Part shown: in pieces, positions 1-64,000 of the stretch
Layout: the number at the start of each line of letters is the position of its first letter
Numbering within the stretch: the stretch's first letter is position 1
DNA from: Dirofilaria immitis
Taxonomy: Eukaryota; Nematoda; Chromadorea; Rhabditida; Onchocercidae
DNA length: 64,000 nucleotides
Reading direction: 5' to 3'
Assembly (NCBI GenBank): GCA_024305405.1
Contig: JAKNDB010000087.1
Coordinates: forward strand, 1,054,001 to 1,118,000
Notes under the pieces: model-generated
Told to the model about the DNA's origin: nothing
The model's input: the letters and a program-made list of their open reading frames with translations, nothing else
The model's database searches: none
Program-made: the position numbers and the translations under genes

Positions 1-1190
1 CGTTCAAATTTTATTAATTACTTTTAGCGATTAATTAAATAATAATCAATAAAATCGAAAAAAATTTTTGCTTCAAAGTCAGTCTGTCAGAAACAAAAAT
101 TTAGGCTTTTGTATTTGAAATAATTATTTGAAACATAATAGCATGCGAATACTTTATATGAGCGGTACCATTATACGCTTTTTTATTTTAATATCGATTT
201 TGGCCCTTATGAGTGTAATATTGAAATTATAACGATATCACTGTAAGTTCATATCACTGTAAGTTGAAATTTAATTATCAGATATTCCGATAATTTTTGG
301 TGCAATGGTTTCATGTGAAATTTCCAAATAATATATCAACTGTTATTTATTGGTGAATGATAGATCATTCATTGACCATTGATGATTGTTAATTTGACTT
401 TTTATCTTAACTGTCTATTTTAGTGAATTCTAATAATATATTTTAAAAGTAAAACATTTTAAAACCTATACATTACTTGTATGCATTACTTAGCTCATGA
501 AACCTCCACAATATCATGCGATATTCAAATCCTTCCTAGAAATTTGAGTATTTCAAAATTCCATCTGCCATAAATTACTGCATTTTAACAGATTATCTAT
601 AAAAATAAAGTTCATAATATCATGTTCTTTAGGAGTATACTGAAGAATGACCGTCATATATCAGAATTATTTCACTATTAGGTAATTCATCAATCTTAAA
701 GAACTTCATGTGTTTGCTTGCTACGGATGTTGTTATCGCTTCAAAATAAATTAATTCAGTTTGTTGATAATTGGTGTAGAATAGAAAGTAAATGAATTTT
801 TTTGAAGCGATAATCAATTCATGTGACAATTTCAATAGCAACCTTGTACACTATTTTCAATTTGCTTCGTACGTAAGGCACGAGAAATAAATAAAATATA
901 ACAATAGAAATAAATTATTCCAGATTTGAAACGATTAAAAATTGTCAAAAGGTGAACAATAATTTTGATATGTATTATAGCAGCATACATTTCATCAATT
1001 ATAAAAAAATTGATTTTCCTTTGTTTGAGAAGGAAAGGAATTTAATAATAGTGTTGAATTCTGTTGATAGTTATATTGATATTAACAGAGATAGTAATGA
1101 CTTTTATTTGCATAAATTTGCATAAACATGGTTTTCAATGAGGTTATTATAAAAAGTTTCCAATACACCACAAAGCATTGATAATATTAA
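1..1190. repeat. Repeat blocks upstream of the zinc-finger cluster; no gene seen
   Basis: Bases 1-55 resemble, in reverse, the 3' flank of the zinc-finger genes. The following stretch (about 65-235) matches about 3925-4085, and its second half also matches 32980-33062. Bases 350-470 match 34270-34390, and 860-1190 match 4930-5280. No convincing exon was found. The pattern is a patchwork of pieces of one multi-copy segment in both orientations. Confidence 0.6.
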
Positions 1191-1498
1191 AGATTAACAA
1201 GCTCGCTTTTTATTCTATAAATCGTTTTCATTGCCATATTTCGACAATAAAAAGCTTACATAATCATGCAAAAAGATTAGGGGTAGTGTGATTTATCTTT
1301 CATAGATCACATGAATAGAGAAACGTTTAAAATCACTCTCCAAATCAGTATAACATTTAATATTTGCTACAGTTCATTCGCCTCCTCTGATTTATCTATT
1401 TTATAAAAATTCTTCCTAGAAATACTATCCAGAATCCTACGCTAAATTCTATTCCATATTTTAATCATTACTATTTATCCGTAAAATTCCTTGCGAAA

Positions 1499-3116
1499 AT
1501 GCTATTGTTTTATTACTTTCTAATAGCTGTATTGCCATTATGCGTCACACAAGTAACAGTAAGTGAATAAATTTAAATTATTATTTTTATTTAAAAATTA
1601 AATATTTATAAATTTTCTGTCTTAATCAATGACAGAATTTTTCCCTTAAAAAGAATACCAACAGTAGCATTCATTGTTTGTGTTTTTATCATTTTTTCCT
1701 GTTACCTTCAAAGCAGTTATTATTTAAGCTCTCTATAGCATGGTAGTAACTGCATATGCTAATATCAATAGAATTCCTTCACAATGATTGAAATTGTTCG
1801 AAAATTTTCAAGAAAAATAATCATCAAATCATTTTCATTTCGCATAATTTTAGATGCCAAATGAAAATGATTCATCAATAGCGGGAGGTATACATGACCA
1901 GTTAGATTTCAATGAACATAATCGAAAACATTCAAACGAAAAACGGTTCAAAAGCGATGTATGCAGTGCGGAATTCTATCAACGCAACAATCCGAAAAGA
2001 CATAATCGAACAAGCGAAAACCTATTCAGATGCAAAATATGCGATAAAGGATTCAGTATTTCTAGCAATCTGAAAAGACATAATCGAACACATACAGGAG
2101 AAAAGCCATACAAATGCGATATATGCGATAAAGAATTCGCTGATGTCAGCAGTCGGAATAGACATCATCTAAAACATACAGGCAAATACCTATTCAAATG
2201 CAAAATATGCGATAAAGGATTCAGTGCTTCGAGCAGCCTGAAAAGACATCATGGAACACATACAGGAGAAAAGCCATACAAATGCGATATGTGCGATAAA
2301 GAATTCGCTGATGTCAGCAGTCGGAATAGACATCATCTAAAACATACAGGCAAATACCTATTCAAATGCAATATGTGCAATCAAAGATTCATTGATGCCA
2401 GCACTCTGAAAATACATCGTCGAACACATACAGGCGAGGAGCCATACAAATGCAAAATATGCGATAAGGGATTCAGTACTTCTAGCAATCTGAAAAGACA
2501 TCATGGAACACATGCAACAGAAAAGCCGTACAAATGCGATATGTGCGATAAAGGATTCAATGATGTCAGCAATCTGAAAAGACATCATCTGAAACATACA
2601 GGCAAATACCTATTCAAATGCAATATGTGCAATCAAAGATTCATTGATGCCAGCACTCTGAAAATACATCGTCGAACACATACAGGCGAGGAGCCATACA
2701 AATGCAAAATATGCGATAAGGGATTCAGTACTTCTAGCAATCTGAAAAGACATCATGGAACACATGCAACAGAAAAGCCGTACAAATGCGATATGTGCGA
2801 TAAAGGATTCGCTGATGTCAGCAGTCGGAATAGACATCAAGCTACGCATACAGACGAAAAGCCATACAAATGCGATATGTGTGATAAAGGATTCAATGAT
2901 GTCAGCAGTCTGAAAAGGCATTATCGAAAACATACAGGCGAAAAACCACATAAGTGCGAATTATGCGATAAAAAGTTCAGTGATAATAGAAATTTACAAA
3001 AGCATAAATACAAGCATTCAATTGAAAGACTGTATTGCATGAAAAGCATACTAACAAATAATATTTGCAATACAGCTATATTAATAGAGAAATTAATTTC
3101 ATATTCAAAACTCTGA
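1499..3116 (+). CDS. C2H2 zinc-finger array protein with signal-peptide-like first exon (copy 1)
   Basis: Two exons are proposed: 1499-1558 and 1854-3116, joined in phase 0 over a 295-base intron (donor GTAAGTG, acceptor ATTTTAG). Exon 1 codes 20 residues, MLLFYYFLIAVLPLCVTQVT, a hydrophobic leader typical of a signal peptide. Exon 2 codes 420 residues: a charged start (MPNENDSS), one degenerate finger lacking its first cysteine, then 12 regular C-x2-C-x12-H-x3-H fingers, many joined by Kruppel-type TGEKP linkers, and a short non-finger tail. Such fingers usually bind DNA in the nucleus, so a secretory leader is odd; the leader exon is kept in both downstream copies, which supports it. Exon 2 also begins with ATG, so a nuclear form from an internal start is possible. 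Fingers 5-7 and 8-10 are near-exact duplicates. The finger call is firm; joining to exon 1 is inference. Confidence 0.85.
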
Positions 3117-5070
3117 GCTCTGTTTTATCTCTTATATTTTGTTGATTATTGCTTAATTAATGGCTAAATATTTTTGAACAAAATGTTTATAGTTGCAAAT
3201 GAACTAAATATTGGATCCATTTTATCACTTATATTTTCATACATTATTGTAATCTATTATATTCTTTTTTAAACTACATTTATCTATTTGTTATTATAGT
3301 TTTTCATCATTGATTTGAAAATGTTATTAAAATATCTATAAGCTTGTTTTACTTGAATTTTTGCTCACTTTTTTATTATCACATAAGGTGGTTGAATATA
3401 GAAGAAATCAATGCACATTTCTTTTTCTTTACTTAATTTTGTAGAAATAATTGAACAGTATTTATATATTTATAGAATCTTGAAGTCGTTAAGCATTATT
3501 TTTCTGTTGATAAGTTGATTTATGACTATTAAATGTATAACATAATTTCTGTCGAAAAATTTTCTCGTATTCTTATTTGAAAAAAATATTTTGAAAATTA
3601 TTCAGAAGCATATCTTGCAAACGAATTGAAGTTGATGAATTTCTATCATTAAAAAACAACGTGCACAGAAAGCAAATACACAAGATTAATCAAATTACCT
3701 AATAGTAAAGTAATTGCAAATCAAAGGTATAGATGTAGAAAAACTAATCATACTGCACAAAAAGGGTCTTGAAAATTTCATCCAATAGCAAATACTTACT
3801 GTTGATTTGTTTGGCAGTAGGATAGAAAAATTCTACAATGTATATAATGAGATATGAAAACAAAGTAATATATATAAAAATTCATATTTTGTATGTATAT
3901 TCCAGAACATCAAACCGAATTTTCTTTGCTTCAAAGTGACCCTCAGAAATAGAAAATTTAGACTTTAGTGTTTGAAATAATTATTTTGAAATTATAATAG
4001 CACGCGAATACCTTTATGTGAGGCGTACTACCATATACTTTCTTTGATTTCAATATCGATTTTTGCCTGTTTGAGTGTAATATTGAATTAATCAAGTTCT
4101 GTTATGATTTAGTTTCTCACACTGTTATTTCTTTTTCTACATTTCATTTTCACAGTTATTGGATGCCAAGATTTATGAACTTCATTGCCGAATATGTATT
4201 ATTGGTGATGATGATAATAGTGATACCGATAACCAAAATAACAAAATTGCTTCGTTGGGATAACATATGCTCTAACTGAATCAAAAGCAGACAATAATGC
4301 AGTGACATAACTGCGTTTGCAGAAAATGCAAAATGATAATGCCGATGCTTAAAGATCGAGCCATCTTCTTGCTATCCAGTCGTTTGACATTCCTTTATAT
4401 ATTATGGAAAGATTATTCTGAAATTTCAGCGATTGAGACAGCAAAATCTTATACTCAACAATTATTTGTTATAAAAACTTTTTTGAGTTATTTCTTGACA
4501 GAGAGTTAATTTTTCAAGTTTCAGTTTTATTAATTTGATAATCGAAAACTTGGAAACAATAAGAAAATTTTAAATACGCTATTTCAAATCTGCTCAGCTC
4601 ATTATCTTTCTTTCACTTTTATAATGAATAATTTATTATAATGATGAGAAAAAATAGCGATAAACAGCTAACTATTCTTATTTCTTATCATAAATATAAT
4701 ATTGCATATCAGGAAACTTCAATATTTTTACTCAATCTATATTAAACTAATTGTTCCAGAAAGTAGAAAATTGTAATAGCTAATAGCAATCAAAATTTCG
4801 TAAAAATTTGCTTAATCAAGTTTTTACTAAAATTAATTCAAAGATTGAATGAATAGAAAAAAATGAATTTAATTTGAAACGATAATCAAATCATATGATT
4901 ATTTCGATTGCAAAATTATACAATATTTCAATTTGCTTCGTACGTAAGGCACGAGAAATAAATAAAATATAATAATAGGAAAAATCATTCCAAATTTGAA
5001 ATGATTAACACATGTCAAAAAGACGAACAATAGCTTTGATATTATAGCAGCAGCATACATTTCATCAATT

Positions 5071-5094
5071 TAAAAAAAAAAAAAAAAAAAAAAA
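5071..5094. repeat. Poly-A run of about 24 bases
   Basis: Interrupts the duplicated spacer between zinc-finger units 1 and 2; the matching place near 1005 has only seven A. Confidence 0.9.
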
Positions 5095-5583
5095 CGATTT
5101 TCTTTGTTTGAGAAGGAAAGAAATTTAATAAAAGTATTGAATTCGACTGATAGTTACATTGATATTATAGAGACATTCATCACTTTTATTTGCATAAATT
5201 TGCATAAACCTATGATTTTCAATGAGGCTATAAAAATTTCCATTACTTCACAAAACATTTACAATATTCAAGATTAACAAGCTCACTTTTTATTCTATAA
5301 GTCGTTTTCATTGCCATATTTCGACAATAAAAAGCTTACATAATTATGCAAAAGATTAGGGGTAGTGTGATTTATCTTTCATAGATCACATGAATAGAAA
5401 AACGTTTAAAATCACTCTCCAAATCAGTATAACATTTATATAACATTTAATACTTGTTACAATTCATTCTTTTCTGATTTACCTATTTTGTAAAATTCTT
5501 CCTGAAATATTATCCAGAATTCTACGTCAAATTCTATTCCATATTTTAACCATCACTATTTATTGTGGAAATTGCTTGCGAAA

Positions 5584-6531
5584 ATGCTGTTGTCCTATTA
5601 TTTTCTAACATCTGTATTACCATCATGCGTCATACAAGTAATAGCAGTAAGTGATCAAATTATTATTTTGACCGTAAAAATCAAATATTCATAAATTTTC
5701 GGTCTTAACCAATGACAGAATTTTTCCCTTAAAAAGAAAACCAACAATAGCATTCATTGTTTATGTTTTTATCATTTTTTCCTGTTACCTTCAAAACAGT
5801 TTTTATTTAAGCTCTCTATAGCATGGTAGTAACTGCATATGCTAATATCAATAGAATTCCTTCACAATGATTGAAATTGTTCGAAAAATTTCAAGAAAAA
5901 TAATCATCAAATCATTTTCATTTCGCATAATTTTAGATGCCAAATGAAAATGATTCATCAATAGCGGAAGGTATACATGACCAGTTAGATTTCAATGAAC
6001 ATAATCGAAAACATTCAAACAAAAACGAATCAAATGTTATGTATGCGATGCGGAATTTTTTGTTGCAGCAGTCGAAAAAGACATAATCGAAAACATGCAG
6101 GCGAGAAACACTCAACTGTAATATATGCGGTAAAGAACTTAAAAATTTGGCAATCTGAAAAGGCATCATGTAATGCATACAGGCAAATTCCCATTCAAAT
6201 GCAATATATGCGATAAAGGATTCAATGATGTCAGCAATCTGAGAAGGCATAATCTAATACATACAAACGAAAAGCCATTCAAATGCAAATTTTGCGTTAA
6301 GGGATTCAATGACATCAGCAATCTGAAAAACATCACAAAATACATACAGGCAAGAAATCATTCAAGTGCGATTTATATGCTAAAATATTTATTCGAAATA
6401 GTACTTTGCTAAGGCATAAAAGCATACACAAGGTTTCAGTTGAAAAATTGCATCACATGAAGTCACCAACCAATGATATCGTTAATACAGCTGCATTAAT
6501 TAAGAAAATCGTTTCACATTCAAGATTATGA
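5584..6531 (+). pseudogene. Decayed copy 2 of the zinc-finger gene
   Basis: The leader exon is intact at 5584-5646 (21 codons, MLLSYYFLTSVLPSCVIQVIA, donor GTAAGT). Exon 2 starts at 5937 after the same TTTTAG acceptor and keeps the MPNENDSSIA start, but it loses frame within about 35 codons and reads into stops. Finger sequence reappears in other frames: two readable fingers lie at about 6173-6330 (FKCNICDKGFNDVSNLRRH and FKCKFCVKGFNDISNLK), followed by another shift at CTGAAAAACATC. The array is much shorter than copy 1. The 3' flank matches the flanks of copies 1 and 3. I read it as a pseudogene unless some single-base gaps are sequencing errors. Confidence 0.8.
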
Positions 6532-8092
6532 GCTCTGTTTTACCTATCATATTTTCTTGATTATTGCTTGATTAATAGCTGAAAATATTTAATGAAATTC
6601 GAAGAAATGTTTGTAGTTGCAATTGAACTAAATATTGGATCCATTTTATAACTTATATTTTCATACATTATTGTAATCTATTATATTTTTTTAAACTACA
6701 TTTATCTATTTGTTATTATAGTTTTTCATCATTGATTTGAAAATGTCATTAAAATATCTATAAGCTTGTTTTACTTGAATTTTTGCTCACTTTTTTATTA
6801 TCACATAACGTGGTTGAATATAGAAGAAATCAATGCACATTTCTTTTTCTTTACTTGATTTTGTAGAAATAATCGAACAGTATTTGTAAATTTATAGAAC
6901 CTTGAAGTCGTTAAGCAGTTTTCTGTTGATAAGCATTAAATGTAGAGGTAACATAATTTCTGTTGAAACAATTTTTCTCATATTTTGATATAAAAAAATT
7001 TTTAAATAACTCAGAAACGTATCTTGTAAACGAATTGGAATCGATGAATTTTTGGTTAAAAAACAATTTGTACGGAAAGCAAATACACAATGTTCTTTAA
7101 GATTAATCAAATTACCAGTAATAAAGTAATTGCAAATCAACTATATAAATGTAGAAAAACTAATCATGCTGCACATTTTTCTTACGTATTACAGAAAAAT
7201 AAAACGGTTTTTAAAAGACAAAATTTATCCAGTAGAAAAAAATACTATTGATTTGTTTAGCTATAGGGTAGAAAAATCCATGAACTTTATTTGTGTCTCA
7301 ACTTTTGAAAAAATCGTGAAAATTTAATATTTGATGTCTTGTTACGTTGATGGTTTATTGAATCCATTAAATTTCAGTTAATTTCATGAATTAAGAAATA
7401 AATTATCAGTAAATTAAACATCATACAAAACATTACAACAAATATGCTTCGTATTCATATTGCAAAAACACAAAAGAGAGGATGGAAATTCATAACAGAG
7501 ATTCCGGTTACGGTTATTTTTATCATATGAAATTATTCACTCTTCTTCTCTAAATTTATTAGAAATGGTTTTAAAAATTGCATACATTTCACTGATTAAA
7601 GAATGAACAGTATCGGAATTTATCCCAAAACATTACAACCGAAATAATCATTAAGGAAGAATTACTTCCAATACTGTACTGCAGCGTATGCATATGAAAT
7701 CATCAAGAACCTAATCATTTCGAAGTGTCGTAACTCTCGGTTCATTTGGGAAAAAGTGAACAGAACAAAAGATTGATAATATTAAAAATTAACAAGCTCG
7801 CTTTTTATTCTATAAATCGTTTTCATTGCCATATTTCGACAATAAAAAGCTTACATAATTATGCAAAAGATTAGGGGTAGTGTGATTTATCTTTCATAGA
7901 TCACATGAATAGAGAAACGTTTAAAATTACTCTCCAAATCAGTATAACATTTAATACTTGCTACAGTTCATTCGCCTCCTCTGATTTATCTATTTTATAA
8001 AAATTCTTCCTAGAAATACTATCCAGAATTCTACGTCAAATTCTATTCCATATTTTAACCATCACTATTTATTGTGGAAATTGCTTGCGAAA

Positions 8093-9288
<1,196 letters not shown>

Positions 9289-9619
9289 GCTCTGTTTTAT
9301 CTCTTATATTTTGTTGATTATTGCTTAATTAATGGCTAAATATTTTTGAACAAAATGTTTATAGTTGCAACTGAACTAAATATTGGATCCATTTTATCAC
9401 TTATATTTTCATACATTATTGTAATCTATTATATTCTTTTTTAAACTACATTTATCTATTTGTTATTATAGTTTTTCATCATTGATTTGAAAATGTCATT
9501 AAAATATCTATAAGCTTGTTTTACTTGAATTTTTGCTCACTTTTTATTATCACATAACGTGGTTGAATATAGAAGAAATCAATGCACATTTCTTTTTCTT
9601 CACTTAATTTTTGTTCGTT

Positions 9620-10940
9620 ATTAGCAACATATTGCTAAGGAAAAATGAATGATATTGAAATTTTCAGTCTATTTAATAAAAACAACTGCACAATTGTATT
9701 ATTATCAAATAATATCGGTATCGCAGAAACCATGCAGTCTTTTAAAAACAATCTCCCCATTCTCAAATAAATTGATTTTAAGCGATTTATTTTTGATCAG
9801 AACGACATTTCTGATCCCAGTTTCATTTAATGTTTCCGAATTCATTTGCGTTGTTGCATCCGATGTTTATAACACTTCAGGAAACTATAATGATTTATGA
9901 AAACAATGTTCCCATTTTCGATTAAGGTAGTTCGATGCATCAGATGCGACAATTGCTTTTATTTTGTTAAGTAGCCAATTAAAGCGCCTCAGTTTTTGGT
10001 TGAACGATAACATATAATTCTACTCTATTTAGTATTTTTATCATTAAATATTTAATTTTTATAAACCAAAAAATTCTGTCAATTTTACACCTGACGAATT
10101 AGAAGACTATTAAATGCACTTGTTCTTTTAGATTTTTTTCTGCTTTTGATTAAATGTAAATAAAGATTTTCTTAAGATAACAATTAACACGTACGTTGAG
10201 AGATTAATACAACTAGGGAAGTATCAAAATGATAATAACGTAATCAAACGTTATAATAATCAAACGTTATAAAATATTGAAAATTTTCTTCACAAAGTTT
10301 CATAAATGCTATTAATGCTGCCTTGTATTCTGCTTTCAAGCATAATGCCTGAAATTATAAGCACAGTAAGATTATTTTGAATTGATAAAATCTGGATTCG
10401 AATTTATCTAAGACTTTCTTTTGAACTTACCAATTTTTGACCTTAAATTTCTGTAGTGACAAGAAACGGAGAAATCAAAAAGGAAATAACTGTATAATTT
10501 ATGTATTCGATATTTTTCATATTTTCGATATACTTCAATTTTCATTTTTCGGATCAGTTTTTAAGAAGCTATTAATACCGAATAATTTGAAACATTTAGA
10601 AAATAACAGTTATTTGAGAATCAGTAATTTAACTTCGCACAGACTACCTCTTTTCTATATTTTCTAATTGAAATTTTTCCAAATTAACTTATAAATTTAC
10701 AAATAATATAATTTATTGATAATCTAAATGAATGGCAAAGTAACTATACTGTTAAAAATATTAATATTATCAATTTTATGCCGGTTTTGAAACGTATTGC
10801 GCATCTTGAGCTTGTTAAAAGGATTTATCAAAAAGACGAATATACATGTATAAATATTAACTTTACGAATTAACTTCTCAAAACACTTTCAAAATTAAAT
10901 GCAAATCTTCTGAGCTGTATTTTTTCTGAAAATTTCAAAA
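9620..10940. other. Gene-free AT-rich spacer
   Basis: AT-rich sequence after the third zinc-finger unit. Two short open frames (9649-9900 and 10437-10667) show no recognisable domain or codon pattern and no clear splice signals. I see nothing else supportable here. Confidence 0.4.
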
Positions 10941-10950
10941 CCAGTATTTC

Positions 10951-12000
10951 CTAATTTTTATATATGCGTCGTTTTTCAAGTTTAAATTTCGTTCGTTCTA
11001 ATTCATCCATCAATTTTTGATATAAACTGTTAGTTTTTGGCAATTCTTTTTCCAAAATTTTGCGCGACGCTCTAATTCCTAAAAGGAAGAAAAACAGTTT
11101 TAATCACATCTATTTACAAATGTAATCAGTTATTGCAAAATCTGTGTGATATCAGTAGTAAACTTACTATACATGATGCTTCTATTCCATATAAAATTTC
11201 AAATCATGATATTTTTGAACAGTTCCATCTTTTCTTTTGTCTCTTTTATTTTTCACCAATTTAATTATTATCCGTTTTTCAATACTTTTTTATCTTGTCC
11301 ATTTCAACAATTTTTTTGTAAACATATATACACTATAAACATTAGTACCAATTTTCAATGCACCAATTTTTTCCTCTTTTTCGATTAATGCGATTACAAA
11401 TTTTAGGTTTTGAAAAGTAAAGATGATTATAATTTATAAGTGATTTCAAAATTTCGAGATTTCAGATCTTTAAGATTTCATAAATTTCCGAGCAAAATCA
11501 TTAATTCAAAACTTACATTCTTTCAGTGCTGACGCCGAAATATTTTTGTTGATCTTCAATTCAGTACGATTTAGATTAATATTCTGCGAAGTTAAACATA
11601 AATTAGTAATACTTGTTGAAATTAATGTTAATATATGAATTACTTCAGCAAACATCTCATTGATCAGTGACCTCTCTTCCGCCTCCAAATTATCGAATGA
11701 ATACAAAAATTCATCTCTCTGCAGTACTTTTAGTTTAGGCTCCCAAGTATTTCTCGCTCTTTCCACCTACGAAAAAATAGCATGTATAATATTTCGAGAA
11801 TTTGACATTGAATTTTTATAAATACCCGAAATTGTTGAAATGATAGTTACAAATAAAACTGATGAAACAATAATGATAAATATAATATATATAATTATCT
11901 AATGACAGTTGACAATTTACTACAAAATTTTCCATTTCGATGTCAAATTCAGTGATTTTTCTATTAATTCTTCAATTTTTCATTAACATCATCTAATCTA
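10951..12000 (-). CDS. Coiled-coil protein exons, unrecognised and possibly degraded
   Basis: At least three coding-looking blocks lie on the minus strand. Near 11930-11990 an acceptor TTTATAG is followed by LDDVNEKLK and, one base out of frame, ELIEKSLNLTSKWK. Exon 11768-11517 follows acceptor TTTCGTAG with a long open stretch (VERARNTWEPKLKVLQRDEF, then NLEAEERSLINEMF) and ends at donor GTAAGT. Exon 11078-10951 follows acceptor CTTTTAG, reads ILEKELPKTNSLYQKLMDEL and RTKFKLEKRR, and stops with TAG. All are rich in E, K, L and R in a heptad-like pattern. Straight joining of the last two exons makes a stop codon at the junction, so an exon is missing, another acceptor is used, or the gene is damaged. 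I do not recognise the family. Confidence 0.45.
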
Positions 12001-13590
12001 TAAATAAAACAACATGATTCTTTCACAAGATTTAATAATATATATTAATTCAAAAATAGCTAAAGCCTTTTTAAACTATAGATACTAATATTAATACGAT
12101 TTGATAGTTGATATTTAATAAAGTTAAAAACACAGATGGAAAGTATGTATAAATGATACTTATTACTTTTGTAAAAAAAAGAAAAAAATTAATGGTCATA
12201 TGAAAAGAATGAAGAATAGTATTTCAAACTTCTTGGGGTACTTGTATAAACCAATATTTATGTTGCTAGTAGGAATGGCTTATGTGTTAAGAAACTTTCG
12301 ATGAAAGGAAATTTAAATAATTATTTTCAACATTTATAGATTATATAAAATCTCTTGTTTATGATTATAATGTACTTTTTGTTACTAATAACTTTCCGGA
12401 ATCTCTGGCTTTTCAACGATATTTAAGAGCTGATCTTTAAAAATATCAAAACAAAAATATTTCATTGATATTCGTATCTTGCTTTTATTTATATTAAGTA
12501 AAATTTTTCAAGGAATAGTTAGTGAAAAAAAGCGAAGATAAAATAAAATCTCGAAATTTTTGAGTATTTTAGATTTTAAAAATAAAATCAATAATTCTAG
12601 TTTCATCTTTAATCAAATTATCCAAAGCGCAAATTTCATGGTTAGGAAAAAAGCTAATCAAATATTAGTTAGAATCGAATGCAGTAAATGGTGTACTGGC
12701 ATTTTTGTTAAAAATTTCGGAAAACGGTGATAGGAGTGGTGATGCTAATGATTCGGCTAATAATGGTGGAGCATTGTTGAAATGTTATGATAGCGTTAGT
12801 ATCATTTTAGAATGTGATACTATTGTGGATCTGTATTTTTGAAAAATTAAAAAGCAAAATAATTAAAATTTCGAAATAATTTTTAATAAACTATCAAAAT
12901 TTTAAGTGAAAAAAACAAAACTTTTTCTTGTCATTCTAATCGATTATAATCAAGCAAAATCAAAAGACAGTTAAGAAGCCAAAACGATAAGAAGCAAAAA
13001 TAAAATTAATTTTAGGAAGTTATGGTGAGCTGTTAAGAACATTAGACAGAAATGAATAATGAGTGAAAAAATTAAGCTTAAAGCAGTTTATCTAGTTTTG
13101 ACAAACATTACCGTAATGCGTAATTAAGCTTTATCATTTCATTTTATACTAGAATTTTGTTAAATGATGTTTGAAACTAAAAAATTAAGTGTTTGAAATT
13201 AAGAAGAAAAAAAACAAGAGTGGAGAATTAGAAAAAGACTTACAAATTTTGATAAAATACCAAAAATCACTTTTACTCTGATTTCCTGTATATAATTAAC
13301 AACTGTGCATCGAAATTTCAAGTCTTACTAAGCATATTATAGTGATTAATTAAGATAATTTTATGACAGAGTTTGGCATTATTTGTGTATGGATAACCCC
13401 TGAAGATATTTGAAATAAGAAATTTTCTTTAAAAGTTCAACCAGTAATTCATCATGTAGTTTGCATTAAACATATTATCCAACATGTGATGTATTAATTT
13501 CTTCACGTAAAAAGAGTAGTTTAATGGACTATCATGCAAATTAAAGCTGACAAAGTTGAAGGTAACACAGACTTTTCGAAATAAATTTAG
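12000..13590. other. Gene-free spacer upstream of the first hairpin
   Basis: AT-rich sequence with short A/T runs. No open frame, splice-flanked exon or RNA gene could be supported by reading both strands. Confidence 0.35.
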
Positions 13591-13594
13591 CAAT

Positions 13595-13673
13595 CGTCAA
13601 GACGGATGTGGCATGATCTCATGATTTATTTCTTTTGATGCATGACATACAAGCACATCCGTATTGAAAATCG
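13595..13673 (-). ncRNA. Candidate microRNA hairpin with bantam/miR-80-type seed (1)
   Basis: The segment folds back on itself. On the minus strand a 5' arm (CAATACGGATGTGC...) pairs with a 3' arm ending in CACATCCGTCTTG across a short A-rich loop. The 3' arm contains TGAGATCATGCCACATCC (mature-like span 13599-13621). Positions 2-8, GAGATCA, equal the seed of bantam and nematode miR-80/81/82, whose mature strand is also from the 3' arm. A second hairpin with the same seed and the same ACATCCGTCT 3' half lies 5.3 kb away on the same strand. Fold and seed are seen; expression and processing are inference. Confidence 0.7.
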
Positions 13674-13679
13674 TTTGAA

Positions 13680-15670
13680 AGAAGGATCAAAGTTAAATAT
13701 TATTATACTGAGAAAAGTGTAGCAAGAAGTAAAGAAAAATATCTATTTTCAGATTAGCAAAATGAATTACCTCACTAAATTTATTAAAATTCATTTGAGG
13801 AGTTGAAGCTAGAAGACAAAAAATTTTTCTTGTAAATTTAAAGCTATCATTAGATTAATCTGTTCAATAATAAAATTAAAATGATTGATCTTTTCAATAA
13901 AGCTAAAATGAGCTAAATCGGCTAATCAGATATTATATATGAATCTGAAAAAATTTCGTAATTTTAAGACAAATCTACATTAACGTATATGAAATTATCA
14001 AATATTCGGAAACAAGCATTGGAAGATATGCGATACGTAATTAAATAATTTTCATCTCCTTCAATTCTCAAAAATCTATCAAATCTATTGTAAAAAAATT
14101 GCTGATAGTTGAAATTTTTCTAGCATATTAAATTAGCAATTAATTATAAAAATACGGTTATTAGACGTAGTTTTTAAAGAAAAATATGTGAATAAAATAT
14201 AAATAAAAATAAAAATTTTCATTTTTTTTCCCACAAATATAATCCCAATGATAACGTTTTCTAACAGATATGTTTGAATGAGATTAAAACTTTTTCACAC
14301 TTATTCCATCAATGAAAAGTAGAAATTCTTCTTTTTTTTCAATTTCTCTTCACTTCGATGTCAAATTGGCAAATTAAACAGCAGCACCAGTCACCAAACA
14401 ATTGAGAAAACGATAAATTGCAACCAATGAGAAAGCAAATTGTATGCAGTAATAAAAATTGCCAAACTAACGGGAAAAAAATGATTTAAATAAACAAAAA
14501 AAAGACGAAAAAGAATAAAAAGAGAGACAGAGAGAGAAAAAATGACGACGAAACGAAGACAAAATCATTTCATCCTGAAGAAAAAAGAATATTTTAAATT
14601 TGTAGAAAAAATCTAGTATGAGAGAAGCAAAAGGTAAATGTTTTAAAAAATTTGATAAATTTAAGTAACAATTTCTCAAGTAAGAGCAGGTGAGAGCAGG
14701 AAAAATGTATTTGAAGGATGAAATGAGAATTGCTGAAACGACGATAGAGGACAATATTCCATGCATATATAAATACATTTATAACACAAATATGAGTTTA
14801 CCTAAATTATTAAATTTTTATAATCGACCTTTTCTTTGACACTTAATTTTATTATTATTTTTTCCAATACGCTGATCAGAAAAAATGTTGATGTCTGCGA
14901 CAAAGCTCATTCATAAAAAAATAAGCAAAATTAGTAAATGAAAAACAAAAAAAAAGATAATTTTGATAATTTCTTTTCTAGCTAACGATTAGACAAAATT
15001 CCATGCATGAATTTATCGGGAAATGTTAGCGAGCAAAAAAGAATTGGAAAGCAAAAGAATTATTTTTTCTAATTTTTTTATCGGATTAAGAAAACTTCCA
15101 GTGAAACTATGAAGCAATGTGTGCATGAATCCAGAAAAAGTGAATAAAGATAAATTCAAAAGAAAAAGATGCAAAAATTAGCTTATATTTTGCGAAAATC
15201 GGCACAAATTAGAAATATTTCCCGATAAATGTGTTGTTATACGGAATAATTGAAATTAAATTTTTAAAATTTCAATTTATTCGATAGGATATCATTTACC
15301 ATTTTGACTTTTCGTTACTGATTTTCTAACAAGAAAGCAAGCTTCAAAAAAAAGTCTCAGGTAAAGAATCATAGTAATTTAAAAACTCATGAACTCATAA
15401 TAATTTCTTCCAATCGGTACATTCGCTTCTGCCTTTTGATTCAGACATATTTTTCCAATTTTAATTTTCACGATCATAACTCTTTAACTATTTCTTTCAA
15501 TCAGAAAAACTTTATAATGCTCTAATGCTATTTTTTGTTTTTCTTAATCTTTGCATATTTCCTCATTAGATATGATGCTTTACTATTTTGAATTCAACTA
15601 TCCTCGAATTTTCTATACCACAATATATTGCTGTCTGTCACAATTTTTGCAACATTCCATTTATCCACAA
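13680..15670. other. Gene-free spacer with purine-rich tract
   Basis: Contains an A/G-rich stretch (about 14460-14650) that creates an open frame on the minus strand with no domain. No exon with matched splice sites was found. Confidence 0.35.
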
Positions 15671-15674
15671 TCTA

Positions 15675-15740
15675 ATTTAAGGCCCTAACTTGACAGATCG
15701 GACGAGATGCCGTGCTTCCAACGTGGTATGGTCGTAGACA
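15675..15740 (-). pseudogene. Truncated 5S rRNA fragment
   Basis: Read on the minus strand from 15739, the sequence gives TCTACGACCATACCACGTTG, then GAAGCACGGCATCTCGTCCG, then ATCTGTCAAGTTAG. This matches the first ~52 bases of metazoan 5S rRNA. The match stops in the AAGTTAAGC region that begins the internal promoter; the remaining ~65 bases are absent. It also differs from the expected CCCGTCCGATCTGGCAAG at two sites. It is a dead dispersed 5S copy, not a working gene. Confidence 0.8.
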
Positions 15741-16844
15741 TAATCAATTACAAAAATATCTATCAAATTCCCATATTTTCTATCATTCTACTTGTGATCC
15801 ATCCATAACAATTGTTTACTCAAAATTTAATTTTAATCATACAGGATGAGAAGGAGAAACGAAATATTTAATAATTTAATATTACGAATAAATAATTAAA
15901 TATTATCTATAAAATGTTTTAATCATTCTCGAATATTCAAATAATCTTTTTTTCCTGCAATCATAATTTCTTCGTTTAGTTTACCTAATTTTTGTGCCTT
16001 ATCTTTTACCTTATCTCTCCCTTTTTATCATTATCATAAACTTTTCCTCTCTTCATTCTCTGATAAAAAATTTAGCAATATTGTCTTCCTTCTTTTCATG
16101 TAAACGATAGAAATATTAATAGAAAAAAAGAAAAAACTTATACAATTTCTAGATTTTACATTCTTAAAAAGTTTACTAATATTCCATATTTTTTTATATC
16201 CTTTTCTATAGCTTCTTTATGTATCAAAAATATAGAGAGAACTATGCTTGCATGTCCCAACAATTTATGTGCAATTTTTACGGTAAACAATAAAAGGAAC
16301 TTATATCAGTTTTTAACTTTCATTTCGTAAAAATGGAAGTTGTAAGATTTTTGCACAAAATTTAGATAAATTAGCGCTAACATAAAATATTCAATTTGAA
16401 ATGAAATGAAAAGAAATAAACAGAAATAAATAATGAAAGAAAATTATTGAAATTATTTCGGTAATAAGATATGTCATTTAGCAATTACATGTTTAATTTT
16501 TATCATTGATTTTACATTTTAGCAATTTTTTTATTTCTTTTGCCCCTATCCCTTAGTTAATATATAATGTTTTTTTTTTGAAGATAATGTTGGGAATATC
16601 GGAAATATACCTTCCTACTCTTTCTCCTTCTTTTTTTTTTTTCTTGAAAAGGCAGATGTAAAAATTCCTGAAAGATGCTGCACAAAGATAGATAGAATTT
16701 TAAAGTGTATGCCAGAAATTTACCAAATACTGGATTTGCAAAACACAAAGATCGACCTGAAATGTAGAAGATGATTCAAAATATTTAATTTATTCATGAT
16801 ATCGATCATGTTATCATGATAGAGTATATTATGATATCGGTTTA

Positions 16845-17130
16845 TCATATATTATTCCAATTAACAAGATCATTTTATTAATCCAATCATTTAACATAAT
16901 ATATTCTATCATAATAATATAATGATTGAGTTTATAAGTAAAAAATATTGATATCAGTAATGAATGATCCAAAATAATAAGTGAGAAATATCAAGAACAG
17001 AAAAGAATTTATAACAGTTTCATAACCATTAAATTTTTGGTTTTCTGTTTCCCGACTCATTCTCCATTTCTGATGTATATTCATGATTCGATTAATAAAA
17101 TGATCTTGCTAATCGGAATAATATCCAAGA
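16845..17130. repeat. Inverted repeat, about 43-base arms
   Basis: Left arm about 16846-16890 (ATTATTCCAATTAACAAGAT, then CATTTTATTAATCCAATCAT) is mirrored by 17085-17128 with a few mismatches. The spacer is about 195 bases of AT-rich sequence. The form fits a foldback element or small non-autonomous DNA transposon relic. No target-site duplication was confirmed. Confidence 0.55.
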
Positions 17131-18908
17131 TATTTTTACTTATAGTCTCAATGAATAACATTGCTGGAATAATTGAAATATTTTATAATACAAATATAGC
17201 GAAATAATCAAGATATTTTTGTGTTATTTAAATATCTTGATATAAACAAATGATTTTATAACATAAAATTGTTTTGATTGTTATCAAATATTTGTACTGT
17301 AGAATTTTCCTTAAATGATTCATTACTTAAGATGAATATACATGATGGTTATCTAAATAATTCTCATTTTTGTCAACGAATTATACCTTCGATACTAAAA
17401 TATCGTAGACTAATTTTGTATGTCAACATTCCGATCTGATAACCAAGTTCATGTTCACTGCTTAGAATATTGTAAGCAACTCCTCAAAATTATCTGTAGC
17501 ATTATAACTTTCATCGATTACTTGACAAGCGGTTTGTTTCAATGGAACTTTAACCGTTTATCAAATTTTATTAACCTTCAAACAAATATCTCTACAATCT
17601 ATCAATAAAAGGCATCTGAGTCATGGAATTAATTGCATTGTAACGCAGTTTCAGTGATAAATTATAGTGATAAACTCAGTGATAAACTCTGTGATGAACT
17701 ATGTCATCATAGAAAAAATTCATCTGTTTCAAATCTCCAATTTTCACATAAAAATTTTTATAACGTCATCAATGACAATGATTCATTTGATTATCATGTC
17801 AGATTCCAGAAGGGTAGGAAATAAATGGAAGAACTGTGTCTCTGAATGAGAAATCAGACGGATGTTTGTCATTGTTGACCTAAATTTATCCATTCCGCAT
17901 TCCGCACTCGATAATTGCATATTACAGTTTTATATTTTGATGATAATGGATGTAGAAAATGAAATATGACAATGATGTTGGTGATATAACGATTATAACG
18001 ACGAAGATGATGAATGATAACAATAATAAATGGTATTTGATGCCATCGGAAAAAATTTTTGACTACATAATATAAAGCATATATTAACGATTAGATATCA
18101 ATTAATAATTATTACTGCTTAGTACCATTATATTATTTTATTATTATGATTGGCATTTCATAAATAATAATAATTGGGATAAAAATTTATGTCATCTAAT
18201 ATCAAAATAATTGATCACTATTATTATTACTATTATTAATATTTATTTATTTTATTACACCTTTATTGTTAATTATTATCATTTTTATTATCATTAGATC
18301 ACTACTTGCTGTTTTGCTAATTATCATCGTTCATATCATTTTAATATTGCAACAATAATATGATAAACTGATTATTAATTTTCCTCATTCAATATTTGAT
18401 AAATATGAATGAATATCTTTCTAAGAATCAATAGTTCAGGTAATATCAAAATATAACAAAATTTTTCCTTTTTCTTATATTATGATAATCTTTTAAAAAT
18501 GTCTAGATGATAAAATATTACTATATTTATTAATCAATAGAAAGCTGGTGATAAGTTCGGCATCATGGAAAATTTCACTAATTGTATAAATAATGAGCAG
18601 ATAACGCATTGAGATTATAAGCACTGTTTCAAAATATAATGTGATAATATATTCTCAACATTGTATTTATAAAATTACAAACAAATCTTATTTCTCTATA
18701 ATAAAATTCATAAAATGAATGCTAATTGAGAAGAGTGAATTTAATAAATTACATTCAAATAATATTTTCTCAACCTTTTTCTTTCATCATTTTTTTGTTC
18801 TCATTTTCTACACACAAAAACTTTTCATTGTTTTGCAAAATAACGTAAATTAATGAGAAATAATTAATTAATGATATTAATGATGTCATTCAGTACTGCA
18901 GCTATGAT

Positions 18909-18983
18909 ATCGAGACGGATGTAACGTGATCTCATGGAATTCAGTATTATACAGCATGATTTCACGCACATCCGTCTCGAGAT
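18909..18983 (-). ncRNA. Candidate microRNA hairpin with bantam/miR-80-type seed (2)
   Basis: On the minus strand, the 5' arm TCGAGACGGATGTGCGTGAA pairs with the 3' arm ending in ACATCCGTCTCGA: 13 consecutive base pairs at the base, a small bulge, then more pairing around an AT-rich loop of about 15 bases. The 3' arm carries TGAGATCACGTTACATCC (mature-like span 18913-18934), so the seed GAGATCA is the same as in the hairpin at 13.6 kb. The two hairpins agree at both ends of the mature strand and differ in the middle, as expected of paralogous microRNAs. No protein-coding potential was seen around it. Strand choice rests on the seed match. Confidence 0.75.
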
Positions 18984-18989
18984 CTACCG

Positions 18990-21900
18990 CAAAAGTATTG
19001 GATTTATAAGGATGAAACGGATTAAATATATAGCAGAAATGATATGTTCAAAAAATGAAACGAAACGAGAAAATGAGAGATATATGAATAAATTCATCCA
19101 GATGATTAGTTGATATTGGAAAAAAATTGAAATTAACAAACTGATTGATATTAAAAAGAAAATGCGACAGGAGAGGAAGGTGAGAAAAAAGGAAAGAAAG
19201 ATATATTCGAAGTTTAAATGTGGAAAAGACGAAGGAGAAATTGGAAAGTTTTGAGGAAGGCAAATAAAACAATTTACATATTGACTGTAATCATCATCGT
19301 AATTTTATTACAATGATTATTCAAATGATTTGCGATAGTATCAGTGTATGAATGACGTCATTAGGAATAGTTGAAAAAGTAAAATTCGAATTCCTTCCTG
19401 TTAATTCATACATATATATTTATATATATGTGGGAAAAGATTGATACTTTTTTCGTTTTAGCAAAAAAATTAAACATCGAAAAATGAAGTAATTGAAAAA
19501 TAAAAAATTTTTAATTTTTTTTTTAAAACTTTAATCGAAAATTGATTTAAAAAAGATAGAAAAATACATATAAAAATAAAAAGAAAAATTTTGTTCTTTT
19601 TTTTTTTTGCAAAATGTTAGAAAATTATTTAGCAAAAATAATAGAAATTTTATAGAAGAAAAATAAAAAATAAAAATTTTTATATTTTAAGCAGTATTTT
19701 TATTGCATTTAAATTGAATATAAATAAACTATAAGTTTGTATAAATGAACAACGTACAAATGATTAATTATTATCAATTATAAATTATACTGAAAATAGA
19801 TAAAAATTGATTATTTTACAAAAATAGAATAAAAAAAAATTCTCTTCTAAAAATATTTTTATATTTTGAATGAAAATTATACACCTGGAAGATTATTTGA
19901 AAAAAAGAAAAAAAAAAGAAAATTATTATTTTTTGACAAAAAAATTTTTGTCAAATTTTTCCAAACTTAAATACTATTGCTAAAATGAAAATTCAATTTT
20001 TATTAAGCAAACATTTCATAGTTTGAAATTTTTAAATTACAAAAAAACAAAACTATCATTCAGCAAATGCATTAAGCGTATTTTTCATCATTCTACCAAA
20101 AAAGAGAGGAAAGAGAGGAAAACGAAGTGTAAATGTCAGCAACAAATTAGGCATTACAATTCTGAAAATACTGTAGATATATTATGAATCAATTTTGAAA
20201 GGCAAAAATTTTGAAATAAATTTTACCAAATTATTAGATTAAGTATCATAAATTAAGAGCTATTTTATTACGTAAATTATCATCTATGCTTATCAATTTA
20301 TCCCCAACTTATTTAGTTTAGCCTATCATTTATCAGAAAATGCGAATGTTTCATAAAATATAATACATAATAATTAATCATAATAATTAAAATATTTTTT
20401 GTACAGAAATATTTTGCCATAAAAGTCTTTGTAATCTCATTTTCTAATTGTTAGTATTAAAACGTTAAAATTTATTTCGGCTGCCTAGAATTTACAAAGG
20501 TCAAAATCGATGCACATTATGTAAAATGATGAAACCAATATGCATTATCTGGATACATTAACTTAAATTCTGAAAACTTAAGTAAATCTATCAAAAGTAT
20601 CGCAACGATCAAAGTTATGCATTTATTGAAATATTGTTATCTACTCATTTTTTGTTCTGACAAATAAATCTTTTGCATAATTAATATGTTATAAGAAACT
20701 GCCCAACACAAAGAATAGGGATATAAAAACATAAAAACGAAACTGCTTGCAATCATCAGGCGATATTTCTAATTAATATTTCTAATCAACCAAAGTCATA
20801 TTCAACAAAGTTGATTATCAATATTCTCCATTTCAATCCATCTTTACTGTAATTAAGTGATCAACTTCAATCGTGATATTATTTATTTTACTCGCTCCTT
20901 ATAAAATGGGCGAAAAAATAAATAATTTGTGTCAAACAATAAATTCTTTCTTATGAAGATTCGTCTATGATATTTAAAAAAAGTTTTCCGAACATTATTA
21001 TTTCTGGAGAGTAGTGTTGACTGTTTTCCGGTAAGAATCAATGATTTCTCACTTTCCAAGCATTATAAAATCGTCGTTATAAATATGTGAACTGGGATAA
21101 TTCAATATAACAAAAATGATTTGCTGCTCTAGCTAATATCATCCAACAATCATATTAATGGGAATATTTAATCTGAAAACTGAAAACTAATAAAAATAAT
21201 TAAATCTATTGAAAACTGCAACGATTTAATTCTTCAATTAATCAGAAAACGTTGCAAGATGAAGATTCAATTGCTAAATTATTTTCGCAACGAATTTCTT
21301 AATTTAATTTGCGATGACAATTTTTAAAAATTCTATTCACCAAATATATGAAATTGATAAGAAAAATGAAAACATGAGCAATCATTCTGTCATTATGATG
21401 AGTGAAAATTAATCGAGCGAAAAGGAAAACAGACCTTGATAGCATCGTTATATTGTTGATTTAGTCAGTTCATATTTTCAACAATTAATTTTTAAGAATT
21501 AATTTTCTTATCTTTTTTTCTTTTCTTAAAGCATAAATATATTGAAATTTTAAACATTCTCCAACAATATAATACATGATTCGTTTGATTTTGCTATATT
21601 TGATAATGATAATCATTAATCAATATCATTTATTTTATCTTATGAAAAGATATTTTGTTAAATGTTGATGTAAACGCTAATGAATCGAACTGTATAGTTG
21701 TGCTTCATTTTAGCATATAAAAAAAAAAAAAAATGAAAAGAAAAAAATGATAAATAACTGCTGAATTTAATAGAATTAAATAGGAATGCCAATTTTTTTT
21801 TTTTTTAACCTCTTTTAACGGTCCCACGAAAGGTTGCCAATGTTGACGTAGCAATGATAGTTGATAGCGATAGGCAATGTCATTGTCGTTGTCATTGTCA

Positions 21901-22130
21901 TCGTCACCGAGATTGATTTGATTTACAGAAGAGAAGTTTTGAAATGAAGAAAAGCATAGTGGAAGTATTGAATGATTAGAATAATTTGGATGGTAAGTTA
22001 GTGAAGTAAGTTCTCAAAGCTGGGAATTATAAATAATATGAGAATAAAATGTTAAAAAAAAAAAAAGAGACAAAAAGTATCAATAATAAAATAGGAAGAC
22101 AATAGGTATTTTTATTTTAATCCATTAAAT
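18990..22130. other. Gene-poor AT-rich spacer
   Basis: Long A/T-rich stretch with poly-A and poly-T runs. An island of higher GC at about 21820-21990 holds repeated GTCATTGTC-like words. No exon, tRNA or other gene could be supported. Confidence 0.35.
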
Positions 22131-22132
22131 AC

Positions 22133-22201
<69 letters not shown>
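22133..22201. repeat. (ATT)n microsatellite
   Basis: About 23 uninterrupted ATT units. Confidence 0.95.
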
Positions 22202-22460
22202 GATTAATAATATTCGATTATTAAACAAAAGTTAATTATAAAAGTCTGATAATAAGCAAGCAAATTTACTAGTTTGTTTCATTTTCTGATTTTCAATTAT
22301 TTGGTTTTTTCTTAATTTCATTTGCTTTTTTTGGTCCCTTTTTTTTCGTTGCTATTTTATTCTTAATTTTTCTCTTTCATTGCTCATTTTCCTCCTCCTT
22401 TAAGTCTCAAATTTTCTTTTTTTTTTAATTGAATTATAACTAATTATGCTACAGCTAATC

Positions 22461-22526
<66 letters not shown>
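22461..22526. repeat. (AAT)n microsatellite
   Basis: About 21 AAT units, with a shorter AAT tract at 22553-22571. With the (ATT)n tract 260 bases upstream it forms a complementary pair that could fold into a large stem. Confidence 0.95.
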
Positions 22527-22528
<2 letters not shown>

Positions 22529-23269
22529 TGATTATTATTGATATATTAAAAATTAATAATAATAATAATAATTAATCATCTATGATGACGTCATCATTTT
22601 GATAATATAAAAATTTCTTATTATTCTTATAGTAATTTATTAAGCGATATTTTTAATTTTTTCTTCTTCCTAATTATTTTTGAAAATTTATTGAATTTGC
22701 ATTTGCAGATTTCCATAAGGATAAATTTCTATTCCTAGCAATAATAATAGTTGTAATAGTAATGATTGTAATAGTAGTAATTATTTTAGTAATAGCATTT
22801 AAAAGAAATGCAAATGATATTGTGAGATAGTAGAATCATTGAGTATAGCGCATTATTTAAAGTTTAAAAAGCGAATGAATGTTTAAGAAACTAAACAACA
22901 GCAATAAGTGAAATAGTTGAATTATTTGAAGGACACATATATTTCATACGTTATTCAGACATACACATATATTCTATTGCAAATGAAGCAATCGAAAGAG
23001 TTAGACAGACGAAAGATTCGTAAATTTTCAATTCATTAATTCGAGAAGAAATAGTAAACTGACATTAATATCGATAACTATTGGTCCGCCTGAAAACAGC
23101 TGTGATGATAAAGAAGAATGGGATTGAATATCTATCGGATCCGAAATGACCGATCAATTCGATGTTCGTAATATCGCTATAGGAGAGAAATGATTAAAGA
23201 GAAGAAGAGGAAAGAAATAAAATGATAAAAAAAGGCAGAATTCATAGAGAAGATAAAGGATATCATTTA

Positions 23270-23272
<3 letters not shown>

Positions 23273-23308
<36 letters not shown>
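23273..23308. repeat. (TA)n microsatellite
   Basis: About 17 TA units; part of a microsatellite cluster with the TATG-rich stretch at 23480-23550 and the TA tract at 23737-23778. Confidence 0.9.
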
Positions 23309-23312
<4 letters not shown>

Positions 23313-23733
23313 CTTCATCGACAAACATTCTTTCTCTTCTTGATCTAATCAAATGAGAATTTGAATTTGAGTTTCTCAGACGGCAACGAAAATGACTGAT
23401 TGAATGAGAAATGATGATGATGATGATGATAATTCATGATAGAAGGTAATGACAATGATGCTGGCGATATGCAATAAACTATGTCTATATGTATATGTAT
23501 GAATGTATGTATGTATGTATGTACACACTGCTATGTATATGTATGTCTTTTTCGTAGACGATGATAATGACGATGATTTATCACTCATTATATGGAGATA
23601 GTGATAATATATACGTATATTCATTCGAATCAAAATATGAAATTGATAAATAAAATTTCTCTTTACAAAGAAACTTACAAAAAGAAAGGAAAAATAAATG
23701 ATACACAAAATAATCTACCTGAACAATGATTTA

Positions 23734-23736
<3 letters not shown>

Positions 23737-23778
<42 letters not shown>
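23737..23778. repeat. (TA)n microsatellite
   Basis: About 20 uninterrupted TA units. Confidence 0.9.
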
Positions 23779-23780
<2 letters not shown>

Positions 23781-25499
23781 TGATATACACTGATATTTAA
23801 TGATATTTAAAATGGAATTTGAACAGTAATTCCTTGGTATTCATTGATATACATATATTAATATTCAATATTTTCATATATTGTAAAGGAGAAGAGGAAG
23901 GTTATGTAGCGGAACCGAAATTTGACATTCTTCATCCCGGCAACCACCAAACGAAAATGAATTTTGAAGTGTGCTCCAGTATAAATCATATCGTTTGTGT
24001 GTTATATGTGTCTATGTATGTTTACAGTTGCCTATATGTCTGTATGGAAATGATATCAATGAAGGCTGACATTTTCAGCGAGTTTGAATTGTTTGTTCCG
24101 ATCGATATTTCGAATGAATTTTAAAAATATACATCAGGAACGAAAAAAGGAATTAATATCCAAATTGCATATATGATCGTTTTTATTTGTTGCTTTTGAT
24201 ATATTTGTTGGACTGTTTCTTTTTACTTATTTATTAATTATAAAAAAATTATTGGAAAACACTGGGAAAGGGTAAAAGATAGGGAAAAAGGCAATTGCTG
24301 GATCTCTGCTATACCTATTACAACTAGTATCTCGAAATGTTCATTTTGAGTAACACTGTATTATTACAATGCAAGATGGTGTGTTCAGAAAATGATATCT
24401 AAAGTGTATTTCTGTTCAACATGATGATTTTGGCTATTTTAATAAGATTTGAAAATGATGAAATAGCTATCTTGCTTATATGGTATGATTCTGTAAGTTA
24501 ATACAATTACTGCCATCAGTACTGTCCTAAATATATATTAAAACTTCTTCAATTCAATTTGCTGTCATAGAAAAACCAAAATTTATCTGAACAGTAACAC
24601 ATTCCAAAAATCCTAAACTATCTATTCTAAATAAATATATCATAAATATACTTCCATTCATAAATATTGTTTTCGATTTTTTTTCTTGCAATTTTAATTA
24701 CCAGTTTAGTTACATGAAATGAATTCCGAAGCATAACTTTTCAATTGAAAAAACAACCAGTACATAATGATTACCGATAGTTACGATTGACATTCTATTC
24801 GTTGCAAGAAGTATAGAAAAGAAAAAAAAGAAACTTTTCATTAATTTCACAACTGTTCCTGAATTCATGATTATAAATATATTTAAAGATAGCAACTACC
24901 GATTGTCTATTTGAAAGTAAAAAAAAGAAACAAAAAATATTCCAATAAAAATATACTTCATTAAAGTATTCCAATTAATTTTCACTTATATTTTATTATC
25001 AAGCAATATGTTAACAAATTTTAGGAAAAATTTTTCCAGATATATAGTAAAAGCGAAAAAAAAAAAACTAATGTACAAATACTATATTTACGAATATTTA
25101 TGCTTTTTTTTTTCATCTTTTCATTAACTTGATTTAAATTTCATTCTTTTGTCATCTTTACTTCTTTTTCCTTTTTTTTTTCTTCATTTCAAGTGATATA
25201 AATAAAGTTCTCTTATACATACATTGATTTCATTGAATTACATTTCGAAATTATTTTATTTGTATTTTTCAACAACTTCCCCCTTACTTCTTAATCCCTA
25301 CCGATCCAGTTATATCTTTAACTTTCTTTAGATTCAGTGGAATAAATGATCATCAATTAGAATAGGATTTTTTGATTGTTATTTTTAGGAAAATTTCAAC
25401 CAAATGTAAATAAAAATTTTTCAAAAATCTGAAATTTATGTATACATTAAATTTGCTTATCGGATGGAACAACCAATATAACAAAAACAAAATAAGGTA

Positions 25500-25712
25500 A
25501 GCATCATGAGGTGACATGTCAGAGGTTAGCTAAGGATGTGAGAGCTCTGAAGAATTTAAAAGGAGTCCAACATAATTCGATGATTCAGTAGCAATAGTTC
25601 AAATTCAATTCGATTGCAGCAGGAGCTACAATTCAACGGCACGATCAACAGCAGTGGCAAAGCGAAAGGAAAAGAGAGTCGCAAAGGAAGGAGGATACAA
25701 CGACATCTAGTA
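25500..25712 (+). other. GC-richer exon-like island with strong splice donor
   Basis: By eye GC is about 43 percent here, against roughly a quarter in the surroundings. The stretch ends at a strong donor, CTAGTAAGATA (GT at 25710-25711). Two frames are open across its last 150 bases. One reads QQELQFNGTINSSGKAKGKE and then a basic run (SRKGRRIQRH); the other reads VAKRKEKRVAKEGGYND. No partner exon was found downstream. It could be a 5' exon of a plus-strand gene, a long noncoding RNA exon or a regulatory island. I do not recognise it. Confidence 0.4.
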
Positions 25713-25799
25713 AGATATTTGTTCGTATTCCTTTATTTTGCTCTGCACGTATTGATGCTATTGTACATTGTGAATTTAATCCAGACCACTATAGTATAA

Positions 25800-28700
25800 G
25801 CATGATACTATATTTATAATATCGTATAAATCTAAATGAAACCTACTACTAACCTAGACTGAATCACAATAATAAGAAGAAACAACATCCAATCAACAAA
25901 CTATAAACAAATTAAGAGGATTCTCTCCTCCTCCTAAATAAAATTATCAATAGATGGAAAAGTGGAAACAAAAAAGCCAAAGAGATAGAAATATTAAGTT
26001 TTGTGAAAGTTTTATACTCGAGACAAATGTTGAATCATAAAAATTAGGATCATAACAGAATTCGAAATTGAAACAAAAAATCGAATATTGGATGTATGTA
26101 TGGAAAGGCTTATTTAAATAAATTTTGATAACTTATTAAATGCGTAATAAATCATTTAAGCAACTTACTAAATCAAATAAATTAAAGCAATTTATTAAAT
26201 GTGTAATTCTGCAAAAAATTCTAAATGATACTAAAATCGTAAAATATATATATATATATATATGAATTCTTTATATACATATATGTTAAAATAAATAATT
26301 CTTTCTGCATATTTTTAAAAAAAAAAACAAAAAAATCCTGAAATGATAAATTTTTAGCAAACAGTTTGAAAGAAAGAAAAAGTGAGGAAGAAAAGAAAGC
26401 AAACAATTTGAAAAAAAAAAAAGAAGAAAGAGAGAAGAAGAAAAAAGATAGAAATGAAAAAAAAAAAAGAAAAACTTTACGAAACATAAAAATTCAGAGA
26501 AGAGAAGGAATGAAAAGTTAGCAAATATCATAATTAGGCCATTTTTTTCAAAACAAAAATACTGCATTAAACTTTAGCAAATCTTCCCACTTAAACAAAA
26601 TTTTTGCAATGTAAAGAAGAGAAAAAAAAAAAGATAAGAAGAATAAAAATAGAATGAAAAGAAAAAAAAAAAAAAGAAGGAATGAAAAATGAGAACGAAG
26701 TGGAAAAGATTAAAACGGAAAAGAGAAATGATAATTTAGAAAAAAAACTGTAATAACATTTTAAACAACTGACGCTGCCTAAACATAATTTATTTGAAAT
26801 TGTTGATAAACGTTTACACTTCAATTATTTGCTTTCCATTAATTTTTTCCTTTTTAGAATTTTTGAAAAATAATTTTTCTCCCAACTTTTTCCAATTTTA
26901 AAACATATTTTTAGTATAAGAAATTAATTAGTCATTTCAAAATATTTTTTCAGTTTATTGTCATTAATTGTTCTTTTTTTTTTTAATGAAAATACTGTAT
27001 AAAATTAGGAATAATTGTGGAAAAAATTTTTTTTTCTTCATTTCAATTTCATTATTTACATTAATGGAAATTTTTTTCACTGATTTATTAGTCACTCCGT
27101 TAAATTGTTCTCAGCTTGATGATGACTTTCAATTGATCAAATAGGATAATATTTGGATTCCGTGGCATGTCGTATCTTTGGAAAAATGTTACAAGGAAAA
27201 ATGAAACTGAGAAAGTTCTCGTATGATTATTTAATTTAGGCAACTTGTCTATTCGATGAATTAATCGGACTATTCCGAAAAATGAGGATACCCTAAATTT
27301 TTGATACTGATTATACCAAAAATATTCAATATGAATTGTGCCATAATTTCCTTTTGGAATTTAATCAAACAAGTACTAAGCATAACATGCTAAATATTTT
27401 TGTAGTATATAGTCAAATATTCATTAAGTTATCCTCATCTTAATTATTAATATTAGAATACAACTAGGAGTTAAATGAATGCATAAATTATCCAATATTT
27501 AATCAAAAACTTATTTTATTTCATTATTAAGTTAACTTAATATTACTCTATTTAATATCGCAGTGCATATTTCACTGCAATGAGAAAAGATAAATAATGA
27601 AATTTTATTTTGAAATTTGATTACTTTTTTATTGCTATCAACATAATGAAATAATTATTACTAGTAAGGAAATCTATCCATTCAATAGTAGGAGCAATTT
27701 TATCATTTTAGCTATGAATCAAAACGGATATAACAAGCAGCTAAACAAATCAATCAGTCGGCGAAGCATTTCGAAAGCATAAAAATATTGTTCAAATGAT
27801 CTGCCACTTGCTATTATAATATGATGTCTATAAACTGATATATATTATTTATATGAAATGAATTGAATCAAATTGAACCGAGCTGAGCTGAATAAATAAA
27901 TGCATGAATATAATATATTCATATATATGAATATATATATATATATATATAATTATAATTTTTCAAATGAATTTCAATAAATTATGTATCTATATAATGC
28001 AGAATTAGTAAAATTAAATTAAATCAAAAATATGAATGAATAAATTATTTTTTTTTCGATAAAATATAAAATGATTGATTGATAGTATCTTAAACAAAAT
28101 TACTATATGTACATATTAATCAGTTAATTATATACACGATCTGTGCAATCAATGCAAAACAAGACTTACTTTAAATTTGTGATATTTTCGGTTTGATGTA
28201 TGTAATCTGAGATTTCTTTATCACTATACTCATATTACAAAAAATCGGAAATTTCATTGAAGACATATTTCCAATCCTATAAAATAATTATCTGTTTATT
28301 TTTCGTCATTCCTTACAATAGAAAATTCTTGGTAAAAATATTAAAAAAAAAAAAAAGAAATGAAAAGAAATGAAATAAATTAGTAATTTAAAAGGAAAAA
28401 GAAATAAAATTTCTAATTATATTGAAATATAATTAGAAATGATAATAATGATTTGATTTGTAAAAATATATTCGAAATTAGAAAGAGAAATATTAAATTT
28501 GCTCGTTTCCTTCCCAAAGTAACCAAATAACAGAAAGACAAAATGAAAATGAATGATGATAAGGATTAGAATTGGGGTAGGATGAAATCAAATTTTCTTC
28601 TTCGTCCTCTTTTTCTCTTTTTCCTCTCATTCTTTTTTTTTTTTTTTTATCATTCCTTCTTTCTCTATTACATTGGTATCAAATATCGAGAATAAAATTG

Positions 28701-31700
28701 TAAAATATTAAGGAAGCTTTTATAATTCATTTTACAAAAGAATGTAAGAAGTGGAGAGAAAAGACAAAGCGAAACATATCGAAAAGGAAAGAAAAATTGT
28801 CAAGTTCTATTGGATGCCATATTAATCATTCTTTTATATCTTTTAGCTTCACCGCTGCTACTATCATCATTATCATCGTTAACATTGATACTGTCATTTA
28901 CCACACATCATTATCAACATCAATTTTGAAGACATTTTTGGAATTCATTTTTAATTTTTGAAAGATGATCACATACTAAGGGACTAAAAACCTTTATTCA
29001 ATTAATCAAAATAATTCGATGAATTTATTTTTGCCAATAACAATTGTTATTAGTATTATTACCACTATTGCTATTATTATTTCATTACTATTATCAATTT
29101 ATATGCATAGCAAATTATCATCACTATTAATTATTAATTATTATTATTATGATATTCCAGAAAATATTGTAAAAACTTCTCAATTTTCTCATATATGAAA
29201 GGTTTAAATAAAATTAACGAGTAGATTAAGTGCTGAAAGCAGATATTCTGAGGGACATAAAAAATGGGCAAGTAGGATAAGTTAAAGATGAGAAAATTCT
29301 GGTTTTAACAATTTATTTTTGGGATGGATGGTTCATCGATGTTGCATGCATATTGATAGAGAAACCGAAATGATAGAAATGCGAAACGAAAAGAGAATGA
29401 TAAAAGATTACACTGAACTTAAAAAGGAAAAGATGAAAGATTGCTTTAAACTAACGATGATCGATCATACAAAATGATAAATCAATATAATTTATGTAAT
29501 CTGGCATAATTATTGAGTCTTACAAAGTTGATAAATTATACAATTTATATCGATCAATCATCCGACAACATTAAAAGATTATCCTAATGGGAATGATGAA
29601 AATTTTAGGCGTAATATCATTCAGACATGAAAAATTTTCATAAGATTTCAAATTTCTTGTCATTCTCATTCGAATGACCTTCCTATAATTTATCTCTTCA
29701 ATTCCTTTCTATTGTAATCGTATAGCCTTATAAAATTATAATTATATATCAAAGGAAGTTTAATCATAAATCATAATAGCGGATAACAAATAAATGATAT
29801 TATAATTGCATTAATATCAAGCTCATACATCATTAAGCATATGAAAACAAATATAAATAAATACATTCAATGACAAATGCAACAAACAATTGAAAAAATT
29901 TTTGGAATTAAAGGTTTTTCAAAATTCACTATAAAAAAATAACAATCCATCAAGATTTTACTCGCTTTTTGCCGCTGTATTATAAAATGACTAATATCCA
30001 AAAAATAATAAAATATAACTTCAGAAAATTACAATTAAACAAAACGAACACTATTTATGTATCAGTGGAATAAAATTAAATGATTCATATTGATAATTAG
30101 TTAATTTACAATAAATGCTTTCAATTTAGACATAAAGGAAAATGAAGCATAATGCTAAATTTAGATGATATTTTTATTATTATTTTTTTGCTTTCCTGAA
30201 TCAGTTACTAATATTGGATTAATTTATTTATTTTTATATTAATCCCCAAACAACTAATTGAATTATGTTGCATTTTATTAGTATGAAAGTAGAAAATATA
30301 TGTAATTAATATTTAGTGAGTTTTTTTATATTCTGTTTTAGATTTTGCATACTTCATTTATAATTATGATATTTTACATTTTTTCTTATAACTTTAATTT
30401 ATCTTTATCACTATATCATTAAAAATACATAAGCGTAAAAACGATAAATTTTAAAAGATTTAATGTATTACATATATATATTTATGCATAAAAAGTATTT
30501 ATGGCAAAAGTATATTTATTTACACACTGCATATTTTTTCATAAACTATTTATACAAGTTAAAAGATTAAATAAATAATAGATTAAATAGCTTTTGTGAT
30601 AATTATTGTTGCAACGTATATATCATAATTGATATTAAGATGCCATTAAATATCAACATATTGATAAGACGATTTTGATAACAGTACAATTGGCAGACAA
30701 AAATCAATGATAACAAATGGCAATAAAAATGAAGTTAATGCAAATTAATACTATACATTAAAGCACTGGAAAAAAATGACATATTGAAAATGCAACGTAA
30801 AACTAAATTATAAAATTTCTATTTTGCATATTTTAAACATGTATAATTATTAAAATAATTTCTATTGTTTTAGTATATAAAATTTATGACAAAATATACG
30901 AAAATTTAAAAAAATTTGAAATTTGCGAAAATGAGATTTTAAGCAATAACTATATGCAAAGTTAAAATTTTAGCAGAAAAAGAAGAAGAAATAGCAAGCA
31001 TATTTCAGAAAAAGATATAAAATGTAATATAAATTTTTTTATAAATGAATCAGCAACATAAATTACTAATCAAAATCTTGTCGTAAGAAAAAATACGTAT
31101 TTAGAACGCAACACAAAATCAAATTATCAAATTGATGTTTTTGTGTAATAAATACGTTGTAATGAACTAAATAACTGGAAAAATTAGGATAAATTTCTCA
31201 AAATGTAAAATTGATATCATACTTATTGCTTAAAAATCATATTTTCAATTTCTATGACTGTAATTATTTATTTTTATTTATTTCAAAAATTTGAATTAAA
31301 AGAATTTTTATAAATCGATATTTCAACGGTTTGTAACAAACTGATAAGAAAAAAAAAAGAGAAATAAGCTGTATAGTGCAGCAAATTTAAAACTTCAACT
31401 AAAATTACCTGTAAATAACTTTTGAGAACAAATTTCTAAATTTTAGACTACACAGAAAAAAAAAACCAAAAAAATCGAAATTAATTGATTGCTACTAATT
31501 TTATCATTGATATAACAAAATTTAAAATCAACTTTTAGCAAAAGCATGGATTAATCGTCAAAATTGCTGTAACAATAAGTTTGGATATTATTTCAAAAAT
31601 TTAAAAAGTTGAATTTTTCAATTGAAAAGTTTGGAAGAATTGAAAATTTGAAATTTTAAAAATTATTACTATTTTTACTACAAATTCAATAGTAATGGGA

Positions 31701-32840
31701 AACCGTATTCTAAGCCAACTTCAGTTAATAATTTTTTCTGATAATTTTTAGTATAAGCATTTATTTACTAATTAGATCTTCTAATTAAATCATCCATCAG
31801 TCACAATATTAAAAAATAATTTTATTATTAAATCAGTAAGAGTTTATTTTTAACCAAAAAAACTTAATTGTTCATGCAGTTTTATGAAATCTAAGTGATT
31901 TCCTAAAAATTTCTCTAATTTTAAGCTAAAAAAGATACATGAGTATTAAAAATAATGTAAAGCCACAAGGATATTTCAACAATTAGTTGAAATCAAAAAA
32001 TTTCATCAAGTACTTCGCAATTATTTCATTGAAAATTTAGATATTTGAAAATCATGAACTCTTAGAGAATTTTAATTGACAAATGAAAAGGAAAAGTAAA
32101 AAACACAAAACTTCTATCAATATATTTTGACAAAAAACTTATAGCGACAAAGAAACTCGAAAGATCCAATTTTACAAGGAAGTTCGGTCAAAAAAATGCA
32201 TAAATTATCGATCCACTTATGAAATATATCCGTTTGGAAGTAAAAGTCATATTTCCTACTTATTATTTCAAAATCAATAAAACATACAGACTAATACGCA
32301 GAGGTCCAAATTTAATCAATCTTAGAAACCAAATTGAGGGTAATTCATTGATTTTTTCTCAATGATTCATCGCATCTCAATGGATCAAGAGATTGAGTAA
32401 AATATTACACCAAGGTACAGAAATGCCATCAGACCTAGTAGGAGTTACTAATACGTTTTCACATCGTGAAAATAACGATAATAGCTTTATCGAAAAGGCA
32501 TCATTGCATTGGGACAACAATATGAAAAAGAAACTGTATTCGTTTTCTTCAGCTAAATGATATAAACAAATTCGTAAACGATGAAAATATAAAATGTTAT
32601 CGCTTCAAAACAGTTTCCTTAGAAGCGATATCGTCACTTTCTTATTATTTTTCAAAACCGTTGGCTTTGAAGCGATATCTCACCCTTCTTACAATCTTTT
32701 AAATTACCAAAAATCTCAACTAATAATAACAATAATAATTGATATTATGTCATGGAAAGAATAATGTGAACTGTACTCAGACTGAAATTATTATTCATAA
32801 TTAATCAGGAGAAGAGCAACTCAGTTTGCTTTAAATAGAC
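25800..32840. other. Gene-poor AT-rich spacer
   Basis: Seven kilobases of AT-rich sequence with A/G-rich runs (26370-26720), TA tracts (26246-26264, 27935-27952) and ATT/AAT patches. Open frames at 26221-26824 on the minus strand are low-complexity Phe/Ser/Leu translations of purine runs. I found no exon, tRNA or hairpin RNA I can support. Confidence 0.4.
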
Positions 32841-33399
32841 GAAAACCGTGTTACACTGTAATCAGATTTTAAATATGTGCTCTCTATTGGATCAAGAATT
32901 GTATAAAATTACTTCCATGATTTGTATAAAACCTACTCGAAAAAATACGGAAAGTAAATTTTTATATCTTTATAGTACGCGAATACTTTTACGTGAGCTC
33001 TACTACTATATGGTTTCTTTGATTTCAATATCGATTTTAGCCTTTGTGAGTGTAATATTGAATTCTTAAAATTCAGTTATGATTTAATTCCTCACATTGC
33101 TATTTCTTTTTGCTCATTTCATTTTCACAATTACTGAATGCAAGGACGAATATGCATTATTGATATAGATGATAATAGCAATATCGGTAATAAAAAAATC
33201 TCTTGATCGTGATACTAGATGCTCTAATTAAATCAAAAGCAGAAGACAATACAGTTCAATGGTAGCACATCAAACTTGAGTAATTAAACTTCATTACGAT
33301 AAATTTGATAATATATCAACGAAAGCAGCAACTTGTATGATTTAACAACGTCTTCACCTATATTTTAATACACCACTAACAAATTACCATATGAATTTT

Positions 33400-34255
33400 T
33401 ATATTTTTTTTATCAAGGAAATTCTTCGCGATTTCAGTGACACCAACCAAGTGACTTTTTTTTGCATTGTAAGATGACAACAACTGCAATGGGAACCAAA
33501 GAACAACAACAAAAATGCATTAATGTCGTCTATCTGGAGTGTCGCAAATAAACGAGGAAAAGTTCTGTGGTAAAAAATGTAAAGTTTCATAAGTGAATGT
33601 GCTAGAAATGTATTAATTTGTAAGTCAATATGCTGTAAAATGATTTACAATGGTAATCATGTTTATATGCTTCATAATAAAGGCAGTAACTCTTATGATT
33701 TCAACTGACTTCAAAGTTATCAATGATCGTGAGCATTCAAATCATTACTGAATGAGGTAATCAGTTAGATAGATTATCAAAGGTCACATTGGATTTCTTT
33801 TTATATTGTTATTTGTCTTTTCGAAATTTTGACCGTTGAGTTTGTTGTCACATATCGTATTAAATGTTTAACTACCGAAGTGCGGGCTACTAAAATGAAG
33901 AGATTGCTTAACAATCAGCTGAATATCATCTTCCTCTGTTATTTGGTTCTATTATTCCTTGACCATCAACTCTTTTATCAGCTCCGAACAAATCTAGAAA
34001 CGATTATTTCCATGAATTTCAATATTTCGCTACCAACAAACACTTTTTGACAATGAATAATTCATCCTGTTCATTTCATTCTGAATTTCAAAGGAAAAGA
34101 ATTAAATAGTATTATTAAATTATGCTAGCAGTTATATTGATGTTACAGAGACATTCATGACTTTTATTTGTATAAATTTACATAAACCTATGATCGTCCA
34201 TGAGGCTTTCATTACTTCATAAAACATTTACAGCATTCAAGATTATCAACCTTTT
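33400..34255. repeat. Left arm of a degenerate inverted duplication
   Basis: This arm reappears in reverse at about 40310-41480. Matching landmarks include the AACAACAACAAAAATGCATT stretch at 33500-33530 against 41425-41450, the AATGATTTGAATTC/GAGCATTCAAATCATT stretch at 33735-33745 against 41200-41215, and ACATTCATGACTTTTATTTG at 34150 against 40380-40420. Identity is moderate and the right arm holds an extra ~600 bases (about 40560-41160). Part of this segment also occurs directly repeated near 1020-1200 and 5110-5290 in the zinc-finger cluster. Confidence 0.65.
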
Positions 34256-35089
34256 AAACTGGCTTTTCATCGATGAATGATCGATCATCCATTGATCATT
34301 GATGATTGTCAATTTGACCAATTTGTCTTAATTGTCTCTTTTAGTGATTTCCAACAATATATCTAAAAGCTAGAAATTTTAAAATCTTATCTTTTATCAT
34401 TATGTAATTTTAAAAGTTAGGCATTTTAAATCCAAATATTATTTCACTATTATGTAGTTAAAACCTAAATATCATCTTACTACTATGTAATTTCTTTAAT
34501 GAACTGTAATTTCTTCAATGAACTGTATTTCTGCTTGCTGTGCAGGTTGTTTTTTTACTGATAAAAATTCATTGACTCTAATTCGTTCGCAAGATATGTT
34601 TTTATATTTTAAAAATTCTTTTTTTTATATCGAATGCGAGAAAAATTATTTAAACAAAAGTTGTGTTGCAAATTTAATAGTCATAAATCAGCTTATCAAA
34701 AAAATAATGTTTAACGACTTCAAGGTTCTAAAAATTTACAGGCGATGTTGAGATTATATTCGCACGACTAAGTGCAGAAAAAGAAGCATGCACTGATTTC
34801 TTTAGTGTTCAACCATATTATGTGATAATAAGAAAGTGAGCAGAATTTGAATAAAACAAGTTTGTAGACATTTTAATGCGGTAAAAAATAGAATATTGCT
34901 GATTACAGTAATGCATCAAAATATAATTAATAAAATGGATCCAATATGAAAATAAGTTCAGTTGCCACTGAAAATTATCAGTACACATTTTATTAATTAT
35001 TTTTAGCCATTAAACAAATAAATATCAATAAAATATGAGAGGTAGAACAGAACTCATTTAAACATGAAATGATTTTCTCTATTCATATA

Positions 35090-35455
35090 GCTGTATTGAC
35101 GATATTATTTGTTATATATTCATCATGCGATGCAATCTTTCACCGAAACTTCCAGCGTTTGTGTTTTTATGCCTTAGCAAATTACTGTATTGATTAACCT
35201 TTTTATCGCATACATCGCATTTGAATGGTCTCTCTTTGTATGTTTCGCATGTTTCGGCGATGTTTTTCAGAATGCTGACATGACTGAATTCCTTGGTGCA
35301 TACATCACACTTACATAGTTTCTCGTTTGCACGTATTCGGTGATGTGTTTTTAGATGGCTGGTTTGACTGAACTCCAAACCGCCGCATACGTCACACTTA
35401 GATGATTTCTCGCCTGTATGTAATCGGTGATGTTTTTCAGATTCCTTTCCTTCTT
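35090..35455 (-). pseudogene. Inverted zinc-finger gene relic (copy 4)
   Basis: Read on the minus strand, finger pieces appear in order: a finger end at about 35430, CDVCGG with EFSQTSHLKTHHRI, CKCDVCTKEFSHVSILK, and FKCDVCDKKVNQYSNLLRHK, then the family's short tail and a stop at 35112. The frame breaks twice at CTGAAAAACATC-type words, where a His pair should follow LK. No leader exon was found. The sequence after the stop (35100 down to 34500) matches the 3' flank of copies 1-3, so a whole gene unit was moved here in reverse orientation. Confidence 0.8.
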
Positions 35456-36132
35456 CGATATAGGATAATCATTTTTAAAAATTGATAAAATGTATGCTGC
35501 TATAATACGTTTCAAATCTACTGCTCTCCTTTTAACATGTTTAATCGTTTTATTGAACGTTCAATAATTTCAAGGATAAAGCAGTGATATGCTTTCCGAA
35601 AACTATTTGAAATCAATAAAGGCTAAATAATTTATCAAAAACGGCAGCAAAATTTTTCTTATATCACCATTGGTTTTTTATTTGAACATTCCTATGAAAT
35701 GAAGGAAGAAGATATTTAAAAATAAAAGGACATAACGCAAGATAAAAACTTCTGCATTAATTGCAACGGTAATAAAAGATAACCTTGCATGTGATGCTAG
35801 AATAATGAACGTCAAACTTAGCCTACGCTCAAACAACAAATGGAATGTTTCTATTCGTTTTTTTTCTTTGCGAAAGTTCACATAATATCACGTCGTGTCA
35901 TTTCAAATATGAAGTGAGTAAGCTCTATTATTGTTTGATATTTGTTTGAAACTATTCTTGCTTTCTAAAATTTAACTAATCAATTTAATTTACAAGAAAC
36001 CGACGAAGAATAATTAAATATTGTCTCATTTGGCGATAGATAAGACATGAAAACCGTGCATGAAAATATGTCACAGTATTTCATTGATAGAAGTAATAAT
36101 CATTCAATAATTGATATATGACGATAATCCTG

Positions 36133-36217
36133 GACGAAGCATATCCCATGACGAAGCATATCCCATGACGAAGCATATTCCATGACGAAGCATATCCCAT
36201 GACGAAGCATATTCCAT
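36133..36217. repeat. Tandem repeat, 17-base unit x5
   Basis: Five adjacent copies of GACGAAGCATATCCCAT, two with C to T at one position (CATATTCCAT). Confidence 0.95.
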
Positions 36218-37291
36218 GTTTCATACAATTTTTATCCATTTCCCGATATCATAACTTTAAGCTTATCCTTTATCCTATTATTATAATTATTAAAAGTCAG
36301 AAAATCACAAATATTTTAGTACGTACAGAAATGCATAAATACTGAAATGCATTCAGAAATATTAAATTAAAAGATTATTGGTACATGAAAATGTATACAA
36401 ATTGATAAAATGAACAATATCGATATAAATATAAATTAATAAAAACTGTTATAAAAATTCCAATTTAAAATATCGAATCACAGATAAACACATATGCTAA
36501 AATTAAATGAACGAAAATAAGAGTTTTATTTCGGTTCGAGAAGTAACTTATATGAATGTTTATCGAGAATTTAATAATTTCGATATAAGGATAAAATAAT
36601 GATATTTTTGCTTCCGAAAATTCTTATTAGTTTTCAAAAATTCTTATTAGTTTTTTTATTTGAACATTTCTATAAAATGAAAGAAGAAGATATTTAAAAA
36701 TAAAAGGAAAAAGTTTTTCCTTCTTTTTTATTAAATTGATATTTGAAAATAAACTGTTCCTTCAAAAATCTATATCTTATTTCTATTACCTCCTCATACT
36801 ATTTAATACACTCCTTCATCAATTTTTTCATGTTTTTTTCTATTTTTTATTTTTCTATTCCAAAATAAAATAATAAATTTTTCGTTTTACTGACGATTAT
36901 ATGAATGATAATGATTATGTAATATTAACAAAATACGAAAAAAATAAGGACTAGAATAAAATCAAAACATTTTAGAAAGGAAAAAAATACGATACAAATT
37001 ATTATTTTAATAAGTAATAATAGGAAATATTATATTAATAAATGTAATTTGCAATAGCTGCAATAAGATAAAATAATCTTTTAGTTTTTGTTTTAATCAT
37101 TAGTTTCAGTAATGTTTAATATGAAAATAGAAATTGGATGAAATTAAATAATACATAAATAATACACTTATATATTACTAATCAACTGAGAGTTTAATTT
37201 CATATATAAAATATAAATACAAAAATGTTGTGTAAAGAAATTTTTGAATAGTATAAATATAATTTTAAAAGATAAGGCATTATATTCGTAC

Positions 37292-38178
37292 GTTAATAAG
37301 ATATTTGCAGCAATGTGTTAATAATTGCTTTCCACTACCATTCGATATCGTTGGTGAGTTTTCCCTTAAATAAACGAATAAGTAATGATTAAAGAAAATT
37401 AAGTGATTAATAGAATGGATTTTTGATAACATATAAGTAAATTAGTTAACACCAGTAAAAGTTCTATTGTTGAAAAATTAAAGTTTTATAGAAATTGAAA
37501 ATTTACTTTTTATGAGTTAAAATATAAATCTTGGTATAAAAAGTAAAACTGCGTAACAAAATGTAAGATAAAGTAAGGTAACGCATATTTTTAAAAAATG
37601 ATTACAATCAAAATTCATTGTCAGATTGATAAAAATAAAATTTCTATCCACATAAAAATATAAAATTTACCTCGTATAGATATCAAGACCATATTGTCCG
37701 TCTTCATAAAAATCCAACTGAATCTTGACAATGTTACCACGAATTATGGTTTGGTAATGACCTTGTAAGTTGCTATCATCCACCTGATTCATATGCAATG
37801 ATGCTACAAATTCCGCTAACGGTTTCACCATCCTTTAATAATATTATTATAACATAATGATGACAGTGATAGTATTATTAATAATAACATTGTTCATAAA
37901 TTTAGAACATTGCACAAATATTTTATTAATTTTCCGATTCAAGTTTTTTTCAAAGCTTTCTAAGAAAATAAGCAAATAAAAAGTAAGAGAAATATAATAA
38001 TTATAAAAAATAGTTTTAACCTAAAACTGATTTCAAGCTCTCGACCACAATTAATGATTGCATCTTCGTGTGTCAATGGTATTAAACCAAACAAGCGATA
38101 TGCTTTCGCTGGACCCCATTCACCGCTTGCACATTCAGGTAACGGTACCATTATTACATTTAATTTTTCGCAAATAAT
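37292..38178 (-). CDS. ltd-1-like: Hillarin/LTD-1/KY-family protein, three C-terminal-type exons
   Basis: Three minus-strand exons join with consistent phases: 38178-38021, 37832-37671 and 37364-37292. They read VPLPECASGEWGPAKAYRLF, GLIPLTHEDAIINCGRELEI, then VKPLAEFVASLHMNQVDD, EDGQYGLDIYTR, and finally GSGKQLLTHCCKYLIN. The words SGEWGP-KA-RLFGL-P-TH-A, QYGLDIYTRE and LLTHCCKYLIN are typical, as I recall them, of the repeated domain after the transglutaminase-like core in hillarin, nematode LTD-1 and vertebrate KY, which are cytoskeleton-linked proteins. The transglutaminase-like core and N-terminus are not visible upstream to 40 kb, and no further exon was found after 37292. The third exon ends at a GTACGA donor, so the gene should continue. 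It is either a partial copy or a gene with very long introns. Confidence 0.7.
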
Positions 38179-40309
38179 CTGCAAAAAATTTGATAATACT
38201 TTTGAATGCTTTTAATTATTTATAAATATTGCATGCATCGACTAAATCATAGACATCAACAATTAATTGATTATAATAAACTATTTTATCATAAATGATT
38301 CAAATTATAACGTTATAGATTATTTAAATTAATTTTTTTTAAATTAAAATTTTACTATTTATTGTTATGATAATTATTAAGTAATAATTTAATTAAATGT
38401 TAAAAGTACCTGCCAATAAATTTTTGTAAAACATCAAAGAATAATATTATATATATTATTTATTGAGAAATATAATAGATTACTAAAACTAGGATCCGTA
38501 AATGTGTTTAAAAATTCTCTGAAATACTGTCATCTTTTCAACTTCTATTAATTTAATTTGCAATACAACTTATAGTGAAATAACTTTCCTCGCATTTCGA
38601 CATAAAAAAGAAATTTTGAAAATAATTTGGGAGTATATTTTGTGAATTAATTCGACTCAATGAATTTTTACTATAAGCACTCTCGGTAAGCAGAAATACG
38701 AAGTTCGTTAAGAATAATCAAGAATTATACAAAATTATTTCCATTGGTTTGTATAAAACCGTGTCGAAGAAATACGGAAAGTAAATATTGTATTTCTTAC
38801 CAAGTGTACCAGTAGAGATAGCTACAAATGGATTCTGACCAAGTAAACTCCGAAATCATAAACAATGGTAGCATTTTTATTATCAAAAACACTTATTTAT
38901 TACTAAAAATGGTTGAACATAAAGAAAATAAATGTGTATTTATTTTTTTCGCACCTAGTTTTGCAAAAATAATCTCAACATTGTTTGTAAATTTATAAAA
39001 CTTATCTCATATAACGTGAAAAAAAAAAATTATGACTATGGATGCTTCACTTTCATTACAACTCTTTATGAACATTTTGATATGGAAAATTATCTCAGTT
39101 TATAGAATCCGATCAAGTGATTTCGAAATCACATGAAATGAACAAGCTATAAGATCTTCGGGAAAAGCGATGAATTAGGAGAAGAGAATAAAAGTAGGAG
39201 AATAGAGTTTTTTAATTTTTATACAGTCTTTGTTTATCAACGTTTTGCAAATATTGTTTCCTAGTCCTTCTTCCGTCCGTTATCAATCCTAAACATGCAC
39301 GCTATATAACAGAAGGACGAAAAAAAAACATAATTAAATGAAAATATTCGTTGAAAGAAACATTTAAATTAAAAAAATAAATTAAGAAAATTTATATGGC
39401 TGGAAAATTAATGAAATGACATTTAAGGAAACTTCCAACAATTAAGCACATTAATTAAATTTGATGAGTTGATAACCTTAAAAATTATTGGTGACAACCT
39501 GATAAAATAACTAATCGGGCTAATTATTCAACTTTATCTGCTTTAATAACGTTCGAATTTAAATTTTGGATCCCTTTCATACAGCTATTAAACTGATGAT
39601 AGCTGGAAATGGATGAATGAAATTCACATTTATAATGCGATATCCATAAAACCAACACAATTGCAAACGCCATGTTGATGATCAAAAATGAAGTTATTGG
39701 TCGATAAATACTTATAACCGTCCAGGAGTTTGATATCATATTATTTGTTATTCTCGAAATGCTTGCATAATAAAAATATTTTGACTATCTTGATAAATTT
39801 AATTATAAGATACTTCGGCTATTCTGTTGCTTACATGAGACTGAATGAATCCACAATGTATATAACGAGATATGAAAACAAAGTGTTATATATAATAATT
39901 CATTTTTATATATATATTCCAGAATATCAAACTGAATTTTCTTTGCTTCAAAATGACCCTGTCAGAAATAGAGAATTTAGATTTTAGTATTTGAAATAAT
40001 TATTTTGAAATCATAATCAAAATCATACAATAAATGCAGTTGACATGGTTGCGTTTGCAGAATATGTAGAATGGTAATGCTGATGCTTAAAGGCCGAGCC
40101 AATATCCGCCCGCTTATACAGCTAATTACATTTATCGGCTTTTACCAAAAATTCAAAAGAATTTTAATTCTTCCGGTTTCTAATATATAACTGAATTAAC
40201 GGCTTGCCTAATTTCTAACAATTCAGAATTACAATAAAATACCAGACTTTTTCCTCGTCTGAATTTGGTGATAGAAAAGGATTCATACAAAAAGCGAGCT
40301 TGAAAAGCT

Positions 40310-41480
40310 TGATAATCTTCAATATTATAAATGTTTTATGAAGTAATGGAAGCTTCAACGAAAATCATAGCTTTATTTAGATTAATGCAAAGAAAACTCA
40401 TAAATGCTTCTGTAATATCAATGTAACTGACAATAGGATTCAATATTATTATTGAATTCTTTTCCTTTCGGAATTTAGAATGAAATCAATCGGATGAATT
40501 ATTCATTGTCAAAAAGTTTTTGTTAACAGTGAAATATTGAAATTCGTAGAAGGCTAATATTTTAAAATTGGAAATCTGACTTTATTAAGACCAATTCAAA
40601 ATAAAAATCTTAACTCGTTTGCCAAAAATTATTGTATATGCAAATTGCAAGCATTTATGCATTTCTTTTTCTATTTAAAATCTGCAGATGGAAAACCGTT
40701 TAGCGGTAGTGGGATTTATTAAAACATTAAGTCTTCGTCCGAATAAGTCGATTATTTGTTCATAAAAACGATGACGATGGAATTAAGTTAATAAGAAAAA
40801 AATTTTGATTCTATAATTATGTATTTTTCCAGTAATGGCACATAATGTAGTGAAAGTTTTTATTTTGTTTTGTTTCACATGCAATAATAATTTCAACAGT
40901 AGTATAATATGACAAGCCAGCGAGGAACACTTCTTTTTGATTATTCCAGCTGGAATAATCATTTCTAGATTTGGGAATAATCATTTCGAGCTTATAAAAG
41001 AATTGATTTAGATCAATATCTCATTTTTGTAGTCCGCACTTGGATAATTAAGCCTCCAATATGATAGGCTATTATAATGCGACAATAAACTTAAAGATCA
41101 AAATTTCGATAAGACGAATTAATGATAGTAACAATAATGAATAAGATATTCAACATGACTATTGATAATCTACCTAACTGACCATCTCATTTGATAATGA
41201 TTTGAATTCTCAGGATTATTAGCAGTTTGAAAGTCAGTTGAGATCACATGAGTTAGTCCCTTTATTTGATGCATATAAACATGATCACTACTGTAAATCA
41301 ATTTACAGCATCTTGTTTTACAGAATAATACATCTCTAACACATTCACTTATAAAACTTCATATTTTTTTATCACAGAACTTTGTGTTTATTTGCGACAC
41401 ACCCAACAGAAGACATTCATGCTTTTTGTTGTTGTCCTTTGGTTCTATTGCAATTATTGTCGTTTTGCAATGCTTGTTTG
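40310..41480. repeat. Right arm of a degenerate inverted duplication
   Basis: Reverse-orientation partner of 33400-34255. It encloses, with the other arm, the zinc-finger relic and the hillarin-like exons. About 600 extra bases sit inside the arm, beginning after GAAATTCGTAGAAGG near 40555. Confidence 0.65.
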
Positions 41481-41570
41481 TTGCGTTATAGGTTTCTCGT
41501 GATCATTCATTTCTTGTACTGATCTGCTAAATGTTGATACCAATATAGTAAAATATTTCCAAGAGAAGAA

Positions 41571-41670
41571 GTTGGACCGTCAGGACAACCAGGAGGGGTA
41601 AGTGTAATTGGCAGATGAAGACAGTGAGGACCAAAAGGTGAGTGATCAAGGGATAAAGGAGATGTCCCAC
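41571..41670 (+). pseudogene. Dead collagen fragment
   Basis: The plus strand reads VGPSGQPGGVSVIGR, stop, RQ, stop, GPKGE, stop, then RDKGDV. It lines up with [20 protein letters not shown] and [10 protein letters not shown] of the collagen-like gene at 43.7 kb, which lies on the other strand. Three stops in about 33 codons show it is not translated. It sits just beyond the right arm of the inverted duplication. Confidence 0.75.
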
Positions 41671-41689
41671 ATTTTTGCTATGTTGGTGT

Positions 41690-42060
41690 CAATATTCTTT
41701 CAAGAATTTGCTCAGATAATAAATAAATGTTAGGAGGAGGATAAAAGTAATAAATCATGGAATTTATCAGAAATAAAGAATAATTTCAATCATTATATCA
41801 GTTTTCTTCTTTGAATTATTTTTGCTTCATTAACGCATCATGAGATATGTGCTTCTCATTGTGTCATGAATCTGCGGCATAAAATCATAATGTCTTGACG
41901 GAATTTGTTTATAAACATTAAGATATAAAATATGTATTTTACAAAATATATGATTTACTGTATTTTTATAATAACATCACATTTTAAATAATTTTGTAAA
42001 ATTTGATCAGTTAAACATTTAATTTATTATCTGAGCAAATTCTTGGAAGAACACATTATC
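41690..42060. repeat. Short inverted repeat around a 300-base spacer
   Basis: AAGAATTTGCTCAGATAATA at about 41712 reappears in reverse near 42018-42043, with partial matching beyond. It may be a foldback element or a side effect of local duplication. Confidence 0.5.
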
Positions 42061-43664
42061 AGCATTAAACAATCACGGCAAATTTTCAAGCTTTCAACAT
42101 TTAGTTCTAATTAAATAGTGAGGCAATGATAATTTACGAAAATATTATGGTTAGAACTATCAACGTATACTTCATTCTATCTTACTATAATATCTCAACA
42201 TTTGTAGCGGGATTCTTTTCATTTCTCTACTTTTACAGTGACTGCAAATTTCCATGCGATACGTTTTATTGAGTTTTGCTAGGCCCCAATAGTTTTGCAA
42301 TAATTATTTTTAGTTGCCGGATTTCGTGAAACAGATAGTCGTAAAGGTCGGAATGACCAAAATATTTTATATTTTTCATGATTCATTATTTAACATAAAT
42401 AAATATTACGATGTCTAATGTAATGAATCATTTATTTAATTCTCATCTTTGCACCTTATTACCAAGCTCATCTTCAATGGCAAAATATTTCCGATGTTAT
42501 AAAAAGTCTATGTGCAATGTTCAAAATACTTCCCATCAAACTGATGCTAATTTTAAAACACTTCTTATCAAACGCATGCTAATACACGTAGGAAAGTTTT
42601 TAAATATTTCCATGATTGGAATGTTTTTATGAAACAATTTCATTATAGAAATTAGTCTTTACTGATTGGAAGATCATTTTCGTTGCTTTGGTTCTTTTAC
42701 GTAATTCTTGCAACGATATTTTAATTTCTGATTTTGCTTCAATTATATTAACGATATATCTTTATTGTACTTCGTAATAGTAGATGCCCAATAAAAATTA
42801 TACTGATGCATATCGTTCGAAATGCTCGATCTATCGTCTTCACTCCTCACAAAAAAAAGGAAAAACTTTCACGACAATGCATGTGATCCAAATAAGTTTG
42901 CATGAGATATGATCACACTTCACAAATAATTCATATGCTCTATAATAACTGCATTGCTGAATAGTAATCTTGGGAAAAAATAAGTCTATGATTACAAAAG
43001 CAGTTTGCAAATCAAATGAAGATTTGATATAATTTCGAAATCAACTGGTTGGATTTTATCAACTGAAATAATTTTCCATATCATAATGTTCATAAAAGTC
43101 ATGATGAATGTGGAGCTTCCATTGTCCTAATTTTTTTTTACTTTATGTGAGATACCACTTAGTTGATGATATTTCGAAAAAAATACGTTTGTTTCAATCA
43201 TTTAATCGCTTTTGATTTCAATTAATTTAATCGCTGCTCCGATCTTACAGGAATATTTAAGTTACAATAAATCAGATAAAATTGAATAAAGTAGATGAAA
43301 TATATAAAAAAAAATATATAAATTTCGTAAATTTAAAACATGTTTCACGTGTTCCAAATATTTTACTGAGTTTAAATAATAAATTAAATTTTGTTCATGA
43401 AATTCTATCAAAATTGTTAGAAATATGATAAAACAGTGATTTGAAAATATAATGAATCGTTTCGTAAAATCCAAATTTTATGTTTTAATGTTTATAAACA
43501 AATTCTGTTAAGACATCGATTTTAGGCCCATAAATATCATGACACAATGCGAAGCAAACATCTAACGATGCATTAATGAAATAAAAATAATTTAGGTAAA
43601 AAAGTGATCTGACTGATTGGAATTATTTTTATTTTCAAGAAATTTCGCGATTTACCGTTTTATT

Positions 43665-44045
43665 TTATCCTTGTCCTAAATTCACTCCACCCGGTGGTCC
43701 TACATCTCCTTTATCTCCTTGTTCACCCTGAGGTCCTCGTAGTCCTCGTCTGCCTGCTACACCTATCCCTCCAGGCATTCCTGGCCGCCCAACTGGTCCT
43801 TGATGTCCTCGAGGTCCTGGATTTCCTGGCATTCCCTTTTCTCCTTTACTTCCATCTTTTCCATCTTGTCCATTTGGTCCCTGCTGTGGACCGCAAGCCT
43901 AAAAATAAAATTTGCGAATGCTGTGAAATCTTCCCTTAAACATCTTTTTTCTTACCCAAAAATGTTTTTTAGAATTTACCTGGACCACGAAAAGGACGCA
44001 GACAACCAATAGGAAAGTACTAAAAGATGCATTGGTACTGATAAT
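43665..44045 (-). CDS. Short collagen-like protein (3' exons)
   Basis: Two minus-strand exons join in phase 0. Exon 44045-43980 (acceptor TTTCAG, donor GTAAAT) codes [20 protein letters not shown] and VQ, a membrane or signal-anchor-like segment. Exon 43898-43665 (acceptor TTTTTAG) codes 77 residues: [20 protein letters not shown] and so on, about 23 nearly unbroken Gly-X-Y triplets with several GPP/GMP and charged KGE/GDK triplets, then GGVNLGQG and a stop. Nematode cuticle collagens have a hydrophobic N-terminal segment followed by Gly-X-Y blocks, but they are usually near 300 residues. This one is far shorter, with a single Cys before the helix. No in-frame Met is present in the first exon, so at least one 5' exon is missing. 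Collagens are the substrate of the prolyl hydroxylases encoded nearby. Confidence 0.75.
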
Positions 44046-44099
44046 CTGAAATTGATTATATTCACGAGCAGTAGGAATTTTTCAAATTTCTTTCAAATA

Positions 44100-47000
44100 T
44101 CCAAATTTTTGTTTGCTTAAAATTTTAGAAAAGACTAAGAAAAAGAGACATCAAACAAAATATTTAGATTTCTTTAAAAATCATCACTCAATAGTAAATT
44201 TTTACTGAATTGCATTCTTATTTATAGTCCATAATTCCTCGAAACGAATTGCAGTTGGTTGGTAGATAGAATTTAAACGTTCCATCAGAAAATATTTTCA
44301 GTATTTTTGGAGACATAAGAAACAGAGTATAATTGACCGATTACAATATAGAAATTTACCTTGGGAAAAAAAGCTATGATATTATCATAAATGTCAAGAA
44401 AAATCTCAAAATATGCATAGATGATCAATGTGGCAAATTCCAAAAAGTAATCTGTTTATATTGAAATTTCAGATATCAGATATGAATCTACCGGAATTCA
44501 TAGAACAAAGAATCATTTTAGGAATTCGTTATAGAATGATTGCATAGAACGCAGCAAAATGCAACGTCGAAAATTATTGATGATATCTGCGGAAACAACA
44601 CAAATTATCTTATGCGATGATTAAAATTAAGATAAATAAGATTAAGTAATGATAAAAATTTACACTCACTTGAGAAGTTAGTTGGAAGAACAGATTTTGA
44701 GAATTCGAAACAAAGAAACTTTAACTGGTATGAGATATGTGTAAATTAATTACCACCTCGAATTTCTTGATTTTTTGAATCATTCAATATATAATTGCAC
44801 TTAGGCTTTCAAAATTTTATTTTACATTATTGTCATTACAAAACAGTATTGTTAATTTTCGTAAATTTAATTTTTCTTAGTTCTGTTTATACTCTGACTA
44901 TCATTAAAAAGCGCTTATTAATATTGGAAAAATGATTGGAGTAAAGCTTTGTTGTATTTTCAAATCACAACTTCATTATTATTAATCATTTTCAACTATT
45001 TTTGATAAAATTTCATAAATCAAACACATTATTTGTTTTTTAACTTAACATAATTTTCAAACAAATTTTTTAATCTTTAAAATATTTAGGCCTTCATCGA
45101 TTTCACATTTCAAATTTATATAAACGATATCATTTTTCAGCACTTATTGTATCTAAATATTTTTGTTCTGTTTTAATTTTCTCTTTCAGCAACAAGGTGC
45201 AATACAGACTATTATGAATGTTCTAAAATTTCCTGATTGAAAACAGAAATCAATTTGTTAAAATTCTTTTTACCATAACTTTAGAAGCCCTATTTATGAT
45301 ATCAACGATGAAATTGATTAATAGCAGAAATTAGACAGCCTGATGAGATGTTGTCTATCGGAAAAATTTGTTATAAAAAACTGATGAATCACTATAAAAA
45401 GGGCAAAAGGAATGAGAAATTGCTTATGGGCCTTTGTCCCCATCTGGTCTTACGTCTCTTTGCTTCCTTTACGCACTCAACTTCTATTTCTTCCATTGCG
45501 CCTTTAGCAGATTTGAGGCTCACTTGTTACTCTTCTTATTTGAAATGGTCCAGAAGCCCGAGTAATAAAACTACACGTATCTGCTGTTTCACAGATTGCT
45601 TTCAAATACATCCATTCTCACTTAGAATCGACTATGGATTCACTTCAACAAAAATAATTTTTTTTTTTAAAAAAATAAGTGCAGAAGATTTTTGCTATAG
45701 TTATTCTATTATATTTAGACTTTCGAGTATTCTTTAAATTTGTAAATAGAAACAAAAGATAATCGCTATATAATCGGTCAGTTGCCTGCCGCTGTGTGTA
45801 GTTATAAATGAAATTCCAAAACAAGCAAGTGTGTTCAATGATAAATTGATAACTTGACAAAATCAGTTCAGGAAATAGAGATTTAAGCATTCGGTTTTGC
45901 ATATGAACGTAATGAGAATAGTCATGAAGTTGCTGTGAAATTTTTTGGATCAAATAACTTATTAGAGTGAGAAGTATTCATTACACAAAACGATTATAGC
46001 AAAATAAAAAATGTAACGTCAGCAAAAGAGCTGAAAAGCTGGATGAAGCGATAAGCCGGATATCTTACCGAACGATGGAAGCTTACCTTTACGACAATAC
46101 TCAAACAGTCTCTCATTTGTTCTTATCGCACATCGTATCATGAACTATATATGGTTCACGCAACAAATTATTTTATTTAAATCCCATAGGCTTTAATTAA
46201 ATCTTTCAGAAATACTATTGCAATGAACTATTGCTAAGACGAAATATATTCACTTTCTAATGTCGTGCATCAATACTTCAACAGTATTATTAAATAGAAA
46301 CTTTTACGTCTTATTAATAACAGGTAGCAAATTCAGTTGATGTGTGATGTAAATTATGTCAAATGCTTTCCAAGCATAATTTGGAAAGAATGACCAATAA
46401 GTAATTCAAAATTTTGAAATAATTTTTCCTTTTTGTGAGAAAGTTTTTCGAAGTTTGTTGGATTAGAATATCTTCATTGCAATAAGAAAAAATTTTCTAG
46501 CAAATTACTTAAAGTTATTATAAGTAATAACAAGATTATATTTTCAATGATCACAATTAGCAATTTTTTCATCGTATAACAGAAAATTCTTTATCTGAAT
46601 CTCCGAATGAAAAGTGTGGGAAATCAAACTGAGCAAAAAGACTTAGCTAAGATTATCTTCTGATTTTATTTTGTTCAATTTTTTTGCAAACTTTATAATT
46701 TAAGCTTTAAATCATAATGTAAGCTTTTGCATTCATACCACTCCATAGTATCAGTCAGTCGATTCTTAGGCGTATCATAAAGAAATTTAATGCTAATCGA
46801 AAATTTCTATCTTGCAATAACCAATACTTCTTGACTTTTTGCTGTTACAGTAAGTTTCAATAAAAAATGTTTGGTAATGATCATTTATTTATTTATACAT
46901 TAAAATATATCATTTTTGGAATTGATATATAATACAATTGTTCATTAAATATTTCGTCCTTAAATAGCAAGATTTATTGTTAATAAGATTCGAAGAAAAT

Positions 47001-47240
47001 TCCTTGACTATTTCAAACTTAATTTTGAAAACATATATGAAATTCACTTATTTAAGACATATATTTAAGAATTAAGCAAATGCATGGTAAATGTAAAAGA
47101 ATACAATAAAAACTTATATTTATGAATTATTCATAATCATAATTTTTATGGATGAAAGAGCAATTCTGATTTATATTATGTTCTAAATATAAATTAACAG
47201 GAAAACGAGATTAACTAAACTGAGAAACAACTGTAGCGAA
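44100..47240. other. Spacer between the collagen-like gene and the hydroxylase pair
   Basis: Mostly AT-rich. A minus-strand reading at 45496-45392 gives MEEIEVECVKEAKRRKTRWG followed by a short tail and a stop. The KRRKTRWG word resembles basic motifs of splicing factors such as SF1, but the frame upstream is closed, so this is at most a relic. Nothing else could be supported. Confidence 0.3.
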
Positions 47241-47819
47241 ATGTATAAAATTAAACCTCACTTTTTCTTCAAAGTAAAAAAGATTCAGATAATTTAATGA
47301 GATAACTATCTTTGAAGAGATTTCTGAGTGTCGGTGCACTGAATTGGATATACTTGGCGTCCGTTATTAAGAAACTGATGAAATTGCTGCAAATTCGAAT
47401 TTACTTAAAAATAAGAAAGAAATTATAAGAAGCCAAATGATTAAAATATTTATATGGCACGAGTGTTATAATGAAAACTTATTATGCACTCTGATAATAA
47501 TTTTAATTTAATAATAACAGCAATAATAATATAAGTAAAGTAGGCTCTTAGTAGGAAAAAAAAAGAAGTTTGTCAATTGAATGAAATGTCAATTAGGGTA
47601 AAGATATATGTAACAAGAACTAAACAAAGAATTAAATAGAAATAATAACATTATACTGGTTTATTTATTTCTATTAAGTCATTAGCAGAGGAATTTTTAT
47701 CACATAAATTCAATTTCTTATTCTAACTACTATCATGTAAATCTTGGAGAAAAATAATTTTTTATTCCATATGTCCACAAATACTTACTTCAAGATTTAT
47801 GATCTATATTTTTTACTGC

Positions 47820-50800
47820 CTATTCCTTCATTTTCTTTATTTCTGATCGAATATTTAAATGATATTTCGGCTCGGGAGCTCCTAAATCACCCACGTATCG
47901 TTCTTGATCAAACTCATTCAAACCACATGGTCGACGCCATTCCTGACCTCGTTCTCGGAACCATTTGTTTGCTACCCATTTAATTCCGGTTAATACCGGA
48001 CATGCAGCATGTCGAGAACGTATATCTATTTCACCGCTACGCATTAAATTATACCAAAACAATGCTGCATTCTGCATAATTCAAACAATACATTAATTAA
48101 GCAAAGTATAAAGTATAATAATTCAGGTATACTTAATGTCATTTTTCTAGATTAAAATAAATTTCAGAGAGTTTTGCACAAAATTAAAAACTTTTCAAAC
48201 ATATACATATATATTACAAATAATTCTATCCATTTGTTGCATAAATTTTCTCCACTTATTCAACTTACCACAAAGAAACAAATTATGGAAGTAATGAAAT
48301 TGAATTCGAAATTAACCATTCTATTTATCCATAGCAATCATCAAAAGATATTTCGTATGATGATATAGAATCTAATTGTTGTTGTGCATCTAAAAATCTA
48401 ATAGCTTACCTTAATACACGGTAATGACATTTTCAAATTGGACATGAATATTGTCTCACCTCCGATTTCTGGCTCAGTCATCTGCAATGAAATGAAATAA
48501 TTATTTACATGAATTTCAATTAAAAACATTGGATTATTTAAAAAATTGAATAAGAAATAAATGAAATGGAAATAAGAAATACGTAGATCAAAATTGTAGC
48601 TATTCGATCCCCAGATTTCTCGAGACATTGGCCTTTCACTTAAAAATGTAATACATTATTATTAATATACGATCTGGTCAAAAAGTATTAGATAACAAAT
48701 TATTAGCGATTCGCATATTCGAATACTATTTTGGCTTCGTATTAAGACAATTAAAGTACATTTCTGCAATTCATTGGTCTAATTTTTAAAATTTTTCATT
48801 CCAAATATAATTTGAATAAAAGATGTAAACAATCGTATCGACGCATATAATATAATAATGACAAAAGTAAATAACTAAGTAAGACTTATTTTTGAACAAT
48901 CTAAGTGAGGTTCGTAATATCCACCGATTCCATAATTATGAACCTGAAATATCTTAAAGTGACTAAACTTATGATACACAGTCTTGCTGAATATGATTCT
49001 AACGAAGTGAAACCATTTATATTATGTTATTATTTTTAAGAATGTCCGTTTGAAATAACGGGATAGCAAGAAAATGGTAATTTTATAATTTTGAACTTCT
49101 CTGATCTCTGTTTGAAATTTTGGAATCTGGAAGAATGACCGCAAGACCGTTCGAGGTTTCCACTTCGAGATTTGTTGCTAATTCAAGGCGTTTATCGAAA
49201 CGTTTAATTATTTCATGTTCCGTCGGTTTCAATACAGCACTAAAAATGAACTCAATATCCGATGAAAATTTAATAATCAAACCAAAGATTAAATTAATTT
49301 TCTCTTTTGCTTATCAAGCATATAAAATATTTTTATCTGCAATAGTGATCAACTTCATCCATCTATCATCAGTTAATCGAAAATGAAAGAAAAACGATAG
49401 GATGTAATTTTTTTGTTTTTGGCTATTTTATTTCCTTATAACTTAATGAAAATTTTGTCGTGAAACTAATATAAGTGAAGTATCGGAATATTTACGTCTT
49501 GGTAACACGATAATAAGCCGGCTCAAATTTTCCAGTAAAACGATTGCGAACTAAAGGTCGATACAACTGAAATTACTGCGATTCGATTTTGTCAGGTTTA
49601 AGGTAAACAAAGAAATCCATTCTTCTTCATTTTTTCTTGTCTTTCTAAGAATAAGCATACAATATAATAATAATATAAAGCAAGACGACTTAACATACCT
49701 TAGGTAATGCAATCATTTGAATAATTCGTGCTTCCTCGTCCGACATAATATCATAGAATAGTGCAGCTAAAGGATTTTGACGTACAATTTCTACTTTGAA
49801 TGGCGCTAAACGCAGATACGGACGATCCATTTTATAGTAGCAATACAGTTGCGATTGTACTTTTATATTCTACGAATTCAAAATTAATAAATTTCGAAAT
49901 TTCAACTTGACTATTTCTCTAACAAAATAAATTCAATTCAAATACAGCAAAGAAGTAAAACTATCAGTACTTAACGGTTTGTAGCATATTATATTATTAG
50001 AAAGTTTAATCAGTGGTACCCAAAGGATCAAAGCGATTTAAAATATTATAGTTGAAATTTAATTGTTCTCTACATGAAAAAATTAAATACATGACGATGA
50101 TGTACTTACGATATTTACTTGTTGTCGACATAATGCTTCATATAATAACATTATACCTTCGTCCATGTAACCTTCATTTCGAGAATTATTTATTGGTGGA
50201 ATGTCTCGCCGCATATCGATATGCTGAACTCCTTTACTTTTCAGCAAATTTTCATACTTTCTTATATTATCTTTGGCTCGTATATTATTCGGATCTGTAT
50301 TATAAGCAGAATGAAATATTTCGTGAAATTCTTTAAGCTTTTCTGTACTGTCACGTTCAGGGTCAACTGTTATGAAAAATGTTTGTAGCTTCTTATTAGT
50401 TTTCTCATCTAGTTTTGTAAGTACCTCTGAAATTATTCCAAGATTCATAGGGCAAACCTTTTTACATGAAGAGAACCCAAAGAAAATCATCATATACTTA
50501 TCTTTAAAATCTTTACTGTGTATAATTTGATTGTCTTGGTTAATTAGAACAAAATCTCTTCCTATTTTAACTTCTGTGTTGTGGGTAACTGTTGAGGTAA
50601 ATATGCATCTTTTGATGAAATAACAATAACTAAGAAAAATGACTGCTAATAATGCTATTAGCATGCTATATAAGAATTTTAAAATAATTAATATGCCATT
50701 AATTAGTAAATATAATGCATATAAAATTAATTTTCCCGCTTATGCATAATATTTCCGTATTGTTAAAGTTAGGAATTATTTTTGTTAAAAGAATTCAATG

Positions 50801-52263
50801 AAAAATAACTTACTTGAGCGATATAATTCATCTGTAACTAGTAAAGCTCGTTTCAGATTACCCTGTTTATATAATGAGAAAGCCAAATGTTCGAGAATAA
50901 CTTCTAGATTCGCCGTTGGCACGGTCTCCTTCTCAACACGTTCTCGCGCTTCTTGCATCCACATAATGGCATGGTAATAGTCTTCTGTATGATATGCTGT
51001 ACGGCCAATTTCAAAACAATCTTCAGCTGTAACATTCAAAATTCTGAAATTGATATATCTCCTCTTTTTAGCTATTCTATCTAACTTGAAGAATGCAAAA
51101 GAACATCTTCTTTGTCTGTCGTTTCTTCAAATTATCTTTTGAAGGTCAAAACTAACCAGTCATAGCAACTGCTTGGATTTGAGAATTTAGGATTTTTCCA
51201 TCAGCAATATCCTTAGTATCCAATTGATAGGTGTCTTGTAAACGCAACAAACCCGTTACTGCGCCTGATAGATCCTCCTATACAATTCTTATAATAGTAC
51301 ACCATTAATCATTTTGCGACGTAATCACTTATTGAGCGCATATCGGATATTAGCTAAGGTAGTATGAAAACAATTTTAACCGATCATTCCCACAAAAAGT
51401 TAAATTCGTTGGCAATAGTTTAATAACAAAGGCTGAAGTGATAAATTAATAGAACTTCAACTTATCATTTGTTCAAATTTTTTGTTTTAATCGTTCAATG
51501 GCATGAATTGAATGCATTACAATTTACAAAGTTTATATTAAAAGGAAAAAATATGCTTTATCAAATTCGTACAATTTATAATTAAATTCAACGAAATATA
51601 TTCTCATCAAATGGTCATTTATATTACAAAAATATCAGCCTTTTTGGAAAGAAAGGTTGCTAAAAGGAACCTCTGTAGGATAATTGATATTCCGTTGACG
51701 AGTCATGTTTCGGATAATATCATCGGCCAAATTAAATCGCATAATTTTTACTACTTTGTTCCAGTCTTCTACCATTCCTTTAATCAACAAAAAGCGTTAA
51801 CTGGATGTTTTATCGCTTCTTCACCATCTTGTATAGCTTTATCATTATGTTGTTTGATTTCTTGAGCAAGCCTAGAATTATATTAACAGTATGTGAAATG
51901 AAACTATTGAGTATTGATAATGCTACAGAAACTTTTAATTATTTCCAAAGGAAGTTTCGTCATTAGCATCGTAGTATTTTGGAAGTTGAAATAAGGAAAA
52001 AAGAATTAATGTTAGTTTTTCAGTGAAGTTAAGTATAAAATGACAATTAGAAGAAGAGTTAAACTGAGTTCAAAAGAAGACAAAAACTACATACTTCTTT
52101 AAATAATCAAGTCTTTCCAATTCTTTTTCAGATATCCATTAATCATTACCGAAATATTCTTTTCAACTCCAATTACTTCTTTCAATGAGGCAAGAGATGA
52201 ATAAACCTCGGCGGAAGCTCTAGCGATCAATAAGAATATATTAATTACTATCCACAATATCAT
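47820..52263 (-). CDS. P4HA: Prolyl 4-hydroxylase alpha subunit, copy A (frameshifted)
   Basis: Hydroxylates collagen prolines in the ER with Fe(II) and 2-oxoglutarate. Exons on the minus strand: 52263-52095 (signal peptide MILWIVINIFLLIARASA), 51871-51671, 51277-51157, 51026-50814, 50294-50110, 49869-49699, 49566-49496, 49239-49140, 48943-about 48886, about 48638-48583, 48481-48410, 48071-47820. N-terminal and peptide-binding regions are clear (GLLRLQDTYQLDTKDIADGK, TAEDCFEIGRTAYH). Iron ligands are visible as HLD in YEPHLD and the His of SRHAACPV; the 2-oxoglutarate lysine follows in GIKW. Damage: exon 1 is one base short at CTGAAAAAGAATTGG, exon 2 lacks one base that copy B has (near 51795), and exon 10 reads EKSGDRIA where copy B has EKLGTGNRIA. 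Exon 9/10 borders are uncertain. An AATAAA lies at about 47766-47761. Family call is firm; function is doubtful. Confidence 0.9.
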
Positions 52264-53003
52264 TATTTCTATAACTCATTAACATCAATATTTATTTCTG
52301 CATTTCCACAAACACAAAATGAATCACAAATGGAATTTCAAATCAAACTCGTACTAGACATATCAATCTTTCCTTCTAACTAACATCAGTTTCAGTGATC
52401 AGCTGATTTTCTCCCACCGGAATACCCATAAAGTCCAAAGAATTCATGTTAACGAGATGATATGTACTGAAAGGCAAGACAAATTATACAAAGATATTGC
52501 TGTTAGATACAAAATACAAAACTTTATTATATTCTAATTTTTATAATAACATTGGAAATGTGATTTAAATTGAGAATGAATGAAATGAATTTCGAAGAGA
52601 AATGATTAAATATTATTGGAAATTGAAAATGAATAGATCTTTTTCGGAAATCAGAAAACAAAGGTATATTTCAAGAATAACAAAATGAAACATTTAATGA
52701 TTATTGATATTATCTATGAAAGTTATCGTATAAAATGGTTTGAAATAAAAGATAGGACGTATGATGGATGGATGTTTGATAGAGAATTCGGAAAGTTCGA
52801 TGAAAGAACAGATTTTAGGATTTTGAAAAAACAAAAGTGATTTGAGAATCAGACTAACGCTGGATATTTAAAAGTTAATTATATACAGTTCAGAAGTTTT
52901 TAAAATTTCTTAAATCGTAAAAAACGTTAAATTATTTGCTCTCATCAGAATTCAGATTCAGCTTTTAGTATGTAAACAATTTATTTCAATATAGACTTAC
53001 AGA
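49650..53003. repeat. Near-identical duplicated block, left copy
   Basis: Matches about 58940-62295 with only scattered substitutions and single-base run-length differences over 3.3 kb. It covers exons 1-6 of the hydroxylase gene, all their introns, the SCO insert and about 740 bases upstream. Confidence 0.9.
50305..50664 (-). pseudogene. sco: SCO1/SenC fragment of probable Wolbachia origin, inside intron 4 of hydroxylase copy A
   Basis: A 118-residue open stretch starts MLIALLAVIFLSYCYF, a membrane anchor. It continues GRDFVLINQDNQIIHSKDFK, then MMIFFGFSSCKKVCPMNLGI with the C-x3-C copper-binding pair and following Pro, then FFITVDPERDSTEKLKEF. This is the first two thirds of a bacterial SCO/SenC copper-delivery protein for cytochrome oxidase; the C-terminal part with the copper-binding His is gone. 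CKKVCP in place of the usual CPxVCP, and the high AT content, suggest a Rickettsiales/Wolbachia source (inference). It lies wholly between the exon 4 donor (50813) and the exon 5 acceptor (50294). Its frame runs on through that acceptor into exon 5. It has no worm-type introns of its own. Confidence 0.8.
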
Positions 53004-53287
53004 GCCAAAGTAGAATTGCTGCCAGCATACAGGAAAGAAAAATATTATTTTCCTATAAAATTATGCAGAAAATGTGATGATTACTATCTGCTGCCTGAAA
53101 TATTCATTTGTTCTATCAAATGTAGAAAAATTTATATGAGTATCTATGACAAAAACATCGAAGATTGTCTTTTGAAAATCGAAATTTGAAATTGATTATA
53201 TGTCGTTGTTGCCATTTATGCTATTCCCGTAAATCAAATGAATTTCCTATTGAATCAAAATTTAAGACGGAAAAATCTTAAAAACTT

Positions 53288-53420
53288 TGTTGGATAATCT
53301 TACAACTATTATTATTATTTTGTTGGATAATCTTACTACTATTATTATTATTTTGTTGGATAATCTTACTACTATTATTATTATTTTGTTGGATAATCTT
53401 ACTACTATTATTATTTTTCT
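53288..53420. repeat. 33-base minisatellite, about 4 units
   Basis: Units begin GTTGGATAATCTTAC and end in a TAT/TTA run. They lie about 1 kb upstream of the first exon of hydroxylase copy A. The unit is a multiple of three, so it makes a spurious IIIIVVRLSNK reading on the minus strand. Confidence 0.95.
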
Positions 53421-53770
53421 CGGTTGAGAAAATTTTTTACTCATTGATGGGTATAAAAATTTCGAATTCATTAAGACAAATTGCAATTGTTAGATGAGAA
53501 TTTAAAAATTCTATCTGAAAATACATTTCGCATTCTGCCTCTATTTTTATAACATCACGGAAAATATGAGGTACAATTTGAAATTTTAATTGAAAATCAA
53601 TGAAGCAAATTTTGAGAAAAAGTCCTATGATTCTTTTCAAAATTTAAAAATTGAAATGTCTCATATGAACTTTTTCAGAATACATAAAATAAAGTTTCAG
53701 GAATAGTTATTTGAAATGCAACATAAAACGATTATTAAATGACAAGACGACATCCATAATCTTTTATGTA

Positions 53771-56400
53771 TGATTTAAAATAAGCGGAATGAAAATTAAA
53801 TCGAATAGTAAAAGATAAACGGTTAATTTAAAATACGAAAGATTAGATGAAGGAAAATTTTTCATCAAGAGAAGTGCAATATGACAAATAAAGTCATAAT
53901 ACTTTAATTATTATAAATAAAATTTTCATTCATTAATCTCTTATAAATATACCATATTACAAATTGATGGATGATGGATGCAATGAACATTCAAGTAAAT
54001 TTTTCAATTTTCTGCAATCGATAAGAAGATCTTCGAAAAAGAATTTATTCAAATTATGAAAGATTAACATTTGATAAAGAATTTAGGTGATTTGATAAAA
54101 GGATGAATTTTGAAATTTCCAAAAACAGAAGCGATTTGAGAATCTGATAATACCGGATTTCTTTCAAAATTTTTAAATATCACTTCAAAAATTTGGATCA
54201 AATGGAACATTGATTAGATATCACTTTCTGAAATTTCTTGAATCGTTTGATCTGACATATTTATTTTCATCTGAGCTTAGGTTCAATTTTATGGATATGT
54301 AAAATAAACTGTTTTAACATATATTGCAATCTAAATAGAAAAATGTGAAATTAAAATCAAAGCGTTGAATGATATAAAAGGATGAATTAATTAGCTAAAG
54401 CTATGATAAGTTTTAAAAAATAAACTGTTATCAATACAACAACGAATGAGTTGACAATTATTAATTTTTAGTCTGATTGATTATATCATAAATTATAAAA
54501 GTTTAAAAAAATGGAATAATTGTTAAGCAATAGAAATATGGCTTGTATGATAAGAATGATATCATAACTTGTTATCATAGAAATAACTAACTTTTACAAT
54601 TAATAATGCGATCTTAAATCGATTTGTATTAATCAATCTCGACAACAGTTTTGCACATTGATTAATCTGACAGTGAAAGTTATCGAATTATAAATACAAA
54701 ATTCGAACATCAATATCTATCTATAAATTTTTTCATATAATTAATACAAATAAAAAATTGATTTAAGATCGCATTACTAATAAACATTTCATCGTGAAAC
54801 AATGAATGTTATTTTTAAATTTTTTTAGAATAATATGTTTACAGTATTTAAAGGACATTAACGTATTAGAGGATGCTAATTTAAATTTTATGAATAAATT
54901 CTATTTCGTACGAAATGACAGTATTCTTTTTAGATAAGAAAGAATAATTTCATTAGCTTTCTATTTATCCAAGATTTTGAATGATATTAATAATTTACAA
55001 ATAATATAGTAGATTGCGTGCGTTACGTTGAATTTCGATATTTTTAAATTATAATGAAAGTTGAGGAAATTTTATTTAAGATATCTTAATATTGTTTATA
55101 AATTCAGCTTTGATTAATTTTAAATTAATATCTATTTTTCTAAGTTGTTTTTATTATTATTCTGTTTTTGTTCATCGTTTGCTCTGTTGTCGAATAAAGA
55201 AAATTGAACAGGAATGATGTAGCTTCTTTCTTTTTGAATTAATTTTTTTTATGCCACATTTCCAGAGCTGTTTTATTTAGAGCTAACTGGTACTAGTATT
55301 CTTTCTGAATGGTAATGAAATGAATTTGTTAATTGAATCGAGAATGAAGATAAGTATTTGCCAATGACTCTGAAATTATTCTAATTTATCAACGTTACAA
55401 TACGGTAAATGGGGAAATAATATGAGCATGTTTTCATGAATTATTATCGATTAATTAGATTTTTCAGCACTGAGATCAATAGTATAGCTGATTCATAAAG
55501 CTGATGTATTGCATGCTTCGTATTCGTACTATTTTCTTTATCATAATTTACAAAAAATGTTGATAATATTGAACAAGAAAATGAAAAAGTACTACGAAAA
55601 TATCTGATAAATTTTATCACTTCATTATTTGAAATTATTTCGATTTCGGCATTTGTTTTTTTTTTTTTTGCATCCTTTGTTTTTGTATAATGTAATTCAT
55701 TCACTTTCATTTCTTTTCAATTTAAATTTTAATTATTTATTTATTATTGCTGCTGTTGCTGTTGTTATTATTATTATTGTTATTGTTATTATTATTATTA
55801 TTTTATTGCTTATTATTATTATTATTATTATTATTATCATTACTATTTGTCGTTTATTATATTGTCATATTTTTTTCTTTATTGTTGCTTACATAATACA
55901 TAGCATTTTATTTTTTTTCTTTCTTAAAAATATAATTTATTAAATTGACAGCTTATTTTCAATTTTAGCTCCAACAAATTTTTGAATGAAAACTTTTCAA
56001 ACATCTTTGCCTTTTAAGAAATTTTAAAACTTATCTAAAACAAATCTCTTGAAAGAATAAATCGAATGGCGGACGAGAAATTGTAGACTGATGATAGAAT
56101 TGGGACATTTATCTTTGCCTATATATTTTGTAAAATTTTTCTATACACAACTAGGATTTTGAAGCTTCCTTCCATATCACTTCTCTTGAATATTTGTTTT
56201 CTTTTTATAACTTAACTGTCTAATCTAATAATATTTAAAACAAATTCATTGGGAGGAAAATATAACAAATTTACATCATGGACTATTAAATAATTCTTAG
56301 AAAGTTGATTCTGAATAAAAATTGACCTATTAAAATTATTCTCAAGTCCATCTGTGCCTTAAACACAGACTAACAGTCGAAATGAAGTTTATTAAAGTGA
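53771..56400. other. Spacer between the two hydroxylase genes
   Basis: AT-rich. It holds a TTATTA/GTTATT low-complexity stretch at 55735-55850 that yields a spurious poly-Ile open frame. No exon could be supported. From about 56500 on it resembles the 3' flank of copy A near 47300-47500. Confidence 0.4.
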
Positions 56401-57070
56401 AAACGATTGGAGAGAAATATGCAAAATTCAAGTTGCATTTTTCCTCTAAAGAAAAGGATTTTAAATTGGCTTAATAAAATTTGAAAACTACACTGCAAGT
56501 AAGCCAAATAATTTCTAACTGATCGGTGTTGTCTTTTTCTTATAAAAGTGAGTTAAATAAACTACCAACCTGTCCGATGAAAAGTTATTAACATATTGAT
56601 AAAATTATCACACATTCGAATTTATATGAAAAATAATGGAAAACAAGATACGAAAAAAAAGCCAAATGATAAGAATATTTATATTTTAGTGAGTGCTACA
56701 ATGAAAACCCGCTAGATAGGCTCGCAATATTTTAATTTGATAAAAAATTAAGTGATAAAAACAGAAATAATAATGATAAAATAGGCCAGAACCAAAAAAG
56801 GCAGTTAGTGAAAAATTATAAATTTAATAAATACCGAAATAATGATGACAATGAGGAGACATGTGATAAGAGAAAAATAAGTAGTTCAAAAGAAATAAAA
56901 TTCTACTAGCTTTGTTTACTTTTAATAGCGCTCCACGGAAGAATTTTCGTCATACAGCTGTTTCAATCTGTCATTCTAACTTCATATAAAATTTTGTAGG
57001 AAATAAAATATTCTATGCTTTTTAAGATTCTTAGTTTCTACATATCCTGAATTTTAAATCGACAGTATTT

Positions 57071-60000
57071 TTAGTGTTTTCTGTTCATTTTCTTAGGTTT
57101 CTTAGTTTCTGATCGAATATTTAAATGATATTTCGGTTCGGGAGCTCCTAAATCACCCACATATCGTTCCTCATCAAACTCATTCAAACCACATGATCGA
57201 CGCCATTCTTGTCCTCGTTCATGGAACCATTTATTCGCTGTCCATTTAACTCCGGTTAATACCGGACATGCAGCATGTCGAGAACGCATATCTACTTCAC
57301 CGTTACGCATCAAACTATACCAAAACAGTGCTGCATTCTGCATAATTCAAACAATACATTAATTAAGCAAAGTATAAAGTATAATAATTCAGGTATACTT
57401 AATGTCATTTTTTCTAGATTAAAATAAATTTCAGAGAGTTTTGCACAAAATTAAAAACTTTTCAAACATATACATATATATTACAAATAATTCTATCCAT
57501 TTGTTGCATAAATTTTCTCCACTTATTCAACTTACCACAAAAGAAACAAATTATGGAAGTAATGAAATTGAATTCGAAATTAACCATTCTATTTATCCAT
57601 AGCAATCATCAAAAGATATTTCTGTATGATGATATAGAATCTAATTGTTTTTGTGCATCTAAAAATCTAATAGCTTACCTTAATACACGGTAATGACATC
57701 TTTAAATTGGACATGAATATTGTCCGACCTCCCATTTCTGGCTCAGTCATCTGCAATGAAATGAAATAATTATTTGCAGAAACATTTGCAATTAAAGAAA
57801 ATGAATTATCCAAAATTTTTATTCAGAAGCAAATAGAATAGAAATGAATGAATACATAAGTCAAAAATGTAGCTATTCGATTTCCTGTTCCCAATTTTTC
57901 GAAACAACGATCTCCCTTCTGAAATTATGATCCTTTATTGTCAAAATATGAACTGATCAAGAAAGTCTCAAATAACACTGGCGATGTATATATTAATCGA
58001 GTATTCTTTTGGGCTTTATGCAAGACGATTAAGGAATATTTCTGTAAACTCGTATCGTCGACATATAAATTTTAAAAACTGATGTAATTTTTTAAACTTA
58101 TATTTTGAAGGAAAATTCAAAAAAATTGTATCTACGCATAACAACATAATAATGATTAAAAAGAAGGACTGCAATAGAGATAGCACTTATCAATGCACAG
58201 TCTAAATGAGGTTCGTAATGTCCACCAATTCCATAATTATGAATCTGAAATATTTCCGATCTTGAAATTGGCTAAAATTTATAGAATACACAATCATATT
58301 TGTTGTAATTTTAAATGAAAAAAATTTATATTATACTCTTAACTATTTTCTAAGAATGCCATTTGAAACAATGAAATTGCAAAAAATGGAATTTTCATGA
58401 TTTTGACTTCTCTGATCTTTTTGTTTAGGAATTTGAAGTTAACCGCAATATTATCTGAGGTTTCTATTTCAAGATTTGTTGCTAACTCAAGGCGTTCATC
58501 GAAACGTTTAATTATTTCATGTTCCGTCGGTTTCAATACAGCACTAAAAATGAACTCAATATCCGATGAAAATTTAATAATCAAACCAAAGATTAAATTA
58601 ATTTTCTCTTTTGCTTATCAAGCATATAGAATATTTTTATCTGCAATAGTGATCAACTTCATCCATCTATCATCAGTTAATCGAAAATGAAAGAAAAACG
58701 ATAAGATGTAATTTTTTAGGCAATTTATTTCTTCATAATTCAACACAAAATTTTATTTCCGTGAAAATAAGTAAATACAAACGAACATTTACCTTTTAGC
58801 AACACGAAAGGCGACCGGCTCAGATTTTCCCGTCAAACGGTTAAAAGTTATAGATCGTTTCAACTGAAAATTATTACCATATCAATTCTGCAAAACGCAA
58901 AATAAATACAGTAACCCAATATTCCGCCTTTTTTTGTTGTTTTTGCAAGAATAAGCATAATAATATAAAGCAAGACGACTTAACATAACCTTAGGTAATG
59001 CAATCATTTGAATAATTCGTGCTTCCTCGTCCGACATAATATCATAGAATAGTGCAGCTAAAGGATTTTGACGTACAATTTCTACTTTGAATGGTGCTAA
59101 ACGCAGATACGGACGATCCATTTTATAGTAGCAATACAGTTGCGATTGTACTTTTATATTCTACGAATTCAAAATTAATAAATTTCGAAATTTCAACTTG
59201 ACTATTTCTCTAACAAAATAAATTCAATTCAAATACAGCAAAGAAGTAAAACTATCAGTACTTAACGGTTTGTAGCATATTATATTATTAGAAAGTTTAA
59301 TCAGTGGTACCCAAAGGATCAAAGCGATTTAAAATATTATAGTTGAAATTTAATTGTTCTCTACATGAAAAAATTAAATACATGACGATGATGTACTTAC
59401 GATATTTACTTGTTGTCGACATAATGCTTCATATAATAACATTATACCTTCGTCCATGTAACCTTCATTTCGAGAATTATTTATTGGTGGAATGTCTCGC
59501 CGCATATCGATATGCTGAACTCCTTTACTTTTCAGCAAATTTTCATACTTTCTTATATTATCTTTGGCTCGTATATTATTCGGATCTGTATTATAAGCAG
59601 AATGAAATATTTCGTGAAATTCTTTAAGCTTTTCTGTACTGTCACGTTCAGGGTCAACTGTTATGAAAAATGTTTGTAGCTTCTTATTAGTTTTCTCATC
59701 TAGTTTTGTAAGTACCTCTGAAATTATTCCAAGATTCATAGGGCAAACCTTTTACATGAAGAGAACCCAAAGAAAATCATCATATACTTATCTTTAAAAT
59801 CTTTACTATGTATAATTTGATTGTCTTGGTTAATTAGAACAAAATCTCTTCCTATTTTAACTTCTGTGTTGTGGGTAACTGTTGAGGTAAATATGCATCT
59901 TTTGATGAAATAACAATAACTAAGAAAAATGACTGCTAATAATGCTATTAGCATGCTATATAAGAATTTTAAAATAATTAATATGCCATTAATTAGTAAA

Positions 60001-61551
60001 TATAATGCATATAAAATTAATTTTCCTGCTTATGCATAATATTTCCGTATTGTTAAAGTTAGGAATTATTTTTGTTAAAAGAATTCAATGAAAATAACTT
60101 ACTTGAGCGATATAATTCATCTGTAACTAGTAAAGCTCGTTTCAGATTATCCTGTTTATATAATGAGAAAGCCAAATGTTCGAGAATAACTTCTAGATTC
60201 GCCGTTGGCACGGTCTCCTTCTCAACACGTTCTCGCGCTTCTTGCATCCACATAATGGCATGGTAATAGTCTTCTGTATGATATGCTGTACGGCCAATTT
60301 CAAAACAATCTTCAGCTGTAACATTCAAAATTCTGAAATTGATATATCTCCTCTTTTAGCTATTCTATCTAACTTGAAGAATGCAAAAGAACATCTTCTT
60401 TGTCTGTCGTTTCTTCAAATTATCTTTTGAAGGTCAAAACTAACCAGTCATAGCAACTGCTTGGATTTGAGAATTTAGGATTTTTCCATCAGCAATATCC
60501 TTAGTATCCAATTGATAGGTGTCTTGTAAACGCAACAAACCCGTTACTGCGCCTGATAGATCCTCCTATACAATTCTTATAATAGTACACCATTAATCAT
60601 TTTGCGACGTAATCACTTATTGAGCGCATATCGGATATTAGCTAAGGTAGTATGAAAACAATTTTAACCGATCATTCCCACAAAAAGTTAAATTCGTTGG
60701 CAATAGTTTAATAACAAAGGCTGAAGTGATAAATTAATAGAACTTCAACTTATCATTTGTTCAAATTTTTTGTTTTAATCGTTCAATGGCATGAATTGAA
60801 TGCATTACAATTTACAAAGTTTATATTAAAAGGAAAAAATATGCTTTATCAAATTCGTACAATTTATAATTAAATTCAACGAAATATATTCTCATCAAAT
60901 GGTCATTTATATTACAAAAATATCAGCCTTTTTGGAAAGAAAGGTTGCTAAAAGGAACCTCTGTAGGATAATTGATATTCCGTTGACGAGTCATGTTTCG
61001 GATAATATCATCGGCCAAATTAAATCGCATAATTTTTACTACTTTGTTCCAGTCTTCTACCATTCCTTTAATCAACAAAAACGCGTTAACTGGATGTTTT
61101 ATCGCTTCTTCACCATCTTGTATAGCTTTATCATTATGTTGTTTGATTTCTTGAGCAAGCCTAGAATTATATTAACAGTATGTGAAATGAAACTATTGAG
61201 TATTGATAATGCTACAGAAACTTTTAATTATTTCCAAAGGAAGTTTCGTCATTAGCATCGTAGTATTTTGGAAGTTGAAATAAGGAAAAAAGAATTAATG
61301 TTAGTTTTTCAGTGAAGTTAAGTATAAAATGACAATTAGAAGAAGAGTTAAACTGAGTTCAAAAGAAGACAAAACTACATACTTCTTTAAATAATCAAGT
61401 CTTTCCAATTCTTTTTCAGATATCCATTAATCATTACCGAAATATTCTTTTCAACTCCAATTACTTCTTTCAATGAGGCAAGAGATGAATAAACCTCGGC
61501 GGAAGCTCTAGCGATCAATAAGAATATATTAATTACTATCCACAATATCAT
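57071..61551 (-). CDS. P4HA: Prolyl 4-hydroxylase alpha subunit, copy B
   Basis: Tandem paralogue of copy A with the same exon plan: 61551-61383, 61160-60959, 60565-60445, 60315-60103, 59585-59401, 59160-58990, 58863-58793, 58543-58444, 58244-about 58170, 57918-57856, 57750-57679, 57337-57071. Exon 2 is in frame here (VNAFLLIKGMVEDWNKVVKI). The catalytic part keeps GGHYEPHLD, FEKLGTGNRIATFLTY and SRHAACPVLTGVKW, and the last exon ends five residues later than in copy A. Exon 1 has the same one-base shortage in an A-run as copy A, so either both are mutated or both are under-called there. The donor after exon 6 is GTTATG instead of GTATGT. Exon 9 needs a weak donor (GTCCTT) to stay in phase. 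Predicted length is near 565 residues, as for C. elegans PHY-1/PHY-2. Copy B is the better candidate for a working gene. Confidence 0.9.
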
Positions 61552-62295
61552 TATTTCTATAACTCATTAACATCAATATTTATTTCTGCATTTCCACAAA
61601 CACAAAATGAATCACAAATGGAATTTCAAATCAAACTCGTACTAGACATATCAATCTTTCCTTCTAACTAACATCAGTTTCAGTGATCAGCTGATTTTCT
61701 CCCACCGGAATACCCATAAAGTCCAAAGAATTCATGTTAACGAGATGATATGTACTGAAAGGCAAGACAAATTATACAAAGATATTGCTGTTAGATACAA
61801 AATACAAAACTTTATTATATTCTAATTTTTATAATAACATTGGAAATGTGATTTAAATTGAGAATGAATGAAATGAATTTCGAAGAGAAATGATTAAATA
61901 TTATTGGAAATTGAAAATGAATAGATCTTTTTCGGAAATCAGAAAACAAAGGTATATTTCAAGAATAACAAAATGAAACATTTAATGATTATTGATATTA
62001 TCTATGAAAGTTATCGTATAAAATGGTTTGAAATAAAAGATAGGACGTATGATGGATGGATGTTTGATAGAGAATTCGGAAAGTTCGATGAAAGAACAGA
62101 TTTTAGGATTTTGAAAAAACAAAAGTGATTTGAGAATCAGACTAACGCTGGATATTTAAAAGTTAATTATATACAGTTCAGAAGTTTTTAAAATTTCTTA
62201 AATCGTAAAAACGTTAAATTATTTGCTCTCATCAGAATTCAGATTCAGCTTTTTAGTATGTAAACAATTTATTTCAATATAGATTTACAGAGTAT
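58940..62295. repeat. Near-identical duplicated block, right copy
   Basis: Partner of 49650-53003. Beyond 62295 the copies part: 53003-53258 is replaced here by an unrelated ~990-base stretch (62297-63286) before identity resumes at the minisatellite. Confidence 0.9.
59596..59954 (-). pseudogene. sco: SCO1/SenC fragment in intron 4 of hydroxylase copy B
   Basis: Near-identical to the fragment in copy A and at the same intron position, so the insertion came before the tandem duplication or was spread by conversion. One T is missing in the run after the CKK codons (near 59750), which breaks the frame just past the first copper-binding cysteine. The rest reads on in the second frame from MNLGIISEVLTKLDEK. 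Confidence 0.8.
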
Positions 62296-63315
62296 TTTAA
62301 CAATATAGACTTGCAGAGCATTTAAATAGAATCCAAAAGAATCCTTCATGAAGGAGAAGCGTCAATAACTGATTTATCTTGATATACAGAAAAAAGCACT
62401 CATTGTAAAATGAATTACAAAGACAGATATGTTATGAATTTTTTAAAATCAGCTAGTAATTTTGCAAAGAATTTAATTTTTAGATTCTATCATGTTATAA
62501 TTATGTCGTCTATAGCAATAAGACTTTTCAATACGTAGTACATCTATACTCATATTTCATCTTATTACTGAATCTATAATTTGATCCAGAATGATTTCAG
62601 TCAATCTACAAGAGATCAACATAAATGGCTAAAGATTTTCTGATTCATTATCCTCCACATGTTGCCATCTGTTTCATCTTTTATGTATTGAAATTCATAC
62701 GGGTTTTCCACTTCAATCATCTCATCAAGGCGGATTTTATCAATAGTACTAGAAGTTTTTATCCTTTATCATCTGGAAGAAGATAAGTAACACTTCAGAT
62801 TAGAACCTCTATTATGAATTGGCATTTCTATTATGAATTGACATTTGAGAAATCCAGATTGTCATTTTCCGAGTGATAAAGGATAAACAAATTTTCTTAC
62901 ATTGTGATTTCCTACATCTGTAACCATGATAAGTTTTTTTTTCTGACATCCATAACTTGAATCTCAGCTTCTGCTAAATAAATAGGTACAGTTGAATGGT
63001 TTGTGTAATTTTAAAAATTCTAAAAGAATGATTATCGTACAGACATGCAGCAACTTTTGTCCTTCGAAATTTCAAAATCTAATCATTATTCACCTTCCTA
63101 CATTTGATAGAAATTCTAGAAAAATTTAAATGCTAATTTATAATTATTTAAGAGAGATACATTACCTATTATAGCGATAAGTATAATTATATATATGTTA
63201 GATAATATAGATAGGTGTATATTAGATTTATTTATAAATATATTAATGATTATATGTACGTAAAAATATTTTCCGTATTTTTATCAAAATTTAAGATGGA
63301 AAAAATCTTAAGAAA

Positions 63316-63647
63316 CTTTGTTGGATAATCTTCCTATTATTATTATTATTTTGTTGGATAATCTTACAACTATTATTATTATTTTGTTGGATAATCTTAC
63401 TACTACTATTATTATTTTGTTGGATAATCTTACTACTATTATTATTATTTTGTTGGATAATCTTACTACTATTATTATTATTTTGTTGGATAATCTTACT
63501 ACTATTATTATTATTTTGTTGGATAATCTTACTACTATTATTATTATTTTGTTGGATAATCTTACTACTATTATTATTATTTTGTTGGATAATCTTACTA
63601 CTATTATTATTATTTTGTTGGATAATCTTACTACTATTATTATTTTT
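63316..63647. repeat. 33-base minisatellite, about 10 units
   Basis: The same unit as at 53.3 kb, expanded to about ten copies upstream of hydroxylase copy B. The flank after it (63648-64000) is nearly identical to 53421-53771. Confidence 0.95.
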
Positions 63648-64000
63648 CTCGGTTGAGAAAATTTTTTACTCATTGATGGGTATAAAAATTTCGAATTCAT
63701 TAAGACAAATTGCAATTGTTAGATGAGAATTTAAAAATTCTATCTGAAAATACATTTCGCATTCTGCCTCTATTTTTATAACATCACGGAAAATATGAGG
63801 TACAATTTGAAATTTTAATTGAAAATCAATGAAGCAAATTTTGAGAAAAAGTCCTATGATTCTTTTCAAAATTTAAAAATTGAAATGTCTTATGCGAACT
63901 TTTTCAGAATACGTAAAAAATAGTTTCAGGAACAGTTATTTGAAATGCAACATAAAACGATTATTAAATGACAAGACGACATCCATAATCTTTTTATGTA

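What the first reader, a model, noticed from the sequence alone, without database searches (positions are those of the whole stretch)
13595..18983. Two paralogous microRNA hairpins sharing the bantam/miR-80 seed
Hairpins at 13595-13673 and 18909-18983, both on the minus strand, have 3' arms beginning TGAGATCA and ending ACATCCGTCT. They differ in the middle of the mature strand and in the loop, while stem pairing is kept. Seed, arm and conserved 3' half all fit one microRNA family with two genes 5.3 kb apart. The otherwise gene-free region may be a pri-microRNA locus.
Basis: partly seen in the sequence, partly recalled or inferred. Interest (0 to 1): 0.78.

Follow-up and report, generated by a model that had tools for sequence, protein, structure and literature searches.

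The report
Two known filarial-worm bantam microRNA genes

Summary
Both minus-strand hairpins fold far better than shuffled sequence (z -4.2 and -6.8) and rank at the top of a whole-window hairpin scan, with only an AT-rich inverted repeat and a TA repeat scoring between them. The 18 fixed bases of the mature pattern have two perfect matches found in the 86.7-Mb genome, both here. Flank searches found no dispersed copies, though that search also missed the sister hairpin. Arms are conserved between copies (19/22 and 19/23); loop and flanks are not.

Copy A's mature strand is identical to Litomosoides sigmodontis 'Bantam-c'; copy B's differs by one base from 'Bantam-b' (lsi-bantam-3p). Those L. 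sigmodontis RNAs were sequenced from infected mouse serum (PMC4263141; PMC6903752). Exact bantam-a, miR-5866 and miR-5364 sequences make the genome filarial. The 5.3-kb linkage of b and c is not in the passages I saw; one shared primary transcript is possible but untested. Rfam's bantam model does not pick up these hairpins, so membership rests on seed, arm and published naming.

The parts
13592..13669 (-). pre-microRNA hairpin A (bantam-c type)
   Evidence: fold z -4.2, 0 of 200 shuffles as stable (slightly longer stretch); coordinates as aligned and modelled
13600..13621 (-). mature 3p microRNA A, UGAGAUCAUGCCACAUCCGUCU
   Evidence: identical to published L. sigmodontis Bantam-c; coordinates
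13641..13662 (-). predicted star (5p) strand of A
   Evidence: drawn from the fold assuming 2-nt 3' overhangs; no reads seen
18905..18982 (-). pre-microRNA hairpin B (bantam-b type)
   Evidence: fold z -6.8, 0 of 200 shuffles as stable (slightly longer stretch); coordinates
18913..18934 (-). mature 3p microRNA B, UGAGAUCACGUUACAUCCGUCU
   Evidence: one base (position 20) from published L. sigmodontis Bantam-b / lsi-bantam-3p; coordinates
18955..18975 (-). predicted star (5p) strand of B
   Evidence: drawn from the fold assuming 2-nt 3' overhangs; no reads seen

Best explanation
Two paralogous microRNA genes of the bantam (mir-58/80/81/82) seed family in a filarial nematode, counterparts of Litomosoides sigmodontis bantam-c (A) and bantam-b (B). 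They most likely arose by duplication of one hairpin. Each RNA is cut by Drosha and Dicer, and the 3p strand beginning UGAGAUCA is loaded into Argonaute and represses mRNAs carrying UGAUCUC seed sites. Shown here: sequence, fold, two places only for the mature pattern, arm-limited conservation, and match to published small RNAs of another filarial species. Inferred: processing, expression and targets in this species, and whether both come from one primary transcript.
For: Folds; rank in a whole-window hairpin scan; exact and one-base matches to sequenced filarial microRNAs; mature pattern found nowhere else without mismatch and no dispersed flank copies found; arms conserved 19/22 and 19/23 against loop 9/19 and flanks near shuffle level (upstream 34/63, 7.6% of 500 shuffles as good; downstream 28/62, 58%); filarial genome. 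In C. [quoted passage not shown]
Against: No small-RNA reads for this genome could be examined. No Rfam family reached its cut-off in the window; at E<=5 over 9.5-26 kb the only family touching either hairpin was mir-44 on A (26.8 bits, cut-off 54), not bantam; a genome search with RF00727 listed bantam-a at C59 (41 bits, cut-off 61) but not these two, though only 57 of 93,020 first-look candidates were scored. So common descent with bantam-a is not shown. Hairpin B folds almost as well on the other strand (z -6.5).
Confidence: 0.96

Rival explanations
1. A pair of dispersed inverted-repeat elements (MITE-like) that happen to resemble microRNAs.
For: Two related palindromes close together; hairpin B is nearly symmetrical (one search finds its own inverted arm). 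The DNA search did not find A from B or B from A, so copies as diverged as these two would be missed.
Against: No other perfect match to the mature pattern in 86.7 Mb, and the two 2-mismatch matches do not fold; loop and flanks not shared; exact match to a sequenced microRNA of another filarial species.
Confidence: 0.01
2. Real microRNAs, but a separate filarial family that converged on the bantam seed rather than descending from bantam-a.
For: The run of identity with bantam-a covers only positions 1-9 (A) and 1-8 (B); the 3' half ACAUCCGUCU is unrelated; Rfam's bantam model does not detect A or B; MAFFT does not align the bantam-a hairpin in register.
Against: Same arm, same 5' end, at least eight identical 5' bases; microRNA paralogues commonly diverge in the 3' half (general knowledge); published authors file them as bantam by seed.
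Confidence: 0.25
3. The functional transcript is the + strand, giving antisense microRNAs.
For: The + strand of B folds at z -6.5 (0 of 200 shuffles) and of A at z -3.1 (1 of 200).
Against: Published RNAs of L. sigmodontis carry the minus-strand sequence; the family seed lies on the minus strand.
Confidence: 0.02

Closest known systems
Litomosoides sigmodontis Bantam-c (PMC4263141 Table 2, passage)
   Same: all 22 mature bases of copy A
   Different: different species; precursor sequence not available to compare
Litomosoides sigmodontis Bantam-b / lsi-bantam-3p (PMC4263141; PMC6903752; table passages)
   Same: 21 of 22 mature bases of copy B
   Different: position 20 is C there, U here; precursor not compared
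Filarial bantam-a, listed as lsi-miR-81-3p in PMC6903752
   Same: first 8-9 bases and 3p arm; exact copy at G000:C59:1278881-1278902
   Different: 3' half unrelated; separate contig
C. elegans mir-58/80/81/82 (bantam) family
   Same: same seed family by published naming (PMC5322734, abstract in listing); cel mir-81 and mir-82 differ from Brugia bantam by only two bases (PMC3282659, passage)
   Different: C. elegans sequences were not compared here; their 3' halves differ from A and B as I recall them

Membership tests
bantam/mir-58 seed family | seed identity at nucleotides 2-8 (definition used in PMC4316651, passage) | tested here: met
   TGAGATCA in both, identical over positions 1-8 to bantam-a
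bantam/mir-58 seed family | mature strand from the 3' arm of a hairpin | tested here: met
bantam/mir-58 seed family | match to the Rfam bantam covariance model RF00727 | tested here: not met
   no gathering match in the window; not among 12 matches at E<=5 in 9.5-26 kb; not among the 2 genome matches (57 of 93,020 candidates scored). Bantam-a itself reaches 41 of 61 bits
filarial bantam-b/bantam-c | mature sequence identical or nearly so to sequenced filarial microRNAs | tested here: met
   A 22/22, B 21/22
microRNA (annotation criteria) | stable, mostly paired single hairpin | tested here: met
microRNA (annotation criteria) | reads with a fixed 5' end from both arms with a 2-nt 3' overhang | not testable with these tools
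   no small-RNA reads available; star strands only predicted
microRNA cluster | gap of at most 2 kb (rule of the Brugia papers, passages) | tested here: not met
   hairpin-to-hairpin gap about 5.2 kb
microRNA cluster | one shared primary transcript | not testable with these tools
   no transcript data; same strand only

The most novel reading that the evidence does not exclude
bantam-b and bantam-c form an undescribed filarial tandem locus transcribed as one long (over 5.3 kb) pri-microRNA, so that two microRNAs found in host serum in L. sigmodontis infection are made and released together.
Probability: 0.25. Interest if true: 0.3.

Novelty: already known. Interest (0 to 1): 0.15.

Why it matters
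It places the genes of two microRNAs, known as released RNAs in a related worm, at exact genomic positions with their hairpins and paralogy, which helps annotation and gives coordinates for reading primary transcripts. It also shows that a reader of raw sequence recognised a real microRNA pair. It changes no general idea.

Tried and rejected
Third member: ACATCCGTCT recurs at 17856-17865 (-) between the two, but without the seed, and the best of three folds there has z -1.6; rejected as chance or a relic. TGAGATCA at 41239 and 55471 (+) does not fold (four folds, z -0.7 to 1.1). L003 and L004, the 2-mismatch hits elsewhere, do not fold. L006, a weak RF00727 hit (24.7 bits), does not fold; RF00727 also rang below cut-off in 5 of 14 control genomes, so weak hits mean nothing. 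The sub-threshold Rfam mir-44 match to copy A is treated as chance. A yardstick against reading too much into z: bantam-a's own hairpin in this genome scores only z -2.2, 8 of 200 shuffles as stable. Homology search with a zinc-finger ORF was useless for naming the species. Aligning bantam-a with A and B failed to put the mature strands in register. Words from the predicted star strands occur in none of the 40 papers listed of 43 found.

Full report
Observation. Copy A folds at -28.0 kcal/mol (z -4.2) and copy B at -40.8 (z -6.8), with 0 of 200 dinucleotide shuffles as stable for either. A scan of the whole window, both strands (90-nt stretches every 8 bases, MFE of -20 or lower, at least 20 pairs in one hairpin), kept 22 non-overlapping hairpins. 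By z against 100 shuffles, B ranks first and second (its two strands) and A fifth, behind an AT-rich inverted repeat at 17201-17285 and a TA-repeat hairpin at 23247-23336. The mature strands differ at positions 9, 11 and 12 only.

Not chance, no sign of a transposon. TGAGATCA-N4-ACATCCGTCT gave two perfect matches in the 86.7-Mb genome, both here, against about 0.0008 expected from window base composition. The two other places, with two mismatches each, do not fold. DNA searches with 351 bp around each copy returned only the copy itself, plus hairpin B's own inverted arm. This search is not very sensitive: it skips common words and did not find A from B or the reverse. Between copies the 3p arms match at 19/22, the 5p arms at 19/23, the loops at 9/19, and the 60-nt flanks at 34/63 and 28/62 against shuffled means of 28.7 and 28.1 (7.6% and 58% of 500 shuffles as good). 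Conservation limited to the arms is the expected mark of a duplicated microRNA.

Published identity. A paper search with A's mature strand found PMC4263141. In its Table 2 (passage), Litomosoides sigmodontis Bantam-c is identical to A (4 reads in infected mouse serum), and Bantam-b (45 reads) differs from B only at position 20. PMC6903752 lists the Bantam-b sequence as lsi-bantam-3p in a table of the worm's released microRNAs (passage). PMC5313568 tested both sequences by qPCR on human plasma or serum; neither is among the seven microRNAs it reports as detectable (passages). PMC4316651 says that L. sigmodontis bantam-b and -c differ by one base from their Onchocerca ochengi forms (passage). 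So the RNAs are known.

Organism. Exact copies of bantam-a (called filarial-specific by miRBase in PMC4316651, passage), miR-5866 (putative filarial-specific in PMC4019659, passage) and miR-5364 (known from filarial worms) make this a filarial nematode. B's difference speaks against L. sigmodontis, and A's identity with Lsi bantam-c, given the stated one-base difference in O. ochengi, speaks against Onchocerca. A Wolbachia-like SCO fragment in the window is closest (89% over 56% of the ORF) to the Wolbachia of Dirofilaria immitis, so a Dirofilaria-like species is a fair guess, not a proof.

Mechanism. Taking the published 22-nt 3p strand and a 2-nt overhang, the fold gives 5p strands of 22 (A) and 21 (B) nt, loops of 19 and 20 nt, and paired lower stems beyond the mature ends. 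The 3p strand starts with U and carries the bantam seed. In C. [quoted passage not shown] Similar use here is inference. Release into the host is published for L. sigmodontis; a function of these two in the host is not shown by anything I saw.

Family membership. By the seed definition used in the field the pair are bantam members. By covariance model they are not recognised: no Rfam family reaches its cut-off in the window, bantam is not among the 12 weak matches at E<=5 in 9.5-26 kb, and the genome search with RF00727 listed bantam-a at 41 bits, below its cut-off of 61, but not A or B (57 of 93,020 candidates scored). Descent from bantam-a is therefore likely but not shown.

Genomic linkage. 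The gap is about 5.2 kb, same strand. The B. pahangi and B. malayi papers count clusters only up to 2 kb (passages). The B. malayi paper names only miR-100a/d and miR-2i/2d as clustered family members (passage). I did not find b-c linkage described in those passages or in the listings; supplementary files could not be opened. Between 11.1 and 26.6 kb, 0 of 8 ORFs of at least 90 aa have a Pfam hit, so an intergenic pri-microRNA and a long intron are both open.

Verdict. Observation confirmed, interpretation supported, already known apart from the mapped linkage.

Noticed in passing
50086-50739 (-) and 59377-59751 (-): ORFs with a SCO1/SenC domain. For the first, 54 proteins match; those bearing an organism name are Wolbachia (best 89% to that of Dirofilaria immitis over 56% of the ORF), except one Onchocerca ochengi prolyl 4-hydroxylase-like protein matching another part; a prolyl 4-hydroxylase-like ORF lies next to it (50788-51126). 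Probably a Wolbachia DNA insertion in a nematode gene.
   Followed up: partly
47832-53004 and 57098-62292: Direct duplication of about 5.2 kb at 93% identity, copies 4.1 kb apart, carrying both SCO-like ORFs.
   Followed up: partly
779-3759, 4851-7175, 7765-9611: Three stretches related in DNA (about 81-95% between pieces); the first and third encode C2H2 zinc fingers (the middle one was not tested). A similar short hairpin occurs in each (1825-1874, 5908-5957, 8418-8467).
   Followed up: partly
63317-63647: Array of a 33-bp repeat at about 97-98% identity, with related sequence at 53286-53418.
   Followed up: no
17856-17865 (-): A third ACATCCGTCT on the same strand between the two genes, without seed or good fold; possible relic.
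   Followed up: yes
17201-17285 (+): AT-rich inverted repeat with 33 pairs, z -5.1, GC 16%.
   Followed up: no
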